Shown piece after piece: positions 1-64,000 of a stretch of DNA of 64,000 nt. Both the position numbers and the translations under genes were made by a program. How positions within the stretch are numbered: the first letter of the stretch is position 1; each line of letters begins with the position of its first letter. Where the stretch lies: NCBI RefSeq assembly GCF_000092925.1, contig NC_014217.1, positions 4,588,001-4,652,000 on the forward strand, in the 5' to 3' direction. Source of the stretch: Ancylobacter novellus DSM 506 (GTDB taxonomy: Bacteria > Pseudomonadota > Alphaproteobacteria > Rhizobiales > Xanthobacteraceae). The notes beneath the pieces were generated by a model. It worked only from the letters and a program-made list of their open reading frames with translations. It searched no databases and was not told the origin of the DNA.

Positions 1-243
1 GACCGCATCATCGAGCCGCGACAAGGCGTCCGCGATGAACGGGGCAAGCTCCAGGGCGATCGGCGTCGGTTGTATACCGTAGCGCTCACGGACGAACAGC
101 TGGTCCTGCAGCAGGGTGCGCAGCCGCCCGAGTGCATTGGAGAGCGCCGGCTGCGTCATGCCGACCCGCTCTGCCGCACGCGTGACGCTACGCTCCTCCA
201 TAAGGGCGATGAAGATTGGCAGAAGGTTCAGATCGTAGCGCAT
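1..243 (-). CDS. LysR-family transcriptional regulator, N-terminal part (runs off the window)
   Basis: Only the first 81 codons are inside the window. Reading leftward from an ATG at 243, the peptide starts MRYDLNLLPIFIALMEERS and continues with TRAAERVGMTQPALSNALGR, the classic winged helix-turn-helix of LysR regulators (about residues 5-62). The effector-binding domain lies beyond the window. The gene is divergent from the DJ-1/PfpI gene at 357, the usual arrangement for a LysR protein that controls its neighbour, so it probably regulates the 357-1477 genes. That target is inference. Confidence 0.85.
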   Translation of the reverse strand, partial: MRYDLNLLPIFIALMEERSVTRAAERVGMTQPALSNALGRLRTLLQDQLFVRERYGIQPTPIALELAPFIADALSRLDDAV

Positions 244-356
244 CAGATATACTGCCGAAGATATATCTGAAATCAAGGAAATAAAGTTCTGGAATATATC
301 TCCAGGGGCCATGTTGTTCTCGTCCTCAGCGGACATAGCAGACAACGGAGGCTCAA
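244..356. promoter_or_regulatory. Divergent promoter region with AGATAT/ATATCT boxes
   Basis: This 113-bp gap separates the LysR gene from the DJ-1-like gene. It holds a perfect 10-bp palindrome AGATATATCT at 259-268, plus half-sites AGATAT at 245-250 and ATATCT at 296-301. Repeated short dyads between a LysR gene and its divergent target are typical LysR operator material. The function is inferred from context. Confidence 0.4.
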
Positions 357-1157
357 ATGACCAAGGGTACGGTGCTCGTGATCGGCTCCAACGCGACGCG
401 GATCGAGCTGCAGGGCGGCGGCTCCGCCGCGATCGGCCAATATCTCAATGAAACCGTGGTGCCCGCGATGGCCCTGATCGACGCCGGCTACGAGGTCGTG
501 CTCGCCACGCCGAACGGAAGCAAGCCGCATATCGACGAAGCGTCGGACTCCGCGCAGCATTTCGGCGGGGACGAGGACGCCTATGCGCGCGCCAGGAGCT
601 TCTATGCCGACCATCCCTCGATGAACGAGGTGCGCACGCTGCGCTCCGTGATCGATGATGGGCTCGATGGTTATGCCGGCCTGTTCGTGCCCGGCGGCCA
701 CGCTCCGGTCGTCGACCTGATGCAGGATGACGCGCTGGAAATCATCCTTCGCCACTTCCATGAGGCAGCGAAGCCGACCGCGTTGCTCTGCCATGGCCCG
801 GTCGCTATCGTCGCGGCGCTGCCCGCCGCCCGCGAATTCCGTGCGGCACTCGTCGCCGGCGACGAGGCGAAGGCCGTGGACCTGGCAAAGGGGTGGGCAT
901 ACGCCGGCTACCGGATGACGGTTTTTTCGGCCAGCGAAGAGACAGCGGCGGAGAACAACCTTCTCGGCGGCAAGCTGTACTTCGACATGCCCAAGGCCCT
1001 GCGGCTCGCCGGTGGGCAGGTGACGACCAACCCGGTCGATTTCGCACCCAATGTGGTGGTCGATCGCGAACTGATCACCGGTCAGAACCCAGGCTCGGAT
1101 CACCTGCTCGCGACGAGCCTGGTCGAGGCGCTTGATCTCGACCGCGAAGCCGCCTGA
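357..1157 (+). CDS. DJ-1/PfpI (class I glutamine amidotransferase-like) family protein
   Basis: A 266-residue protein with the flavodoxin-like DJ-1/PfpI fold: an N-terminal strand (TVLVIGSN), FVPGGHAP around residues 104-111, and the nucleophile elbow LLCHGP with candidate catalytic Cys145. Known relatives include chaperones, glyoxalase III-like enzymes and stress-response hydrolases. The long insert after the first strand and the acidic central region recall the type 1 glutamine amidotransferase-like subgroup. It lies 71 bp before an ABM monooxygenase gene on the same strand and is divergent from a LysR gene, suggesting an inducible detoxification unit. The exact substrate cannot be read from sequence. 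Confidence 0.8.
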   Translation: MTKGTVLVIGSNATRIELQGGGSAAIGQYLNETVVPAMALIDAGYEVVLATPNGSKPHIDEASDSAQHFGGDEDAYARARSFYADHPSMNEVRTLRSVIDDGLDGYAGLFVPGGHAPVVDLMQDDALEIILRHFHEAAKPTALLCHGPVAIVAALPAAREFRAALVAGDEAKAVDLAKGWAYAGYRMTVFSASEETAAENNLLGGKLYFDMPKALRLAGGQVTTNPVDFAPNVVVDRELITGQNPGSDHLLATSLVEALDLDREAA

Positions 1158-1228
1158 GCACGGGCATGGCCGCCGGCGACGCTCCGTCGGCGGCCCACCG
1201 GGACCGCTCTCTGACAAGGAACATTACC

Positions 1229-1477
1229 ATGTCCAATCGCGTGAAGGTCATAGCCATTCTGGTCGCGAGGCCGAACAAGAGCGAAGAACTCCGAAGCCTG
1301 ATCGACGGCATGGTCGCCTTGAGCCGCAAGGAGCCGGGCAATCTGCGCTACGACCTCTGGCGGGACCCGACCGATCCCGATCGGTTCGTTCTCGATGAGC
1401 TCTATGCCGATACCGACGCAGTCGCCGCGCATCGCGCGACGCCGCATTTTCAGAACTACGCTCCGCCTATCCAGTGA
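1229..1477 (+). CDS. Antibiotic biosynthesis monooxygenase (ABM)-domain protein, putative quinol monooxygenase
   Basis: An 82-residue protein that fits the small ferredoxin-like ABM fold (YgiN type): a first strand VIAILVARP, a helix with a run of polar and charged residues, NLRYDLWRDP, and the closing helix AVAAHRATPHFQ. Family members act as dimers that oxidise quinols or polyketide-like aromatics without a cofactor. The ATG at 1229 follows a purine-rich AAGGAA. Longer upstream readings only extend into non-conserved sequence. It is probably cotranscribed with the DJ-1-like gene. Confidence 0.75.
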   Translation: MSNRVKVIAILVARPNKSEELRSLIDGMVALSRKEPGNLRYDLWRDPTDPDRFVLDELYADTDAVAAHRATPHFQNYAPPIQ

Positions 1478-1795
1478 GCAGATTCTCGCACTCTACGAGA
1501 ATGGCACGGAGCCGCAGCTTCGGTGGGCACCAAATCGACCTCACCCAGGACTGTGAATCTGCAATGACGTCAGTGCGCCAGAAGCCGACCCTCCAGGTGA
1601 GTTTCTGAACGCCGATATGGGGCCGGAAGCGGACTGGCCTGTTCGCTGTCGCTGTGCAGATAGCCGCCGTTCTGCAGCCGACCCCATTGCGGACGTTGGC
1701 CAGCTCTCCTCTCGGGTATGTGGGCGTTGCCCGCTGGCCCGCGCGGCTCGGTTCGAACGCACGTGCGCCGACGCCGTAGGCGTCGGCGCCAGGCT
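1478..1795. other. 318-bp non-coding gap with a perfect 11-bp hairpin
   Basis: No gene is supported here. The one clear structure is a perfect inverted repeat, arms 1765-1775 and 1779-1789 around a 3-nt loop, starting only 7 nt beyond the stop codon of the leftward GST gene. It could act as a transcription-ending or RNA-stabilising hairpin for that gene, but no T-run follows on either strand, so it is not a standard intrinsic terminator. The rest shows nothing recognisable and may be degenerate gene remnant. Confidence 0.45.
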
Positions 1796-2464
1796 TCACA
1801 GTGCGATGCCGGCCGCGTCGAGCGCGCCGTCGATGCGGGCATCGACCTCCTGTTTCGTGGCGGCCCAACTCGGCGCGGTCTTCAGCAGTCGCTGTTGCCA
1901 GGCCACCAGGTTGGGGAATTCATTGAGCGGGATTTTGGTCCGCTCGTTCTGGGAGAAGGGGCCCGCAATGTCGAAGTCGGCCAGCGTCAGCCGATCGCCG
2001 ACGATGAACTGTCGGTCCGCGAGATGGGCGTCCAGCACGGCGGCCGCGGCCCGGATCTTGGCGAACGCCAGCTGAACGATGGCCTCGTCCTGGGGCAGGC
2101 CCATGAAGCGCTTGCCGAGCACTTCATCGAAGGTGAGCGTCGCGAAAATTCGCCACTGCTCGCCCGACCAGAACATCCACTGAAGGATTTCATACCGCTC
2201 GCGCGTCGTGGCGCCGGCTAGGTCGCTTCCCGCCCTTTCAGCGAGATAGAGGTTGATCGCCGAAGACTCGTAGAGAACGAAGTCGCCGTCCACCATCACG
2301 GGCGACAGCCCGTGCGGGTTCAGCTCCAGGAACTCTGGCGTGTGGCTCTCGCCCTTGAAGAGGTCGATGTTCACGCGTTCGATCGCTACGCCCATGGCGG
2401 CGGCCGCTGACGTGACGCGACGCAGGCTTCCCGAACCGGGGTCACCGTAGACCTTGATCGACAT
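1796..2464 (-). CDS. Glutathione S-transferase family protein
   Basis: A 222-residue protein of normal GST length. The N-terminal thioredoxin-like domain (about 1-80) ends with the glutathione-contacting segment LSPVMVDGDFVLYESSAI. The all-helical C-terminal domain carries RLTLADFDIAG around residues 160-170, the conserved N-capping box of GSTs. It probably conjugates or reduces electrophiles in the cytoplasm. It lies 33 nt downstream of the leftward peroxiredoxin-like gene, so the two are likely one operon. The nearest LysR gene (3279, divergent) is a plausible regulator. Confidence 0.85.
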   Translation of the reverse strand: MSIKVYGDPGSGSLRRVTSAAAAMGVAIERVNIDLFKGESHTPEFLELNPHGLSPVMVDGDFVLYESSAINLYLAERAGSDLAGATTRERYEILQWMFWSGEQWRIFATLTFDEVLGKRFMGLPQDEAIVQLAFAKIRAAAAVLDAHLADRQFIVGDRLTLADFDIAGPFSQNERTKIPLNEFPNLVAWQQRLLKTAPSWAATKQEVDARIDGALDAAGIAL

Positions 2465-2497
2465 CTGATTTCACTCGTTGTTTTGGGTGGTTGAATT

Positions 2498-3181
2498 TCA
2501 GGCTTGGGTGCGGGCGCGCAGGCCATTGAGCACCGGCAGTAGTTCGGCCGGATCGGGTCGCTGCGTGTAGTCGGGATTGACCTCGGCATAGGCGATCATG
2601 CCGTCCATCCCGATCACGTAGCGCGCGGGCATCGGCAGCACCCAGGCCGGGTCATCATTGATCTTCGGCAGGTCGTTGCCGAACTGCCGATAGACCTCGA
2701 TCAGGTCGTTCGGCAACGCGAAACGCAGGCCGAATTCGGCGGCGACGGCGGCGCCGGGATCGCTCAGGATCGGGAAACCGAGTTTGGTGTCACGCTGTGA
2801 CTTTCGGCTGTTCGCCAGGGTCTGGGGCGACAGGGCCGCGAGGCTGGCGCCGCGAACTTCGACCTCGGCGCGGACCTCTTCCAGAGCCTGCAGATCGTAG
2901 TTGCAGTAGGGGCACCAGACGCCGCGATAGAAGGTCGCGACAAGCGCTCCGCGCGCCAGCAAGGCGCGCGAGCTGACGCTGTCGCCGTTCGCATCCTGGA
3001 GCATGAATTCCGGCGCCCGATCGCCGGCCCTTAAGGCGTTCTCGGCCTGTCCGCTGTCGATCAGCGCCTGGGTCGCGCGCTGCATCGTCTGCAGTTGGGC
3101 GCGGGTGGGCACGAGCGGAAAACGTCCGTTCTCGAAGTCGTCGCGCATAGCGTCGAGCTTGTCTTGGAGTGTCATGGTCAT
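2498..3181 (-). CDS. Peroxiredoxin-like (AhpC/TSA family) protein
   Basis: A 227-residue protein. Residues about 50-210 form an AhpC/TSA thioredoxin-like domain with FYRGVWCPYCNYDL, giving Cys90 and Cys93 in a CxxC arrangement rather than the single peroxidatic Cys of classic Prx, which is typical of the Prx-like subgroup. The first 45 residues are a helical extension. The start is ATG at 3181 (a second ATG lies at 3175); a longer upstream reading runs through the divergent LysR promoter and is rejected. It likely reduces peroxides and pairs with the downstream GST gene. Confidence 0.8.
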   Translation of the reverse strand: MTMTLQDKLDAMRDDFENGRFPLVPTRAQLQTMQRATQALIDSGQAENALRAGDRAPEFMLQDANGDSVSSRALLARGALVATFYRGVWCPYCNYDLQALEEVRAEVEVRGASLAALSPQTLANSRKSQRDTKLGFPILSDPGAAVAAEFGLRFALPNDLIEVYRQFGNDLPKINDDPAWVLPMPARYVIGMDGMIAYAEVNPDYTQRPDPAELLPVLNGLRARTQA

Positions 3182-3278
3182 TCTCGGATCGCGGCGGAAA
3201 CGCCGTGAGACAGGAATTAGGACCTCCACCAAAGGACGTGTATCCATCCAATTCGAACAGCTTATATCCGGATTCCGA

Positions 3279-4211
3279 ATGAGTGATCGTTGGCAGGAAA
3301 TGACCGTCTTCGTGCGCGTGGCCGAGGGAGGCAGCCTTTCGCGAGCGGCGCGCGAGCTGAACTTGTCGCAGCCCTCGGTATCACGGATCGTCGGTGGGCT
3401 GGAGGCGCGGCTGGGCACGACGCTGCTGCTGCGCACGACCCGCAGCATATCCCTGACTGAAGCCGGCGCCCTGTACCTGGAGCGTGCGAGATATCTGTTG
3501 GCGGAGATGGAAGAGGCTGAGCAGGCGACCCGAGGGGTCGACTCGCTGCACGGCGTCGTCCGCCTCGCCATGCCGGTGCTCTATGGCGCGCGAGCGGTCA
3601 TCCCGGCGCTGGCGCCGTTCCTGTCTCGGCATCCGGACCTTCGGGTCGAAATCATCATGACCGACGCGCGACAAAACCTCGTAGTGGACGGGGTCGACGT
3701 CTCCATACGCCTGGGCGTCGGGCCGCTCGACGACTCCACCTTCGGCGCGCGCAAGCTGGCCCAGGTCGAGCGGCTGGTGGTCGCGGCGCCGGCCTATCTC
3801 TCTTCACGCGGCGAGCCGGCCACTCCCGCTGAACTCGCCGGGCACGATTGCATCATCCAGCAGGGCGTTTTTTTCGGTCGCGAAAGCTGGCGCTTTGCGC
3901 ACGGTCACACCGTCACGTCCGTCGATCTGTCGGCGAAGCTCTGGATCAACTCGGCGCCCGGCGTCCTGGCGGCGGCGGTCGCTGGCCTAGGCGTCGCGCT
4001 GGCGACCCGCGTCATGGCTGGAGAAGAACTGCGCAGCGGCCAGCTTGTACAACTGCTGGGCCACTATCGGCTCGAGCCCGCCGAAGTCTACGCTGTCTTT
4101 CCAGCGGGACCGAAGCCGTCAGCGAAAGTCCGGGCCATCGTGGATCACCTCGGTGCGGCGCTCGAAAGATCCGGCCAAGCATTCTCGCCCGCTCCGCCGC
4201 GCCAAGCGTGA
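3279..4211 (+). CDS. LysR-family transcriptional regulator
   Basis: A 310-residue full-length LysR protein. It starts MSDRWQEMTVFVRVAEGGSL and has the helix-turn-helix at about 20-55 (SRAARELNLSQPSVSRIVGG), a linker helix, and a substrate-binding domain from about residue 90 to 295. It is divergent from the peroxiredoxin-like/GST pair with a 97-bp gap, so it is the natural candidate regulator of that pair. The ATG at 3279 begins the conserved helix; an in-frame extension to 3003 overlaps the neighbouring coding sequence and is rejected. The following 247 bp to the recombinase gene hold no supported gene. Confidence 0.88.
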   Translation: MSDRWQEMTVFVRVAEGGSLSRAARELNLSQPSVSRIVGGLEARLGTTLLLRTTRSISLTEAGALYLERARYLLAEMEEAEQATRGVDSLHGVVRLAMPVLYGARAVIPALAPFLSRHPDLRVEIIMTDARQNLVVDGVDVSIRLGVGPLDDSTFGARKLAQVERLVVAAPAYLSSRGEPATPAELAGHDCIIQQGVFFGRESWRFAHGHTVTSVDLSAKLWINSAPGVLAAAVAGLGVALATRVMAGEELRSGQLVQLLGHYRLEPAEVYAVFPAGPKPSAKVRAIVDHLGAALERSGQAFSPAPPRQA

Positions 4212-4458
4212 TGTCCCGTTTCCACCCCCAGCCGGTCATCGCCGCGGGAGATACCCAAGACCAGCGCAACGGCGCAATCGGGGCCGTATGCGGAATGGCG
4301 GCCTTTGGCGTCAGACCAGTCAAAGCGGCGGTCGTGATTAACCGACGCGGCGTCCTGAAGTGACCACCTGCAGAGGTTCGAGAGGTCCGCTTCCGGCGCA
4401 GCCCGCGTGAGCGATTAACCAGTTTTGGAGTCCTCGACGGCGGAATGCTGGATTCACA

Positions 4459-6153
4459 TTGATACAGGCGGTGCCATCGCGCCGCGTCAACGCGGTCACG
4501 AGCGAGGAGGGACTGGAGCAGGACTTCAACTCGCTGGACGCGCAATACGGTGCCTGCTCGGCCTATGTGGCGAGCCAGGCCAGCGAAGGCTGGGTACTGC
4601 TGAAGGACCGCTACGATGATGGCGGCTTGTCCGGCGGCACGCTGGAGCGTCCCGCGCTCCAGCGCCTGCTGACGGATATCGCAGCGAGCAAGGTCGACAT
4701 CGTCGTCGTCTACAAGGTCGACCGTTTGACCCGTTCGCTGCTCGACTTCGCCAGGCTGGTCGAAGCGCTCGACAAGACCGGCACCTCCTTCGTCTCCATC
4801 ACCCAGTCCTTCAACACCACTACCAGCATGGGGCGGCTGACGCTGAACATGCTGTTGTCCTTTGCGCAGTTCGAGCGCGAGGTCACCGCCGAGCGCATTC
4901 GCGACAAGCTGGCGGCGTCCAAGGCGCGCGGCATGTGGATGGGAGGCACCCCGCCGCTGGGCTATGAACCGAATGGCCGCAGCCTCGCCATCGTCGAGGA
5001 GCATGCCGATCTCGTGAGGTCGATTTTCCAGCTCTATCTCGACCTCGGCACCGTCCGCGCTGTCTGCGACGAGCTGGATCGCCGCGGCATCGCGAAGCCC
5101 CTCCGGCTCTCGAAGGCTGGCAAGGAACATGGGGGACGGCCCTTCGGCCGCGGCGAGCTCTATGCCCTGCTCTCCAACCCGATCTATATCGGCCGTATCC
5201 AGCACAAGGGCGTGCTCCATCAAGGCCTGCATCCGGCAATCATCGATCCGCCGGTCTGGGACGCCGTCCAGCAACAGCTCAAGGACCAGCGCACCGGCGA
5301 GCGCCACATCCGGTCGGCCGCGCATCGCAGCCTGCTAGTCGGCAAGCTGGTCGATGGGGATGGACAGCCGCTTGTTGCCTCCCACGCCAGCAAGGGCGCC
5401 CGGCGCTACCGCTATTATGTCAGCCGCGATCTGCAGCTGGGCGGCAAGGATGCCAAAGCCAACGGACTGCGTATTCCGGCAGCGGAGATCGAGCAGTTAG
5501 TCTGCGCCCGCCTGGCCGAGCGGCTCGATGATCCGGTCGCGCTGATCGAGCAGATCAATCCGGGCCTTTCGCTTCCCGACAGCATCAGCAACATCATCGC
5601 CATCTGCCGCGACACGGTGGCCGTCCTGCGCGGTGCTGATCACCCCGCCATCGCACAGCTGATCGCCAGTGTGGTCGAACGCATCGAAGTCCGACCCGAT
5701 GGCATCACCATCAAGCTCGACCGCAACAACATAGCTGCTTCACTGAACATCAATGCCTCGGCTGAAGATGCTCAGCCGATCGAGATCGCCATAGCGGTCA
5801 AGCTCAAGCGCGCCAGCTTCGCGCTTCGTCTCGTTCTGCCGAACGGCAACGCTGCTCTCCCTCAGACCGACGATCGTCTGCTCAAGGTCATCGCCACGGC
5901 TCGCGAATGGTGGAAGCAGCTCATGGCCGATCCCAAGCTGCGCATCGCCGACCTCGCCGCCGCCAATGCCGTGACCGAATCCTGGGTCACCCGCGTGCTG
6001 CGTCTCGCCTTCCTTGATCCTGCGATCGTCCAGCAGATCATCTCCGGCACCGCGCCTGTCGCTCTCACCTTCGACAGCCTGCGCGCTCCCGATGCCGTTC
6101 CCGCACTCTGGTCCGCCCAGCGCGCGCTGCACCAGATCAGCATCACCCGCTAA
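4459..6153 (+). CDS. Large serine recombinase with missing or degenerate N-terminal catalytic segment
   Basis: A 564-residue reading frame (TTG start). From GLEQDFNSLDAQ onward it matches the large serine resolvase family: VVYKVDRLTRSLLDFARL, SFNTTTSMGRLTLNMLLSFA, FEREVTAERIRDKL, then the recombinase domain (KARGMWMGGTPPLGY to about residue 260) and a long C-terminal region. Family members begin with a strand carrying YxRxS, where Ser is the nucleophile. Here the aligned stretch reads VNAVTSEEG, so Tyr, Arg and Ser appear as Val, Ala and Thr, and no better start exists before an in-frame stop at 4408-4410. The zinc-ribbon cysteines are also absent. It may be inactive or 5'-truncated. It sits next to the tRNA-Ser element, hinting at an older mobile element at the same locus. 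Confidence 0.75.
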   Translation: MIQAVPSRRVNAVTSEEGLEQDFNSLDAQYGACSAYVASQASEGWVLLKDRYDDGGLSGGTLERPALQRLLTDIAASKVDIVVVYKVDRLTRSLLDFARLVEALDKTGTSFVSITQSFNTTTSMGRLTLNMLLSFAQFEREVTAERIRDKLAASKARGMWMGGTPPLGYEPNGRSLAIVEEHADLVRSIFQLYLDLGTVRAVCDELDRRGIAKPLRLSKAGKEHGGRPFGRGELYALLSNPIYIGRIQHKGVLHQGLHPAIIDPPVWDAVQQQLKDQRTGERHIRSAAHRSLLVGKLVDGDGQPLVASHASKGARRYRYYVSRDLQLGGKDAKANGLRIPAAEIEQLVCARLAERLDDPVALIEQINPGLSLPDSISNIIAICRDTVAVLRGADHPAIAQLIASVVERIEVRPDGITIKLDRNNIAASLNINASAEDAQPIEIAIAVKLKRASFALRLVLPNGNAALPQTDDRLLKVIATAREWWKQLMADPKLRIADLAAANAVTESWVTRVLRLAFLDPAIVQQIISGTAPVALTFDSLRAPDAVPALWSAQRALHQISITR

Positions 6154-6326
6154 GTCGCGCGGCGGGAAATTCCGTACTGGAAAATTCGGCCGAGAGAGAA
6201 AGCGCTATTTCCGCGCCCTGAGAGCGCCAATTCCGTACCACAGAGAGAAATGCAACGCCGGGAAACCCGCAGACACGCGGGATTTGCGGGCTCAAGCCAA
6301 GGCGGGGCGGATTGCGGCAGACTGAA

Positions 6327-6352
6327 TGGCGGAGGGAGCGGGATTCGAACCC
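6327..6352. repeat. Distal attachment-site repeat of the element (26 bp)
   Basis: Identical over 26 bp to 23899-23924, the 3' end of the tRNA-Ser(GGA) gene including the CCA and T-arm positions. The match stops at 6353 (T instead of G), and the following bases do not continue a tRNA. This is the duplicated core left by integration. Confidence 0.9.
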
Positions 6353-6403
6353 TACAAAAAATTCTTTAGAATCAACGATGTTAGGCCCAAATGTGCCGCA
6401 TAA

Positions 6404-6424
6404 TGTTGGACGCTATGTTGGACA
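6404..6424. repeat. Putative integrase arm-type site, left end
   Basis: Two direct units TGTTGGACGCTA and TGTTGGACA, 12 bp apart, 51 bp inside the left core. The same pair, with one base changed and in the same orientation, occurs at 23809-23829 near the right end. Such paired short repeats on both sides of the core are the layout of arm-binding sites of lambda-type integrases. Role inferred. Confidence 0.6.
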
Positions 6425-6561
6425 TGGAGGGCTGCAGAAATATTTTACCCCGCCGCCGGTTAGGGCGACGGGGCTGCATCACCTGCTGGGGACCCCGTCC
6501 AACTGGCGATGATCGCCGCCCGCGGAGGAGAACAATACGCGGCGGCAATGGGGTTGGGTGC

Positions 6562-7163
6562 TCACGCGGTGGCGGCCAGCCGCTCCACGTCCTGGTAGAT
6601 CCGCGTCCAAACGTGCACCGGCCAATCGGCTTCGGCGATGTCCACGGCGCTGGCGTCTTCGATGTCGTGAAGCTCGAGCAACGCGATTTTGATCTTGATC
6701 GCCAACTCCGGCAGCGAAGCCGCAGGGCGATCGATGAGACGCCCGAGCACTGCGTTCATGCGCTCCTCGGCGGCGCTGTCGTCCCGGCCGGCAGCCGTCG
6801 CGCCGGTGGCGTCGGAGATTGCCTCCACAATGCTCCACTGCCGCAACCCGGTGGGATGCCGGTGGTGCTTGCGAGCACCTTAATGACGGCCTCGGCGGCA
6901 TTAAGGGCCACAGTGTGCATCGGTTCCCAGCGCGCCTTTAGGGGCAGCCATTCGGCGCGGCGACGCCAGTAGTCGGCCGCGAGGGCGGGAACGGTTCTGT
7001 CGTCCTCCTCGGCGGTGAGCTCCATCGGCGGCTGGTCGACCGGCTGGTCGTAGCTCGGCTGATGCGGCGTGCGGATGGTGCCGGTCTGGCCGGCGCGCAG
7101 GTCGTGCATGTCGCACGCGGCCTCGATGGCGCGGTCGATGTCGGTGCGGGTCTGAAGGTTCAT
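6562..7163 (-). pseudogene. Hypothetical element gene split by a frameshift
   Basis: The ATG at 7163 lies 2 nt after the stop of the 69-residue gene upstream. It opens a frame (MNLQTRTDIDRAIEAACDMH) that reads well as far as AAEAVIKVLASTTG, then runs into low-complexity sequence and stops at 6756. From about 6850 a second frame, offset by one base, continues with protein-like sequence (RQWSIVEAISDATGA to VERLAATA) to a stop at 6562. The simplest reading is one gene of about 200 codons broken by a one-base indel between about 6850 and 6880. A sequencing error or programmed frameshift is also possible. No family recognised. Confidence 0.5.
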
Positions 7164-7165
7164 GA

Positions 7166-7375
7166 TCAGCCCTCCACCCAGTCGGCGCGAACCGCTTCCA
7201 GCGACAGGAACTGCTCGAACATCTTGCTGGCGTTCGCGAGGATGCGCTGGGCGGAATTCTCGTCCGCCGGGAGCATGCCGCAAATCTTGGCAGCGATCTG
7301 GCGCTCGCAAATGATGCGGACCTCGGTCTCGGTGGCGCGATCGACAAGGCGGGGGGTGGGAGTGTGGATGGTCAT
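7166..7375 (-). CDS. Hypothetical protein (69 aa)
   Basis: A small acidic, helix-rich protein (MTIHTPTPRLVDRATETEVR, then KICGMLPADENSAQRI) that I do not recognise. It is the first gene of a leftward pair, its stop 2 nt before the start of the frameshifted gene. A 79-nt nested inverted repeat lies just upstream of its ATG, so its mRNA leader is strongly structured. Confidence 0.55.
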   Translation of the reverse strand: MTIHTPTPRLVDRATETEVRIICERQIAAKICGMLPADENSAQRILANASKMFEQFLSLEAVRADWVEG

Positions 7376-7382
7376 GGTGTTG

Positions 7383-7461
7383 GTCTCTTCGGTATCGGCT
7401 GTTCAAGGCCGCGCCTGGTGACAGACCAGGCAGCCGGGAGTTGAACACCTGCCGAAGAGAC
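7383..7461 (-). promoter_or_regulatory. 79-nt nested perfect inverted repeat (structured leader or operator)
   Basis: Three perfect inverted repeats sit inside one another. The outer stem is GTCTCTTCGG 7383-7392 with CCGAAGAGAC 7452-7461. The middle stem is TGTTCAA 7400-7406 with TTGAACA 7441-7447. The inner stem is GCCTGGT 7413-7419 with ACCAGGC 7425-7431, around loop GACAG. On the minus strand it ends 7 nt before the ATG of the 69-aa gene and would fold in its 5' UTR. No known riboswitch class is recognised. It could also be a DNA structure such as a replication or recombination site. Confidence 0.6.
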
Positions 7462-7844
7462 AGGCCGTTGCGCTTTTAAGGTATTACCCTCTGGACATGG
7501 CGCACCGCTCCCGGCCATACTGATGGCCAGGTTCGGTCGCCCGCCAAGGCGCCGCATGCGTCCAGCCTCCGCCAAGAGGCTTCGCGCTTCAGCTACTCAC
7601 CGTCGCCAAACGGGAGTGGCCATATCTTCGGTCCGGGTGTTCAAGCCCACGGACCACGTTGCTACCGATTCTTGATTTGCGCAAGCGCCGCCCTACGTCG
7701 GGCGGCTGTTTTGCGTTGTGCGCTGCGAAGCAACGGGAGCGCCTGTGCACAAGCCGCATTTTTGCGAACCTACGACCACTCCCTTCTGTTGCTCGGAAGC
7801 GGAACGTCGTTAACTTCAAGAGCCTCTCGATTAAGGAGGCTATT
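7462..7844. other. Non-coding stretch before the left tyrosine recombinase
   Basis: No gene is supported between the structured leader and the recombinase start. It contains a terminator-like hairpin at 7687-7711 and the recombinase ribosome binding site AAGGAGG at 7833-7839. Frame-compatible codons continue upstream of 7845 but do not resemble recombinase sequence. Confidence 0.4.
7687..7714 (+). terminator. Possible intrinsic terminator or attenuator
   Basis: Stem GCCGCCC (7687-7693) with GGGCGGC (7700-7706), a 6-nt loop, then TGTTTT on the plus strand. No plus-strand gene ends just before it, so it could attenuate transcription into the recombinase gene at 7845. Confidence 0.35.
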
Positions 7845-8933
7845 GTGGCGCTCAAATTGGTTCGCCGTGCGGGCACCCCGAACTGGTACGTTCGCGGCAC
7901 TCTCCTGGGCACCACGATTATCCGCTCGACCAAAGAGACGGAGCTGCAGCACGCAAAGAAGCGGCTTCGGGAAATCGAGGCCGACATCCGCAGCCTCCGG
8001 GACCGAACCTTCAAGGAGATCGCTGACGCATACCTCGCAGACGGCGCCTCGGCCCGCTTCATCGAACCAATCGTGAGTAAGCTCGGCCGCGTTCGGGCGC
8101 GAACGCTCCGCCAAGACGTTGTCGACGAGGCCGCTAAGAAGATCTATCCCAAGGTCACAAGCGAAACGTTGAACCGGCAGTTCTACACGCCCTTCATCGC
8201 AATTTGGAATTTCGCGGCGCGTAAGGAGTGGGTGCATTCCCGAACCTGGGCTCGTCCACGGAAGCCCAGGCAAGGCACGCTAGTTCGGCGGGTTGTCAGC
8301 CGCGCTGGCACCGTGCCCACGTCCTACGACCGCGCTGTAGAGTTCGTCGCGGCCATGTCGCCTGGACCGGCGATGCTCATGACGGCGCTGTTCTACACCG
8401 GCATGCGGCCGATCGAGATGCTCGGGTTAGATGCCGCGAGCGTCAACGTCGAGGAGCGATGGATAACCCTACTCAGTACCAAGACGGGAGAGCCGCGGGG
8501 CGTGCCGATGCATGAGTTCCTCGTACCCCTGTTCCAGGCGCTCGCCGGTCGAGCCGGTGCCGTATTCCGTAGTCCCAAAGGGCAGCCGTACACGCCGAAG
8601 GATGAGGGCGGGGGTCAGCTGAAATCGTCCGTTGGTGGCGCCCGTCGCCGCTCCGGCATCAATGGCATCAGCCCCTACACGGGCCGACATACCGTCTCGA
8701 CCCAGCTAGTGGTGAACGGCGTGCACCCGCACATCAAGGATCAGATCCTCGGCCACGCGGTGGATGACATGAGCCGGCACTACACCCATGTGCCGCAGCA
8801 GCCGCTCATCGACGCGATCAACACCCTGCCGGTGCCGCAGGCGTGGCGAGACCTGCCGTGGTGGGAAGACCCGCTGAAGTGGCAGCGCAGAATGGTGGAG
8901 GGTACGGGCAGGCGGACGGACTTAGGGTATTAG
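7845..8933 (+). CDS. Tyrosine recombinase/integrase (left copy)
   Basis: A 362-residue phage-type integrase. The N-terminal part is an AP2-like arm-binding region (RAGTPNWYVRGTLLGTT) followed by a core-binding domain. The catalytic domain has the first Arg in FYTGMRPIEMLGL, a Lys in STKTGEPRGVPM, the second Arg in SPYTGRHTVST (the usual HxxR box with Tyr for His), LGHAVDDMSRHYTHV with the conserved His and the nucleophilic Tyr. GTG at 7845 is chosen because AAGGAGG lies 5 nt upstream. It is the second tyrosine recombinase in the element, at the end opposite the tRNA. Confidence 0.85.
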   Translation: MALKLVRRAGTPNWYVRGTLLGTTIIRSTKETELQHAKKRLREIEADIRSLRDRTFKEIADAYLADGASARFIEPIVSKLGRVRARTLRQDVVDEAAKKIYPKVTSETLNRQFYTPFIAIWNFAARKEWVHSRTWARPRKPRQGTLVRRVVSRAGTVPTSYDRAVEFVAAMSPGPAMLMTALFYTGMRPIEMLGLDAASVNVEERWITLLSTKTGEPRGVPMHEFLVPLFQALAGRAGAVFRSPKGQPYTPKDEGGGQLKSSVGGARRRSGINGISPYTGRHTVSTQLVVNGVHPHIKDQILGHAVDDMSRHYTHVPQQPLIDAINTLPVPQAWRDLPWWEDPLKWQRRMVEGTGRRTDLGY

Positions 8934-8985
8934 GCGCCCTGCTAGTCGCTTGACCATCCCGCTCCATCGCTCTTATCCCCACGGA

Positions 8986-9120
8986 ATGGCACTAGGCATC
9001 GCTATCGGCATCGGGTTTGGAGCCGTGCTCGGCGTCGCGTTCGATAACTCGGCCGCGTGCATTGGCGCGGGCGCGGCGATCGGCGCTGCTGTGGGGTACG
9101 CGGCGCAAAAGCGGCGGTGA
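8986..9120 (+). CDS. Small glycine-zipper membrane protein (44 aa)
   Basis: A 44-residue peptide MALGIAIGIGFGAVLGVAFD followed by GAGAAIGAAVGYAAQKRR. The GxxxG/AxxxG spacing and positively charged tail are typical of small glycine-zipper inner-membrane proteins common in phage and bacterial genomes. It begins 52 nt after the recombinase stop and may be cotranscribed. Purine-rich ACGGA precedes the ATG. Function unknown. Confidence 0.5.
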   Translation: MALGIAIGIGFGAVLGVAFDNSAACIGAGAAIGAAVGYAAQKRR

Positions 9121-9425
9121 GGGGAAATAACGGCTTGCAAAGCCATAGAGCAGATCGGCCACCCCTTACCGTTACTACTTCTTCATTCTACGGCAACCTT
9201 ACGGCATGCTCGGCATCTGTAGTTTCCGGCCGCTTGCCGCAAGGCGGGCCGCGGACAGTCATGTCTGTGGAGATGGAGCGTATCGTGGGGAGACGGTGCG
9301 CTCCATCTTGCCGTAGCGCCAGGGGCTGGCGTGGCGGCTCCTGGCGCTCTAGCGCCAATGAGCGAGTTCTTGTCGACTACCATAGTGCTGTCCGGGTATT
9401 CTCAGCGAATCGCTGGGAGCGCCCG
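9121..9425. other. 305-bp structured non-coding region upstream of tcmP
   Basis: No gene is supported. Three consecutive dyads occur. The first is CGGCC 9227-9231 with GGCCG 9247-9251, enclosing CTTG/CAAG. The second is GATGGAGCG 9272-9280 with CGCTCCATC 9299-9307, a perfect 9-bp stem. The third is AGCGCCAGG 9315-9323 with CCTGGCGCT 9340-9348, another perfect 9-bp stem. Together they could form a structured 5' leader of the TcmP mRNA or a small RNA. Confidence 0.45.
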
Positions 9426-10343
9426 ATGACTGAAGTAGATGACAGTCACGAATTTGGGTCCGAGGACGTCACAGAGACGAAGCTACGCCTCCTCGAGGAG
9501 TACATCCAGGCTTTTGCAACTGCGCTACGCGGAAAGTTTCCTCGCATCTGGTATATCGACGCCTTCGCAGGGACTGGCTCCCGAACGATAAGGATCGGTG
9601 CGACAGATGCCAATATGTTTGGTGAGGCGAAGGAGGAAACCGTCGACCGGAAGCGCGGATCGGCACGCATAGCTCTTGATGTTCAGCCCCATTTTGATCG
9701 ACTCATCTTTATGGAGCAAAGAAAGAAGCATTACGATGCGCTCATGGAACTAAGGCAGCAGCATCCTCAACGGGATATATTTGTTCTACAGGGAGACGCC
9801 AACGATATTATTCAAAGCCAGCTACACCTCGCAGACTGGCGTGGCACCAGGGCAGTCATATTTCTGGATCCCTACGGGATGAATGTCGATTGGAAGACGC
9901 TTGAATGCATAGCGGCCACGGGTGCTATCGACGTATGGTATCTCTTCTCCCTTTCAGGGCTATTTCGACAAGCCGCTCGCAACATTTCCGGAATCGATCA
10001 GCACAAGAGGGCTGCAATTACCCGGATGCTGGGCACGAGTGAATGGGAGTCAGAGCTATATCAGCGGGAGGAGGTGTTCACCGATCTCTTTGGAACAGAG
10101 AGCAAGCACGAACGCCAGAGGATCGCGGATGTTGCCGGTTTGGAGCGATATGTTACCCGGCGGCTGAGAACCATATTTCCAATGGTTCTAGAGCCCTTCG
10201 CCCTTCCACCAGTTCGACGACCTCAGATATTTTCGTTGTATTTTGCTCTATCTAACAAAGACCCGAAGGCTATCGGCCTTGCAAAGAAAATAGCCGGTCA
10301 TATCCTCAATTCTGGCAAGCCATCCCATTCTCGATCGCGATAG
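9426..10343 (+). CDS. tcmP: Three-Cys-motif partner protein TcmP
   Basis: A 305-residue protein recognised as the three-Cys-motif partner family, which is found beside DUF5131 (phage Gp37/Gp68) proteins. It has methyltransferase-like motifs: IDAFAGTGSRT (residues 44-54), resembling a nucleotide-binding FxGxG loop, and FLDPYGM (146-152), resembling a DPPY-type motif. The N-terminal segment (TETKLRLLEEYIQAFATALR) is family-typical. The ATG at 9426 opens MTEVDDSHEFGSEDV. The gene is convergent with the DUF5131 gene and their 3' ends overlap by 46 bp. Biochemical function is unknown; a modification role on nucleic acid is inference. Confidence 0.85.
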   Translation: MTEVDDSHEFGSEDVTETKLRLLEEYIQAFATALRGKFPRIWYIDAFAGTGSRTIRIGATDANMFGEAKEETVDRKRGSARIALDVQPHFDRLIFMEQRKKHYDALMELRQQHPQRDIFVLQGDANDIIQSQLHLADWRGTRAVIFLDPYGMNVDWKTLECIAATGAIDVWYLFSLSGLFRQAARNISGIDQHKRAAITRMLGTSEWESELYQREEVFTDLFGTESKHERQRIADVAGLERYVTRRLRTIFPMVLEPFALPPVRRPQIFSLYFALSNKDPKAIGLAKKIAGHILNSGKPSHSRSR

Positions 10344-11050
10344 ACCCGGCCCGTCGCTTTCTTGTTCCTTCCACCCCATTGCTTGAAGAAGAACGCCGCA
10401 TCAGCGTCGGTGCATTGGTCGAAAATCTCGTCGACCCATTTGGGGTCCATGGGGCGAGCGTTGGGGCCTGACTCGCCACCGACAATCGCCCAATGAATGT
10501 CACGTAAGCTTCCGCCCGCCACCGAACCGATTAGCGGCTCGTACGACACGAACCGAACAGCAGCGGGAACCTCACGCAGTTCATCTAAGCGATGAAGAAC
10601 GCGGTCATCCTCTACGCTTGTCCCAAGCCAGACGTTGGGCAGGACATCGAACCCGTCGGTGCGGAGAATCTCCGCCATCCGGTCGGGTCGCTTGGTCAGG
10701 ATCTGGTAAGTGTGCCGCGGTGTATCGGCCATCACCGACCACACCTCCTTGACGAAGGCGGCAGGTACATCGGGATGAAAAAGGTCGGACATGGAGTTCA
10801 CGAAGACCCGCCGCGGCTTGCTCCAATTAAGGGGAGCCTTTAGCGCGCCGTAGTCCAGATTGAGCTTACCGGTCCATTTTGCGCGGCCGCCGCTCTTTCG
10901 GGTCAGGCCTTTATATTTTTCGACCCCCATAGCCTCCAACCGGGCCGCCATGCGCATCGCGTAACAGTTGGTGCAACCGGCAGACATGATGCTGCAGCCG
11001 GCCACCGGGTTCCACGTGACGTCCGTCCACTCGATTGAAGTTTCAGCCAT
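10298..11050 (-). CDS. DUF5131 (phage Gp37/Gp68) family protein with three-Cys motif
   Basis: A 250-residue protein starting MAETSIEWTDVTWNPVAGC, the hallmark of the Gp37/Gp68 family. Cys19, Cys26 and Cys29 (C-x6-C-x2-C) form the three-Cys motif and could ligate an iron-sulphur cluster, as in radical-SAM-like proteins. Later conserved segments are NSMSDLFHPDVP, QILTKRPDRM, WLGTSVED, VGGESGPNARP and FFFKQWGG. The ATG at 11050 follows GGAGG by 5 nt. Its standard partner TcmP is encoded on the opposite strand with overlapping 3' ends, not as a same-strand operon. Function unknown. A small dyad (CAGCA-aca-TGCTG, 11067-11079) lies in its upstream region. Confidence 0.85.
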   Translation of the reverse strand: MAETSIEWTDVTWNPVAGCSIMSAGCTNCYAMRMAARLEAMGVEKYKGLTRKSGGRAKWTGKLNLDYGALKAPLNWSKPRRVFVNSMSDLFHPDVPAAFVKEVWSVMADTPRHTYQILTKRPDRMAEILRTDGFDVLPNVWLGTSVEDDRVLHRLDELREVPAAVRFVSYEPLIGSVAGGSLRDIHWAIVGGESGPNARPMDPKWVDEIFDQCTDADAAFFFKQWGGRNKKATGRVYRDREWDGLPELRI

Positions 11051-11173
11051 GGCGGCCTCCATTACCCAGCAACATGCTGAGTCAATGTGGTTAAGAAGTG
11101 AGCCTATTTGGAAAAGAACAAAAAGGGAACTATAACCGCCGAGCCCCACGCCATCGAGCCCGGCGGCCGGCCG

Positions 11174-12280
11174 TCAAAACCAACGACCGATGGCAACATA
11201 CCCGCAGGCGGCCACGGCGGTGTTCTGCGAGGCGGCGAGGTAGAATGAGAAACCGCTCGCCGTGGTAGCCGGCGTATTGTTGACTGTGGTAGCCGCACCC
11301 ACTGCATCGCCGCCGCTACCCGTGCCACCCGTCGAAAAGGTGACGACGGCGGGAGCTGCGGCAAATGCCGCCGGGAACGTCGGCGTGATTGCAGCCGAAC
11401 GAAACCCGCCGATAACAGCAGAGCTGGCAATGTTGACCTGGCGCGTCGTGAACGTAGCCCAGCAAATCATGGTGCCGTCGGCGAACTTGATGAAGTCGCC
11501 CAAGCCATTCGAACCCTTCTCAAACAGCGCCCCGGTCGGCGTGCCGCCGCTCTGACTCACCGTGCCGGCTATGGCCTGCATGACGGCGTCGGCGCCGCCT
11601 GTGCCGGTGAATCTGGCGAACGAGCCCGCGGCTGCGGTCAGCGTGCCCATGGCCCGGAATGCCGTTGCACCAAGCGTGGTCCGCGCCTCGGCGGCGGTCG
11701 TATCATCCATTAGCGTCTGGATGAACGACGTGGGCGCGACATAGGCCAGCCACGACGTGCCGTTCCAGACGTAAAGATCGCCCGTCGCCACGCTGACCAC
11801 CGACATGCCATGGTCAGCCGCCGTGAACAGCCACGCCGACCCGGTCCACTGCGCTAGGTTGTTGGCGTGGCCGGCCCACGCACCAGTCGGGGAGGTTCCC
11901 ACGACGTACATGTCATTGGTGACGGGCGAGCCGGGCGGCGTGTTGGCGCCGAGGCTCTGCACTTCGTAGTTCGGACGGGCCGCCTCCAGAATGCCGGCAC
12001 GCGCCACAAGGGCGCGCACCTGCTCGGCAAGGTAGCCGGAGGTGAAGCGGGAGGGGGCGTCGAAGCGCACCAGATATGCAGCGCCGCTCTGCGTGGTGCC
12101 GGACCAAGCCGTCGCAAGCTCGAAGTGCGTCGTATCCGTCACCGAGGCGATCGTTACCCGCTGACCGGCGAGCTCGAGCGTGTCGCCGGCGAGCAGGTCG
12201 CTCCACAGCACCGAGGAGCCGGTAACAGTCGTGGCGCCATTGGCCACCGACACGGTGCCGGTGTTGTAGTAGTTTGGCAT
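11174..12280 (-). CDS. Phage tail-fibre-like protein
   Basis: A 368-residue protein. The N-terminal part (NTGTVSVANGATTVTGSSV) is a beta-rich baseplate/fibre attachment module seen in tail fibres. The middle (SLGANTPPGSPVTND, LYVWNGTSWLAYV) is a DUF2793-like repeat region. The C-terminal domain (GLGDFIKFADGTMICWATF to GYVAIGRWF) matches the gp53-like receptor-binding tip type. It is the most downstream structural gene, 367 bp after the tape-measure stop, with a small plus-strand gene between. AAGGA precedes the ATG. Confidence 0.75.
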   Translation of the reverse strand: MPNYYNTGTVSVANGATTVTGSSVLWSDLLAGDTLELAGQRVTIASVTDTTHFELATAWSGTTQSGAAYLVRFDAPSRFTSGYLAEQVRALVARAGILEAARPNYEVQSLGANTPPGSPVTNDMYVVGTSPTGAWAGHANNLAQWTGSAWLFTAADHGMSVVSVATGDLYVWNGTSWLAYVAPTSFIQTLMDDTTAAEARTTLGATAFRAMGTLTAAAGSFARFTGTGGADAVMQAIAGTVSQSGGTPTGALFEKGSNGLGDFIKFADGTMICWATFTTRQVNIASSAVIGGFRSAAITPTFPAAFAAAPAVVTFSTGGTGSGGDAVGAATTVNNTPATTASGFSFYLAASQNTAVAACGYVAIGRWF

Positions 12281-12405
12281 GGGGAATCCTTGGCGCCGCT
12301 GGGGGCGCGGTTCGAAATATGGATGAGGGGGAAGGAGAGCGGCTCTTGCGCGCCGCTTGGGGGCACCTACATGCGGCGCCGGTCGTGCATTTTCGGGAGG
12401 CTCAA

Positions 12406-12651
12406 ATGCCCTTTCGGAACTTGGAACTGGAGCCAGCGACGATAGCCAAATTGGATCGATGCCTGGCGAGGGCGCAGGACGTGGCGGTCAGCTATGGAAT
12501 CGAGGCCAATGGTGCCGGGCTTCGCACCGTGCTGGCCCTCGCGCTCATCGAGGCAGCCAACGCTGGCGAAGAGGACGAAGACCAGTTGGTGGAATTCGCG
12601 CTCCGGGCGTTGCCCGCTTATCGGCGTTTAGGACAGGCGTCGCCGCCCTAG
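12406..12651 (+). CDS. Hypothetical protein (81 aa)
   Basis: A helical, acidic protein beginning MPFRNLELEPATIAKLDRCL, with ribosome binding site CGGGAGG 5 nt before the ATG. No family recognised. It lies on the opposite strand to the surrounding tail genes, starting 125 bp from the divergent tail-fibre gene and overlapping the tape-measure stop by 4 bp. This is the position of a small independently expressed phage cargo (moron-like) gene. That role is inference. Confidence 0.55.
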   Translation: MPFRNLELEPATIAKLDRCLARAQDVAVSYGIEANGAGLRTVLALALIEAANAGEEDEDQLVEFALRALPAYRRLGQASPP

Positions 12652-14513
12652 ACGCGCACGTTCCGCCGCTGTGCATCCTGAACCACGCGAACGGTACGGC
12701 TCGCGAACGAGCGCCGGTCTTCCGCCAGGACCCGCTGAAGCTGCGCCACAGCCTCGGCGGAGGCGCCCGCCTCGACGGTGATATGGGGCGCGTAAGTCAC
12801 CGCCATCGCACCACCCCTCCCGCCGCCCGCCATGGCGTGGTTCGGCACGATGCGGCCCGCCACGTCCGGCACGAACATCTCCGGGCCGCGCTCGCCGACG
12901 CGGTAGATCTGGCCCGCATTGACCGGCCCGCCGACGGCTTTGGAGCCGCCGAAGGAGCCCAGGAGCGAGCCGAGCAGCCCACCAGGACCGCTGCCGACGG
13001 GGTTGAACAGGCCGTCCAGCGCCATGCCGAGCAGCTTGTCGCCGACCTTGGCCAGCGCGTTCGACAGCGCCTCGGCCGCCGACACGCCGTTCTGCATGTC
13101 GCTGATGAACCCGCCCAGCACGTCCTTGCCGAGGTCGTTCAAGTCGGCCAGTTGGCCGACGAGATATTCCTGCTGCTCACGCAGCCGCTCGGCCTCAACC
13201 GTGGCTTCGGCATAGGCCGTCGCCAGCGCGTCTATGTTCTGCCGGACCTCCGGCGTGATCTCGATCTTGGCGCGCTCCGCGGCGTTGAGCAGGTCCGCTT
13301 CGGCGCGGGCCTTCTCCATCGCGAAGCCGTAGTCGTTCACCAGCGGATTGAGCGTGGCCTGAACCGACGTCTCGTACTGAAGCGCCTGCGTGCGCTCCTG
13401 GATCATCCGCGTCATGCGCTCGTAGGCGTCGAGCGTTTCCTTGCTGGTGCCACCAGAGGGCTGGAACGCCGGCTTTGGCTTTACGGTCACCTTTGTGGGC
13501 GCGCCGCCGGACATGCCGAAGGCACTGTCCCACTCGGCAGACTGAGCGTTGGTGAGCGATGTGCCCTGGCCAAGGCGGAGGCGCATGCGGGCGACGGAGT
13601 CAGCGTCCAGCGCCAAAGCATCACCAATTCGACCGTTGCCAATAAGGCCAGTGTAAACGCTGATTTCCTTTACGATGTCGCGAAGACTGGACAGTCCGTC
13701 AATTGCAAGGCCGAGGGCGCCGACGTCAGCAATTGTTGTATATAGCTCAGTCACCGCATTATTCAGGCGGTTCATCTCGGTCACAAGCGTGCTGCGTCGA
13801 TCGGAGCCGTACAGTTCATTCAGCCTGTCCGCGAGACGCGGCAAAAGATCATCAGCAGCGAGACCGCCTTTCTCGAGCAACTTGCTCAGTTGGGCCGTCG
13901 TCAGCCCGAGCGACTCGGCCGCGATACGGAATGCGCCGGGAAGGCGCTCACCCAACTGACCGCGGAGTTCTTCCGCCTGAACCGTGCCCTTCGAGACCAT
14001 CTGCTGCACGGCCTGCAGCGCGCCCTCGGTGTCGGCCGCACTCTTGCCGAGCGCCGACATGGCCCCAGCGACGGCGGTGAAGATGCTGCGGGTTTCCTCG
14101 CCGGCGAGATTGGTGCCCTGGGTTGCCGCCAGCAGCGACGAATATGCCTGACCGGCCGAGAGCAGTTCCAACCCAAGACGATCCGCCGTCTCGCCAATGA
14201 ACTTCATTTCCCTATCGGCTGCCGCGGAGCCGCCGGTGATGGCCTTAAGGCTGGCCCTAAGGCTGTCGACGCTCTGAACCGTTTTCAGGAAGTCCTGCGC
14301 GGCGAAGCCCACCCCAAGACTGGCAAGCAGGCCGCGGCCAGCACCGGAAACCGACGCTGCAAAGACGTCCATCGACCTCTTCGCGCCGGCGAAGCGCTTC
14401 TCGATGTTCGTCGCGCTGCGGTTTACGTCGCGGTCGAGCCGGTCGAGCGAGCGCTTTATCTGGCGCGTATCGGCCGACAGCGTGAGTACCAGCGCCTCAA
14501 GATCATTTGCCAT
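12648..14513 (-). CDS. Phage tail tape measure protein
   Basis: A 621-residue protein, short for the family. The N-terminal segment (VLTLSADTRQIKRSLDRLDR) is typical of lambda-type tape measure proteins. The tape-measure domain follows, with QAYSSLLAATQGTNLAGEET, MVSKGTVQAEELRGQLGERL and PGAFRIAAESLGLTTAQLSK. Then come long helices, a Gly-rich hydrophobic segment near residue 520 (GGLLGSLLGSFGGSKAVGGP) and a basic C-terminus. Tape measures set siphovirus tail length, so this would specify a short tail. Start ATG 14513 overlaps the preceding 68-aa gene by 11 nt, as is common for the tail-chaperone/tape-measure boundary. Confidence 0.88.
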   Translation of the reverse strand: MANDLEALVLTLSADTRQIKRSLDRLDRDVNRSATNIEKRFAGAKRSMDVFAASVSGAGRGLLASLGVGFAAQDFLKTVQSVDSLRASLKAITGGSAAADREMKFIGETADRLGLELLSAGQAYSSLLAATQGTNLAGEETRSIFTAVAGAMSALGKSAADTEGALQAVQQMVSKGTVQAEELRGQLGERLPGAFRIAAESLGLTTAQLSKLLEKGGLAADDLLPRLADRLNELYGSDRRSTLVTEMNRLNNAVTELYTTIADVGALGLAIDGLSSLRDIVKEISVYTGLIGNGRIGDALALDADSVARMRLRLGQGTSLTNAQSAEWDSAFGMSGGAPTKVTVKPKPAFQPSGGTSKETLDAYERMTRMIQERTQALQYETSVQATLNPLVNDYGFAMEKARAEADLLNAAERAKIEITPEVRQNIDALATAYAEATVEAERLREQQEYLVGQLADLNDLGKDVLGGFISDMQNGVSAAEALSNALAKVGDKLLGMALDGLFNPVGSGPGGLLGSLLGSFGGSKAVGGPVNAGQIYRVGERGPEMFVPDVAGRIVPNHAMAGGGRGGAMAVTYAPHITVEAGASAEAVAQLQRVLAEDRRSFASRTVRVVQDAQRRNVRV

Positions 14514-14709
14514 CCGCCACCTCCGCGGCCTCGGCAACAACCAGCATGGCGACGGGGCAGGCTATCCTGGCGCCAAGCGCGCCAGCCAGCGCTGCGGTGC
14601 CGGCCGCAATCAAGGCGCGGCCAACTTCGACGGCATCGTCACCGGCGAGAAGCCGCTCGCGCACGAGCGCAGGCAACGTCGCGTGGAGCGACGTGAGATT
14701 GTCGGGCAT
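14503..14709 (-). CDS. Small phage protein upstream of tape measure (possible tail assembly chaperone)
   Basis: A 68-residue protein (MPDNLTSLHATLPALVRERL) rich in Ala and Val. GGAGG lies just before the ATG at 14709. Its 3' end overlaps the tape-measure start. Small proteins in this position are often tail assembly chaperones, but no motif proves it, and no slippery sequence with a second overlapping frame was identified. Confidence 0.55.
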   Translation of the reverse strand: MPDNLTSLHATLPALVRERLLAGDDAVEVGRALIAAGTAALAGALGARIACPVAMLVVAEAAEVADGK

Positions 14710-14782
14710 GAGCCCTCCAGTAAAAATGGGGGAACGCCGGCCGTGCAGGAGCGTTGATGCGCACACATCTGGGAGGAAGCCC

Positions 14783-15049
14783 ATGGCCGACATCAGGAAA
14801 ATGAACCAAGGCGCGCCGTCGAGCGCGGATGCCCTGGTGGCTAACGAGACCATCGCGGACAGGGCGCGAGCAGCGGCCGATACGGCCAAGGAAACGCTGG
14901 GCCAGGCCGGCGAGCGCGCCGTCGAGACCTACACGGCCGGCAACGCTGCCGTGGCGAGCCGAGTCGACGTCATTCCCGCGATGGTAATGTCGGCGCTGGC
15001 CGGGGTGCTCGTCGGCTATTGTCTGGGGAGCGACCGGCGCAATTGGTAG
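14783..15049 (+). CDS. Small membrane-anchored protein (88 aa, YqjD/ElaB-like architecture)
   Basis: A polar helical N-terminal two-thirds (IADRARAAADTAKETLGQAG) followed by one C-terminal membrane helix with a glycine pattern (VMSALAGVLVGYCLG) and a basic end. This architecture resembles the ElaB/YqjD/DUF883 tail-anchored ribosome-associated proteins. GGGAGGAAG precedes the ATG. It is on the plus strand among minus-strand structural genes, so it is separately expressed. Function unknown. Confidence 0.55.
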   Translation: MADIRKMNQGAPSSADALVANETIADRARAAADTAKETLGQAGERAVETYTAGNAAVASRVDVIPAMVMSALAGVLVGYCLGSDRRNW

Positions 15050-15056
15050 CGCCCGG

Positions 15057-15617
15057 TCATAGAATCCCCCGCAGTCGCATCGCTGCCTCGGCCTTCCGGC
15101 GGAGACGTTCAGCGGCGCCGTTGGCGTTGCGCTGCTTCACCATCTCGGCGTTGGTGCTTTCGTAAGCGGGCCAGCCGACCAGACTCATCTCGAGGAGATC
15201 GACGTCGAGGATGGTGCGCACCGGAAAGCCAGCACCATCGGTGTCCCAATCTTCCTCGACAACGCGAAAGCCTATTGAGCACCCTTTGATGTCCCGACGC
15301 GAGACGGTGCCTATGGCGGTCTGCCCGTCCGGGGTGGACGGGTCCGCCTCGAGCTCGAAACGCAGCCCCTGGGCATCCTCGCGCAACTGCAATGTGCCTG
15401 CAGACACCCGCCCCAGAATGCGGCCAGGATCGTGGTGGAGGAGGGCCAGCACGTCCGGCGTCTCGCGTAGGCTACGGCTGAAGCAGCCGGGCCGCAGGAA
15501 CTCCCGGAAGGCGCCTGCGATGATGGCCGGGCTATTGAAGCGGGCGGCATGGCCGGTGATGAAGTTGCCGCTGGTCTCAGGCGCCGCTTCGGCGCGGCGC
15601 TCTAGATCATTTGCCAC
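15057..15617 (-). CDS. HK97-family phage prohead protease
   Basis: A 186-residue capsid maturation protease. Conserved parts are GHAARFNSPAIIAGAFREFL near the N-terminus, LALLHHDPGRILGRV with the catalytic His, GCSIGFRV with the catalytic Ser, and LLEMSLVGWPAYESTNAEM. It should cleave scaffold and capsid protein during head assembly. The GTG start at 15617 (VANDLERRAEAAPE) overlaps the 61-aa gene by 11 nt, suggesting coupling. The major capsid gene normally follows directly; here the next gene in that direction is the tape-measure group, so the capsid gene has been lost. Confidence 0.85.
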   Translation of the reverse strand: MANDLERRAEAAPETSGNFITGHAARFNSPAIIAGAFREFLRPGCFSRSLRETPDVLALLHHDPGRILGRVSAGTLQLREDAQGLRFELEADPSTPDGQTAIGTVSRRDIKGCSIGFRVVEEDWDTDGAGFPVRTILDVDLLEMSLVGWPAYESTNAEMVKQRNANGAAERLRRKAEAAMRLRGIL

Positions 15618-15792
15618 CGCGCACCTTCCGCTCCGCAGCCTCAAGGCGGGCGATGCGCTTCGCCATCTCGTCGCTCCGCAGCGACAGCGCGATGGCCATC
15701 GGGTCCTTGTCCGATCCGCTGAAAGCCTTGCCGCGCACGGTGATCTTGCGGACCTTCTTTGCCGGTTTAGCGTCGGCGCGCTCAGTTGCCAT
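15607..15792 (-). CDS. Hypothetical basic phage protein (61 aa)
   Basis: A Lys/Arg-rich protein (MATERADAKPAKKVRKITVR, ending ERKVRGGK). Its 5' end overlaps the upstream coiled-coil gene by 11 nt and its 3' end overlaps the prohead protease start, so it is part of a tightly packed phage operon. No family recognised. Confidence 0.55.
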   Translation of the reverse strand: MATERADAKPAKKVRKITVRGKAFSGSDKDPMAIALSLRSDEMAKRIARLEAAERKVRGGK

Positions 15793-16354
15793 AATAACCC
15801 GCCTCCCGCGCGCTCTTCAGGAACACGCCGATGTGGCCACCGTCGACGGGATTGCCGAGCCACCCAAGGCTCATCGGGTTGAGCGTCGACCAGGCGATGT
15901 CTTCCGCCTCCAGCTGGCCCCTCAGATCGTCATAGGCCTTCCGTTCCGCCGCGAGCGCCTCGAGCGCGCGGCACAGAGCCGCCACACGCCGGGCGTACTC
16001 CGGCCGGACCTCGTCGCACACGACGCGGCTAGCGCTGCTGCGGGCCTCGCGCAGGCGTTGATCGATGACGGTGAGAGCCGCCGTAGCGTCGCGGTCGGTC
16101 CGCTTGAGATCGGCGATCCGCTCATGCACGCCGCTCTGCTCGACCGTCGCCTCGCCGAGGAGCGCCGCAACGCCTGCACGAAGGGCTGGCATGGGAGTTT
16201 CGGTCAGTTCACGTTCGAGCTTGCGAAGCTCCCGCCGGGAAGCGGTCTGCAGATCCTGCATCTCGGCCCGCTTGGCCGCGAGCGCGGCGTAGGCCGGCAC
16301 GCTGGTGAGCGGCGGGACGCGGTAGGCGGAGTCGGTGGTGGTTGCTTTCGCCAT
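15782..16354 (-). CDS. Hypothetical coiled-coil phage protein (190 aa)
   Basis: Starts MAKATTTDSAYRVPPLTSV with GGGAAG before the ATG at 16354. Most of the protein is charged, helical and coiled-coil-like (residues about 25-145). The C-terminus, SLGWLGNPVDGGHIGVFLKS, is more globular. It lies 2 nt after the 177-aa gene and overlaps the 61-aa gene, all one leftward operon ahead of the prohead protease. Position suggests a head-morphogenesis or packaging accessory, but no family is recognised. Confidence 0.55.
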   Translation of the reverse strand: MAKATTTDSAYRVPPLTSVPAYAALAAKRAEMQDLQTASRRELRKLERELTETPMPALRAGVAALLGEATVEQSGVHERIADLKRTDRDATAALTVIDQRLREARSSASRVVCDEVRPEYARRVAALCRALEALAAERKAYDDLRGQLEAEDIAWSTLNPMSLGWLGNPVDGGHIGVFLKSAREAGYYGN

Positions 16355-16356
16355 GG

Positions 16357-16890
16357 TCACTTCCCAAAAAGGTCGCCAATGGCCGCGGCGAACGCCGAGC
16401 CGTTGATAGTGATGGATTTGCGATGATTGCTCGCGCCCCAGTGTCCAGGAAGCGCGTCCGCTTCCCGGAAGCGGTCGAAGGTGCCGTCGGGCCAATGCAA
16501 CGTGATTTCCGGCCAGTTGCCGACAACGTCGATCTGCGGCGCCGCGCCAGGATCACCAGCGACAACACCGGCCGCGAGCGCGTCGAGGTGGACGCCGGCC
16601 GGAGCGTAACGTTCGGCCAGTTCAACCGGCATGCCGCCGACGCTGTGACCGGGCAGCCCGAGGCCGCGATATTGCTCAACCGCTGATGCCACGAGGTGCA
16701 GTGGCGCGTCTGTCGCCAGCGCAAGCACCAGCGAAACGAAGCCGCGCAAGCCGACTTCAGGCGGCAAGCCGGGTGCCCCTGACGGCACAATGCCGGCCTC
16801 CTGCAGTCTACGCGCCACGGTGCGGGCACGACTGGAGGGGAAGCCCAGTCGACGCTCTATGACGTCGATGGCTTCGTTCAAAGTAGACAT
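16357..16890 (-). CDS. Hypothetical phage protein (177 aa)
   Basis: The N-terminal 45 residues (TLNEAIDVIERRLGFPSSRA to RRLQEAGIVP) look like a DNA-binding helical domain. The C-terminus (NWPEITLHWPDGTFDRF, KSITINGSAFAAAIGDLFG) is a separate beta-containing segment. I believe similar proteins occur in prophages of this bacterial group near packaging genes, but I cannot name the family. It is the first gene of the leftward structural operon, just after a strong intrinsic terminator that isolates it from the gene at 17025. Confidence 0.55.
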   Translation of the reverse strand: MSTLNEAIDVIERRLGFPSSRARTVARRLQEAGIVPSGAPGLPPEVGLRGFVSLVLALATDAPLHLVASAVEQYRGLGLPGHSVGGMPVELAERYAPAGVHLDALAAGVVAGDPGAAPQIDVVGNWPEITLHWPDGTFDRFREADALPGHWGASNHRKSITINGSAFAAAIGDLFGK

Positions 16891-16928
16891 CGCAACGAGA
16901 AATCCTTGTGAGTTGCGGATGATGAAGC

Positions 16929-16952
16929 GAAAAAAACCCGGCCGAAGCCGGG
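16929..16952 (-). terminator. Intrinsic terminator with UUCG tetraloop
   Basis: On the minus strand, stem GCCCGGC/GCCGGG with loop TTCG is followed by seven T. It lies 73 nt past the stop of the leftward gene 17025-17840 and ends its transcript before the structural operon. Confidence 0.85.
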
Positions 16953-17024
16953 CTACAGTTGGGGATACAGGAGCTCGCCAAAGCTCCACGCCTACAAAGG
17001 TTACTAGCACGATTTTGGGTGCAC

Positions 17025-17840
17025 CTACGCTGCGGCAGCGTCGTCATATTCGCTGTAGCACTCGACGAGACCTTCGAGGGCGACACGCATAAGCTCCGTG
17101 CCCACTGCGGATGCTCGCTTGTCGCTGTGGCCACGAGCAGTCCCAATTTCTTCGGCGCCCGCACCGTCAGCAATGTCGACGAGCACTTTGAACAAGCCGG
17201 CCGGCATGCCGCCTCGAATGAATGCCAGCGTCCGCCGAGCGAACGCGGCACGAAGCAGTCGATCCTCGGGACTGGCGGCAGCGCGGTCTTCGTGGCAGCG
17301 GCGCATTTGCGCGCCGATAAAAATGTCGGTCGGCTTGCTGGCGTCGCGCGGCCAGGCGGCGCCCGCGTAGCGGCTGGCTAGCTCGCGAGCCACCGTCGGC
17401 GGATGCATAGGGGCAGCAGGACCACGCTCGCCGCGGAGGCGGTCCTCTATCTCGAAGATCCGGCAGCCATCCCGTTCCACCACCTGCCGATGGCCGCCGA
17501 CGGTGCGATACTCCAGCGATCCGGTTAGATGCAGCGCCACCAAGTGCTCCGCCGTAACGCGCTCGCGGACCATGTCGCGCCCATAGCCCCAGCCGGTGTC
17601 TTCGTCCGTACCGGCATCGTCACCGAACGCGGCCCAATATTCCCGCCCGGCCACGGCGTCCAGGTCTTGCCGGAAGCGCAGGAGAGCGTGGAGCGCGGTG
17701 TTGTTCGCTGATGGCGTGCTGAACAGCCTGCTGGCCGCCAGCCGGTCCCGTGCCGGCCACTCGTGCTGGCCGGGTCGGCGGGTGTTGTCGTTGGCGGCGA
17801 GAGCCGCGTCTTGGCGCGCACGTCGTGCGGTAGCGGTCAT
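17025..17840 (-). CDS. Hypothetical phage protein, possible DNA-binding regulator (271 aa)
   Basis: No family is recognised with certainty. The N-terminus is basic and low in structure (MTATARRARQDAALAANDNT), the middle is acidic and aromatic, and the C-terminal 70 residues (FIRGGMPAGLFKVLVDIADG to LVECYSEYDD) look like helix-turn-helix material. The ATG at 17840 has GGAG 8 nt upstream, better than the alternative ATG at 17852. It is followed by a strong terminator and preceded by a 457-bp gap, so it is a single-gene transcript. A regulatory role is inference. Confidence 0.5.
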   Translation of the reverse strand: MTATARRARQDAALAANDNTRRPGQHEWPARDRLAASRLFSTPSANNTALHALLRFRQDLDAVAGREYWAAFGDDAGTDEDTGWGYGRDMVRERVTAEHLVALHLTGSLEYRTVGGHRQVVERDGCRIFEIEDRLRGERGPAAPMHPPTVARELASRYAGAAWPRDASKPTDIFIGAQMRRCHEDRAAASPEDRLLRAAFARRTLAFIRGGMPAGLFKVLVDIADGAGAEEIGTARGHSDKRASAVGTELMRVALEGLVECYSEYDDAAAA

Positions 17841-18297
17841 GGCGAGCTCCAAGTGCCGGCCCGTCTCCGCGGGGGCTTCTGACCTGTAAGTGTTGTTTTC
17901 GCGGGAAAACGCCGGTCGATTTCGTGCGGAACCCCTCCGGTGTGCACAGGAATCGTCTCGCGCGCTTGCGCACGCGTGAGTCGAAATACCTGTATTAGCG
18001 TTCGCGCTGCTGGAGCCGACCGGTAGGCGGAAATCGGGGCGGCAGGGTTCGGCGTACCCCTAGGGGGTGTCCACGGGTTGCCCACCATCAGATCCCCGAC
18101 CGGCGGCCCTCCGTACGAAATGTTTTCCGCAAAATCGGAAATTCAGGTTTTTACCGTCGGCGGCTGTTAAGTGGTTGTTTCTGCTCAGACGGACCGAAAA
18201 ATAAACATGAAAACCTGCGGGATTTAACGCGCGATTGCAGCGACCGGTCGTAGGGAAAACGGCGGGAGAGATTGAGGGTGCCCCCCGCCACGATGAC
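17841..18297. other. 457-bp non-coding region
   Basis: No gene is supported. It contains a 6-bp dyad TTTCCG/CGGAAA (18124-18129, 18136-18141) and AT-richer patches, consistent with promoter material for the leftward gene at 17840 or a regulatory/origin region, but no site is convincing. Confidence 0.35.
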
Positions 18298-18894
18298 CTA
18301 TGAGTTCTTTTTCTTGCGGGTGGCAGCAGCATCATGCGATGCGCCCAACAGGCGCCCGATGCGGGACGCGATGAAGTCGCCGAGCCGCTGCCCAGAAACA
18401 ATATAATCTTCGACGATGAGGATGTTGGAGCGCGACTTATCTACCAACTTCATCGGAACAGATGCAGCTTGGTGTGCGGTTGAGAGCACGACGGAGTGGT
18501 AGGCGCGCCCGGCCAAGCCCGCATCAGTTTCGTGTTTTCTAAGTCCATGTGGTCGTCTTGACCGGCCCATTGCTTGTTCGGTCTGGTGGATGATGCGCTC
18601 GTCGCGAGTAGCCCACCTCCCGTTGTCGAAGCCTCCCCAACGGCGCTGCCCGAATGTTACGCTTGGAACATCAAACCCAAAAATTAGGTCTTCATGGCAC
18701 CCATCGATATTATTCAATATAAAGCCACGAAGCTTAGATTTCGTGTCTGGAATGGCGTTGACCTCTATAAGTAGTTCAGGGCTCACGGCCAATCTAATAT
18801 TATGAGCTTGCATTTCGCTCGCAACGTCTACGCCGTGATCGTACAGCACATTCCAAGCGCAACTATCGATAAAAACATCAATCTGAGCCGCCAT
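18298..18894 (-). CDS. PIN-like domain protein (198 aa), low-GC cargo
   Basis: The N-terminus MAAQIDVFIDSCAWNVLYD gives a strand ending in Asp10, then LAVSPELLIEVNAIPD, resembling the first acidic positions of PIN-type metal-dependent RNases. A later strand ILIVEDYIVSG carries further acids. The order of acids is suggestive but not a full textbook PIN signature. The gene is divergent (162-bp gap) from a trypsin-like protease gene, and both are AT-richer than the surrounding phage genes. The pair is likely recent cargo, possibly anti-phage or toxin-like. Function not established. Confidence 0.55.
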   Translation of the reverse strand: MAAQIDVFIDSCAWNVLYDHGVDVASEMQAHNIRLAVSPELLIEVNAIPDTKSKLRGFILNNIDGCHEDLIFGFDVPSVTFGQRRWGGFDNGRWATRDERIIHQTEQAMGRSRRPHGLRKHETDAGLAGRAYHSVVLSTAHQAASVPMKLVDKSRSNILIVEDYIVSGQRLGDFIASRIGRLLGASHDAAATRKKKNS

Positions 18895-19011
18895 AAATCC
18901 ATAATATGCATTGTGTCGTGCAAAACACCAGATACTGTCGGACCCCGGCCGGTCCTGGTGCGGGGGGCACGGAGTTTGGAGGCCCCCCATGTAACTGCCA
19001 CACCGCTTCGG

Positions 19012-19017
19012 TATAAT
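19012..19017 (+). promoter_or_regulatory. Consensus -10 box upstream of the protease gene
   Basis: A perfect TATAAT lies 39 nt before the GTG start at 19057. No good -35 is visible at the expected spacing, so it may need an activator. It is in the divergent gap between the PIN-like and protease genes. Confidence 0.4.
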
Positions 19018-19056
19018 GCTGACGCCAAACTCGTTGGCAGTTCTGGGAGGCTTGGA

Positions 19057-19863
19057 GTGGAAACGGATGAAGTTGGCCAGTTGCTCGAAGCTCGGCTAGG
19101 ACGCTGTACCGTCGGCTGGGTGAAACTGGAGCAGACGAAAGCTTCGTCGCTTGGTTCCGGGACTTTAATAAAATATAGATCGGTTCTAGGTGTTATAACT
19201 TGCGGTCATGTAGTTGAAGTACTTAAAGAACTCGACGAGTTTGGATTGTGCTTTTTTCCAGTACGGCCCAGCGAATATCAAAGACTTAAGTTCAAGCGAA
19301 ATGTCGTTGAATTTTTTCAGATTGGCGAAGATTACAAAAGCCACCCATACCATGGGCCAGATCTTGGCTTCGTTAAGATTCCTCTGGAATACGAGGAAGA
19401 TATTAAACTGCACTCTGTTGTTTTGAACATGGACATCCAATCGGATGAGTACCAGAGAGTTGGTTATCAGACGCCTTCGACCTCAGTTTTGTGCGGTGTC
19501 GTGGATGAGCGCACCACTCCTGGCCCTCAAAAATCTAACTATGGCGTCACGACCTTTAACGGATTGATTAACATTGGAAATATTACCGATAGATATTCTA
19601 TATATGATTATGATTATTTGAAGTTTCAGCCACTGCCAGGGCCAGACGGTAAGTTGCCATCATCGTTCGCCGGAACCAGCGGAGGTGGGTTTTGGAACAT
19701 TTGCTTCACACAGGCAGGCGATGGCATAAAATTTTCCAAGCGCCTATTTTCCGGTGTCGCATTTGCTGAAATGAAAGACAGTGAATCAGTTACTATATTG
19801 ACCCATGGCCCCATTAGTATCTATGAGAAACTTCTCCCGATGATAAGAGAGCGGTGGCTTTAA
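19057..19863 (+). CDS. Trypsin-like serine protease (268 aa), low-GC cargo
   Basis: All three catalytic positions of the chymotrypsin fold are visible: His51 in GVITCGHVVEVL, Asp102 in GPDLGFVKIP and Ser208 in SSFAGTSGGGFW. GTG at 19057 is chosen because GGGAGG lies 6 nt before it; frame-open sequence further upstream is not protein-like. No signal peptide is visible, so it acts in the cytoplasm. Such proteases occur as effectors in several bacterial conflict systems. Base composition is clearly lower in GC than its neighbours. It is divergent from the PIN-like gene. Confidence 0.75.
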   Translation: METDEVGQLLEARLGRCTVGWVKLEQTKASSLGSGTLIKYRSVLGVITCGHVVEVLKELDEFGLCFFPVRPSEYQRLKFKRNVVEFFQIGEDYKSHPYHGPDLGFVKIPLEYEEDIKLHSVVLNMDIQSDEYQRVGYQTPSTSVLCGVVDERTTPGPQKSNYGVTTFNGLINIGNITDRYSIYDYDYLKFQPLPGPDGKLPSSFAGTSGGGFWNICFTQAGDGIKFSKRLFSGVAFAEMKDSESVTILTHGPISIYEKLLPMIRERWL

Positions 19864-19903
19864 TCCGGTGAGTAATTATTGTCGCCGAATTGCCGTTTCC
19901 GCT

Positions 19904-19962
19904 CCCCCCCCCAAGAGTCCTATGACTCCTAAGACTTGGGAGTCTGAGGGGTCTTAGGGGGG
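19904..19962. terminator. Large hairpin between convergent genes
   Basis: An outer stem CCCCCCAAGA (19907-19916) pairs with TCTTAGGGGGG (19952-19962, one bulge). An inner stem GACTCC (19924-19929) pairs with GGAGTC (19939-19944). It sits between the stops of the protease gene and the leftward replication ATPase gene. It lacks a T-run but is well placed to block convergent transcription. Confidence 0.45.
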
Positions 19963-19973
19963 TGTATAGAGCG

Positions 19974-21524
19974 CTATCGGCCCGGCATCTTGTAGGCGCC
20001 ATAGCCGATCTTCTCAGCCTCTCCAGCCTTGACCATCGCACGCAGAAGATAATTCACGCTGCCGACCAGAGTCCCGGTCTCCTTCGCGATCTCCGCTGGC
20101 GTCATGGCGCCCGTAGCTTCCTGCAGCACGCCGAGGATCTGCTTGCGCTGTTCGGATCGCTTTACGTCATCGGCGTCGCCTAGCACCGACCACCGCCCGT
20201 CCTGGAGGCGCAGCGCTTTCTCGAATTCCTCGATGTCGCGCCCGCGGCCATAGAGCTTCGGCCCGTCGGTCGTGCGGTTTAGAACCAGGATTGTGTCGGC
20301 CGCGCCTGTCAGGCCGTTGGTGCCCGACACCGACTCCAGTGGATCATCGGCTTCGGCCTTCCGAACGTGGTGCACCACGACGACGGCCAGCCGGTGCTCA
20401 CCGGCCCACTTCTGTAGCGGCGAGATCGCGTCATAGTCGGCGGCATAGCTGTCCTGGTTCGCCCTTTTCGGCGGGCGGACCATGCTGAGGGTGTCGACCA
20501 CCACGAGCTTCGGCGCGGCAACCGATGTGCGCCATTGATCCAGACGCTGCAGCAGGCCGGCGTTCACCTTCGGCGCCTCGGTGAGGAGTTGCAGGCGGCG
20601 GACATCGGGCCGCTGGTGGCGGGGCAGCACGACCTTCAAGCGATCTTGCAGCCTGCGCCGGTTGTCTTCGAGCGCAAGATAGAGCGCGTCGCCGGGTTCA
20701 CAGTCGACGTCGAGCGTTTGCCCGCCCGAAGCCACGCCAACACACATCCCAAGTGCCATCCACGACTTGCCCAGCTTCGGGCGGCCGGCAAGGATGGTGA
20801 GACCTTCAGTGACATATCCGGGCACGACGTACTCCACGGGTGGAAAATCGAGGCCTAGAAGGGTTTCCGCGTCGATGGCGCCGAGCGGGGCATTGTCGTT
20901 CGCGGCCCGTGCTGGCGCAGCGGACGCGGGCTCCTCTTCGTCCGGCTCGTCGTCATCATCGGGCTCTGGGTGCGCTGAAAAGAAGTGCTCACTGCCTCCC
21001 GGCGAGATCCAGAACTGGCCAAGGCGCCCGCCGAAGTCGGCGCCGAAGAGACACGGCCGGCCGTCATGCCCGGCACGGATCTCACCCCCGAACTGTGCGC
21101 GGAGGGTTTCAAGCCGCTCGCGAAGGCGCTCCCTCTTCAGGGCTTCGGCCTCGTCCAGCACTACGTTGCCGGCGATGACATCCTGAATTAGATCCAGCGC
21201 GGCGACGTTCGTGCGACCTTCGATCTGCACCACCTCTGGCGTGCCATCGCGCCATAGCGTGACGATGCTGATGTCGTCGCTGGTCTGAATCCAGCGGCCG
21301 AACCCATCCGTCAGGGCGGCGAGACGATCGATATCCGAGACCGTGAGATCGGCCCAGGACGATACCTTCGTAAGTGTATCCCGATCGGTGCCATCCCAGT
21401 CCGGTTCGCCGTGCTGAAATGGCACGAGGACAGGATCTCCGACCAGCTTCTCGCAAAAGGGCCGGAACTTCATCCACGCGGCACGCAGCTGCTGCTCGTG
21501 GTCGATATCTTTAGCTGCGATCAT
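19974..21524 (-). CDS. RepA/RecA-like hexameric replication ATPase (AAA_25 type)
   Basis: A 516-residue protein. Residues 1-190 are an unrecognised N-terminal domain, 185-205 an acidic linker. The RecA-like domain starts around 220, with Walker A AGRPKLGKS (246-254) and a Walker B strand LVVVDT (Asp344), then VVVVHHVRK and the arginine-containing SVSGTNGLTGAADTILVLNR. The last 60 residues form a winged helix (TPAEIAKETGTLVGSVNYLL). This is the family of plasmid/phage RepA-type DNA helicases, so it probably unwinds the element's origin. Start ATG 21524 overlaps the 82-aa gene by 14 nt. Confidence 0.8.
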   Translation of the reverse strand: MIAAKDIDHEQQLRAAWMKFRPFCEKLVGDPVLVPFQHGEPDWDGTDRDTLTKVSSWADLTVSDIDRLAALTDGFGRWIQTSDDISIVTLWRDGTPEVVQIEGRTNVAALDLIQDVIAGNVVLDEAEALKRERLRERLETLRAQFGGEIRAGHDGRPCLFGADFGGRLGQFWISPGGSEHFFSAHPEPDDDDEPDEEEPASAAPARAANDNAPLGAIDAETLLGLDFPPVEYVVPGYVTEGLTILAGRPKLGKSWMALGMCVGVASGGQTLDVDCEPGDALYLALEDNRRRLQDRLKVVLPRHQRPDVRRLQLLTEAPKVNAGLLQRLDQWRTSVAAPKLVVVDTLSMVRPPKRANQDSYAADYDAISPLQKWAGEHRLAVVVVHHVRKAEADDPLESVSGTNGLTGAADTILVLNRTTDGPKLYGRGRDIEEFEKALRLQDGRWSVLGDADDVKRSEQRKQILGVLQEATGAMTPAEIAKETGTLVGSVNYLLRAMVKAGEAEKIGYGAYKMPGR

Positions 21525-21759
21525 GAGGCGCACGGCTCCCAAGCGCGGCCATAGCGGCCTGCGCGATCTCGAGTGCAAGTTCAGGGTGAAGCGAAGCGGC
21601 GTGCCGGCCGCCACAGTTGGGCGGCCACACGCGGAGCTCGCCGGTGCGGGTTCGTTTCAACGTCAGGCCGAACAAACGAAGGCGGCCTGGCAACTCGACG
21701 TCAAAGCGCGCCAGTGCGTCCCCACCTGGCAGGGCCGGGTGGATACTGAGTACTTTCAA
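21511..21759 (-). CDS. Hypothetical phage protein (82 aa)
   Basis: TTG start (MKVLSIHPALPGGDALARFD) with GGAGG 8 nt upstream. The protein has a beta-rich N-terminal half and the motif GRHAASLHPELALEIAQAA. I believe similar small proteins are frequent in prophages of this bacterial group beside the replication gene, but their function is unknown. It is translationally coupled to the downstream ATPase. Confidence 0.6.
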   Translation of the reverse strand: MKVLSIHPALPGGDALARFDVELPGRLRLFGLTLKRTRTGELRVWPPNCGGRHAASLHPELALEIAQAAMAALGSRAPHDRS

Positions 21760-22075
21760 TGGAAGGCCTCCAATGCGGAGGATGGATTGCCCTAAGGGGC
21801 GGCTTCGAAGTGACGTCTGCGCGCCGCTTCCGATCTGCGTACTAATATAGCAGTGGGTTCCGACTCCCGTGCTGCTTCACCTCTGCATGTGCCTCGCTAT
21901 GCACAGCTACCGTTGGCGCCAGCACCACAAACCTGTTCACAGCGCGGCACATCTAGACGATTTCGACGCGCACTTTTCGCGCTGGAACACTACTTACCTA
22001 GCACTACCTGGCGCCGCGTGACGGCGCCGACGCCGCCTTCGGGCACCGCTCACCCCAGCGAATAGGGGCCTGCCG
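21760..22075. other. 316-bp non-coding early-promoter region
   Basis: No gene is supported. It separates the leftward replication genes from a small rightward gene. An AT-rich TATATT-type sequence on the minus strand near 21840 could be a -10 box for the replication genes; no confident -35 was found. No repeated iterons were noticed. Confidence 0.35.
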
Positions 22076-22273
22076 TTGAACGACAACCGCAAGTGGACTG
22101 ACGCTGAAGTCGAACGCGCGCGAGACTTCCTCGCCGAGTGCGTGGTTGAGCTAGGTGATGAATTTGTCCCGTTCTTCTCTATAGTCGAGCGCGAACTCGA
22201 GCAGCGCCGCGTGCGCGGAAGTGCGGTCGAGAGGGCTCGCCATATCGCAGCTACACGGAGGCTGGCGGCTTGA
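22076..22273 (+). CDS. Hypothetical small protein (65 aa)
   Basis: TTG start with AGGGG upstream. The peptide (MNDNRKWTDAEVERARDFLA, then ELGDEFVPFFSIVERELEQR) is an amphipathic helical protein that looks genuinely coding. I do not recognise a named family. Its 3' end overlaps the integrase stop region by 23 bp on the opposite strand. Confidence 0.5.
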   Translation: MNDNRKWTDAEVERARDFLAECVVELGDEFVPFFSIVERELEQRRVRGSAVERARHIAATRRLAA

Positions 22274-23555
22274 AGGCGATCTTCCTTAACCAAGTCGCCT
22301 TCTGCTCCAAGCTAGGCCCAGCGCCGTATTTTGGGCGGGAGTACTTGTGCCCCATCAAGGCGGCGATGAGCTTTTCGGGAGCTTCGACCGCCGTCAATCG
22401 ATCCTCAAAGGTGTGGCGCAGCGAATAGGCCGAGTGCTGCGGCGTCGGTCGCAGCTTGTTATTCTCAAAGAACTTCGAGACGAGCGCCGACAGACTAGCT
22501 GCCTTATCGCGGTAGCGCGGAAAGCCCTCTGGCTGCGCCTTCATAGCCATCAGCGCCACGCCGACCAGCGGCACGTCCCGCTCACTTTGCTCGGTCTTCA
22601 TCCGACGCCCGTCAGGTCGCACCTGGATGTGCGGCACCTTGGCTTTCAGGATGATGCGGTTAGCGGTGAGATTGCACGCTTCTGACAGCCGCAGGCCCGT
22701 CTCCGCCATGAGGTACAGCACTCGCCGCGCCTCAGGGTTCAGGGTGCTGAGAGCGCCGTCGGCAAGAATCTTGTCCTGCACGAACTTCGCCTCAAACGCT
22801 GCTCGACTGGCCGTTCGTTCTCCGTCGATGCGCAACTGAGCGAAGACGGCTTCGAGACCAAGCCGGTGCCGCTGGTCCAGCGTGCGGAACATTCGATTAA
22901 GGTGGCCCACGTCCTTGTTCGCGGTCGCGATCTCGACGCCCTCGGACAATATTCGGTCCTGCCACCACCCTTGGAAATCTAGCGCGTCGTTCCGGGTGAT
23001 ATCGGCAATGGCCTTGTCGCCGATGACCTCGATCAGGTTGGCCAGGGCCCGCTTTTTCGGGTTCCCCCACTTCCGGAGTTGGTCCGGCGATAAGTCCACG
23101 AGCGACGCGCGCGAAAGCTTTTCATACTCCTCGAAAAGCCCTGAGAGCCTCATCTCTGGCTTTCCGACCAAACCGAACGCAGCCTTGGCTGTACCTTCGT
23201 CGAGGGGCTTGTCCATGAGCGCTGCCGCGCGGGGCATGACGTCCGCGAAACGGGCCAGCTGGGCCGCAGGCACGTATTCGAAACCGAGTGACCTCGCCGT
23301 GGCGCGCGCTGCCGCATAGGTCGTTGATGCGTTCTCGGTGTCGCCGGCGGCAAGTCCACGCCAGTACAGCTGGTGGTCCGCGTCGATGCGCGCGATTGCC
23401 TTGGCGGCAGCGATGCCTCTCGGGTCATCAGCGATACGGATTCCGGTCGATACCTTCACGACTCCGCGCCGATCGCGATCGGCGACCTCCAGCGGGACAC
23501 GGCGCGCGTAGACCCAGAACCCGGAACGCCGCGTGAGGTAGCGAACTCGCGCCAT
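22251..23555 (-). CDS. Tyrosine recombinase/integrase adjacent to the tRNA attachment site
   Basis: A 434-residue integrase. The N-terminal domain begins MARVRYLTRRSGFWVYARRV, as in prophage integrases. The catalytic domain shows AETGLRLSEACNL (Arg I), MKTEQSERDVPL (Lys), AYSLRHTF (box II, Tyr in place of the first His), LMGHKYSRPKYGAG (His and nucleophilic Tyr). ATG 23555 overlaps the stop of the 73-aa gene (TAATG), implying coupled translation; a longer start at 23612 would lie inside that gene. Position next to the tRNA-Ser end makes it the likely integrase of the element. Confidence 0.9.
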   Translation of the reverse strand: MARVRYLTRRSGFWVYARRVPLEVADRDRRGVVKVSTGIRIADDPRGIAAAKAIARIDADHQLYWRGLAAGDTENASTTYAAARATARSLGFEYVPAAQLARFADVMPRAAALMDKPLDEGTAKAAFGLVGKPEMRLSGLFEEYEKLSRASLVDLSPDQLRKWGNPKKRALANLIEVIGDKAIADITRNDALDFQGWWQDRILSEGVEIATANKDVGHLNRMFRTLDQRHRLGLEAVFAQLRIDGERTASRAAFEAKFVQDKILADGALSTLNPEARRVLYLMAETGLRLSEACNLTANRIILKAKVPHIQVRPDGRRMKTEQSERDVPLVGVALMAMKAQPEGFPRYRDKAASLSALVSKFFENNKLRPTPQHSAYSLRHTFEDRLTAVEAPEKLIAALMGHKYSRPKYGAGPSLEQKATWLRKIAFKPPASV

Positions 23556-23776
23556 TACGTGGGGCGCGCCGCCAAGGGCGATGTCACGCCAGCCGCGGCG
23601 CACATGCCGCAAAGCTCAACAACGATGCGCTCGACCTCGCGCAGCCGTTCCACCTCGTCGGACAGCTGACGGAGCAGCATCGCCTCCTCAACGGAGACGC
23701 CTTCGAATTTGGCGTTGGTCTGCAGGTCCAACCGATCAGCAACCAACCGTGCGCGTGCTGTGATTTCCTTCGCCAT
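23555..23776 (-). CDS. Small coiled-coil protein cotranslated with the integrase (73 aa)
   Basis: Starts MAKEITARARLVADRLDLQT with GGAGGGCGGG before the ATG. The body is a charged helix (LLRQLSDEVERLREVERIVV). It is the first gene inside the right end and its stop overlaps the integrase start by one base. Such a position would suit a recombination directionality factor, but no helix-turn-helix is evident, so this is only a possibility. A longer reading to 23830 would translate the arm repeats and is rejected. Confidence 0.55.
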   Translation of the reverse strand: MAKEITARARLVADRLDLQTNAKFEGVSVEEAMLLRQLSDEVERLREVERIVVELCGMCAAAGVTSPLAARPT

Positions 23777-23796
23777 CCCGCCCTCCGACCGTGTCG

Positions 23797-23829
23797 TGTT
23801 GGTCAAATTGTTGGACGCGATGTTGGACA
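23797..23829. repeat. Putative integrase arm-type sites, right end (three 12-bp units)
   Basis: Units TGTTGGTCAAAT (23797-23808), TGTTGGACGCGA (23809-23820) and TGTTGGACA (23821-23829) are in tandem, 69 bp inside the right core. The last two match 6404-6424 at the left end with one change. In the excised circle they would flank the core on both sides in the same orientation. Confidence 0.6.
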
Positions 23830-23898
23830 CCTCGCACGGCCAGAGTCAAGCGCTGGCAACGATTCCTGTGCGATGACAATAGCTTAGGAGAAGTCGGC

Positions 23899-23924
23899 TG
23901 GCGGAGGGAGCGGGATTCGAACCC
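23899..23924. repeat. Attachment-site repeat within tRNA-Ser (26 bp)
   Basis: These bases form the CCA end, acceptor strand and half of the T-arm of the tRNA-Ser gene, and are duplicated exactly at 6327-6352. The tRNA stays intact after integration because the element supplied an identical 3' end. Confidence 0.9.
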
Positions 23925-23988
23925 GCGATACGGTTTCCCGTATACACACTTTCCAGGCGTGCGCCTTCAACCACTCGGCCACCCCTCC
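23899..23988 (-). tRNA. tRNA-Ser (anticodon GGA)
   Basis: A 90-nt gene read on the minus strand: acceptor GGAGGGG pairing with TCCCTCC, discriminator G, encoded CCA. The anticodon stem-loop CACGC-CTGGAAA-GTGTG gives anticodon GGA. The long variable arm is GTATACGGGAAACCGTATC-like, typical of serine tRNAs. The T-arm GGGTTCGAATCCC is intact. It reads UCC/UCU serine codons. Its 3' end is the attachment site of the element to its left. Confidence 0.97.
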
Positions 23989-24445
23989 GTCCGCGGGCCT
24001 GCGGCCCGGCGGCTTCGGCCGGCAGCGGCCGCGAGGCCGCCCCGTCGAAGAGGCGCGGAATATAGCGAAGCCCGTCACGCTGGCAAGCCGTCGCGGAAGG
24101 CGATGACGTGTTTCGTCTCCTCCGCCGCGATCCTCCACAGGCGCGTCCGGCTTTGCTCGCCCTCCTAGCCCTCCGACCTGCCGGCGTGATCGCGGCAAAT
24201 CCCGAGCAGTCCGGTCCGTCGGCCCAACCAGCGCGGCGGATGGCGGACAACCTGAAACCTGACCGTCTTCCTGAGGTGCTGGCCGAAGGCCAGCCTCGAA
24301 GGATGCTTGTCCGTGCACCTCGGAAATTCATCCTTCGAGGCTCGCTCCGCTCGCGCCTAAGGATGGCGGCGCCTTTTTCCGTCGGGCTCCGCGATCTGCC
24401 GCCCGGCGCTCCGGGCGACGCAGCGGGCCCCCTCGGCCCGCTCCC
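23989..24445. other. 457-bp intergenic region with a dispersed palindromic repeat
   Basis: No gene is supported. It contains the tRNA-Ser upstream region, a GC-rich stretch, and a palindromic intergenic repeat (24263-24369) related to the one at 58305-58449. Confidence 0.5.
24263..24369. repeat. Dispersed intergenic palindromic repeat, copy 1
   Basis: An inner 14-bp inverted repeat, AGCCTCGAAGGATG (24292-24305) with CATCCTTCGAGGCT (24329-24342), lies inside an imperfect outer dyad (24263-24279 with 24353-24369). The copy at 58305-58449 shares the core and outer ends. Families of this kind are common between genes in this order; function unknown. Confidence 0.65.
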
Positions 24446-24790
24446 TCAGTTCGCCGGGGCGGTGGTGGAGGTGATGGTGCAGCTCGCGGCGTCGGCCTTG
24501 GCGCCCATGAGGTGGACCTGGTCCTGGCCCTTCTCGCCGGCGACGACATTGTAGATCGTGGTGCCGGCTGAGCCGACTGCCTTGCCGCCGGCGGTGAAGG
24601 CGCAGTTGACGGCGACCGAGCCGACTGTGTTCGCCGTGCCGTTGACTACGGAAACGGCCATCACCGTGCCGACGTCGTTGGTGAAGATGTCGCCCTGCTG
24701 GAGCGTGAGGCCGGTCTCCGCCGTATAGGCGGCGGTGGCGAGGGTCGATACCGCGAGCAGGGCGAACGCCTGCCGTGCGACGAGATACAT
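24446..24790 (-). CDS. Secreted hypothetical protein (114 aa)
   Basis: A signal peptide is clear: MYLVARQAFALLAVSTLATA followed by AYTAETG, so cleavage lies near residue 22-24. The mature part is a compact beta-rich domain (FTNDVGTVMAVSVVNGTAN, TTIYNVVAGEKGQDQV) with two cysteines (CAFTAGG, ASCTITST) that could form a disulphide. Start ATG 24790; a longer reading lacks protein character. No family recognised. It is divergent from the RND efflux operon with a 388-bp gap. Confidence 0.65.
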   Translation of the reverse strand: MYLVARQAFALLAVSTLATAAYTAETGLTLQQGDIFTNDVGTVMAVSVVNGTANTVGSVAVNCAFTAGGKAVGSAGTTIYNVVAGEKGQDQVHLMGAKADAASCTITSTTAPAN

Positions 24791-25178
24791 GAAGCGCCCC
24801 GATGCGGCCCGTCGGCGGCAGCCGGGCCGTCGTCCTGACAGAGATGTCGCCGCGCGCGGCAGCCTAGAGCAAGCGCGGCAAAAGTCGAGACGAGGCGTCG
24901 CCGTCGCTGCGGAAACTTCGGTGCGCGTGGTTGCCGGCGATGGCAGGGGCGCGGCGACCCGGCGGGCGGCGGCACTGTGCTTGCACACGGCAATGGTCAT
25001 CACGTCGAAGAGCTTCCTGTGGCGGGTGATTCTGCGGCGCCGGGCCGCCGCTCGTCGTCAAAATTTCATCATGCCGTCACGACTATATTCATCAATACAC
25101 ACAAATAGTTGCTGCTAGACAACCCACCCGCCGACTGTATAGTCCGACGGCGGGGATCACGGACGATAGGGGAACGGG
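24791..25178 (+). promoter_or_regulatory. Intergenic region with promoter and dyad of the RND efflux operon
   Basis: The 388-bp gap has no supported gene. Near its right end TAGACA (25116-25121) and TATAGT (25138-25143), 16 bp apart, form a good sigma-70-like promoter ending 35 nt before the start codon. An inverted repeat CCCGCCG (25127-25133) with CGGCGGG (25148-25154) brackets the -10 box, a likely operator for a repressor encoded elsewhere. Confidence 0.5.
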
Positions 25179-26435
25179 ATGGGGCCGAGCGTATGTCTGG
25201 CGGGGCGGCGGCGCATGGGAGCCGGCCTGCTCGGAATCGGGGCGGTGGCCCTGCTGCTCGCGGCCTGCTCCGAACAGAATCAGTACGTCGCTCCCCCGCC
25301 GCCCAAGGTCACGGTCGCCAAGCCTCTCAAGCAGGAGGTGACGCGCTATCTCGAGCTCACCGGCAACACCTCCGCCATCAACTCGGTCGACCTCGTCGCC
25401 CGCGTCGAGGGCTTCCTGATGTCGATCGACTACCAGGACGGCAAGGTGGCCAAGAAGGGCGAGCGCCTGTTCCTGATCCAGCAGGACACCTACCAGGCCG
25501 ACCTAGACCAGGCGAAGGCACAGCTCGCTTCCGCCAACGCCCAGCTCACCAACACCTCGGCGGAATATCAGCGCCAGCAGACGCTCGGCCAGCAGGACTT
25601 CTCCTCGCAAGCGACCGTCGACAAGGCCCGCGCGGCGATGGAGCAGTCGCAGGCCTCGGTCGACGCCGCCAAGGCGAGCATCGAGATCGCCACCATCAAT
25701 TACGGCTACACCACCGTGATCGCGCCGTTCGACGGCATCGTCACCCGTCATCTCCAGGATGTGGGCCAGCTCGTCGGCAACGGCCAGCCGACCAAGCTCG
25801 CCACCATCGTGCAGATGAACCCGATCTACGCCTATTTCAGCCTCAGCGAGAACCAGGTGCTGCGCATCAAGCAGACGCTCGCCGCGGAGGGACGCACCGT
25901 CGAGGACGTCAAGCAGGTGGAGATCGACATCGGCCTGCAGAACGAGGGCGACGACTACCCGCACAAGGGCCGGCTCGACTACGTCTCGCCGGAAGTGGAC
26001 CCGGCGACCGGCACGCTGCTGGTGCGCGGCGTGTTCGAGAACGAGAAGCTGTCGCTGCTGCCCGGCCTGTTCGCGCGCGTGCGCATCCCGGTCCAGAGGA
26101 TCCCCGACGCCTTCCTGGTGGAGGACACCGCCATCGGCCAGGCCCAGCAGGGCCGCTACTTGCTGGTGGTCAACAAGGACAATGTGGTCGAGCAGAAGAT
26201 CGTCACCATCGGCCAGAAGCAGGGCCAGTACCGCGTGATCGAATCCGGCCTTGCGGACGACGACCGGGTCGTGGTCGGCGGCATCCTGCGCGCCACGCCG
26301 GGCTCCAAGGTGGACCCGGAGGAGGCGCCGGCCAGCGCGGCGCCCGCCAGCGCCCCGGCAGATGCGCCGGCGAGTGCGCCTGCCAGCGCTCCGGCGCCGG
26401 CCGCGCCTGCTGCGGCGCCGAAGCCCGCCAACTGA
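25179..26435 (+). CDS. RND efflux periplasmic adaptor (membrane fusion lipoprotein)
   Basis: A 418-residue lipoprotein with hydrophobic signal and lipobox LLAAC (Cys30). The MFP domains follow: a barrel-sandwich strand (VDLVARVEGFLMSIDYQDGK), a long alpha-hairpin (QADLDQAKAQLASANAQLTN), the returning lipoyl half (TVIAPFDGIVTRHLQDVGQL) and the beta-barrel. It bridges the inner-membrane pump encoded next to an outer-membrane channel. Unusually, the last 45 residues are an Ala/Pro/Ser-rich tail (APASAAPASAPADAPASAPA). It lies 45 nt before the pump gene. No outer-membrane factor gene follows, so one must be borrowed from elsewhere. Confidence 0.92.
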   Translation: MGPSVCLAGRRRMGAGLLGIGAVALLLAACSEQNQYVAPPPPKVTVAKPLKQEVTRYLELTGNTSAINSVDLVARVEGFLMSIDYQDGKVAKKGERLFLIQQDTYQADLDQAKAQLASANAQLTNTSAEYQRQQTLGQQDFSSQATVDKARAAMEQSQASVDAAKASIEIATINYGYTTVIAPFDGIVTRHLQDVGQLVGNGQPTKLATIVQMNPIYAYFSLSENQVLRIKQTLAAEGRTVEDVKQVEIDIGLQNEGDDYPHKGRLDYVSPEVDPATGTLLVRGVFENEKLSLLPGLFARVRIPVQRIPDAFLVEDTAIGQAQQGRYLLVVNKDNVVEQKIVTIGQKQGQYRVIESGLADDDRVVVGGILRATPGSKVDPEEAPASAAPASAPADAPASAPASAPAPAAPAAAPKPAN

Positions 26436-26480
26436 CCGACGAACGCCTGAACCGGATCGCCCGAACCGAAGGCCCGTAAC

Positions 26481-29400
26481 ATGATCTCGCGCTTCTTCAT
26501 CGAACGGCCGGTTCTCGCCAATGTGCTCGCGCTGGTGCTTGTGCTCATCGGCAGTGTGGCGCTGATCACCCTGCCGGTCGCGCAATATCCCAACGTCGTG
26601 CCGCCGACCGTGCAGGTGACGACGCTCTATCCCGGTTCCAGCGCGCGCACCCTGGTCGACACGGTGGCGCTGCCGATCGAGCAGCAGGTCAACGGCGTCG
26701 AAGGCATGCTCTACATGCAGTCGACCAGCGCCAGCGACGGCACCTACACGCTCACCGTCACCTTCGCCATCGGCACCGATCCGGACTTCGCGCAGGTGTT
26801 GGTGCAGAACCGCGTGGCGATCGCTATGGCCTCGCTGCCGGAGGCGGTGCAGCTGCAGGGCGTGACCACCCAGAAGAAGTCGACCGCCGTCCTGCAATTC
26901 GTCGCCCTCTACTCGCCGGACGAGCGCTACGACAGCCTGTTCCTGGCCAATTACGGCGTGATCAACCTGCAGGACGAGATCGCCCGCCTGCAGGGCGTCG
27001 GCAATGTGCAGATCCTCGGCGCCGGCCAGTACGCCATGCGCGTCTGGCTCGATCCGGACGCGCTGCAGACGCGCCAGCTCACGCCCCAGGACGTGATCAG
27101 CGCCATCCAGCAGCAGAGCCAGGAGGTCGCCTCCGGCGTCGTCGGCATGCCGCCGGTGCCCAAGGGGCAGAACTTCCAGTACACGCTGGTGATGGACGGG
27201 CGGCTCAACGACGCCGCCGACTACGAGAACATCATCGTCAAGGTCTCGAATGCCGATGGCGGGCGCATCACGCGCCTGCGCGACGTCGGCCGCGTCGAGC
27301 TCGGCGCGCAGACCTACAGCCAGGTCTTCACCTTCAACGGCAAGCCATCGGCCTCGCTCGGCATCTATCCGCTGCCGGGAGCGAATTCGCTCCAGGTCGC
27401 CGGCGAGGTTAAGGCGAAGATGGAGGAACTCGCCAAGGCCTTCCCCCCCGGCCTCGCCTACGCGGTTCCGTTCGACACCACCGTCTTCGTCAACGCCTCG
27501 ATCAACGAGGTGTACAAGACGCTGTTCGAGGCCGGCATCCTCGTGCTCATCGTCATCCTGGTGTTCCTGCAGGACTGGCGCGCGACGCTGGTGCCGGCGA
27601 CCACCGTGCCGGTGACCATCATCGGCACCTTCGCGGCCATGGCGGCGATGGGCTTCACGGTGAACCTGTCGACCCTGTTCGCCATCGTGCTCGCCATTGG
27701 CATCGTGGTCGACGACGCCATCGTCATCGTCGAGGGCGTGGCGCGGCACATCGAGAAGGGGCTGCCCGGGCGGCTCGCCGCCGAGAAGGCGATGGACGAG
27801 CTGTTCGGCCCGATCATCGGCATCACCCTGGTGCTGATGTCGGTGTTCATCCCGGCCGCCTTCATGCCCGGCCTCACCGGCCAGCTCTACCAGCAATTCG
27901 CCCTCGTCATCGCCGCGACCGCCTTCATCTCAGCGATCAACGCGATGACGCTGAAGCCGACGCAGTGCGCGCTCTGGCTGCGCCCGCCGGTGCCGCCGGA
28001 GAAGCGCAACTTCTTCTATCGCGGCTTCAACGCCGTCTACGACCGCGCCGAGCACTGGTACGCCCGCCTCATCAGCCGGATGGTCCATGCGGCCGGGTTC
28101 GTCACTCTCGTCGGCCTGGTGCTGATCGGCGTGGCCATATGGGGGCTCACCCGCGTGCCCACCGGCTTCCTGCCGACGGAAGATCAGGGCTACGTGCTGA
28201 TCGGGGCGCAGTTGCCCGACGCCGCCTCGCTCCAGCGCACCGAGGCGGTGATGCAGCAGGTCTCCGAGATCGCCATGAAGACGCCGGGCGTGAAGAACGT
28301 CGTCGCGGTCTCCGGCGTCTCCGTGCTCGACAACAACGCCACCCTGCCCAATGGCGGCGTCGCCTATGTCATCCTCGAGGACTGGAGCGTGCGCGACAAG
28401 GCCGGGCAGGGGCTGCTCTATATCTACGAGACGCTCAACAAGGAGCTTCAGCAGGTCGACGAGGCGACCACCTTCGTGCTGGTGCCGCCGGCGATCCAGG
28501 GCGTCGGCAACGCCTCCGGCTTCACGATGATGCTGGAGTCCAAGAATGGCAGTTTCGATTTCGTCGAGCTGCAGAGCTTCACCCAGGCCATCGTGCAGAA
28601 CGCCTCGACCCAGTCGGCGCTGCAGCGGCTCTCGACCTCGTTCCGCGCGACCGTGCCCCAGCTCCAGCTGAACATCGACCGCATCAAGGCCGAGACGTTG
28701 GGCGTGACGGTCGGCCAGGTGTTCTCCACCGTGCAGGGCTATGTCGGCTCGAGCTACGTCACCCAGTTCAACCGGTTCGGCCAGACCTTCCAGGCCTATA
28801 TCCAGGCCGAGGCCGATTATCGCCGCACGCCGGAGGAGATCCTCAACCTCAAGATCCGCACGCCGGATGGCACGATGGTGCCGCTTGGCACGCTGGCCGA
28901 GGTGAAGCCGACGCTCGGCCCGCCGCTGATCACACTGTATAATCTGTACCCAGCCTCGACCATCCTCGGCGCTCCGGCCACCGGCTTCTCCTCCGGGCAG
29001 GCGCTCGACATCATGGAGCAGATCTCCGACAGCACGTTGCCGCCGGGCATGGGCTTCAACTGGAGCGCGATGTCGTACCAGGAGAAGGTGGTCGGCAACG
29101 AGGTCTACTACGTCTTCGGCCTCGCCATCCTCTTGGTCTATTTCGTGCTCGCCGGCCAGTATGAGAGCTGGGTCCTGCCGCTCTCCGTGCTGCTCGCCGT
29201 GCCGCTCGCCCTTCTCGGCACGGTCGGCGCGCTGACCGGGCTCGGCGTCGCCAACAACCTCTACACCCAGATCGGCCTGATCCTGCTGATCGCGCTCTCC
29301 GCCAAGAACGCCATCCTCATCGTCGAATTCGCCCGCGAGAAGCGGGCGGAGGGCATGGAGCTGATGGACGCGGCGGTGGAGGCGGCGCGGCTGCGCTTCC

Positions 29401-29669
29401 GGCCGATCCTGATGACCTCCTTCGCCTTCATCCTGGGCGTGCTGCCACTGGTGCTCGCTACCGGTGCCGGCGCCAATTCGCGCAAGTCGATCGGCATCGC
29501 CGTGTTCTCGGGCATGCTCGCCTCGACCTGCCTCGCGGTGCTGTTCGTGCCGTCCTTCTACACCGTGCTGCAGCGCTTCGAGGAATGGCGCGCACGCGGC
29601 AAGGACGGCAAGGCTCCGTCCGCGCCGGCCGCGAGCGAAGCGGGTGGCGAGCCGAGCCCGGCGCCGTAA
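26481..29669 (+). CDS. RND multidrug efflux permease (HAE1 family, AcrB/MexB-like)
   Basis: A 1062-residue pump of standard length. It starts MISRFFIERPVLANVLALVL and has QYPNVVPPTVQVTTLYPGSS, the TM4 proton-relay pair in IGIVVDDAIVIVE, and the TM10 Lys in LSAKNAILIVEFA. Twelve membrane helices and two large periplasmic loops are expected. It exports hydrophobic drugs, detergents or solvents by proton antiport with the adaptor encoded upstream. Substrate range cannot be told from sequence. The 222-bp gap after it, before the transglutaminase operon, shows nothing notable. Confidence 0.95.
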   Translation: MISRFFIERPVLANVLALVLVLIGSVALITLPVAQYPNVVPPTVQVTTLYPGSSARTLVDTVALPIEQQVNGVEGMLYMQSTSASDGTYTLTVTFAIGTDPDFAQVLVQNRVAIAMASLPEAVQLQGVTTQKKSTAVLQFVALYSPDERYDSLFLANYGVINLQDEIARLQGVGNVQILGAGQYAMRVWLDPDALQTRQLTPQDVISAIQQQSQEVASGVVGMPPVPKGQNFQYTLVMDGRLNDAADYENIIVKVSNADGGRITRLRDVGRVELGAQTYSQVFTFNGKPSASLGIYPLPGANSLQVAGEVKAKMEELAKAFPPGLAYAVPFDTTVFVNASINEVYKTLFEAGILVLIVILVFLQDWRATLVPATTVPVTIIGTFAAMAAMGFTVNLSTLFAIVLAIGIVVDDAIVIVEGVARHIEKGLPGRLAAEKAMDELFGPIIGITLVLMSVFIPAAFMPGLTGQLYQQFALVIAATAFISAINAMTLKPTQCALWLRPPVPPEKRNFFYRGFNAVYDRAEHWYARLISRMVHAAGFVTLVGLVLIGVAIWGLTRVPTGFLPTEDQGYVLIGAQLPDAASLQRTEAVMQQVSEIAMKTPGVKNVVAVSGVSVLDNNATLPNGGVAYVILEDWSVRDKAGQGLLYIYETLNKELQQVDEATTFVLVPPAIQGVGNASGFTMMLESKNGSFDFVELQSFTQAIVQNASTQSALQRLSTSFRATVPQLQLNIDRIKAETLGVTVGQVFSTVQGYVGSSYVTQFNRFGQTFQAYIQAEADYRRTPEEILNLKIRTPDGTMVPLGTLAEVKPTLGPPLITLYNLYPASTILGAPATGFSSGQALDIMEQISDSTLPPGMGFNWSAMSYQEKVVGNEVYYVFGLAILLVYFVLAGQYESWVLPLSVLLAVPLALLGTVGALTGLGVANNLYTQIGLILLIALSAKNAILIVEFAREKRAEGMELMDAAVEAARLRFRPILMTSFAFILGVLPLVLATGAGANSRKSIGIAVFSGMLASTCLAVLFVPSFYTVLQRFEEWRARGKDGKAPSAPAASEAGGEPSPAP

Positions 29670-29900
29670 GCCAGCCGGCGGTCGCGGGCGCCTGCAATTG
29701 CGGCAACCCCGTGATGTTTCCCTAGGCGTTCGCCGCGGATTGGATACAGTTCCCGACCGCGACGATCACGGGCAAGGCAGGCTCGGGACCCCGCGCATCC
29801 GCGCGGCACGATTCCTGCGTTCCTCCTCGCTGTCGCGTCCCGGGGGCGCCGCGCGGCAGCGGTATCGCGCGGAGCCGATCCTGCCTGTCAGTTGGTGCCT

Positions 29901-32900
29901 ATGACAATCTTCGCCAGCCTGCATCACGTCACGGCCTACAAGTACGACCGTCCGGTCGCCCTGGGCCCCCAGATCATCAGGCTGCGCCCGGCGCCGCATT
30001 GCCGGACACCGGTGAAGAGCTATTCGCTCAAGGTCACGCCCTCCAACCACTTCGTGAACTGGCAGCAGGACCCGTTCGGCAACTGGATGGCGCGCTTCGT
30101 CTTCCCGGAGAAGGCGACCGAGTTCCGCATCGAGGTCGACCTGATCGCCGACATGACGGTCTACAACCCGTTCGACTTCTTCATCGAGGAATATGCCGAG
30201 AAGCTGCCCTTCGCCTACACGGCCGAGCTCGCCAAGGAGCTGATCCCCTATCTGGAACTGGAGGAGGGCGGCCCGCTCGTCGACGCCTTCGTCGAGGAGG
30301 TGCGCCCGCCCGAAGGCGCGCCGACCGTCGACTATCTCGTCGCCCTCAACCAGAAGCTCCAGAACCGCATCGGCTACCTCATCCGCATGGAGCCGGGCGT
30401 GCAGAAGCCGGACGAGACGCTCTCGCTCGCCGCAGGCTCCTGCCGCGATTCCGGCTGGCTGCTGGTACAGGTCCTGCGCCGGCTCGGCCTCGCCGCCCGC
30501 TTCGTCTCCGGCTACCTCATCCAGCTCAAGCCCGACGTGAAGGCGCTCGACGGCCCGACCGGCACCGAGGTCGACTTCACCGACCTGCACGCCTGGTGCG
30601 AGGTCTACCTGCCCGGCGCCGGCTGGATCGGCCTCGACCCGACCTCGGGCCTTTTGTGCGGCGAGAGCCATCTGCCGCTCTGCGCCACGCCGAACTACGT
30701 CTCCGCCGCGCCGATCACCGGCGGGTTCTCGGCGGCGGAGGGCACCAAGACCGAGTTCGAGTTCGACATGAAGGTCACGCGCGTCGCCGAGAAGCCGCGC
30801 GTGACGCTGCCCTTCTCCGACGAGGCCTGGGCGGCGCTCGATGCGCTCGGCGACAAGGTCGACGCGGATCTCGCCGCGCAGGACGTGCGCCTCACCATGG
30901 GCGGCGAGCCGACCTTCATCTCCATCGACGACTATCAGGGCGCCGAGTGGAACACTTCCGCGGTCGGCCCGACCAAGCGCATGCGCGCCGACGACCTGAT
31001 CCGCCGGCTGCGGAAGCGCTTCGCGCCCGGCGGCATGATGCATTACGGCCAGGGCAAGTGGTATCCGGGCGAGAGCCTGCCGCGCTGGACCTTTTCGCTC
31101 TACTGGCGCAAGGACGGCAAGCCGATCTGGCGCGACCCGGAGCTGATCGCCACCGAGAGCCTGGCCGGCGCCACCACCGAGGATTCCCGCGTCTTCACCG
31201 AGAACCTCGCCGAGCGGCTGGGCATCGGCTCGAGCTTCGCCGTTCCCGCCTATGAGGACCCGGCGCACTGGATCCTCAAGGAGAACGACCTTCCCGAGAA
31301 TGTCGACCCGTTCGATTCCAAGCTGGAGGACCCCGAGGCGCGCGCCCGCATCGCCCGCGTCTTCGAGCGCGGTCTCGGCCGGCCGAGCGGCTATGTGCTG
31401 CCCGTCCAGCGCTGGCAGGCGCGCGCCAATCGCGGCTGGGTCAGCGAGCGCTGGCGCTTTCGGCGCGGCAAGCTGTTCCTCGTCCCCGGCGATTCGCCGG
31501 TCGGCTTCCGCCTGCCGCTGGCGGCCCTGCCCTGGGTGCCGCCCGCGGCCTACCCCTATGTGAACCCCGCCGACCCGACATCCATCGCCGGCGACCTGCC
31601 GGACGCCGAGACGCTGCACCAGCTCTATCGCCGCGTGACCACCGACGAGGAGCAGCAGGAGCAGGTCGACCAGGTGCTCACCGGCTCCGGCGCGGTGCGC
31701 ACCGCCATCTCCATCGAGCCGCGCAACGGCCGGCTCTGCGTGTTCATGCCGCCGACCGAGCGGCTGGAGGACTATCTGGAGCTGCTCGCCGCGGTCGAGG
31801 TGACGGCGGCCGAATTGAAGCTCCCCGTCCATATCGAGGGCTACACGCCGCCGGTCGACCCGCGCCTCAACGTCATCCGCGTCGCGCCCGATCCGGGTGT
31901 CATCGAGGTTAACGTCCATCCGGCCGCGAACTGGAAGACCTGCGTCGAGATCACCCGCGACCTCTATGAGGAGGCGCGGCTCTCCCGTCTCGGCACCGAG
32001 AAGTTCATGATCGATGGCCGCCACACCGGCACCGGCGGCGGCAACCATGTGGTGGTCGGCGGCGCCACCCCGGCCGATAGCCCGTTCCTGCGCCGGCCGG
32101 ACCTCTTGAAGAGCCTCGTCACCTACTGGCAGCGCCACCCCTCGCTGTCCTATTTGTTCTCGGGCCTGTTCATCGGGCCGACCAGCCAGGCGCCGCGCAT
32201 CGACGAGGCGCGGCACGACAGCCTCTACGAGCTGGAGATCGCCATGGCCAACGTGCCGGCGCCCGGCAAGGGGCAGGCGCCGCCACCCTGGCTGGTCGAC
32301 CGGCTGTTCCGCAACCTGCTCACCGACGTCACCGGCAACACCCACCGCTCCGAGATCTGCATCGACAAGCTGTTCTCGCCGGACGGGCCGACGGGACGGC
32401 TCGGCCTGGTCGAGTTCCGCTCCTTCGAGATGCCGCCGGACTGGCGCATGTCGCTCGCCCAGCAATTATTGCTGCGCGCGCTCATTGCGTGGTTCTGGCG
32501 CGAGCCGCAGGAAGGCGTGCTCGCCCGCTGGGGCACGGCGCTCGCCGACCGCTTCATGCTGCCGCATTTCGTCTGGGCCGACTTCATGGACGTGCTGCAC
32601 GACCTCGGCCGCGCCGGCTACCACATCGACCCGATGTGGTTCGAGGCGCAGCGCGAGTTCCGCTTCCCCTATTTCGGCCAGGTCGAGCATGGCGGGGTGA
32701 CGCTGGAGCTGCGTCAGGCGCTGGAGCCGTGGCACGTGCTGGGCGAGGAGGGCGCCGTCGGCGGCACGGTGCGCTTCGTCGATTCGTCCGTCGAACGCCT
32801 GCAGGTCCGCGTCGAGGGGCTGAACCCGATCCGCCATGTCGTCGCCTGCAACGGCCGCCGCCTGCCGCTGCTGCCGACGGGGCGCTTCGGCGAATATGTC

Positions 32901-33212
32901 GCCGGCGTGCGGTTCAAGGCGTGGCAGCCGGCCTCGGGCCTGCACCCCACCATCCCCGTGCACGCGCCGCTTTCCTTCGACATTGTCGACCTGTGGTCGA
33001 ACCGCTCGCTGGGCGGTTGCGTCTACCATGTCGCCCATCCAGGCGGGCGGAACTACGAGACTTTTCCGGTGAATTCCTACGAGGCGCAGGCCCGGCGGCT
33101 GGCGCGCTTCCAGGATTACGGCCACACTCCCGGCTACCTGTTCGTGCCGCCCGAGGAGGCGTCCGCCGAATTCCCGGCGACGCTCGACCTGCGGCGCCCG
33201 GCACGGATCTGA
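29901..33212 (+). CDS. Transglutaminase-like / DUF2126 fusion protein (1103 aa)
   Basis: The N-terminal half is a bacterial transglutaminase-like protease: [20 protein letters not shown] start motif, catalytic Cys181 in [11 protein letters not shown], His230 in [19 protein letters not shown] and Asp246 in GLDPTSG. From about residue 300 the protein is DUF2126 ([98 protein letters not shown]), a domain with circularly permuted ATP-grasp/glutamine-synthetase-like character. ATG 29901 is preferred over the TTG at 29892. It is the first gene of a three-gene operon. Predicted role: peptide cleavage plus amide-bond ligation; the substrate is unknown. Confidence 0.9.
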
Positions 33213-33245
33213 CACGGCGCCCTATGCGCGCGCCGAGAGGGAGCC

Positions 33246-35756
33246 ATGGCCGCTCGCACTGAGCCGCAGGCGCTCACGCGCCGCTTCGAGGAGGAAGCGG
33301 TCGAAGCCCTGCTGGCGGGATACCAGCCGCTGCCCGGCGTCCATGACGAGCTCGTGGACGCCGAGGGGCACGTGCGCCCGCATTGGAGCTCGCTGCTAGC
33401 GGCGTTGGCCGAGATGGGCGTCGACGAGGTCAACCGCCGCTTCCAGGCCACCGACCGCCACCTCTACCGCTCCGGCGTGTTCTACCGCGTCTATGACGAC
33501 CCGAACGGCGGCGAGCGACCCTGGCCGATCTCGCACCTCCCCCTCGTCATCGACGCAAGGGAATGGCGGGCGCTGGAGCGCGGGCTGATCCAGCGCGCGC
33601 AGATGATGGAGGCCGTGCTCGCCGACCTCTACGGCCCGGCCAACCTCATGCGCTCGGGCGCGCTGCCCGCCGCGGCGGTGGCCGGCAATCCGGACTTCCT
33701 GCGCCCCATGGTCGGGGTCGATCCGCATGGCGGCAGCTTCCTGAAGGTCTACGCCGCCGATATCGGCCGCGGTCCGGACGGGCGCTGGTGGGTGCTCTCC
33801 GACCGCACCCAGTCGCCGTCGGGCGCCGGCTATGCGCTGGAGAACCGCCTCGCCATCGCCCGCGCGCTGCCGGACCTCGCCCGCTCGCTCAACGTCATGC
33901 GCCTCGCCGGCTATTTCCAGGCGATGCGCGTGGGGCTCACCAAGCTCGACCGCTCGGGCGAGGGCAGGGTGGGGCTGCTCACCCCCGGCCCACTCAACGA
34001 GACCTATTTCGAGCACGCCTATCTCGCCCGCTATCTCGGCTTCGTGCTGCTCGAAGGCGACGACCTCACCGTGCGCGACAACGTCGTCTATGTGCGCACC
34101 GTCGCCGGCCTCAAGCGCGTCGACGTGCTGCTGCGCCGCCTCGACGCCGACTATGCCGATCCGATGGAACTGAACCCGCGCTCGCAGCTCGGCGTGCCCG
34201 GCCTGATGCAGGCGATCCGCTCCGGCGGCGTGGCGGTGGCGAACGCCATCGGCGCCGGCGTGGTCGAGGCGCCGGCGCTGATGGGCTTCCTGCCGCGCAT
34301 CGGCGCCCATGTGCTCGGCGAGGAGCCGATCCTGCCCAACATCGCCACCTGGTGGTGCGGGCAGGAGGCCGAGCGCGCGCGCGTGCTCGACGAGTTCGAC
34401 GACCTCGTCATCGCCCCCGCCTTCCAGCGCCCGTTGCCGGGCGTGCTCGACGACGGCCCGGTAATCGGCGCCGACCTCGATCCCAAGCAGCGCGCCGCGG
34501 TCGAGGCCGCCATTCGCACCCGCGGCGTAGACATCGTCGGGCAGGAGGCGGTGCGTCTCTCCACCACGCCGGTCTGGCGCAACGGGCGGCTGGAACCGCG
34601 CCCCTTCATCCTGCGCATCTTCGTCGCCGCCGGCGAGAATGGCTGGACCGTCATGCCCGGCGGCTTCTGCCGCGTCTCCGACAGCCTCGACGCCCGCGCC
34701 GTGACCATGCAGAGCGGCGGCCGCTCCGCCGATGTCTGGGTGCTGGACGCCGCCCCCGTCGAGCCAACGACCTTGCTGCCTTCGCCCGACAAGGTCGAGA
34801 TCAAGCGCCAGACCGGCCCGCTGCCGAGCCGCGCGGCGGACAATTTCTTCTGGCTCGGCCGCTATGTGGAGCGCGCCGAGGGCACGCTGCGCCTCTTACG
34901 TACCCTCGCCGGCCGGCTCTCCTCCACCGCCGAGGGCGGCGGAGCCTCGGTTGCCAAGCTGCTCGACCTCCTGCAGGCCTGGGGAGCGGCGCCGGACGAC
35001 GTCACCCGCGCCAAGCCGGTGCGCCATGTGCTGGCGGCCATGTCGCGGCGCGACCTGCCCGGCGCGCTGCCTAACCTCATCGAGGCCGCGCGCCAGACCG
35101 CGTCGGTCATCCGCGACCGCCTCTCTCCCGATGCCTGGCGCACGCTGGCCGACCTCTCCCTGATGCTGGCCGAGCCGGTGCCGGCGGCGAGCGCCGAGCC
35201 CGACGCCTATGAGCGCACCGACCGCGCGCTGCGCGCGCTCGCGGCCTTCTCTGGCCTCGCCTCGGAGAACATGAACCGCCTCGCCGGCTGGCGCTTCCTC
35301 GATCTCGGCCGGCGCATCGAGCGCGGCATCGCCACCTGCCGCTTCGCCCGCACATTGGGCGAGGCGCCGACTGCCGGCACGCTCGACGTGTTGCTGGAGC
35401 TCTGCGACAGCCAGATCACCTACCGCTCGCGCTATGTGATGGTGGAAAGCCGCGCGCCAGTGCTCGATCTCGTGCTGCTCGACCCGGTCAATCCGCGCTC
35501 GCTCGCCTTCCAGATCGACGCGCTGGTCCACCATCTCGACGTGCTGCCCGGCCATCTCGGCGACGAGCCGCCCCCGCCGGAGGAGCGCCTCGCTGCCCGG
35601 CTCGCTGCCTCGATGAAGGCGTTCGACGCTGCCGAGTTCGACGACGAGCGGCTGCGCGAGGTCGAGACCCAGCTCATGGAATTGTCCAACGACATCGCCG
35701 AGCGCTACTTCATCCACCGCCAGCCGGTGGATACGCCCTGGGATCTGATGGCATGA
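33246..35756 (+). CDS. Circularly permuted ATP-grasp type 2 / Alpha-E domain fusion (836 aa)
   Basis: Residues about 60-510 are the circularly permuted ATP-grasp ligase (GVFYRVYDDPNGGERPWPIS, LTPGPLNETYFEHAYLARYL, FILRIFVAAGENGWTVMPGG). From residue 526 the Alpha-E helical domain begins (LPSRAADNFFWLGRYVERAE) and runs to LSNDIAERYFIHR. In many bacteria these are two neighbouring genes; here they are fused. The gene follows the transglutaminase-DUF2126 gene by 33 nt and overlaps the next transglutaminase gene by 4 nt. The set is predicted to make or attach a small peptide tag. Product unknown. Confidence 0.92.
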   Translation: MAARTEPQALTRRFEEEAVEALLAGYQPLPGVHDELVDAEGHVRPHWSSLLAALAEMGVDEVNRRFQATDRHLYRSGVFYRVYDDPNGGERPWPISHLPLVIDAREWRALERGLIQRAQMMEAVLADLYGPANLMRSGALPAAAVAGNPDFLRPMVGVDPHGGSFLKVYAADIGRGPDGRWWVLSDRTQSPSGAGYALENRLAIARALPDLARSLNVMRLAGYFQAMRVGLTKLDRSGEGRVGLLTPGPLNETYFEHAYLARYLGFVLLEGDDLTVRDNVVYVRTVAGLKRVDVLLRRLDADYADPMELNPRSQLGVPGLMQAIRSGGVAVANAIGAGVVEAPALMGFLPRIGAHVLGEEPILPNIATWWCGQEAERARVLDEFDDLVIAPAFQRPLPGVLDDGPVIGADLDPKQRAAVEAAIRTRGVDIVGQEAVRLSTTPVWRNGRLEPRPFILRIFVAAGENGWTVMPGGFCRVSDSLDARAVTMQSGGRSADVWVLDAAPVEPTTLLPSPDKVEIKRQTGPLPSRAADNFFWLGRYVERAEGTLRLLRTLAGRLSSTAEGGGASVAKLLDLLQAWGAAPDDVTRAKPVRHVLAAMSRRDLPGALPNLIEAARQTASVIRDRLSPDAWRTLADLSLMLAEPVPAASAEPDAYERTDRALRALAAFSGLASENMNRLAGWRFLDLGRRIERGIATCRFARTLGEAPTAGTLDVLLELCDSQITYRSRYVMVESRAPVLDLVLLDPVNPRSLAFQIDALVHHLDVLPGHLGDEPPPPEERLAARLAASMKAFDAAEFDDERLREVETQLMELSNDIAERYFIHRQPVDTPWDLMA

Positions 35757-36661
35757 TCTACGACATCCACCAGACCACCGCCTATTCCTACGATTCGCTC
35801 GTGCCCGTGGCGCGGCATGTGCTGCGGATGGTGCCGGTCGACCGAGTGACCCAGCGCGTCGTCGCCAGCCATGTCAGCGTCGAGCCCGAGCCGGTGGAAT
35901 GGACCGAGGCGCGCGACTTCTTCGGCAACCGCGTGGTGCATATCCGCATCGAGACGCCGCACACCGAGTTCAGCGTCCACACCCGCGCACGGGTGGAGGT
36001 GGAGCCTCCCGTACCCGTCGAGGGGACGAGTGGCCCCAGCTGGGAAGACGTGCGCGAGGCCGCCGCCGCCTGGCTCGACCTCTCCGCCGCTTCGCCAGCG
36101 CATCACCTCTTCCCGAGCCCCGCCGTCCCGCTCGCCGGCCCCATCACCGATTGGGCGGCGGAGAGCTTCCCGCCCGGCGCGCCCATGCTTGCCGGCGCCA
36201 TCGACCTGATGAACCGGCTGCATGCCGAGTTCACCTACGATCCCCGCGCCACCGACGTCTCGACCCCGCCGATCGAGGCCTTCGAGATGCGCGCCGGCGT
36301 GTGCCAGGACTTCGCGCACATCATGATCGCCGGGCTGCGCGGGCTCGGCCTGCCGGCCGCCTATGTCTCCGGCTTCCTGCGCACCGAGCCGCCGCCCGGC
36401 CAGGAGCGCCTGCAGGGCGCCGACGCCACCCATGCCTGGGTGTCGGTGTGGTGCGGCGAGGAGATCGGCTGGCAGGGGCTCGACCCGACCAATGCGCTGA
36501 TCGTCTCCACCGACCACGTCGTGCTGGCGGTCGGCCGCGACTATGCCGACGTCGCACCCATCGGGGGCGTAGTGCTGGGCTCCGGCAAGCAGGAACTGCA
36601 TGTCGCGGTCGACGTGATTCCCTTGCCCCCGGAGCCGGCGGCGGAGAAGAGGAAGGGGTAG
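35753..36661 (+). CDS. Transglutaminase-like protease (302 aa)
   Basis: It starts MIYDIHQTTAYSYDSLVPVA, the N-terminal beta domain of bacterial transglutaminases, then the core with catalytic Cys184 in AGVCQDFAHIMIAGL, His in GADATHAWVSVW and Asp in WQGLDPTNALI. It overlaps the ATP-grasp/Alpha-E gene by ATGA and is the third member of the operon. These enzymes are predicted peptidases or amidases that process the product of the paired ligase. No signal peptide is seen, so a cytoplasmic site is inferred. Confidence 0.92.
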   Translation: MIYDIHQTTAYSYDSLVPVARHVLRMVPVDRVTQRVVASHVSVEPEPVEWTEARDFFGNRVVHIRIETPHTEFSVHTRARVEVEPPVPVEGTSGPSWEDVREAAAAWLDLSAASPAHHLFPSPAVPLAGPITDWAAESFPPGAPMLAGAIDLMNRLHAEFTYDPRATDVSTPPIEAFEMRAGVCQDFAHIMIAGLRGLGLPAAYVSGFLRTEPPPGQERLQGADATHAWVSVWCGEEIGWQGLDPTNALIVSTDHVVLAVGRDYADVAPIGGVVLGSGKQELHVAVDVIPLPPEPAAEKRKG

Positions 36662-36736
36662 GGCGCTCTCGCGACACGGCCCGCCGGGCGGGTTAGAGAT
36701 AGGCACCCACGCCGCCCGAATCGCCATGGATGCCCC

Positions 36737-38089
36737 ATGACCGACACCGCCCGCCCACAAGCGCCCGCCCGCGACGAGGATGACGGCTTCCTCGCCAGCC
36801 TCGCGGTCTATCTGCGCCCGCGGGTGCTCATCGTCATCCTGCTGGGCTTCTCCTCCGGCCTGCCGCTGGCGCTCTCCGGCGCGACGCTGACCATCTGGAT
36901 GGCCGAGGCCAAGGTGAACCTCGCCACCATCGGCCTCTTCGCGCTGGTCGGCGTGCCCTATAATTTCAAGTTCGTCTGGGCACCGCTGGTCGACGCGCTC
37001 GACGTGCCTCTGCTCGGGCGCTGGCTGGGCCGGCGGCGCGGCTGGCTGGTGTTTACGCAGCTCCTGCTGGCGGTCGCCATCGTCTGGCTCGGCTTCCAGG
37101 ACCCGGTGCTTTTCCCTTGGCATGTGGCGCTAGGCGCCTTCCTCGTCGCCTGCGCCTCCGCCACGCAGGACATCGTGGTCGACGCCTTCCGCGTCGAGAG
37201 CCTGGAAACGCGCGAGCAGGCCGCCGGCATGGCCGGCTATGTCGCCGCCTATCGCGTCGGCATGCTGGCCTCGGGCGCCGGCGTGGTGCTGCTGGTGGCG
37301 TGGTTCGAGGCCATCGGCGTCGCCCGCGGCGACGTGTGGGCCTATGGCTATCTCGCCGCCGCGGCGATGGTCGTGGTCGGCCTGATCGCCTCGCTGTTGG
37401 CCAAGGAACCGGAGGGCGCGCCGGTCATCAAGCATGAGGAGAACGTCCTCAAGCGCATCGGCCAGACCGCGGTCGGCGCCTTCGGCGAATTCCTGTCGCG
37501 GCGTAGCGCCATCGCCATCTTGCTCTTCGTGGTGCTGTTCAAGTTCTGCGACGCCTTCGCCGGTGTGCTCACCGGCGCCTTCGTCATCGACATCGGCTTC
37601 GACAAGGCGGCCTATGCCGGCATCGTCAAGGGCGTCGGCTTCGCCGCGGCGCTGATCGGCGGTTTCGCCGGCGGCCTCATCGCCCGCGCCTTGCCGCTGT
37701 CGACCAGCCTGTGGATCGCCGGCCTGTTGCAGATGGCCTCCAACCTCGCCTTTTCCTGGCAGGCCTGGATGGGGGTGAATCTCGGCGCGCTGACGCTGAC
37801 CATCATCGTCGAGAACTTCACCGGCGCCATCGGCACGGTGATCTTCGTCGCCTATATCTCCGCGCTCTGCGGCGACCGCGCCCACACCGCCACCCAATAC
37901 GCCCTGCTCACCGCGCTGGCCGCGGTGGGGCGGACCTTCCTCGCCTCCTCGGCCGGCTTCGTGGCGCAGGAGACCGGGTGGGTGCTTTTCTTCGCGGTGA
38001 CGGCGCTCGCCGCGCTGCCGGGGCTCGCCCTGCTCGCCTGGCTCCAGGCGCGCGGCCATTTCCGCGAGCTGGCAGCCAAGGGGCCGTGA
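36737..38089 (+). CDS. ampG: AmpG-like muropeptide MFS permease
   Basis: A 450-residue membrane protein with 12-14 hydrophobic segments. The AmpG-type signature is visible near the start (LIVILLGFSSGLPLALSGAT, LVGVPYNFKFVWAPLVDAL) and in QDIVVDAFRVESL. AmpG imports anhydro-muropeptides for cell-wall recycling and influences beta-lactamase induction. It begins 75 nt after the transglutaminase operon on the same strand and could be cotranscribed. That would connect the peptide system to peptidoglycan peptides, but this is inference. Confidence 0.85.
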   Translation: MTDTARPQAPARDEDDGFLASLAVYLRPRVLIVILLGFSSGLPLALSGATLTIWMAEAKVNLATIGLFALVGVPYNFKFVWAPLVDALDVPLLGRWLGRRRGWLVFTQLLLAVAIVWLGFQDPVLFPWHVALGAFLVACASATQDIVVDAFRVESLETREQAAGMAGYVAAYRVGMLASGAGVVLLVAWFEAIGVARGDVWAYGYLAAAAMVVVGLIASLLAKEPEGAPVIKHEENVLKRIGQTAVGAFGEFLSRRSAIAILLFVVLFKFCDAFAGVLTGAFVIDIGFDKAAYAGIVKGVGFAAALIGGFAGGLIARALPLSTSLWIAGLLQMASNLAFSWQAWMGVNLGALTLTIIVENFTGAIGTVIFVAYISALCGDRAHTATQYALLTALAAVGRTFLASSAGFVAQETGWVLFFAVTALAALPGLALLAWLQARGHFRELAAKGP

Positions 38090-38121
38090 GGCGGTAGTGG
38101 AGCCGGGGGCGGCGACCTCGC

Positions 38122-38727
38122 TCAGAGGCTGGTGCGCGCCTTGATCGCCGCCGCCAGCGTGCCCTCGTCGAGATAGTCGAGCTCGCCGCCGACCGGCACG
38201 CCATGGGCGAGGCGGGTCACCGCCACGCCGGAATCGCGAAGCATTTCCGTGACATAGTGGGCGGTGGTCTGGCCGTCGACGGTGGCGCCGAGCGCGAGCA
38301 GCACCTCCTTGACGGTGCCGTCATGCGCCCGCTCGATGAGCGTCTTCAGGTTCAGGTCCTCGGGCCCGATACCGTCGAGCGGCGAGAGCGTGCCGCCGAG
38401 CACATGATATCGCGCGTTAATCGCGCCCGCGCGCTCCAGCGCCCAGAGGTCCGAGACGTCGGCGACGACCACCAGCAGGGTGGGGTCGCGGGTCTCGTCG
38501 ACGCAGATCGAGCAAGGGTCGCGCACGTCGATATTGCCGCAGACCCGGCAGGTGGAGATCTTGCCCAGGACCTCCTCGAAGGCGCTGGCGAGCGGGCTCA
38601 TCAACTGCTCGCGCTTCTTGATCAGGTGCAGCGCCGCGCGCCGCGCCGAGCGCGGCCCGAGCCCCGGCACGCGGGCAAGCAGCTGGATCAGGCGTTCGAT
38701 TTCGGGGCCGGCGACGGCGCGGGGCAT
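38122..38727 (-). CDS. recR: Recombination mediator protein RecR
   Basis: A 201-residue protein of normal length: helix-hairpin-helix ([20 protein letters not shown]), the four-Cys zinc finger ([20 protein letters not shown]), the Toprim domain ([38 protein letters not shown]) and the C-terminal Walker-like end. It works with RecF/RecO to load RecA at gaps. ATG 38727 begins the conserved part ([20 protein letters not shown]). It is convergent with the ampG-like gene. The usual dnaX-yaaK partners are outside or elsewhere; none is seen upstream here. Confidence 0.97.
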
Positions 38728-38927
38728 GGCATCCTCGTGGCCGGCGAAAACGCCCGGCTCCTGCATTCGGCATAGCGCAGCCTTGCGCCGCGCGCCAAGC
38801 GCTGCGTGAAGGAGCCGTGCTGCGGCTCGATCACATCGGTACAAGGGGCGACCGGTTTTGCTCGACACTGGGGGAGGGCGTTGCTAACCGGGGAACAAAC
38901 AAAGCAATGCGCCGCTGGGGGAGCCTG

Positions 38928-40367
38928 ATGACGACGACGAAAGCCGCCGCCCGTATCGTCCTGTCCGTAGCGGTGCTCGCTGTCTGCGCGGCGTCGCCCG
39001 CGCTGGCGGCGGAAGGCAAGGGGATCGACGGCGCGAGCCTGCCGCTTCTCTGGGGCCTGCCCTTCGTCGGCATGCTGCTCTCCATCGCCGTCATCCCGCT
39101 GCTGGCGGGCCATTTCTGGCATCATCATTACGGCAAGGTGGCGCTGTTCTGGGCGCTGGCCTTCCTCGTGCCCTTCATCGCCGTCTTCGGCTCGGGCCTC
39201 GCGGTCTACGAGGTCGCGCATGCGGCGCTGCTCGAATACATCCCCTTCATCATCCTGCTGTTCACGCTGTTCACCATCTCCGGCGGCATATTGCTCACCG
39301 GCAATCTCAAGGGCTCGCCGGGGGTGAACACCGCGCTGCTCGCCATAGGCACCGTACTGGCGAGCTTCATCGGCACCACCGGTGCCTCGATGGTGTTGAT
39401 CCGCCCGCTGCTGCGCGCCAATGACGAGCGACGCCACAACGCCCACACCGTCATCTTCTTCATCTTCCTGGTGTCGAACATCGGCGGCTCGCTGACCCCG
39501 CTCGGTGACCCGCCGCTGTTCCTCGGCTTCCTCAAGGGCGTGAGCTTCTTCTGGACGACGGAGTATCTGTTCCACGACACCGCGGTGATCGCGGCGATCC
39601 TGCTCGGGGTGTTCTACCTGCTCGACCGCTATTTCTACGCCCGCGAGGAGGGGCTGCCGGCGAAGGTCGACCCGACGCCGGAGACCGAGCGGCTCGGCCT
39701 GCGCGGCCGGCGCAACCTACCGCTGCTCGCCGGCGTCATCGCCGCCATCCTGATGAGCGCGCTGTGGCAGCCGGGCATCGAGTTCGACATACTCGGCACG
39801 CATGTGCCGCTGCCCTCGATCGTGCGCGACGTCGCGCTGCTCGTGCTGGCCTATGTCTCGATCCGCATCACCCCGGAATTCATCCGCGAGCGCAATGGCT
39901 TCGACTGGGAGCCGATCCGCGAGGTCGCCAAGCTCTTCGCCGCCATCTTCCTCACCATCATCCCGGTGATCGCGATCCTGAAGGCGGGTTCCGAGGGCGC
40001 GCTGTCGCCGCTCGTCGCCATGGTCACCGACGAGGCGGGCAATCCGTTCAACGCCGGCTATTTCTGGATGACCGGCCTGTTGTCCGGCTTCCTCGACAAC
40101 GCCCCGACCTACCTCGTCTTCTTCAACCTCGCCGGTGGCGACCCGCAGGAGCTGATGACGACGCACGCGGTGACGCTGGAGGCGATCTCGGCCGGCGCGG
40201 TGTTCATGGGCGCGCTGACCTATATCGGCAACGCACCCAACTTCATGGTGCTGGCCATCGCCAAGAGCCGCGGCGTCGCCATGCCGAGCTTCTTTGGCTA
40301 CATGGCGTGGTCGGGCATCTTTCTCCTGCCCTGCTTCGCCCTGCTGACCTGGCTCTATTTCCTCTGA
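38928..40367 (+). CDS. Sodium/proton antiporter-like membrane protein (ion transporter superfamily)
   Basis: A 479-residue protein with a signal-anchor (AARIVLSVAVLAVCAASPAL) and about 12 membrane helices. TGNLKGSPGVNTALLAIGTV, GTTGASMVLIRPLLRAN, SNIGGSLTPLGDPPLFLGFL and FLDNAPTYLVFFNLAGG are typical of the NhaD/CitMHS-like family, which moves Na+ or organic anions against protons. ATG 38928 is chosen because GGGGGAG lies 5 nt before it; ATG 38907 is an alternative. Its stop directly abuts the stop of the convergent DUF3016 gene. Confidence 0.85.
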   Translation: MTTTKAAARIVLSVAVLAVCAASPALAAEGKGIDGASLPLLWGLPFVGMLLSIAVIPLLAGHFWHHHYGKVALFWALAFLVPFIAVFGSGLAVYEVAHAALLEYIPFIILLFTLFTISGGILLTGNLKGSPGVNTALLAIGTVLASFIGTTGASMVLIRPLLRANDERRHNAHTVIFFIFLVSNIGGSLTPLGDPPLFLGFLKGVSFFWTTEYLFHDTAVIAAILLGVFYLLDRYFYAREEGLPAKVDPTPETERLGLRGRRNLPLLAGVIAAILMSALWQPGIEFDILGTHVPLPSIVRDVALLVLAYVSIRITPEFIRERNGFDWEPIREVAKLFAAIFLTIIPVIAILKAGSEGALSPLVAMVTDEAGNPFNAGYFWMTGLLSGFLDNAPTYLVFFNLAGGDPQELMTTHAVTLEAISAGAVFMGALTYIGNAPNFMVLAIAKSRGVAMPSFFGYMAWSGIFLLPCFALLTWLYFL

Positions 40368-40901
40368 TCAGCTGGCCAGCCGGCCAGCCTTGAGGCCGGC
40401 GAAACGGGTGCGGAACCAGCGGTCGAGCATGGCCTTCTCGAAGGCCAGCGGCTCGCCCGAGCGGACGGCCGCCGGGTCGAGCAGGTAGTTCATCGCGCGC
40501 AGCGTGTCCTGCCCGCGTGCCACCACCTTGCCGCCGCGGCGCAGCGTGTAGCTGAGCTTCATCGACGGCCATGTGTCCTGCCGCATCACCCGAAGCTCAC
40601 CGGTGCGCGAGCGGATCGGGTTGATCTTGCCGGCGAGGTCGAGGTCGAGCACGGCGATGTCGATCTCGTAGCCGGCCGGCAGGCGCTCGCGCGCCAACCG
40701 CTGGATGATGCGCTGCAGTCCTTCCAGTGTCAGGCGCTGGTCGACCGGCCCCCAGGACAGGTTACCGTCCTGGTATTTTTCGGGGTTGAGGAACGTGACC
40801 GTCGTCGCGGCCTGCGCGCCGGCCGGCAAGGCAGGCACAACAGCAAGGGCCACCGCCAGCGCCAGGGCGCTGCCGGTCAGGCCAGTGATCTTCGGGGACA
40901 T
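40368..40901 (-). CDS. DUF3016 family exported protein
   Basis: A 177-residue protein with a long signal peptide (SALALAVALAVVPALPAGAQ, cleavage near residue 31). The mature start TTVTFLNPEKYQDGNLSWG is the DUF3016 hallmark. Then come AGYEIDIAVLDLDLAGKI and MKLSYTLRRGGKVVARGQDT. It should be periplasmic. Function unknown. The 3' end touches the antiporter stop with no intergenic base. Confidence 0.8.
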   Translation of the reverse strand: MSPKITGLTGSALALAVALAVVPALPAGAQAATTVTFLNPEKYQDGNLSWGPVDQRLTLEGLQRIIQRLARERLPAGYEIDIAVLDLDLAGKINPIRSRTGELRVMRQDTWPSMKLSYTLRRGGKVVARGQDTLRAMNYLLDPAAVRSGEPLAFEKAMLDRWFRTRFAGLKAGRLAS

Positions 40902-40940
40902 CGAGGACCTCCGCTCAGGCGAGGATCGGTGAGTGTCGCC

Positions 40941-42554
40941 CTATTCCGCCGCGATGGCCATACCCGGCTGGGCCGCACGGACCTCGTCGTCGACCGCCTT
41001 TTCGAAGCGGACGAAATTGGCCGAGAACATGCCGACCAGTTTGCGGGCGGTCATGGCATGGTCGATGCGGGTCGGCCAGTTGCGCGCCGGATCGAGCAGG
41101 CGCGCATCGACGCCCTCGACCGCCGCCGGCACGGCGAAGCCGAAATGCGGGTCGGTGCGGAATTCGACCTCGGCCAGCTCGCCGGAGAGAGCTGCGTCGA
41201 GCAGGCGCCGCGTGGTCTCGATCGGGATGCGGTTGCCGATGCCGGCGCGCCCGCCGATCCAGCCGGTGTTGACCAGCCAGCATTCGGTCCCGTGCTTGGC
41301 GATCAATTCGCCCAGCAGCTTGCCGTAGACGGAAGGATGGCGCGGCATGAAGGGGGCGCCGAAGCAGGTGGAGAAGGTCGCCTTGGGCTCGCTCACCCCG
41401 GCCTCGGTACCGGCCACCTTGGCGGTGTAGCCGGAAAGGAAATGGTACATCGCCTGCGCCGGCGTCAGCCGGGCGAGCGGGGGCATGACGCCGAAGGCAT
41501 CGCAGGTCAGCATGACCACGTTCTTCGGCAGGCCGCCGCGCCCGTCGGTGCGGGCATTGGGAATGAAGTCGAGCGGATAGGCCGAGCGGGCATTCTCGGC
41601 GAGCGAGCCGTCGTCGAAGTCCGGCATGCGGGTCTCGCCGTCGAGGACGACGTTCTCCAGCACCGTGCCGAAGCGCCGCGAGGCGGCATAGATGGCGGGT
41701 TCGGCCTCGGCGGAGAGGCGGATGGTCTTGGCGTAGCAGCCGCCCTCGATATTGAAGACGCCCTTGTCGCTCCAGCCATGCTCGTCGTCGCCGATCAGCG
41801 CCCGCGCCGGGTCGGCGGAGAGCGTGGTCTTGCCGGTGCCCGACAGGCCGAAGAACACGGCGACGTCGCCGTCCTTGCCCCTATTGGCGGAGCAGTGCAT
41901 GGGCAGCACGCCGCGCTCGGGTAGGGTGTAGTTCAGATAGCTGAACACCGACTTCTTCATCTCGCCGGCGTAGAGCGTGCCGCCGATCAGCACGAGGCCC
42001 TGCGCTAAGTCGCAGGCGATGACGGTGGGCGAGCGCACGCCGTGACGTTCCGGATCAGCCTTGAAGCCGGGCGCGCAGACCAGCGTGAGCTGCGGCGTGA
42101 AGCCAGCCAGCGCCGCCGTCTCGGGGGCACGCAGCATGGTGCGGATGAACAGGGCGTGCCAGGCATGCTCGGTGAAGACACGCACGCCGATGCGCTGGGC
42201 CGGGTCGGCGCCGGCATCGAGATCCTGCGCGAACAGGGTACGCCCGCCCGCATAGGCGAGGAAGTCAGTCTTCAGCGTCTCGAAATTCTCGCGGGTCAGG
42301 GCGTTGGCATTGTCCCACCAGATCGACTCCTCGGTCGCTTCCTCGCGGACGATGTAGCGGTCGTCCGGGCTGCGGCCGGTATGGGGGGCGGTGACGGCGA
42401 CCAGCGCTCCGTCGACCGAAAGTCTCGCCTCGCCGCGGGCGACGGCGCGCTCGCACAGCACGGGCTCGGACAGGTTCCAGAACACCCGGCCGGTGCCGGA
42501 AAGCCCGATCGCCTCGGCGCCGTGGTCTTCGTTTCGTGTGCCGGTCTGGTTCAA
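40941..42554 (-). CDS. pckA: Phosphoenolpyruvate carboxykinase (ATP)
   Basis: A 537-residue protein, the usual length. Motifs: YFLPE-type [11 protein letters not shown] region, kinase 1a loop [16 protein letters not shown], metal-binding [11 protein letters not shown], and [20 protein letters not shown]. It converts oxaloacetate and ATP to phosphoenolpyruvate in gluconeogenesis. The TTG at 42554 ([20 protein letters not shown]) is preferred: GGAGG lies 8 nt before it and the length fits; ATG 42575 would include the RBS. It sits next to chvI/chvG, as in other Rhizobiales, where ChvI/ChvG is known to affect pckA expression. Confidence 0.97.
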
Positions 42555-42707
42555 GGCGGCTCCCTCCTGACGCATTACAACCAGCGTCACCTTGGGAGCC
42601 CACTCGGGCAATTTGGCTGAGATTCCGGGTCCATTCTGTGACGAAAACGTGACGGCGCGCCCGCCGCTACCTATCCGCGCACCTTCAATGGTCTCATCGC
42701 ACGTTGA

Positions 42708-43457
42708 TCAGATGGCGACGCTGCGCGCTTTCGCAGCGAGTTCGACCAGAACCTCACGCATCTCCCGCGTGCTGGAGATGCGCCGGCCGAAGCCGAGGCG
42801 GCGCACGCTGGTGCCGCTCATCAATTCGCACCCTTCGGGGTCGAGCCCGACGATCTTCCAGTTGCCGGGACCGGTGCCGAGGAGGTGCATGGCGTAGAGC
42901 TGCACGGCGTCCTTGTGGTCGGCGTTCATGTGGGCGATGGCGTCCTCCTCCGCCTCGAGCACTTCGCTAGCGCCGACGGTCTCGGTCAGCAGCGCCGCCC
43001 CATCGACGTCGACGATGCGGCCGAAGCCGGCGACGAGATGGGCGCCGTCGAGTTCGACGCGGTAGAAGGCGAAGTCGGAGAAGCCGGCGAAGCCCGCCGC
43101 GTCGGGATGCCGCGCCAGGAAGCGGCGGCGCGCGGTGGCGATGTCGTCCTCCTCGGTGAGGCGCGCGATGCGCCCCTTGAGCCCGGCGCGGGCGCCCTGC
43201 AGCTCATCGCCGGCCCGGTTCTCGTCGACGAGAAGCGAGACACGCGTGTCTCGCCCGATGTTGCGCGTGTGGCGCGCGAGCCTGGAGAGCAGGAGCAGTG
43301 GCGCGCCGTCGGGAAGCGTCGCGAGTTGCACCAGCGAGGCATAGGGGCCGCCATCCTCGTCGAGGGTGGCGAGCGCGCCGGTCTGCGTTTCTCGTACGAG
43401 ACGCTTCACGGTGGCGACGGGATCGAAATCGTTGGAAGGCTGGGCGATCGAGGACAC
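42708..43457 (-). CDS. HugZ-like / pyridoxamine-phosphate-oxidase-fold protein with DUF2470 domain
   Basis: A 249-residue protein. The N-terminal split-barrel domain (TQTGALATLDEDGGPYASLV, LLLSRLARHTRNIGRDTRVS) resembles FMN-binding pyridoxamine oxidase-like and HugZ haem oxygenases. The C-terminal DUF2470 segment starts EAEEDAIAHMNADHKDAVQL. Homologues degrade haem or bind flavin/haem. GTG 43457 follows GGAGG by 8 nt. It is divergent from chvI with a 191-bp gap and upstream of pckA on the same strand (153-bp gap). Confidence 0.8.
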   Translation of the reverse strand: MSSIAQPSNDFDPVATVKRLVRETQTGALATLDEDGGPYASLVQLATLPDGAPLLLLSRLARHTRNIGRDTRVSLLVDENRAGDELQGARAGLKGRIARLTEEDDIATARRRFLARHPDAAGFAGFSDFAFYRVELDGAHLVAGFGRIVDVDGAALLTETVGASEVLEAEEDAIAHMNADHKDAVQLYAMHLLGTGPGNWKIVGLDPEGCELMSGTSVRRLGFGRRISSTREMREVLVELAAKARSVAI

Positions 43458-43648
43458 GGTATTCACCTCCGCACTGCACGCCTGAGAGGTGAGCCTGTGC
43501 GGCGGCAGCGTCAAGCGGTGGGAATGCCGGATTGGCTATGTGCCTTGAATCGCGCTATTTTCGGTTGAATCGATTTGCGTGTCACATTATGGCCACGCCG
43601 GCACGGTTCACCGCCTCGTGTACCGCCGCCGAACAGGAAAGTGCGCAG

Positions 43649-44347
43649 ATGCCGACCATCGCTCTCGTCGACGACGATCGCAACATCCTCACCTCCGTGT
43701 CCATTGCCCTGGAATCCGAAGGCTACCGGATCCAGACCTACACGGACGGCGCGACGGCGCTGGACGGCTTCAAGACCAATCCACCGGATCTCGCCATCTT
43801 CGACATCAAGATGCCGCGCATGGACGGCATGGAGCTGCTGCGGCGCCTGCGCCAGAAGAGCGACATGCCGGTGATCTTCCTCACCTCCAAGGACGATGAG
43901 ATCGACGAGCTCTTCGGCCTGAAGATGGGCGCCGACGACTTCATCAAGAAGCCGTTCTCGCAGCGCCTGCTGGTCGAGCGGGTGAAAGCGGTGCTGCGCC
44001 GCGTCGCGCCGAAGGACGGCACCCTGCCGCGCGAGACCGACAGCGCCAAGGTGCTGGAGCGCGGCCAGCTCCGCATGGACCCTGAGCGCCACACCTGCAC
44101 CTGGAAGGGCGAGAACGTCACCCTGACCGTGACGGAGTTCCTCATCCTGCAGGCGCTCGCCACCCGCCCCGGCGTGGTGAAGAGCCGCAACGCGCTGATG
44201 GATGCGGCCTATGACGACCAGGTCTATGTCGACGACCGCACCATCGACAGCCACATCAAGCGGCTTCGCAAGAAGTTCAAGGTCGTCGACGACAATTTCG
44301 AGATGATCGAGACGCTCTATGGCGTCGGTTACCGCTTCAAGGAGTAG
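43649..44347 (+). CDS. chvI: Two-component response regulator ChvI
   Basis: A 232-residue OmpR-type regulator: receiver domain with acidic pocket LVDDD and phosphoacceptor Asp52 ([14 protein letters not shown]), Thr and Lys at [10 protein letters not shown] and DDFIKKPFS, then a winged-helix domain ([36 protein letters not shown]). Sequence and context identify ChvI, the global acid/envelope-stress regulator of Rhizobiales. ATG 43649 opens [10 protein letters not shown]. It overlaps or abuts chvG. Confidence 0.95.
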
Positions 44348-44354
44348 CGGCTCT

Positions 44355-46211
44355 TTGCTCGACCCCGAATCGACCCGCGTCGCGGCCGAGGACGACCGGC
44401 TGGACACGGGCCCCGAGGAGACGGCGGACGCCTCCGGTCCGGAGCGTCGCGCGGGGGTGCTCGGCGCGCTGCGCCGCGTGCGCAACTTCGTCGCCTTCAA
44501 GAGCTTTTCCAGCCTCACCCGCCGCATCGTGCTGCTCAATCTCGTGGGCATGGGCGCGCTGGTGTCGGGCATTCTCTATTTGTCCGAGTTCCGCGCCGGG
44601 CTGATCGACGCGCGCGTGCAGAGCCTTCTGGTGCAGGGCGAGATCATCGCCGGCGCCATCGCCGCCTCGGCGCAGGTCGAGACCAACGCCATCACCATCG
44701 ATCCCGAGCGCTTGCTCGAACTGCAGGCCGGCGAGAGCTATGGGCCGGGCGAGGAAGGCTTCGCGCCGCTCGAATTCCCGATCAATCCCGAGCGCGTCGC
44801 CCCGGTGCTGAAGCGCCTGGTCGAGCCGACGGGCACGCGCGCCCGCATCTATGATCGCGACGGTGCGCTGCTGCTGGATTCGCGCTCGCTCTATTCACGC
44901 GGCGAAATCCTGCGCTTCGACATGCCCGCTCCCAACGCGCCCAAGCCGAGCTGGATGGAGCGCGGCTGGAACGCCATGAAGATGTGGTTCGAGCGCGGCG
45001 ACCTACCGCTCTACAAGGAGCTCGGACCGAACAACGGCAAGGGCTATCCCGAGGTCACCGCCGCGCTCCTGGGCCAGAAGTCGAGCGCCGTGCAGGTCAA
45101 TGACCGCGGACAGGTCATCGTCTCGGTAGCGGTGCCGGTGCAGCGATTCCGCGCCGTGCTCGGCGCACTGCTGCTCTCGACGCAGGGCGGCGAGATCGAC
45201 GAGGCGGTGGCGGCCGAGCGCCTCGTCATCGTGCGCGTCTTCATCGTCGCCATGGTGGTGATGGTGGTGCTGTCGCTGCTGCTCGCCAGCACCATCGCCG
45301 GCCCGGTGCGCAAGCTCGCCGACGCGGCCGAGCGGGTGCGCCGGCGTACCCGCTCGCGCGTCGAGATCCCCGATTTCACCAGCCGCTCGGACGAGATCGG
45401 GCACCTTTCCGGCGCGCTGCGCGACATGACCGACGCGCTCTATACGCGCATCGAGGCGATCGAGAGCTTCGCCGCCGACGTCTCGCACGAATTGAAGAAC
45501 CCGCTGACCTCACTGCGCTCGGCAGTGGAGACGCTGCCGCTGGCCAAGACCGATTCCTCGCGCGGGCGGCTCATGGAAGTGATCCAGCACGACGTGAAGC
45601 GGCTCGACCGGCTCATCACTGACATCTCCGACGCCTCGCGGCTCGACGCCGAATTGCAGCGCCAGGAATCGGAGCCGGTCGACCTCGTGCGCCTGCTCAA
45701 CACTGTCACCGGTGTCCATAATGACGTGGTGCGCGGCGACGGCGTGCATGTGTCGGTCGCCTTCGAGCATGCGCCGGGCGCGAGCGACGAGTTCATCGTG
45801 CCGGGCCACGATTCCCGGCTCGGCCAGGTGATCAACAATCTGATCGACAATGCCCGCTCCTTCACCCCCAAGGGCGGCGAGGTGCGCGTGACCTGCCGGC
45901 GCCACCGCGACGCGGTGGAGATCATCGTCGACGATGACGGGCCGGGCATCCCTCCGCACGCGCTGACCCGTATCTTCGAGCGCTTCTACACCGACCGGCC
46001 GGAGGAGCAGGGCTTCGGCCAGAACTCCGGTCTCGGCCTGTCGATTTCGCGTCAGATCGTCGAGGCGCATGGCGGGCGGATCTGGGCGGAGAACCGGCCG
46101 ACCGAGGCCAAGAAGGTCCGGTCGAAGGCGAAGAGCAAATCTGCCGGCGCGTCCACTCCCGCGGAGAAGCCCGCCGGCGCGCGCTTCATCGTCCGCCTGC
46201 CGGCAAGCTGA
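44355..46211 (+). CDS. chvG: Two-component sensor histidine kinase ChvG
   Basis: A sensor kinase of 618 residues: first membrane helix (RIVLLNLVGMGALVSGILYL), a periplasmic domain of about 190 residues, the second helix (VIVRVFIVAMVVMVVLSLLL), HAMP, HisKA with His378 in DVSHELKNPLTSLRS, and HATPase with N box NNLIDNARSF and DDDGPGIPPHALTRIFERFY. A Lys/Ser/Ala-rich insert (KKVRSKAKSKSAG) precedes the C-terminus. TTG 44355 with AAGGAG 10 nt upstream is chosen; ATG 44319 inside chvI is possible. In rhizobia ChvG is inhibited in the periplasm by ExoR. Confidence 0.95.
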   Translation: MLDPESTRVAAEDDRLDTGPEETADASGPERRAGVLGALRRVRNFVAFKSFSSLTRRIVLLNLVGMGALVSGILYLSEFRAGLIDARVQSLLVQGEIIAGAIAASAQVETNAITIDPERLLELQAGESYGPGEEGFAPLEFPINPERVAPVLKRLVEPTGTRARIYDRDGALLLDSRSLYSRGEILRFDMPAPNAPKPSWMERGWNAMKMWFERGDLPLYKELGPNNGKGYPEVTAALLGQKSSAVQVNDRGQVIVSVAVPVQRFRAVLGALLLSTQGGEIDEAVAAERLVIVRVFIVAMVVMVVLSLLLASTIAGPVRKLADAAERVRRRTRSRVEIPDFTSRSDEIGHLSGALRDMTDALYTRIEAIESFAADVSHELKNPLTSLRSAVETLPLAKTDSSRGRLMEVIQHDVKRLDRLITDISDASRLDAELQRQESEPVDLVRLLNTVTGVHNDVVRGDGVHVSVAFEHAPGASDEFIVPGHDSRLGQVINNLIDNARSFTPKGGEVRVTCRRHRDAVEIIVDDDGPGIPPHALTRIFERFYTDRPEEQGFGQNSGLGLSISRQIVEAHGGRIWAENRPTEAKKVRSKAKSKSAGASTPAEKPAGARFIVRLPAS

Positions 46212-46212
46212 G

Positions 46213-46677
46213 ATGGCAGACGAGCTGCCACCGGCCGCCACCATTCACGCCTCCTGCGTGCGGGTGGGCGCGCAGGGCGTGCTGATCCGCGGACCGTCGG
46301 GCGCCGGAAAGTCCCATCTCGCCTTCGCGCTGATCCTCGCCGGCCGTTCCGGCCTCGTGCCGCCGGCAGAGTTGGTTGCCGATGACCGCGTCGTGCTGAC
46401 GCGGCGCGGGACGCGGCTTTTCGCCGCCGCGCCGCACAATCTCGCCGGCCTTATCGAGATAAGGGGCGCCGGCCTCAGGCGGCTACCGCCTCTTGCCGAG
46501 GCGGCGGTCGACCTTGTCGTCGATCTCGGGGCGCCGGACGCCGCCCGGCTGCCGCCACCGGAGGCGCTGCGCACGCAGATCGAGGGAGTGGAGATCGAAC
46601 GCCTGCCGGTGTTTACCGGGGGTGATCCGCTGCAGCAGGTGCTGGCGCTGCTGCTCACCGGGCCGGCCCTGAGCTGA
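46213..46677 (+). CDS. hprK: Short HPr kinase/phosphorylase
   Basis: A 154-residue catalytic-core-only HprK, as usual in alphaproteobacteria. Walker A is GPSGAGKS (27-34) and the family signature LIEIRGAGLRRLPPL follows. It phosphorylates HPr on a serine (Ser52 in the HPr gene at 47267) using ATP, and reverses it. It starts 1 nt after the chvG stop, so the two-component system and the regulatory PTS are in one operon. Confidence 0.93.
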   Translation: MADELPPAATIHASCVRVGAQGVLIRGPSGAGKSHLAFALILAGRSGLVPPAELVADDRVVLTRRGTRLFAAAPHNLAGLIEIRGAGLRRLPPLAEAAVDLVVDLGAPDAARLPPPEALRTQIEGVEIERLPVFTGGDPLQQVLALLLTGPALS

Positions 46678-46868
46678 GCAAGGATGTGCGTGGCAAGCGC
46701 AGGGTGCCCACGGCAAGGTGTCGACGGTTTTTCCCCAGCGGCACTTGCCATTCGTGTGCGGTGCAACGATGATGTGCGCCCCGCGAAGGGGGCGGGCGGA
46801 TCGGCGATCTTGGGCGCCCCCGCAAAAGAATGTGCAAGTCGCGCCGGATGGGCGCGCGGCGGAGCAGG

Positions 46869-47270
46869 ATGATAGGCCTCGTACTTGTAACGCACGGACG
46901 CCTTGCCAGCGAGTTCCGTGCCGCGCTCGAACACGTGATGGGACCGCAATCCCAGATCGAGACGATCACCATCGGTCCGGATGACGACATCGAGCGGCGG
47001 CGCCTCGACATCGTCGAGGCGGTCGCTGCGGTGAACAGCGGCGAGGGCGTCGTCATCCTCACCGACATGTTCGGCGGCACGCCCTCCAACCTCGCCATCT
47101 CGGTCATGACCTCGCCCGATATCGAGGTGGTCGCCGGCATCAATCTGCCCATGCTGGTCAAGCTCGCCACCGTGCGCGCCGAGGTGCCGATGCCCGAGGC
47201 GGTGGCGCAGGCGCAGGAGGCGGGGCGCAAATACATCAATATCGCCAGCCGCGTGCTGGCGGGGAAATGA
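46869..47270 (+). CDS. PTS EIIA component, mannose (Man) family
   Basis: A 133-residue EIIA-Man domain: MIGLVLVTHGRLASEFRAAL with phospho-acceptor His9, and VVILTDMFGGTPSNLAISVM. With HPr and HprK and no sugar permease nearby, it belongs to the regulatory PTS that senses phosphoenolpyruvate and carbon/nitrogen status rather than importing sugar. In relatives the EIIA-Man protein contacts ChvG/ChvI-type signalling or other kinases. ATG 46869. The 191-bp gap before it has no gene. Confidence 0.93.
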   Translation: MIGLVLVTHGRLASEFRAALEHVMGPQSQIETITIGPDDDIERRRLDIVEAVAAVNSGEGVVILTDMFGGTPSNLAISVMTSPDIEVVAGINLPMLVKLATVRAEVPMPEAVAQAQEAGRKYINIASRVLAGK

Positions 47271-47554
47271 CCGTGACGATGACCGCGGTCCGGCGCGAAC
47301 TCGCCATCCTCAACAAGCGTGGCCTGCATGCGCGCGCCTCTGCCAAGTTCGTTCAGACGGTCGAGCGCTTCAATGCCGAGGTGCGCGTCACCCGCGCCGG
47401 CGAGACCGTGGGCGGCACCTCCATCATGGGGCTGATGATGCTCGCCGCCGCGCCCGGCACCAGCATCCTGGTCGAGGCCAGCGGGCCGGACGCGCAGGCG
47501 GCGCTCGAGGCGCTCGACGCGCTCGTCGCCGACCGCTTCGGCGAGGGCGAATAA
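47267..47554 (+). CDS. ptsH: Phosphocarrier protein HPr
   Basis: A 95-residue HPr. RGLHARASAKFVQT holds His21, the site phosphorylated by EI. GGTSIMGLMML holds Ser52, the HprK target. It overlaps the EIIA gene by 4 nt (ATGA). It passes phosphate to EIIA-Man. EI is not in this window. Confidence 0.96.
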   Translation: MTVTMTAVRRELAILNKRGLHARASAKFVQTVERFNAEVRVTRAGETVGGTSIMGLMMLAAAPGTSILVEASGPDAQAALEALDALVADRFGEGE

Positions 47555-47686
47555 ACCTCGCGCCATAGGCTGCGACTGTCACATAAAGACATCTTTATAT
47601 CGTTATTGTGTTTCCCTGGCCGGGCTGCTATCACCCGGCAAGCTCATCCGCGCGAGCTGCGCGCCAAGGCAGAAGGGACGCCGCAC
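47555..47686 (+). promoter_or_regulatory. ahcY leader with a perfect ATAAAGA dyad and GC hairpins
   Basis: Perfect inverted repeat ATAAAGA (47583-47589) / TCTTTAT (47592-47598) with a 2-bp centre, 89 bp before the ahcY start. A symmetrical AT-rich operator in this position suggests control by a methionine-cycle repressor such as an ArsR-type SahR; that assignment is inference. Downstream in the leader, GCCGGG...CCCGGC and AGCTC...GAGCT stems could form in the RNA, but no known SAH or SAM riboswitch consensus is recognised. Confidence 0.5.
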
Positions 47687-49093
47687 ATGGCCATCGCCAG
47701 CGACTACATCGTCAGGGACATCGGCCTCGCCGATTTCGGCCGCAAGGAGATCGACCTCGCCGAGACCGAGATGCCGGGCCTGATGGCCATCCGCGCCGAA
47801 TACGGCCCGTCGCAGCCGCTGAAGGGCGCGCGCATCGCCGGCTCGCTGCACATGACCATCCAGACCGCGGTGCTGATCGAGACGCTGAAGGCGCTCGGCG
47901 CCGATGTGCGCTGGGTGTCGTGCAACATCTTCTCGACCCAGGACCATGCCGCCGCCGCCATCGCCGCCGCCGGCACGCCGGTCTTCGCCTTCAAGGGCGA
48001 GACGCTGACCGAATACTGGGACTTCACCGCCAAGCTGTTCGACTGGCACGGCGGCGGTGTCCCGAACATGATCCTCGACGACGGCGGCGACGCCACCATG
48101 CTCGTGCATCACGGCCTGCGCGCCGAGAACGGCGACACGGCGTTCCTCGACAAGGCGGAGTCCGAGGAAGAGGTGATCTTCTTCGCCCTGATCAAGAAGC
48201 TGCTGGCCGAGAAGCCGAAGGGCTGGTTCGCCGAGGTCGCCAAGTCGATCAAGGGCGTCTCGGAAGAGACCACCACGGGCGTGCACCGGCTCTACAAGCT
48301 CGCCGAGCAGGGCAAGCTGCTGTTCCCGGCGATCAACGTGAACGACAGCGTCACCAAGTCAAAGTTCGACAACCTCTATGGCTGCCGTGAATCGCTGGTC
48401 GACGCCATTCGCCGCGGCACCGACGTGATGCTGGCCGGCAAGGTCGCCTTCGTCGCCGGCTTCGGCGATGTCGGCAAGGGTTCGGCCGCCTCGCTGCGCC
48501 AGGCCGGCGCGCGCGTCATCGTCTCCGAGGTCGATCCGATCTGCGCCCTGCAGGCGTCGATGGAAGGCTATGAGGTGGCGACCATCGAGGACGCCTTCTC
48601 CCGCGCCGACATCTATGTCACCGCCACCGGCAACCGCGACATCATCACCGTCGACCATATGCGGCAGATGAAGGACCGGGCGATCGTCTGCAACATCGGC
48701 CACTTCGACAACGAGATTCAGGTCGCCGGCCTGAAGAATTTCAAGTGGAACAACATCAAGCCGCAGGTGGACGAGATCGAGTTCCCGTCCGGCAACCGCA
48801 TCATCCTGCTGTCGGAAGGCCGTCTGGTGAACCTCGGCAACGCCATGGGCCACCCGTCCTTCGTGATGTCGTCCTCCTTCTCCAACCAGACGCTCGCCCA
48901 GATCGAGCTCTGGGCGAACCCCGGCAAATACGAGAAGAAGGTCTACACCCTGCCGAAGTTCCTCGACGAGAAGGTCGCCGCGCTGCACCTGGAAAAGCTC
49001 GGCGTGAAGCTGACCAAGCTGCGTCCCGAGCAGGCCGATTATATCGGCGTGCCGGTCGAGGGCCCGTTCAAGCCGGACCACTATCGGTATTGA
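47687..49093 (+). CDS. ahcY: Adenosylhomocysteinase
   Basis: A 468-residue S-adenosylhomocysteine hydrolase. It has [55 protein letters not shown] and the NAD-binding glycine loop [15 protein letters not shown], and ends in the family-typical KPDHYRY. It splits S-adenosylhomocysteine to adenosine and homocysteine, keeping methylation running. ATG 47687 follows AGAAGGGACG. It is separated from the PTS operon by its own promoter/operator region and followed by a strong terminator. Confidence 0.98.
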
Positions 49094-49113
49094 TCGACAT
49101 CGATCCACGACGG

Positions 49114-49142
49114 AAAAGGGCGCCCTCGCGGCGCCCTTTTTT
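49114..49142. terminator. Bidirectional intrinsic terminator
   Basis: AAAAGGGCGCC (49114-49124) pairs with GGCGCCCTTTT (49130-49140), loop CTCGC, with a T-run to 49142 on the plus strand and an A-run on the other side. It ends ahcY and, read from the other strand, the convergent GNAT gene. Confidence 0.92.
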
Positions 49143-49148
49143 GTGGCC

Positions 49149-49637
49149 TCACAGTTCCTTCTGCATCAGCACCAGATCGAGCCGGTTCCCGAACTTTATG
49201 CCGATGCCGGGCATGTAGGCGCTCTGCACGAAGCCGAGCTTCGTATGCAGCGCCAGCGAGGCCTCGTTGCCGGCGGTGATGCCGCCGATCATCACCTTCT
49301 TGCCGATCGCACGCGCCGGCTCGAACAGAGCCTCGACGAGCCGGCGCCCCAGCCCGCGACCCTGCGCATGCTCGGCCACATAGACCGAATGCTCGACGCT
49401 GATGCGGAAGCCCTCGAAGGGGCGGAAATCGCCGAAGCTGGCATAGCCGAGCACCTCGCCGGCCTCCTCGGCGACGATGACCGGATAGGACTTGGCCTGC
49501 CGGTCGCGCAGCCAGCCGAGCCGGCCGGAAAGATCGGTCGGGGTGTCGTTCCAGATCGCCGTCGAGTTCAGCACCGCGTAATTGTAGATGGCGAGGATGC
49601 CGGGCAGGTCGGCGTCGACGGCGTCGCGTAGCATCAT
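49149..49637 (-). CDS. GNAT N-acetyltransferase, phosphinothricin-acetyltransferase-like
   Basis: A 162-residue GNAT protein. MLRDAVDADLPGILAIYNYA and STAIWNDTPTDLSGR are typical of the PAT/Bar subgroup. The acetyl-CoA loop is EHAQGRGLGRRLVEALFE, with HTKLGFVQSAYMPGIGIKFG near the end. It may acetylate methionine sulfoximine/sulfone or phosphinothricin-like amino acids; the substrate is unproven. ATG 49637 is chosen over longer readings without protein character. Confidence 0.85.
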   Translation of the reverse strand: MMLRDAVDADLPGILAIYNYAVLNSTAIWNDTPTDLSGRLGWLRDRQAKSYPVIVAEEAGEVLGYASFGDFRPFEGFRISVEHSVYVAEHAQGRGLGRRLVEALFEPARAIGKKVMIGGITAGNEASLALHTKLGFVQSAYMPGIGIKFGNRLDLVLMQKEL

Positions 49638-49753
49638 GGTGTTCACCTTACGCGGGCAGGCCGCTATTTTCCACGCCCGCCGCTGGCATGACGCTCCCGC
49701 CTCCCCATATCCAACTTTCGCGGCGCTGCCGCTGAGGAGGAAAGACCAAGGCA

Positions 49754-50065
49754 ATGAGCTCGACCGATCCCTTCGATCGCATGCGTTTCACCGTCCGCCG
49801 GGTGAGTTGGTGGCAGGTGGCGCTCGTCGTGGCCGTTGCGCTGGCCATCGGCACCGCATTGGCGGTGGTGGCGGCGAGCGTGTTCCTCGTTGTCTTCCCC
49901 ATCGTGGTGATCGCCGGCCTCGCCTATCGCCTGTTCGGCGGGCGCAAGCGCGCCGGCACCGAAGCGGGGCCGACCATCATCGACGCCGAATACCGCGTAT
50001 TGTCGCCGGAAGAGGCGGCGCGGGCGGACGAGGAACGCTGGGATCCGGACCGGCGCCTGCGCTGA
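49754..50065 (+). CDS. Small membrane protein (103 aa)
   Basis: Starts MSSTDPFDRMRFTVRRVSWW. One or two hydrophobic segments at residues about 20-58 (VALVVAVALAIGTALAVVAA, FLVVFPIVVIAGLAYRLFGG) are followed by a cytoplasmic tail with IIDAEYRVLSPEEA. That tail motif is common in small inner-membrane proteins of this order. Function unknown. Divergent from the GNAT gene. Confidence 0.65.
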   Translation: MSSTDPFDRMRFTVRRVSWWQVALVVAVALAIGTALAVVAASVFLVVFPIVVIAGLAYRLFGGRKRAGTEAGPTIIDAEYRVLSPEEAARADEERWDPDRRLR

Positions 50066-50077
50066 GGCGCGGCTGCC

Positions 50078-50851
50078 TCACTTCTCGACGAAGGCCTTCT
50101 CGATCACGAAGTCGCCCGGCTCGGTGGTCGAGCCTTCCTCGAAGCCCTTGTCCTTCAGGATCACGCGCATGTCGTCGAGCAGCTGCGGGCTGCCGCACAG
50201 CATGATGCGGTCGTCCTCCTTGCTGAGCGGCGGCAGGTCGAGGTCCTGGAACAGCTTGCCCGACGTGATCAGGTCGGTGATGCGGCCCTGATTGTGGAAG
50301 GGCTCGCGCGTCACGGTGGGGTAGTAGACCAGCTTCTCCAGCACCAACTCGCCGAAATACTCGTTCTGCGGCAGCTCCTCCTCGATCAGCTCGCGATAGG
50401 CGAGCTCGGCGACGGTGCGCACGCCGTGGACGAGGATGACCTTCTCGTAGTTCTCGTAGGTCTCCGGGTCCTTGATCAGGCTGAGGAAGGGCGCGAGCCC
50501 CGTGCCGGTGGCCAGCAGGTAGAGCCGGCGGCCGGGCACCAGATAGTCCACCAGCAGCGTGCCGGTCGGCTTGCGCCCGACGATGATCTCGTCGCCCACC
50601 TTCAGATGCTGTAGCCGCGAGGTGAGCGGGCCGTTCGGCACCTTGATGGAGAAGAACTCCATCGTCTCCTCGTAATTGGCGCTGGCGATGGAATAGGCGC
50701 GCAGCAGCGGCTTGCCGTCGACCGGGAGGCCGATCATCACGAACTGCCCGTTCTTGAAGCGCAGCGCGGGGTCGCGCGTGGTGGTGAAGGTGAACAGGTT
50801 GTCCGTCCAGTGGTGCACGGACAGGACGCGCTCGTGATGGAGATTGCTCAT
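50078..50851 (-). CDS. fpr: Ferredoxin/flavodoxin--NADP+ reductase
   Basis: A 257-residue Fpr: FAD-binding barrel with LLRAYSIASANYEETMEFFS, then the NADP domain with LLATGTGLAPFLSLI and IMLCGSPQLLDDMRVILKDK, ending FVEK. It exchanges electrons between NADPH and ferredoxin or flavodoxin and is linked to oxidative-stress defence. ATG 50851. It is convergent with the small membrane protein gene (12-bp gap). Confidence 0.95.
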   Translation of the reverse strand: MSNLHHERVLSVHHWTDNLFTFTTTRDPALRFKNGQFVMIGLPVDGKPLLRAYSIASANYEETMEFFSIKVPNGPLTSRLQHLKVGDEIIVGRKPTGTLLVDYLVPGRRLYLLATGTGLAPFLSLIKDPETYENYEKVILVHGVRTVAELAYRELIEEELPQNEYFGELVLEKLVYYPTVTREPFHNQGRITDLITSGKLFQDLDLPPLSKEDDRIMLCGSPQLLDDMRVILKDKGFEEGSTTEPGDFVIEKAFVEK

Positions 50852-51015
50852 TTACAATCCATATAAGTGGAAACTTCCGAACAAACTGGAAGTCCATGTA
50901 GTTCCGGGCGCCCGGTTTACTGCGCATTCGGTCCGCTGTCGACCCTTGCTTGCGTGCTGACGCGCTATGGAAAGAACATGTGTAGCTCGGGCTCGGCCGG
51001 CCATGAGGAGGATCA

Positions 51016-51441
51016 ATGTTCAGCCACATCAATCTCGGCGCGCGGGATCTTGCGCGGATGACCGCCTTCTACGACGCCGTGCTGGCCCCGCTCGGCCTCG
51101 TGCGGGTCGATGTCGAGGACGATGGCGGCCCGGCCGGCGCGATGTGGACCCTGCCCGGCCAGCACTGGCCGCAATTCTTCGTGCAGCTGCCGTTCAACGG
51201 CCTGCCCGCCACCTGGGGCAACGGCACGCAGGTGAGTTTCGCCGCGCCATCGCCGGCGGCGGTGGATGCCGCTTGGCAGGCCCTCGTCGACAATGGCGGC
51301 GTCGACGAAGGCGAGCCGGGCCTGCGGCCGAACTACGCGCCGGACTATTACGGCGCCTATGGCCGCGACCCGGAAGGCAACAAGCTGTGCTTCGTGCACA
51401 TGGCCGAGCTGGAGCATCTGACGGTGCGGGCGGGGGCGTGA
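51016..51441 (+). CDS. VOC (glyoxalase/bleomycin-resistance) family protein
   Basis: A 141-residue vicinal-oxygen-chelate protein. The first beta-alpha-beta-beta unit begins MFSHINLGARDLARMTAFYD, with a candidate metal His4. The second ends RDPEGNKLCFVHM. Possible functions are lyase, dioxygenase or resistance protein; the substrate is not evident. AGGAG precedes the ATG. It is convergent with the cyclase gene. Confidence 0.85.
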   Translation: MFSHINLGARDLARMTAFYDAVLAPLGLVRVDVEDDGGPAGAMWTLPGQHWPQFFVQLPFNGLPATWGNGTQVSFAAPSPAAVDAAWQALVDNGGVDEGEPGLRPNYAPDYYGAYGRDPEGNKLCFVHMAELEHLTVRAGA

Positions 51442-51453
51442 GAGCCTGCGGGT

Positions 51454-52935
51454 TCAGCGCGCGATATCGCTGTTGCGCTTGGCCTCGTACATCAGCGCGT
51501 CGGCCCGCTTGACCACCACTTCGAGCCGCTCGCCCGGCGTGCTGGTCGCCATGCCGATCGAAAGGCTCAGCGTCGAGGCGGAATAGAACTGGTTGTTGAG
51601 CACCACGAGCTGGGTGATGTTCTCCATCACCGCCAGCCCGCCATCCTCGTCGACGCCCGGCAGCAGCACGGCGAACTCGTCGCCGCCGATGCGGGCGGCG
51701 CAGTTGGGCTTGTCGATGGCCTTGCCCAGCACTTCGCCCGCGCGGCGCAGCAGCGTGTCACCGGCGGCGTGGCCGAGCTGGTCGTTGACCTGCTTCAAAT
51801 CGTTCAGGTCGATCATGATGACGGTGACCGGGAACGGACCGCGCCGCTCCAGCCGGTTCAATTCGTCGACATAGAAGGAGCGATTGTAGAGCTTGGTCAG
51901 CACGTCGTGCTTGCCGAGATATTCGAGATAGGCCTCGGCCTTCTTGCGTGCGGTAATGTCGGTGAGCGCCACCTGCACCAGCGACCAGTCGTGCTCGTGG
52001 CCCGGCAGCACCGAGAATTGCAGGTGCACGTGCAGCTCGTCGCCGCCGAGCGTGTAGTTCACCACCTCGCGCGCGTGGAACAGCTTGCCGTTCCACAGAT
52101 CGATCAGTTGCTCGCGGAAATGGCGCTGCATGTCCTCGCGGAATACGCTCGCCGTGTCGGCGATAAGCTGCGTCTTGCTGTCGGCGCCGAACATTTCCAG
52201 CGTGTGCTGGTTGACGTCGATGATGCGGATCTCGCTGATGCAGCGCTGGACGAATTCCGGGTGCACGTCGGTGAAGACGCGGAAATCGGAGATGCCGCGC
52301 AGGCGCACATCGTCCATCAGCTGCTTGATGGTGGAGAAGTCCTCGACCCACAGCGACACCGGCGAATGCTGGAACAGGCCCTGCGCATATTCCTCGGCGC
52401 GGGCGGCCTGCCGGCGGGCCGTCTCGCGCTCGGTGACGTCCTCGGCGGAGAGCAGCACGCGCTCGAGCGTCTCCTCATGGCCGGGCAGGACGAGGCCCTT
52501 GAGCTGGATGTCGAGGCGCTGGCCGCTCAGCGTGTAGTTGACGGCCTGGCTGGCGAAGCTGGTGTAGCCGTCCCAGAGCTGCGCCAGCTCCTCGATATGG
52601 GTCTTCAGCATATCGCCGCGGAACACCTTGTCGAGATTGTCGACGAGGTGGTCGAGGCTGTCGGCCTCGAACAGGCTCAGCGTGCGCTGGTTGACCTTCA
52701 GCACCTTGATGCGCTGCGAACATTCCGCCACCCGCTCGGGCCGGCCGCGCAGATGGTCGCGCAGAGAGGAGACGCCCTGCGCCCGCCAATGGTCGAACAG
52801 CTGCTTGACGCCGCTGAAGTCCTCCAGCCAGAGCGAGATCGGCGCCAGCTCGAACATCTCGACATGGTCGCTGGCCGAGGCCGGAGCGTCCACCTCGTCT
52901 TCCAGCTGCGGCATCGTCGTCTTACTCGGCTTCAT
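51454..52935 (-). CDS. Diguanylate cyclase with two tandem PAS-like domains
   Basis: A 493-residue protein. Two homologous sensory domains are duplicated in tandem: FELAPISLWLEDFSGVKQLF (about 28) and FQHSPVSLWVEDFSTIKQLM (about 190), each with VNQRTL/VNQHTL and a beta-rich end. A GGDEF domain follows, with IGGDEFAVLLP (GGDEF at 417-421) and LSLSIGMATS. The intact GGDEF motif predicts c-di-GMP synthesis. No RxxD inhibitory site is seen just before it. No membrane helix is visible, so it is soluble. ATG 52935 is chosen from several upstream options. Confidence 0.9.
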   Translation of the reverse strand: MKPSKTTMPQLEDEVDAPASASDHVEMFELAPISLWLEDFSGVKQLFDHWRAQGVSSLRDHLRGRPERVAECSQRIKVLKVNQRTLSLFEADSLDHLVDNLDKVFRGDMLKTHIEELAQLWDGYTSFASQAVNYTLSGQRLDIQLKGLVLPGHEETLERVLLSAEDVTERETARRQAARAEEYAQGLFQHSPVSLWVEDFSTIKQLMDDVRLRGISDFRVFTDVHPEFVQRCISEIRIIDVNQHTLEMFGADSKTQLIADTASVFREDMQRHFREQLIDLWNGKLFHAREVVNYTLGGDELHVHLQFSVLPGHEHDWSLVQVALTDITARKKAEAYLEYLGKHDVLTKLYNRSFYVDELNRLERRGPFPVTVIMIDLNDLKQVNDQLGHAAGDTLLRRAGEVLGKAIDKPNCAARIGGDEFAVLLPGVDEDGGLAVMENITQLVVLNNQFYSASTLSLSIGMATSTPGERLEVVVKRADALMYEAKRNSDIAR

Positions 52936-53200
52936 GATGGACCACGCCAGCCCACGCTGGGGGAGTGTTCGCGACGGCACGCTGATGGCGGCTCGGGAAA
53001 CGCGGGTTCGATAGGCAGGACGCCACTAGATGGGATAAGACCATTTAGTCCGATTTTCGATGTAACCTAAGCGAGATTCGTTGCTACCGCAAATATCATG
53101 CGCCGGAGGGGGCGAGCCTCCTGATAGACCTATCCGTCACCTCCAGGCTATATCCTTCCACTATTCCGGGTGCCCGTCGAGGCACCGTGCGCGGTGAACC

Positions 53201-54586
53201 ATGAGCGACATTGTCTGCATTTCCCCGATCGACGGTTCCGAGCTTGTCCGTCGCCCGGCGGCCACCGAGGCAGCGCTGGCGCAGGCGCTGGAGGCCGCCC
53301 GCGCGGCGCAGCGCGAATGGCTGAAGGTGCCGATCGCGGAACGGTCCGCCTACGTGCTGCGCTTCCTCGACGCCATGCTGGCGATGAACCAGGAGATCGT
53401 GCCCGAGCTCGCCCAGCAGATGGGCCGGCCGGTGCGCTATGGCGGCGAGTTCCGCGGTTTCGAGGAGCGCGTGCGCTATGTCGTCGACATGGCCGAGGAT
53501 GCGCTCGCGCCCGTCGTGCCGCATGACGAGCGCCCCGGCTTCACCCGCTATATCCGCCGTGACCCGCTCGGCATCGTGCTGGTGGTGGCGCCGTGGAACT
53601 ACCCCTACCTCACAGCGGTCAACACCATCGCCCCCGCGCTGATCGCCGGAAACGCCGTGCTGCTCAAGCATGCCGCCCAGACCATCCTCGTCGGCGAGCG
53701 CTTCCAGATGGCGATGGACCGGGCCGGCCTGCCGAAGGGCCTGTTCGCCAATCTCGTGCTCACCCATGATCAGACGTCAAAGCTGATCGGCTCGGACGCG
53801 GTCGACTTCGTCAACTTCACCGGCTCGGTGGAGGGCGGCAGAGCTATCGAGCGCGCGGCGGCCGGCACCTTCACCCCGCTCGGGCTGGAGCTCGGCGGCA
53901 AGGACCCGGCCTATGTGCGGGCCGACGCCGATTTCGACTTCACCGTCGAGAACCTCGTCGACGGCGCCTTCTACAATTCAGGCCAGTGCTGCTGCGGCAT
54001 CGAGCGCATCTATGTGCAGGAGAGCCTGTACGACCGCTTCGTCGACAGCTTCGTGGCGCTGACCGGCAAATACGTGCTCGGCAACCCGCTCGACGATGCC
54101 ACCACCCTCGGCCCGATGGCTCAAGGCCGTTTCGCCGAGCTGATCCGCCGGCAGACGGCGGAGGCGGTGGCCAAGGGCGCGAAGGCCCATCTCGACCCCG
54201 CCGCCTTCCCGGCCAACCGCGAGGGCACGCCCTATCTCGCCCCGCAGGTGCTGACCGGCGTCGACCATTCCATGTCGGTGATGCGGGAGGAGAGCTTCGG
54301 CCCGGTCGTCGGCATCATGAAGGTGAAGGACGACGACGAGGCGCTGAAGCTGATGAATGACAGCGTCTATGGCCTCACCGCCTCGATCTGGACCGCCGAC
54401 CTCGAGGCGGCCGAGCGGATCGGCGGCGAGGTCGAGACCGGCACCGTCTTCATGAACCGCTGCGACTATCTCGATCCGGGCCTTGCCTGGACGGGGGTGA
54501 AGGAGACCGGACGCGGCGCCTCGCTGTCGCGCATCGGCTTCGAGATGCTCACGCGGCCGAAATCCTTCCACCTGCGGCACGGGTGA
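53201..54586 (+). CDS. NAD(P)-dependent aldehyde dehydrogenase family protein
   Basis: A 461-residue aldehyde dehydrogenase. NAD-site APWNYPYLTAVNTIAPALIA, FTGSVEGGRAI, general base Glu230 in LELGGKDPAYV and the nucleophile in SGQCCCGIERIYV. There are three consecutive cysteines (263-265); by the GQxC rule the catalytic one is Cys264. It oxidises an aldehyde to an acid. The 3' end overlaps the convergent Hsp70-like gene by 38 bp. Confidence 0.93.
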   Translation: MSDIVCISPIDGSELVRRPAATEAALAQALEAARAAQREWLKVPIAERSAYVLRFLDAMLAMNQEIVPELAQQMGRPVRYGGEFRGFEERVRYVVDMAEDALAPVVPHDERPGFTRYIRRDPLGIVLVVAPWNYPYLTAVNTIAPALIAGNAVLLKHAAQTILVGERFQMAMDRAGLPKGLFANLVLTHDQTSKLIGSDAVDFVNFTGSVEGGRAIERAAAGTFTPLGLELGGKDPAYVRADADFDFTVENLVDGAFYNSGQCCCGIERIYVQESLYDRFVDSFVALTGKYVLGNPLDDATTLGPMAQGRFAELIRRQTAEAVAKGAKAHLDPAAFPANREGTPYLAPQVLTGVDHSMSVMREESFGPVVGIMKVKDDDEALKLMNDSVYGLTASIWTADLEAAERIGGEVETGTVFMNRCDYLDPGLAWTGVKETGRGASLSRIGFEMLTRPKSFHLRHG

Positions 54587-55835
54587 GCGCGCCATAGCGC
54601 CGCGCCGCCTCGATGGCGAGGCCGGTGCCGACCGAGCCGAACGTGTCGCCCTCGACCACCCGCGCCTGCGGCACCGCCGCGCGGATCGCCGCGCGTACGT
54701 GGACGAGCCGGGTCGAGCCGCCGGTGAGGAACAGCGCGTCGATGTCGTCGGCCTTCAGCCCGGCCTGATCAAGGCAGATGCCGACGCGCGCGGCGATGCG
54801 CTCGGCCAGCGCCCTCGTGTGCGCCACCAGTTCCTCCGGCGTGATGCCGACCGACAGGCCGGCCTCCAGCCAGCCCAGGTCGACCTCGGCGCGGGCGGTC
54901 TCGGCCAGCGCGATCTTCGCCCCTTCGGCCTCCATCGCCAGCGTGTGGCCGCGCTGTTCCTCGATCACCCTTATCAGCCGCTCGACCAGTTCCGGCTTCG
55001 CCGCTTCGCGCCGCACCTCGTTGAGCTCGCGCACGGTCTTGGCGGTGTAGAGCCGGTTGATGCTCGACCAGGTCGCCAGCTCGTGGAAATAGCCGCTCGG
55101 CACGTCGCGGCCGGGACGCTTCATCGGGCTGCGATAGCCGATGAGCGGCATCAGCGTGCCGAGGCTGAGATGCCGGTCGACATCGGTGCCGCCGATGCGC
55201 ACGCCGTCATTGGCGAGGATGTCGCCGGCGCGGTCCGCCTTCGCCCGGCGCGCCGGGCCGAGCCGGACGATGGAGAAGTCGGAGGTGCCGCCGCCGATAT
55301 CGGCGATCAGCGCCATCTCCTCGCCCGTCACCCGCTGCTCGTAGTCGAGCGCGGCGGCGATGGGCTCGTACTGGGTCGAGACGTCGCGGAAGCCGAGCGA
55401 GGTGGCAATGGCGCGCAGCGCGTCCTCGGCCTTGGCATTGGCCGCCGCGTCGTCGTCGACGAAGAATACCGGCCGGCCGAGCACCACCTCGTCGAGCTCG
55501 GCACCGATATCGGCCTCGGCGCGCTGCTTCACCGCGCCGATATAGTCGGCGATCACGTCGCGGAAGCCGATGGCGCGGCGGCCGATCTGCGTCTTCTCGT
55601 CGATCAGCGCGCTGCCGAGCACGGCCTTGAGGCTGCGCATCAGCCGCCCGTCCTCGCCGCCGACATAACGCGCCATGGCGGCACGGCCGATGGTGAGCAC
55701 GCCCCGGCGGTCGTAGAAGACGGCGCTCGGCACCGTGTCCTTGCCGTCCTCCAGCGCCGCCAATGCCGGGGCGCCATCGCGCCAGATCCCCAGCGTGGTG
55801 TTGGAGGTGCCGAAATCGAGGCCGCAGAACGCCAT
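54549..55835 (-). CDS. Hsp70-family ATPase (YegD-like), no substrate-binding domain
   Basis: A 428-residue protein with the Hsp70/actin ATPase fold: phosphate 1 loop GLDFGTSNTTLGIWRDG, IADIGGGTSDFSIVRLG and LFLTGGSTRLVHVRAAI. It ends after the nucleotide-binding region, so it lacks the C-terminal peptide-binding domain of DnaK, like YegD. Partner and function unknown. ATG 55835 starts MAFCGLDFG; a longer reading adds only low-complexity sequence. Confidence 0.88.
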   Translation of the reverse strand: MAFCGLDFGTSNTTLGIWRDGAPALAALEDGKDTVPSAVFYDRRGVLTIGRAAMARYVGGEDGRLMRSLKAVLGSALIDEKTQIGRRAIGFRDVIADYIGAVKQRAEADIGAELDEVVLGRPVFFVDDDAAANAKAEDALRAIATSLGFRDVSTQYEPIAAALDYEQRVTGEEMALIADIGGGTSDFSIVRLGPARRAKADRAGDILANDGVRIGGTDVDRHLSLGTLMPLIGYRSPMKRPGRDVPSGYFHELATWSSINRLYTAKTVRELNEVRREAAKPELVERLIRVIEEQRGHTLAMEAEGAKIALAETARAEVDLGWLEAGLSVGITPEELVAHTRALAERIAARVGICLDQAGLKADDIDALFLTGGSTRLVHVRAAIRAAVPQARVVEGDTFGSVGTGLAIEAARRYGALTRAAGGRISAA

Positions 55836-56200
55836 GCCGAACTCCCGCGCAGTCGAGGGTCCCGCGAAGGGCGCCCGAAGGGGCGCCTTCCTAGAGGCTT
55901 CGGGCCGCGGCATCAACTGACATCATGTTGACGGCGCGCGCGGCACGGGCCACAGCTTGGCGCGAACCATATGGGGGATATTTCCGTGACGATGCATGAC
56001 TGGACGATGAAGCACTCGATCGCCGCGGTGGTGATCCTCCTGATCGCGGTGGGCGCCTTCCTGTTCAGCTGGACCTGACGCCGCGGCGACGTATTCCCCC
56101 GCTTCCTTCTGGCCTTTGTCACATTCAGCGCCTATCTGACGCGGAAGGCCCTTCCGCAACGGGCCGCCTTGTGATCCCCCCGGGAGGAGTAGCGTCCGCC
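55836..56200. other. 365-bp gap with one possible small membrane peptide
   Basis: Apart from the 28-aa candidate at 55992-56078 and the GGGAGGAG ribosome binding site (56182-56189) of the ExoD-family gene, nothing is recognised here. Confidence 0.4.
55992..56078 (+). CDS. Possible single-helix membrane peptide (28 aa)
   Basis: MHDWTMKHSIAAVVILLIAV followed by GAFLFSWT forms one clean membrane helix with a polar N-terminus. A GTG 6 nt upstream in frame is an alternative start, and GGGGGATA lies before it. Short single-helix peptides like this are often missed, but the length makes it uncertain. Confidence 0.4.
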   Translation: MHDWTMKHSIAAVVILLIAVGAFLFSWT

Positions 56201-56857
56201 GTGCTGTCCAATTCGCCGACCGACGAGAACGCCGATCCGGCTGGCGGGCTGCACGACGCGTCGCGGCTGTCCGACGTGCTGACCCGGATCGCCAATGATC
56301 CGAAGCGCGATCGCATCGCGGTGGGCGATTTCCTCAGGGCCATGCAGGAGCGCGCCTTCGGGCCGCTGATGCTGATCTTCGCGCTGCCCAACGTGCTGCC
56401 GACGCCGCCGGGCACCTCTTCCGTGCTCGGTGCGCCGCTGGTGTTCCTGGCGGCGCAGCTCGCGCTCGGCCGATCGCCCTGGCTGCCGCCGATCATCGCG
56501 CGGCGTTCCATCGCCCGGAAGGATTTCGCCGCCTTCGTCGGCAAGGCCACGCCCTGGCTCGCCAAGGCCGAGCGCCTGCTTCAGCCGCGCCTCGGCGCGC
56601 TGGCGCATCCGCCGGCGGAATATATCGTCGGGCTGGTGTGCTTCGTCCTGTCGGTGGTGCTGGTGCTGCCCATCCCGCTCGGCAACATGCTGCCGGCGCT
56701 GGCCATCTGCATCATGGCGCTGGGCATTCTCGAGCGCGACGGGATCTGGATCCTCGTCGGCATGGCGATCGCGCTCACCTCGCTCGGCGTGGTGTCCGGC
56801 GTCGTCTGGGCCTTCGTGAAGGCGTCGCTTTTCGTCATCCACAGCGTGCTGGGCTGA
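56201..56857 (+). CDS. ExoD-family exopolysaccharide synthesis membrane protein
   Basis: A 218-residue protein matching ExoD. The N-terminal part contains SRLSDVLTRIANDPKRDRIA and AFGPLMLIFALPNVLPTPPG, then several membrane helices (GLVCFVLSVVLVLPIPLGNM, ALAICIMALGILERDGIWIL). ExoD is implicated in polysaccharide production and alkaline tolerance in rhizobia, though its mechanism is unclear. GTG 56201 is preferred, with GGGAGGAG upstream; GTG 56171 is also open. Confidence 0.88.
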   Translation: MLSNSPTDENADPAGGLHDASRLSDVLTRIANDPKRDRIAVGDFLRAMQERAFGPLMLIFALPNVLPTPPGTSSVLGAPLVFLAAQLALGRSPWLPPIIARRSIARKDFAAFVGKATPWLAKAERLLQPRLGALAHPPAEYIVGLVCFVLSVVLVLPIPLGNMLPALAICIMALGILERDGIWILVGMAIALTSLGVVSGVVWAFVKASLFVIHSVLG

Positions 56858-56866
56858 CGGCCCGGC

Positions 56867-57073
56867 TCACCCGGTGGCGCGGGCGCTCTCCAGCGCACGG
56901 CTGAGCATTTCCAGGCATTCGCGGGCCTGCTCATGGCCGGTCTCGTCGCCACGCAGGCGCAGGGCCAGGTCGCGCAGGTCGCGTATGGCGACGTCGACGG
57001 CGGTGAACAGGTCGATGTCGAGCTCGGGCTCGGGCGCCGCGACGCGGGCGGGGAACGGAATGACGTTACTCAT
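56867..57073 (-). CDS. Hypothetical acidic protein (68 aa)
   Basis: MSNVIPFPARVAAPEPELDI, then helices rich in Asp, Arg and Leu (AIRDLRDLALRLRG, EQARECLEMLSRALE). The MSNVIPFP start is common among small cytoplasmic proteins of alphaproteobacteria. Function unknown. It is convergent with the ExoD-family gene (9-bp gap). Confidence 0.65.
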   Translation of the reverse strand: MSNVIPFPARVAAPEPELDIDLFTAVDVAIRDLRDLALRLRGDETGHEQARECLEMLSRALESARATG

Positions 57074-57243
57074 CTCAAACTGAAGACTCGTGTGCGCGAA
57101 TCGCCAATGGCGGCGTTGCGGAACGATGCCCTCAATTGGTTAACGCCCCCTCCCATTACCGCGACGGCCCGCTCTCCGGGAAGAGAGCGGGCCGCGACGG
57201 ACGGACACGGTGGGGGAGGGAGCCGGGTCCGCCCGGCCTCGCG

Positions 57244-57495
57244 TCAGCGGTGGCGGTCCTGACGCTCGGCGTTCTCGATGGCGCGCTCGGCATTGGCGGC
57301 GATGCCGTTCTGCACGCTCACCGCGGCGTTGCGGCCTTCGACGAGGGCGGGCGCCCTGAAGGCGGACGCGCTGGCGATCGCGGCTTTGTAGCCGGCGACT
57401 TCCGCCGGATCGCGCACCTCGGCGGCATGGGCGCCGGAGAAGGCAGCGAGAGAGACGATGGCCGACAGGATGGCGGCGGTAGCGAACTTGGTCAT
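57244..57495 (-). CDS. Small secreted protein, paralogue 1 (83 aa)
   Basis: A signal peptide (MTKFATAAILSAIVSLAAFS, ending AHA-A near residue 24) is followed by a short mature protein with EVRDPAEVAGYKAAIASASA and NAERAIENAERQ. It is a tandem duplicate of the next gene (57583-57831), with a 25-residue stretch after the cleavage site identical in both. No family recognised. It is probably periplasmic or secreted. Confidence 0.7.
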   Translation of the reverse strand: MTKFATAAILSAIVSLAAFSGAHAAEVRDPAEVAGYKAAIASASAFRAPALVEGRNAAVSVQNGIAANAERAIENAERQDRHR

Positions 57496-57582
57496 GATGG
57501 CAAATCCTTCGTTGGGATCAGCCCCTTGCGGGCTGGACGATTTCAGGAAGCCGGTGGGCGATGCGCCGCGCCGGCGGTCGGG

Positions 57583-57831
57583 TCAGCGGCGGACCTGACG
57601 CTCGGCGTTTTCGATAGCGCGCTCGGCGTTGGCGGCGATGCCGCTCCGCGCGCTCACGGTGGCATTGCGGCCTTCGACGACGGCGGGCGCCCTGAAGGCG
57701 GACGCGCTGGCGATGGCGGCCTTGTAGCCGGCGACTTCCGCCGGATCGCGCACCTCGGCGGCATGGGCGCCCGAGAGAGTGGCGAGAGAGATGAAGGCCG
57801 ACAGGATGGCGGCGGTGCTGGTCTTGGTCAT
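57583..57831 (-). CDS. Small secreted protein, paralogue 2 (82 aa)
   Basis: Same architecture as its neighbour: signal peptide MTKTSTAAILSAFISLATLS with AHA-A cleavage, then an identical EVRDPAEVAGYKAAIASASA segment and ENAERQVRR end. The 87-bp gap between the two and the close identity point to a recent tandem duplication. A 15-bp inverted repeat about 100 bp upstream (57934-58009) may control both. Confidence 0.7.
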   Translation of the reverse strand: MTKTSTAAILSAFISLATLSGAHAAEVRDPAEVAGYKAAIASASAFRAPAVVEGRNATVSARSGIAANAERAIENAERQVRR

Positions 57832-57933
57832 TGCGGTCTCTCCTTGTTTCGACCCTCGCCCCGCTATCGGGTCCGAAGGCGTTGGATCTTGGCGCCGGCG
57901 GTGACTGCCGGCTCGGTGTGGAAATATGTATCT

Positions 57934-58009
57934 CACACGATCTAATCGGTGACGATACACAATTGCGCATGGCTGCCATGCGAACGATCGATAGCGATTA
58001 GATCGTGTG
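57934..58009. repeat. Long inverted repeat with nested dyad
   Basis: CACACGATCTAATCG (57934-57948) is perfectly repeated in reverse as CGATTAGATCGTGTG (57995-58009). Inside, CGCATGGC-T-GCCATGCG forms another dyad (57965-57981 region). It lies about 100 bp upstream of the leftward secreted-protein genes and could be an operator or a mobile-repeat remnant. Confidence 0.6.
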
Positions 58010-58096
58010 CGATTTTCTTAAGAGGTGTCCGCTGGGAAGCGATCCGAATGGGGCTCGCGCGTGGCCAACTTGGGAATGACGCTACCGCGGTCGGGC

Positions 58097-58191
58097 CGTC
58101 ATCCCCGGGCTTGACCCGGGGATCCACGACTTGCCGGATGCGCCGAGATGTACCGAAGGCGTGGATGGCCGGGCCAAGCCCGGCCATGACG
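58097..58191. repeat. REP-like double palindrome
   Basis: ATCCCCGGG/CCCGGGGAT (58101-58109, 58115-58123) and ATGGCCGGG/CCCGGCCAT (58165-58173, 58179-58187) are bounded by CGTCAT (58097-58102) and ATGACG (58186-58191). Elements of this form are widespread between genes of alphaproteobacteria. Confidence 0.65.
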
Positions 58192-58304
58192 ACGCTTCAG
58201 GCGTCCGCCGACTACAGAATTACATGCACGTTTGGGCGGGGTTCCAGGCACGCAGTCGCCAGCGCAACGGGAGTGCCTTCGCGACAGACTTTCAATCCCG
58301 ATGA

Positions 58305-58449
58305 CCGTCATCCTTAGGTGCCCGGCGTCAGCCGGGCCTCGAAGGATGCTCATCAGGATGCGCTGTAGCGACCATCCTTCGAGGCTCGCGCAGCCTGTCC
58401 TCGGGCTTGCCGTAGGCAAGACCCGTGGGCTCGCACCTCAGGATGACGG
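58305..58449. repeat. Dispersed intergenic palindromic repeat, copy 2
   Basis: A 17-bp outer dyad with one mismatch (58305-58321 with 58433-58449) encloses GCCTCGAAGGATG (58336-58348) / CATCCTTCGAGGC (58373-58385) and further stems. It is related to the repeat at 24263-24369. Confidence 0.7.
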
Positions 58450-58501
58450 TGCATTGTGGGAGAGGCGAAGAACCCGCTTTCTCCGGGTCTGGCCACCCCC
58501 A

Positions 58502-58568
58502 TCAATATACAGTCAATATGCATTCAATACTTCATTGTATTGACATTGTATGCTTTCAATTCCATATA
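58502..58568 (+). promoter_or_regulatory. Promoter of the DUF983 gene with three phased TCAATA repeats
   Basis: TTGACA (58540-58545) and CATATA (58563-58568), 17 bp apart, form a good promoter 26 nt before the ATG. Upstream, TCAATA recurs at 58502, 58513 and 58524 with an exact 11-bp period, and CAATAC/GTATTG (58525-58530, 58537-58542) forms a dyad over the -35. Helically phased repeats suggest activator binding. Confidence 0.55.
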
Positions 58569-58593
58569 TTGATCGCATTCAGGAGACGCCGCC

Positions 58594-59031
58594 ATGCTTG
58601 CCCGCGCCCCGACCGAGACCGCCGCCCAGGACTATCCCAAGCTCTCGCCCTTCGAGTGCGGCATACGCGGGCGCTGCCCGCGCTGCGGCCAGGGACATCT
58701 GTTCAACGGCTTCCTGACATTGGCGCCGCGCTGCGAGGTCTGCGGGCTCGACTATTCCTTTGCCGACCCGGCGGACGGCCCGGCCTTCTTCGTCATCTGC
58801 TTCGTCTGCGTTCCGGCGGTGATCTTCGGCCTTTGGCTGGAGGTCGCGTTCCAGGTGCCCTACTGGGTCCACCTGATCACGACGCTGCCGGTGCTGCTCA
58901 TCACCTGCATCCCGCCGCTGCGGCCGCTGAAGGGGTGGCTCGTCGCCAGCCAGTACTATTACAAGGCCGAGGAAGGTCGCCTCATCATGGTCGACCCGCC
59001 GGCCGCGCCCGGCTCAGCCCCGCACAACTGA
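58594..59031 (+). CDS. DUF983 membrane protein with double CxxC zinc-ribbon
   Basis: A 145-residue protein. RCPRCGQGHLFNGFLT (Cys28, Cys31) and RCEVCGLDYS (Cys47, Cys50) form a four-Cys metal site. Two membrane helices follow (FFVICFVCVPAVIFGLWLEV, LITTLPVLLITCIPPL). DUF983 proteins are common in alphaproteobacteria, often near cytochrome or envelope genes; function unknown. AGGAGA precedes the ATG. Its 3' end overlaps the deacetylase gene by 18 bp. Confidence 0.85.
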   Translation: MLARAPTETAAQDYPKLSPFECGIRGRCPRCGQGHLFNGFLTLAPRCEVCGLDYSFADPADGPAFFVICFVCVPAVIFGLWLEVAFQVPYWVHLITTLPVLLITCIPPLRPLKGWLVASQYYYKAEEGRLIMVDPPAAPGSAPHN

Positions 59032-59916
59032 CCTCTCGCCCGTCTCGGCGAAGCGCGCCGGTTGTACGCCGGCTGCCGCCATATCCTCCCCGCACGCGTC
59101 CGAGCCGAGATAGGCGAGTTCCCATTCGCGCGGCTCCAGCAGCGGATCGAGCGCGCGCAATTCCTCGTCGACCACGCCCGGATGGCAGTGGACGAGGATG
59201 CGCTCCCCCGGTCCGGCCAGCGCCGCGCGGAAGACCTCGCGATAGGGCGGCTCGGGCATGAAGCCGTAGAGCCCGCGAAAGCTGTCATTGCTGACAATGC
59301 CCGCCTTCGCCGCGGCCTGCGCCGTGCCGGCGCCGAGCGTGCCCACGATAATTGCCTTCCTGAAACCGATGCCACGCCGGCGTGCCCGGGCCGCCGGCTC
59401 CGAGCAGTTGCGCAGCCAGGGCAGCCGGCCGGCATAGCGCGCGCTCAATTCCGCGATGACGATGTCGCGTATGCCCGGCAGCGCGTGCGCGTGCTGGTGG
59501 CCGTCGAGGAAATCCGGCGGCGCGTCCCATTCTTCCTCGAAGGCGTCGAGCTGCGCGCGCAGTTCATCCCGTATCGCCGGACGCGGCAGGACGCCGGCAA
59601 GCGCGCGCAGCGCCAATGCGCCGATTTCAGGCAGCCTTCCGTCGCGCGCCAGCCCCCTGGCGGGGGAGAGCGGACGCTGCCCGGTCAGGGTGAAATGCAG
59701 GCCGATATCCGCCGGATGGGCGCGCGCCAGTGCGCGCAGCCCCTCGGCGCGGCGGCGCCAGGCGGGCATCCCGGTCATCGCGCCTGTGGCGGAAAGCCTG
59801 CCCTTCTCGATCAGGGTCTCGATGGCGTCGCAAACGCCCGTGCTCAAGCCGTAATCGTCGGCGCAAATTACTATGGATTTGCGGTACTCATACACGGGTA
59901 TTGGCGAGCCCAACAA
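59014..59916 (-). CDS. ChbG/HpnK (YdjC) family carbohydrate deacetylase
   Basis: About 300 residues. The metal/catalytic motif IVICADDYGLSTGVCDAI, the second site DIGLHFTLTG and FLDGHQHAHALPGIRDIVI define the YdjC deacetylase family, which removes N-acetyl groups from chito-oligosaccharides or hopanoid sugars. The start is uncertain: the first possible codon is a TTG at 59916, with no clear ribosome binding site. It lies next to glycan genes, so a surface-sugar or hopanoid substrate is plausible. Confidence 0.82.
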   Translation of the reverse strand: MLGSPIPVYEYRKSIVICADDYGLSTGVCDAIETLIEKGRLSATGAMTGMPAWRRRAEGLRALARAHPADIGLHFTLTGQRPLSPARGLARDGRLPEIGALALRALAGVLPRPAIRDELRAQLDAFEEEWDAPPDFLDGHQHAHALPGIRDIVIAELSARYAGRLPWLRNCSEPAARARRRGIGFRKAIIVGTLGAGTAQAAAKAGIVSNDSFRGLYGFMPEPPYREVFRAALAGPGERILVHCHPGVVDEELRALDPLLEPREWELAYLGSDACGEDMAAAGVQPARFAETGERSVVRG

Positions 59917-60031
59917 TTATCACAATCAGACCATACGTCATCATGCGCTCCTGAGAAGCAGAAATCATCCTAAGAATTAGGAAGGTGCCTGCCGCTCCGG
60001 CAGGTGTGGAAGTAAAACTGGCGTCGACAGC

Positions 60032-61081
60032 ATGACGAATTCTTCCCCAAGGTCACTTCACCTGATATCGGTCGTCGTCCCCGTCTATAACGAGGCGAGC
60101 TGCCTCGAGGCGCTGCACGCCCGGCTGAGCGCCGTGCTGGATCACCATCCCGACGTGCAGCGCGAGTTCATCTTCGTCGACGACGGCAGCCGCGACGGCA
60201 GCTTCGATATGCTGGTGGAATTGGGTCGCCGCGATCCCGCCGTCAAGGCGCTGCGCTTCGCCCGCAACTTCGGCAAGGAATCGGCGATGGCCGCCGGCCT
60301 GCGCGCCGCGGTGGGCGACATCGTCGTGCTGATGGATTCCGACCTGCAGCATCCGCCGGAGGTCATTCCGCAGATGATCGAGCGCTGGCAGGACGGCGCG
60401 CAGATGGTCATCGCCGTGCGCCGCTCGCGCACCACCGATCCGCTCGGCCGGCGCCTTTTCACCCGCGGCTTCTATCATTTCTTCCGCGCGCTCTGTGAGG
60501 TCGACATCCCGGAAGGGGCGGGCGACTTCCGCCTGTTCGACCGCCGTGTGGTCGACGCCATCAACGCCCTGCCGGAGCGCAACCGCTTCATGAAGGGCAT
60601 CACCAGCTGGGTCGGCTTCCGTCAGGAGGAGATCGAGTTCGAGGTGGCCGAGCGCGCCGGCGGCGTCAGCTCCTTCTCGACGCTGCGCCTGCTGCGCTAC
60701 GCCATAGACGGGCTGTCCTCCTTCTCCATGGTGCCGCTGCGCGTCTGGTCGCTGGCCGGCGTCATCCTCGCCGGCCTGTCCGGCCTCTACGGGATCTACA
60801 TCCTCGGCGAGGTGCTGGTGCTTGGCGTGCGCACGCCGGGCTTCCCGACGATCATGGTGAGCATGCTGTTCGTCTCCGGCGTGCAACTCATCAGCCTCGG
60901 CGTCATCGGCGAATATGTCGGGCGCATCTTCACCGAGGTGAAGCACCGCCCGCTCTACCTCGTCGCCGACGAGGTCGGCTTCGCGCCTCCGACGGCTCTT
61001 CCTCCCTCCGCCCAATCTCTTTCCGCTCATGCCGGCGACCGGCATGTCCCCTCGCTCGTGCCCGACGGTTTCGCCTCGTGA
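60032..61081 (+). CDS. Family 2 glycosyltransferase, GtrB/ArnC-like
   Basis: A 349-residue polyprenyl-phosphate sugar transferase: LISVVVPVYNEASCLEALHA, FIFVDDGSRDGSFDMLVELG, the DxD VVLMDSDLQHPPEVI and two C-terminal membrane helices (VWSLAGVILAGLSGLYGIYI, MLFVSGVQLISLGVIGEYVG). It charges a lipid carrier with a sugar for transfer across the membrane. The stop overlaps the next gene's GTG start (GTGA). The last 40 residues are low-complexity. Confidence 0.93.
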   Translation: MTNSSPRSLHLISVVVPVYNEASCLEALHARLSAVLDHHPDVQREFIFVDDGSRDGSFDMLVELGRRDPAVKALRFARNFGKESAMAAGLRAAVGDIVVLMDSDLQHPPEVIPQMIERWQDGAQMVIAVRRSRTTDPLGRRLFTRGFYHFFRALCEVDIPEGAGDFRLFDRRVVDAINALPERNRFMKGITSWVGFRQEEIEFEVAERAGGVSSFSTLRLLRYAIDGLSSFSMVPLRVWSLAGVILAGLSGLYGIYILGEVLVLGVRTPGFPTIMVSMLFVSGVQLISLGVIGEYVGRIFTEVKHRPLYLVADEVGFAPPTALPPSAQSLSAHAGDRHVPSLVPDGFAS

Positions 61082-62835
61082 TCTCACGCATATCGGCTTC
61101 TCCCGCGGCGGCCGAATGGCCCGCCCTCCTCGTCGGGCGCGCCTGGCGCTCCGCGGTGCTCGGGCGCGTCGCCAGCATCGGCCTGTTCGCCGTCATCGCC
61201 GCGTGGATCGTGCTGAGCTTCCGCGACTACGGCATCAGCAATGACGAGCCGGTGCAGCACACCTACGGGCAATTGCTGCTCGCCTGGTACGCCAGCGGCT
61301 TCACCGACGACCGGGCCTTCCACTACATCAACCTCTATCTCTATGGCGGGCTGTTCGACCTGATCGCGGCGGGGCTGGAGCCCTATGTGCCGCTGCCGCT
61401 CTATGAGTGGCGGCACCTGCTCTCCGCCGGTTTCGGATTCGTCGGGCTGATCGGCGTGTGGCGCCTCGCCAAGCTGCTCAGCGGCGAGAAGGCCGGCATC
61501 CTCGCCGTGCTCATGCTGGCCTTCACCGGCATGTATGGCGGGGCGATGTTCACCCACACCAAGGACGTGCCCTTCGCCGCCGCCATGGCGTGGAGCCTCT
61601 ATTTCATCACCGCCTGCGTGGTGCAGCTCCCAGTGGCGCCGAGCTGGCGCGCCGCCCTCGGGCTCGGCGTCTCCATCGGCTGCGCCCTCGGCCTGCGGGT
61701 CGGCGGCGTGTTCGGGGTGTTCTACCTGGTGCTGACCATCGCGGCGGCGACGCTGGTGTTCCGCGACATCCGCCTGCCGCTGCGGGTGCTGCCACGCCTT
61801 ATCGCCGCCGCGGCGGTCTCCTTCGCCATCACCGCGCTCGCCTGGCCGTGGTCGATGCTGCCCCCGACCAACCTGTTCGCGGCGATGGGGGCGTTCAACA
61901 ACTTCACCTTCGACCTCAGCACGCTGTTCAACGGCAAGCTGGTGCCGATCGGCCAGGTGCCGCCGACCTACATGTCGGAATATCTGCTGATCAAGCTGCC
62001 GGAGATCACGCTGCTCGGCCTCTTCGCTGCGCTGGCGATGGCGGGTGTCTCGGGCGTGCGGCTCGTGCTCGCCCACCGCACTACGCAGGCGACGCAGCTT
62101 CATCCGCGCCGGCTGATCGGCTATCTGCCGCTGCTGCTGGCGGTGTTCGTGCCGATCGTCTTCACGCTCACCGACGATCCGCCGCTCTATAACGGCATCC
62201 GCCATTTCCTCTTCGTGCTGCCGCCGGTGACGGTGCTGGCCGCGCTCGGCCTGCAGGCGGCGTGGCGCCACCTGTGGCGGCGCTCCCACGTGCTCGGCCT
62301 CGGCTTCGCCACCGCGGCGCTGGCAATTGTCACCTTTAATGCCACCACCTTCCTGCGCCTGCATCCTTACGAATATGTCGCCTATAACCAGCTCGTCGGC
62401 GGCACCGCCGGTGCGTGGGGCCGGTTCGAGGGCGACTATTGGTCGACCAGCCTGCGCGAGGCGGCGCTGGCCCTGCGCCACAGCCTGGAACAGGAGGGCC
62501 ATCCGCCCGGTCGCCGCTACAAGGTGGCGGTCTGCGCCGAGGACGTGCAGGCCTCGACCTATCTCGGGCCGGATTTCGACATGGTCGACGACTGGGACGC
62601 CGCCGACTTCCTCATGACCGCCCGCAACACCGGCTGCGACGACGCGCCGGGCCTCGCCTATGCGACGGTGAGCCGGATGGGCGTCCCGCTTGCCACCACG
62701 CTGGATATGCGCCTGCGCCATGCACCGCTCGAGACGCCACTGCCGGCCGGCAAGGACACTCCCGGCTTCGACCTGAATGCCCCGGCGGTATCGCTGAAGG
62801 ATGGCGGCCCGCAGGTGGCCAAGGCGAAGCCATAG
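61078..62835 (+). CDS. Polytopic membrane protein, probable lipid-linked-sugar glycosyltransferase (585 aa)
   Basis: About 10-12 membrane helices, with an acidic motif in the first loop (YGISNDEPVQHTYGQ), as in GT-C/PMT-type enzymes that use polyprenyl-phosphate sugars. A soluble C-terminal part (from about residue 440) follows. It sits between a GtrB-like and a GtrA gene, so it likely adds the flipped sugar to an envelope acceptor, the role of GtrC in three-gene sets. The family is not certain. GTG start at 61078 overlaps the upstream stop. Confidence 0.7.
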   Translation: MISRISASPAAAEWPALLVGRAWRSAVLGRVASIGLFAVIAAWIVLSFRDYGISNDEPVQHTYGQLLLAWYASGFTDDRAFHYINLYLYGGLFDLIAAGLEPYVPLPLYEWRHLLSAGFGFVGLIGVWRLAKLLSGEKAGILAVLMLAFTGMYGGAMFTHTKDVPFAAAMAWSLYFITACVVQLPVAPSWRAALGLGVSIGCALGLRVGGVFGVFYLVLTIAAATLVFRDIRLPLRVLPRLIAAAAVSFAITALAWPWSMLPPTNLFAAMGAFNNFTFDLSTLFNGKLVPIGQVPPTYMSEYLLIKLPEITLLGLFAALAMAGVSGVRLVLAHRTTQATQLHPRRLIGYLPLLLAVFVPIVFTLTDDPPLYNGIRHFLFVLPPVTVLAALGLQAAWRHLWRRSHVLGLGFATAALAIVTFNATTFLRLHPYEYVAYNQLVGGTAGAWGRFEGDYWSTSLREAALALRHSLEQEGHPPGRRYKVAVCAEDVQASTYLGPDFDMVDDWDAADFLMTARNTGCDDAPGLAYATVSRMGVPLATTLDMRLRHAPLETPLPAGKDTPGFDLNAPAVSLKDGGPQVAKAKP

Positions 62836-62857
62836 AGTTGGCCGTAAGGAGCGTGTC

Positions 62858-63295
62858 ATGGCGGGCATGGTGCAGCAGGACGGGGCGGCGGGCCGGTGGC
62901 CGGCGCTGGTCGCCCGCGCCCGCCATCTCCTGCTCTTTGCCGCGCTCGGCGGCATCGGCACGCTCGCCCATTACGCCGTGCTGATCGGGCTGGTGCAGGG
63001 CGGCGTTGCCGGGCCGGTGGCGGGCTCGACCGCCGGCTTTCTCGTCGGCGGTCTCACCAACTACCAGCTCAACCGCCGCATCGTCTTCCGCTCGACCAAG
63101 CCTCACCATGAGGCGATGACCAAGTTCTTCCTCATCGCCGGCATCGGCCTCGTCATCAACGCCGCGCTGATGGCGCTGCTCACCGGCCCGCTCGCCGCAC
63201 CCTATCTGCCGGCGCAGGTGCTGGTCACCGGCCTGCTGGTGCTGTGGCACTATGCCGGCAACGCGCTGTGGACCTTCCGCGCCGGGGAGGGGTGA
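62858..63295 (+). CDS. GtrA-family flippase-like membrane protein
   Basis: A 145-residue protein with four membrane helices: HLLLFAALGGIGTLAHYAVL, STAGFLVGGLTNYQLNRRIV (the GtrA signature N-x-x-L-x-R), FLIAGIGLVINAALMALLTG and ALWTFRAGEG end. GtrA proteins are thought to flip the GtrB lipid-linked sugar. ATG 62858 has AAGGAGC upstream. It completes the GT2/membrane GT/GtrA set. Confidence 0.93.
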   Translation: MAGMVQQDGAAGRWPALVARARHLLLFAALGGIGTLAHYAVLIGLVQGGVAGPVAGSTAGFLVGGLTNYQLNRRIVFRSTKPHHEAMTKFFLIAGIGLVINAALMALLTGPLAAPYLPAQVLVTGLLVLWHYAGNALWTFRAGEG

Positions 63296-63335
63296 AGGGC
63301 GTCTTGACTCTCGGGCCGGAAAGAGTCGTTCTATA

Positions 63336-63350
63336 GAACAAAACATGAAC
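63336..63350. promoter_or_regulatory. LexA (SOS) box, GAAC-N7-GAAC
   Basis: GAAC (63336-63339) and GAAC (63347-63350) with a 7-bp spacer exactly match the alphaproteobacterial LexA operator. It lies 20 bp before the imuA start codon. A further GTTC-tata-GAAC dyad overlaps its left part. Confidence 0.9.
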
Positions 63351-63369
63351 GATCTTGAGTGCGCCGATC

Positions 63370-64000
63370 ATGGACACCGTCCGCGACATCGCCGCGCTGA
63401 GGCAGAAGCTCGCCGGGCTGGAGGCGGAGCGCCTGCCTGGCGTGGCCTCCTCCTTCTCCCTCGGCGCCGCCGGGCCGGCGCAAATCGCGCTCGCCCGCGG
63501 CGCGTTGCACGAGGTGCAGGCGAGCTATAGCGCCGACCTGCAGGCCGCCGCCGGCTTCACCTTGGCGCTGGCCCTGCGCGCGGCGGGTCCGCAGGCTCGG
63601 CCGATCCTGTGGATACGGCAGGACCTCACCGAGGCCGAGCTCGGCCGGCCCGAGGCGCTGGGCCTCGCCGCGCTCGGGCTCGACCCATCTCGGCTGATCC
63701 TGGTGCGGGCGCCGGATGCGGTCGAGGTGCTGCGGACGGCGGGCGACGCGGTGCGCTGCCCCGGCCTTGGGGCGCTCGTCATCGAGCCCTGGGGCGAGCC
63801 CAAGGCGCTCGACCTCACCGCCACCCGGCGCCTGTCGCTGCGCGCCGCCGCCTCCGGCGTGACGAGCTTTCTTTTGCGCGCCGCCGCCCGCGCCGCGCCG
63901 ACCGCGGTGGCGACGCGCTGGCGCGTGGCGCCGGCCGTCTCTTCGCCGCTGGATGGCGACTGGGGCGTCGATGTGCCCGGCTACCCGGCCTTCGCCGTCA
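63370..64000 (+). CDS. imuA: ImuA-like SOS mutagenesis protein, N-terminal part (runs off the window)
   Basis: The first 210 residues are inside the window. MDTVRDIAALRQKLAGLEAE and GPAQIALARGALHEVQA followed by a RecA-like domain (ILWIRQDLTEAELGRPEALG, LILVRAPDAVEVLRTAGDAV) match ImuA, which partners ImuB and DnaE2 in damage-induced mutagenesis. A LexA box lies directly upstream, as expected. imuB and dnaE2 would follow to the right, outside the window. Confidence 0.9.
   Translation, partial: MDTVRDIAALRQKLAGLEAERLPGVASSFSLGAAGPAQIALARGALHEVQASYSADLQAAAGFTLALALRAAGPQARPILWIRQDLTEAELGRPEALGLAALGLDPSRLILVRAPDAVEVLRTAGDAVRCPGLGALVIEPWGEPKALDLTATRRLSLRAAASGVTSFLLRAAARAAPTAVATRWRVAPAVSSPLDGDWGVDVPGYPAFAV

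Follow-up and report, generated by a model that had tools for sequence, protein, structure and literature searches.

Replacement of TcmP beside a conserved DUF5131 protein in a gene pair of mobile elements

Introduction

In wyosine synthesis the radical-SAM enzyme TYW1 acts on a base that has first been methylated by the SAM-dependent methyltransferase Trm5. This is a housekeeping tRNA pathway and is not mobile, unlike the TcmP/DUF5131 gene pair considered here. In temperate phages, lambda cI-rexAB and CarolAnn gp43-gp44 are examples of genes that lie behind a repressor on the same strand; the CarolAnn genes are co-expressed with the repressor and are reported to be a proven prophage defence in a Gordonia host (PMC6426606).

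The types closest to the pair itself are PDC-M41 and PDC-M30 of PADLOC, which are represented by profile models only and which both proteins of the locus studied here match. PDC names come from a guilt-by-embedding screen, and PDC-M30, the sister type, was predicted in 32 of the 100 Pseudomonas aeruginosa strains that make up one panel (PMC10855318). A table in one phage paper labels Gp37Gp68 an ‘ssDNA-annealing protein’ (PMC5463345). No biochemistry, phenotype or anti-phage activity of the pair was found in a literature search with preprints and most subscription papers outside its scope, and the same search gave no earlier description of TcmP exchange beneath a constant DUF5131 or of the two folds. 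The association of the two genes is already catalogued; what this analysis adds is the exchange of partners.

Results and Discussion

The Gene Pair and Its Host Element

The window, a 64,000-nucleotide stretch of the Ancylobacter novellus DSM 506 genome, carries both genes as intact, convergent open reading frames (Table 1). A first-pass annotation of this DNA had described two genes on opposite strands with a 46-bp 3' overlap, a C-x6-C-x2-C cluster at Cys19, 26 and 29 of DUF5131, and DAFAGTG and DPYGM motifs in TcmP, all of which the ORF coordinates and the protein sequences confirm. The DUF5131 frame stays open as far as a GTG at 11149, and the family match starts at residue 3 of the 250-residue form. 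TcmP scores 183.1 bits against TIGR04474, above the curated cut-off of 53, and DUF5131 scores 313 bits against PF07505 (gathering cut-off 28.9) over the full length of the profile (1–243 of 243); the A. novellus genome holds one match to each family. In PADLOC, TcmP matches PDC-M41A with 266 bits and DUF5131 matches PDC-M41B with 341 bits, as well as PDC-M30B with 313 bits; the PDC-M41 models PDLC04635 (E 1.7e-79) and PDLC04639 (E 7.2e-103) are thus matched by adjacent genes. The window pair is an intact member of the phage defence candidate family PDC-M41, and its earlier billing as a candidate for an undescribed system has to be withdrawn, since PADLOC already lists it.

Table 1. Positions of the pair, its motifs and its host element in the window
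Feature	Position	Strand	Details
TcmP, variable partner	9426..10343	+	ATG start, 305 aa; class 0
DUF5131 (Gp37/Gp68 family), constant partner	10298..11050	-	ATG start, 250 aa
Overlap of both 3' ends, 46 bp	10298..10343	.	ORF coordinates
DAFAGTG (TcmP residues 45–51), taken as SAM-binding motif I	9558..9578	+	TcmP alignment
DPYGM (TcmP residues 148–152), taken as motif IV	9867..9881	+	Alignment to RlmJ, where DPPYEM
C19-x6-C26-x2-C29 of DUF5131, presumed [4Fe-4S] ligands	10964..10996	-	Invariant Cys, alignment
Block common to Ancylobacter vacuolatus	9316..11106	.	82% nt, DNA comparison
Host element, ~17.6 kb	6327..23924	.	Bounded by 26-bp exact direct repeat
26-bp direct repeat	6327–6352 = 23899–23924		Right copy is 3' end of tRNA-Ser(GGA)
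Second tyrosine integrase	7659–8933		Inside host element
DUF2793 protein	11174–12280		Inside host element
Tape-measure gene	12648–14540		Inside host element
Prohead protease	15057–15863		Inside host element
Primase/helicase-like gene	19974–21614		Inside host element
Tyrosine integrase adjoining tRNA-Ser	22251..23612	-	phrog_1, 98.5 bits

The host element is small for a tailed prophage and may therefore be a satellite or a prophage remnant. A serine recombinase gene (4459–6153) lies just beyond its boundary at 6327. The block shared with A. vacuolatus consists of the pair and two short flanks, ~110 bp ahead of TcmP and ~56 bp ahead of DUF5131, and the 16.9-kb A. vacuolatus locus has a single further match to the window, a 230-bp stretch. 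Since the match is nearly confined to the pair, the two genes seem, as judged from DNA comparison, to move as a unit. Promoter and terminator scans of 2.6 kb round the pair gave one match each, not above shuffled sequence, and a search for RNA families at the gathering threshold found tRNA alone.

Predicted Folds of the Two Proteins

The predicted DUF5131 structure is a radical-SAM-type barrel whose nearest solved fold is that of spore photoproduct lyase (SPL), and Cys19, Cys26 and Cys29 are invariant in all 65 aligned family members. Likeness to SPL was seen in the fold only (12% identity); the spacing in SPL is C-x3-C-x2-C, the canonical CX3CX2C, whereas DUF5131 has the barrel in the model and three clustered cysteines with the spacing C-x6-C-x2-C. 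Some radical SAM members with other cysteine spacings have been accepted (PMC3742179). A fourth invariant cysteine is absent (C213 occurs in 56 of the 65 sequences). On the strength of the model, DUF5131 very probably belongs to the radical-SAM fold class.

Comparison of DUF5131 with an SPL profile built from two sequences only, which makes for a weak test, returned no match (probability 0.8%); the DUF5131 sequence matched no solved structure, and its profile gave one row at chance level (E 0.61). DUF5131 falls short of the model for radical SAM mobile pair protein A (TIGR04471), against which it scores 66.5 bits with a cut-off of 355, and which is over its cut-off in none of 150 genomes of the phylum.

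TcmP is predicted to fold like the SAM-dependent methyltransferases RlmJ, which acts on 23S rRNA (A2030-N6), and Trm1, which acts on tRNA, with 10–15% identity to them. The fold and DAFAGTG, which we take to be motif I, agree with the RlmJ group; Asp45, Gly49 and Asp148 are present in all 58 aligned TcmPs, Gly51 in 54 and Pro149 in 49. The catalytic DPPY motif of RlmJ (DUF519) is replaced by DPYG in the window's TcmP, within what we presume to be motif IV, and mostly by DP(Y/F) in its relatives. TcmP also differs from RlmJ and Trm1 in being fast-changing, mobile and tied to DUF5131. Judged from the structure model, it is very likely to be of the RlmJ/Trm1 fold class; searched as a single sequence against solved structures, it matched two designed proteins only (E 0.13–0.18). 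The earlier guess of an iron-sulphur or radical-type enzyme paired with a transferase is thus backed as to type, by the invariant cysteines and the DUF5131 model for the one and by the methyltransferase fold of the TcmP model for the other. The folds point to assays for an Fe-S cluster, for SAM cleavage and for base methylation.

Linkage and Gene Layout

Homologous pairs, whose collection the first-pass annotation had proposed, were tabulated for linkage, layout and overlap. Among 289 genomes of the class, the window's own included, DUF5131 occurs in 36 and TcmP over the curated cut-off in 17. Of the 18 over-cut-off TcmP loci, 17 are linked, with a DUF5131 no more than 1 kb away in the same contig, which is more than chance would give; in the 18th the match starts at base 138 of the contig. 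Conversely, 22 of 39 DUF5131 loci, including some that are only partial matches or lie close to the end of a contig, have no adjacent TcmP over the cut-off. The habitual partnership claimed for the two families is therefore one-sided, close as seen from TcmP and often lacking as seen from DUF5131, and TcmP is not needed for whatever a lone DUF5131 does. Viral contigs (the best 80 of 94 DUF5131 loci) have TcmP within 600 bp in 45 of 80 rows, 41 of these convergent; among the others, no TcmP was found in 24 that have room for one, and 11 are near a contig end. Phage records contain DUF5131 in 159 cases and the window's TcmP in five (three Gordonia, two Synechococcus), and the latter used as a probe found no locus in viral contigs and three in genome contigs; patterns and single-sequence searches are weak for so fast-changing a protein. 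No partner recurred in more than five of 35 lone DUF5131 neighbourhoods. One prophage contig carries, besides its pair, a second, distant DUF5131 (L068:2425–3174, minus strand; 29% identical) that adjoins a small phage protein.

A table of 63 pairs admits only those in which TcmP exceeds 700 bp and DUF5131 exceeds 600 bp, and includes six added by hand (L138, L139, two of L158, L159 and L160). Loci L031–L054 were left out of this table and of the trees; most repeat L001–L030 from the TcmP side, and they include L041, a TcmP with no DUF5131 in reach, and L048, L049 and L051–L053, lone TcmP-like matches below the curated cut-off. Single linkage at 33% identity over 60% of the shorter sequence divides the 63 TcmPs into class 0 (n = 24, the window's), class 1 (n = 20), class 2 (n = 6, 415–422 aa), class 3 (n = 4) and nine singletons. 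Sampled class 2 and class 3 TcmPs match PDC-M30A with 56–72 bits, and two sampled class 1 TcmPs have faint PADLOC matches of 25 and 33 bits.

The 3' ends overlap in 43 of the 45 convergent pairs of the table, and in 36 of 36 near-full-length ones on viral contigs; L007, whose genes stand 6 bp apart, and the second TcmP of the Sinorhizobium meliloti plasmid pSymA are the two without overlap. The window's 46-bp overlap recurs in L055, L059, L081 and L139. Such regularity is what favours antisense coupling, in which each mRNA would limit the other, as had been suggested for the window. We regard this as very improbable and reject it as the main idea: overlap length varies from 4 to 75 bp and goes with TcmP class, as exchange of TcmP would explain, and 14 of the 17 class-genome pairs are codirectional (DUF5131 then TcmP in 11, TcmP then DUF5131 in three; the remaining three are convergent). 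Overlapping 3' ends are in themselves nothing unusual: of 16 convergent neighbours counted by eye from annotation tables as a small yardstick, 4 overlap (3 of 8 in a 50-kb stretch of E. coli K-12 and 1 of 8 in a 49-kb stretch of a Rhizobium plasmid with an incomplete gene table). A tree of 88 DUF5131s, obtained from 111 rows by removing those at least 95% identical, requires on its well-supported branches that the convergent layout was gained or lost at least five times, although it is a quick tree with many weak forks.

Exchange of TcmP beside a Conserved DUF5131

In every one of 52 pairs compared with the window's, TcmP is less like its counterpart than DUF5131 is (means of 36 and 65% identity, from local alignments of which some are short), and TcmPs of separate classes barely align. 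TcmP classes differ between DUF5131s that are at least 78% identical in 138 comparisons, many of them between near-copies and one being that of the two TcmPs of pSymA. Thus L099 and L102 share 97.6% identity in DUF5131 and 23% in TcmP, and L063 and L073 share 93% in DUF5131 with no real match in TcmP.

TcmP has been replaced while DUF5131 on one side of it and the upstream DNA on the other were conserved. DNA was compared between viral-contig loci with convergent pairs, at a DUF5131 gene identity of at least 85%; TcmP classes differ in 32 of 70 such locus pairs, and TcmP DNA aligns in none of these 32, as against 22 of the 38 same-class pairs. The 800 bp upstream of TcmP nevertheless align (93–99%) in all 25 different-class pairs that have this DNA, as they do in 30 of 31 same-class pairs; the 25 comparisons derive from ten related loci (L063, L065–L068, L073–L076 and L082) and so represent few events. 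Conservation is weaker upstream of DUF5131, where the DNA aligns in 11 of the 32 pairs that differ in class and in 17 of the 38 that share one. Between L065 and L076, 93.2% identity over 1638 bp ends 22–25 bases before the end of DUF5131 (a gene 88% identical in the two), TcmP is unmatched, and 98.0% identity over 1843 bp resumes 39–46 bp upstream of TcmP, in a stretch that contains a CI-like repressor gene. The same pattern of breaks is seen in L067/L073 (98.1% over 1852 bp) and L068/L075 (97.4% over 1934 bp).

Classes 0 and 1 each occur in two DUF5131 clades with ~47% identity between them, so that the classes must be older than the clades or have moved between them. Across the two clades class 1 TcmPs are ~50–60% identical; class 0 TcmPs are ~45–48% identical, which only equals the identity of the DUF5131s (both fall at ~45–50%). 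On the DUF5131 tree, classes 0 and 1 change eight times over 35 rows, and well-supported branches force at least four changes for class 1; this tree has 53 rows, with same-class near-copies and the class 2 row of pSymA removed, and is again quick with many weak forks.

Immunity regions of temperate phages recombine often, which would suit a reading of both genes as passengers, with TcmP turning over at a recombination hot spot beside the repressor and free of selection on specificity. We consider this improbable, because the repressor side is 93–99% identical although TcmP is replaced, the invariant Asp and Gly residues are kept in 58 of 58 sampled TcmPs, and the same classes recur in distant clades. 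TcmP is instead probably the specificity part of the pair. If so, swapping TcmP would alter the phage or nucleotide affected while DUF5131 stays constant, and similar prophages that differ most sharply in TcmP offer a clean genetic test.

A Possible Modification System

The folds, conserved motifs, linkage and TcmP replacement described above are computed; from them we infer a chemistry, an order of steps, a target and a role in conflict. DUF5131 would hold a [4Fe-4S] cluster on Cys19, Cys26 and Cys29 and generate a 5'-deoxyadenosyl radical. TcmP would bind SAM, pick a nucleic-acid target, more likely RNA since its nearest solved relatives methylate RNA, and methylate a base of it, the target varying with TcmP class. 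DUF5131 might then perform a common radical step on or beside the methylated base, and the modified nucleotide might exclude, or protect against, competing elements while the carrier element is resident. The core of this scheme, a constant radical enzyme and an exchangeable specificity part that modify nucleic acid in competition between elements, is our preferred reading at somewhat less than even odds; that the modification takes two steps is more tentative.

A bolder version, which we hold doubtful, is a modular conflict system in which one radical-SAM enzyme serves exchangeable methyltransferases that each choose a target, the two-step product marking or spoiling it. Selection would have maintained the TcmP classes as old alleles across several phage lineages, in keeping with the sharing of classes 0 and 1 by two DUF5131 clades, and they would be swapped as near-exact single-gene cassettes between an unchanging partner and an unchanging upstream region, much as the specificity subunits of restriction systems are swapped. 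If true, no modification system of this sort, in which a radical-SAM enzyme takes one methyltransferase partner or another, would have been known before.

The same two folds could also form a poison and its antidote: TcmP would methylate a vital RNA or DNA of the cell or phage, DUF5131 would reverse the lesion as SPL reverses its thymine lesion, and TcmP freed from the control of DUF5131 would cause abortive infection. The one-sided linkage fits (TcmP beside DUF5131 in 17 of 18 loci, yet 22 of 39 DUF5131 loci without a TcmP over the cut-off), as do the order of genes, with DUF5131 first in 11 of 14 codirectional class-genome pairs, and the lesion-reversing lyase as nearest solved fold. In five loci (L057, the near-copies L069–L071, and L103), moreover, TcmP is broken into two ORFs and the DUF5131 next to it is uninterrupted, and no split DUF5131 occurs among the pair rows (that of L095 is cut by the contig end). 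Near-identical DUF5131s, however, serve different TcmP classes and would need to undo different lesions, convergent genes cannot form one operon, and likeness to SPL was seen in the fold only. We judge this explanation unlikely and keep the constant radical enzyme with an exchangeable specificity part as the framework for what follows.

Genomic Setting

A role of the pair in conflicts between mobile elements is slightly better than an even bet. Of the 51 pairs with at least 1 kb of DNA upstream of TcmP, 22, many of them near-copies, have a CI-like repressor gene (phrog_4) there on the same strand as TcmP, no more than 2.5 kb away, and in only three is it closer than 300 bp; this link was not found in the window. 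In Gordonia phage BaxterFox (L138) the immunity repressor gene gp43 overlaps the TcmP gene gp42 by 4 bases, DUF5131 is convergent to gp42, and an integrase lies beyond. BaxterFox TcmP thus occupies the place of rexAB and CarolAnn gp43-gp44; no homology is claimed, the CarolAnn genes encode other proteins, DUF5131 is convergent and outside the repressor operon, and the link to a repressor is one of position, seen in a minority of pairs. In a Gordonia phage survey, other genes of BaxterFox are named as defence candidates (PMC5559632). The BaxterFox DUF5131 gene (KU963263.1, 32209–32928, plus strand) was missed in GenBank, which places gp39, gp40 and gp41 over it on the other strand.

The pair also occurs on plasmids, some typed conjugative, such as pKLC102 (DUF5131 then TcmP). 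This spread over viral contigs and plasmids would suit self-marking or anti-defence, in which the pair would modify the DNA or transcripts of the element that carries it, or the tRNA of the host, and thereby defeat restriction or RNA-cleaving defences, with different marks from different TcmP classes; class exchange fits selection for changing marks. Lone DUF5131s in phage DNA-metabolism modules point the same way: L140 has RecE/RecT and a DNA methyltransferase, L157 has SSB and a polymerase beta subunit, and the gene table of an Erythrobacter phage has ERF and SSB. The nearest TcmP folds are, on the other hand, RNA methyltransferases, and the position next to the repressor in some of the prophages suggests that the pair serves during lysogeny; self-marking is accordingly rather unlikely in our view, and exclusion of, or protection against, competitors by a modified nucleotide is preferred.

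On pSymA (L158:5962–11623), one DUF5131 is followed by two convergent TcmPs, of class 2 and class 0, and then by an 845-aa ORF adjoining the class 0 TcmP that matches PDC-S28 with 1020 bits and, from its place, is probably the proven defence gene hna. One paper reports that hna (SMa2245) and a TcmP (SMa2243) are both raised in nolR+ cells and that hna by itself is enough for resistance (PMC12445080), so that on this account TcmP is unneeded for it. No steady defence context was found round 16 class-genome pairs, where 108 neighbour ORFs were scanned using heuristic gene calls that exclude ORFs below 90 or above 1100 aa; PtuA, PDC-M01 and PDC-M48B had one match each among the PADLOC families listed (25 of 80), and one ORF matches the BstA-like phrog_6287. 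The pair of the Rhizobium phaseoli plasmid NZ_CP013575.1 (L160, L175) stands beside genes for Eco57I-type and N6 methylases and GIY-YIG genes, and a Shedu nuclease gene lies ~10 kb from it.
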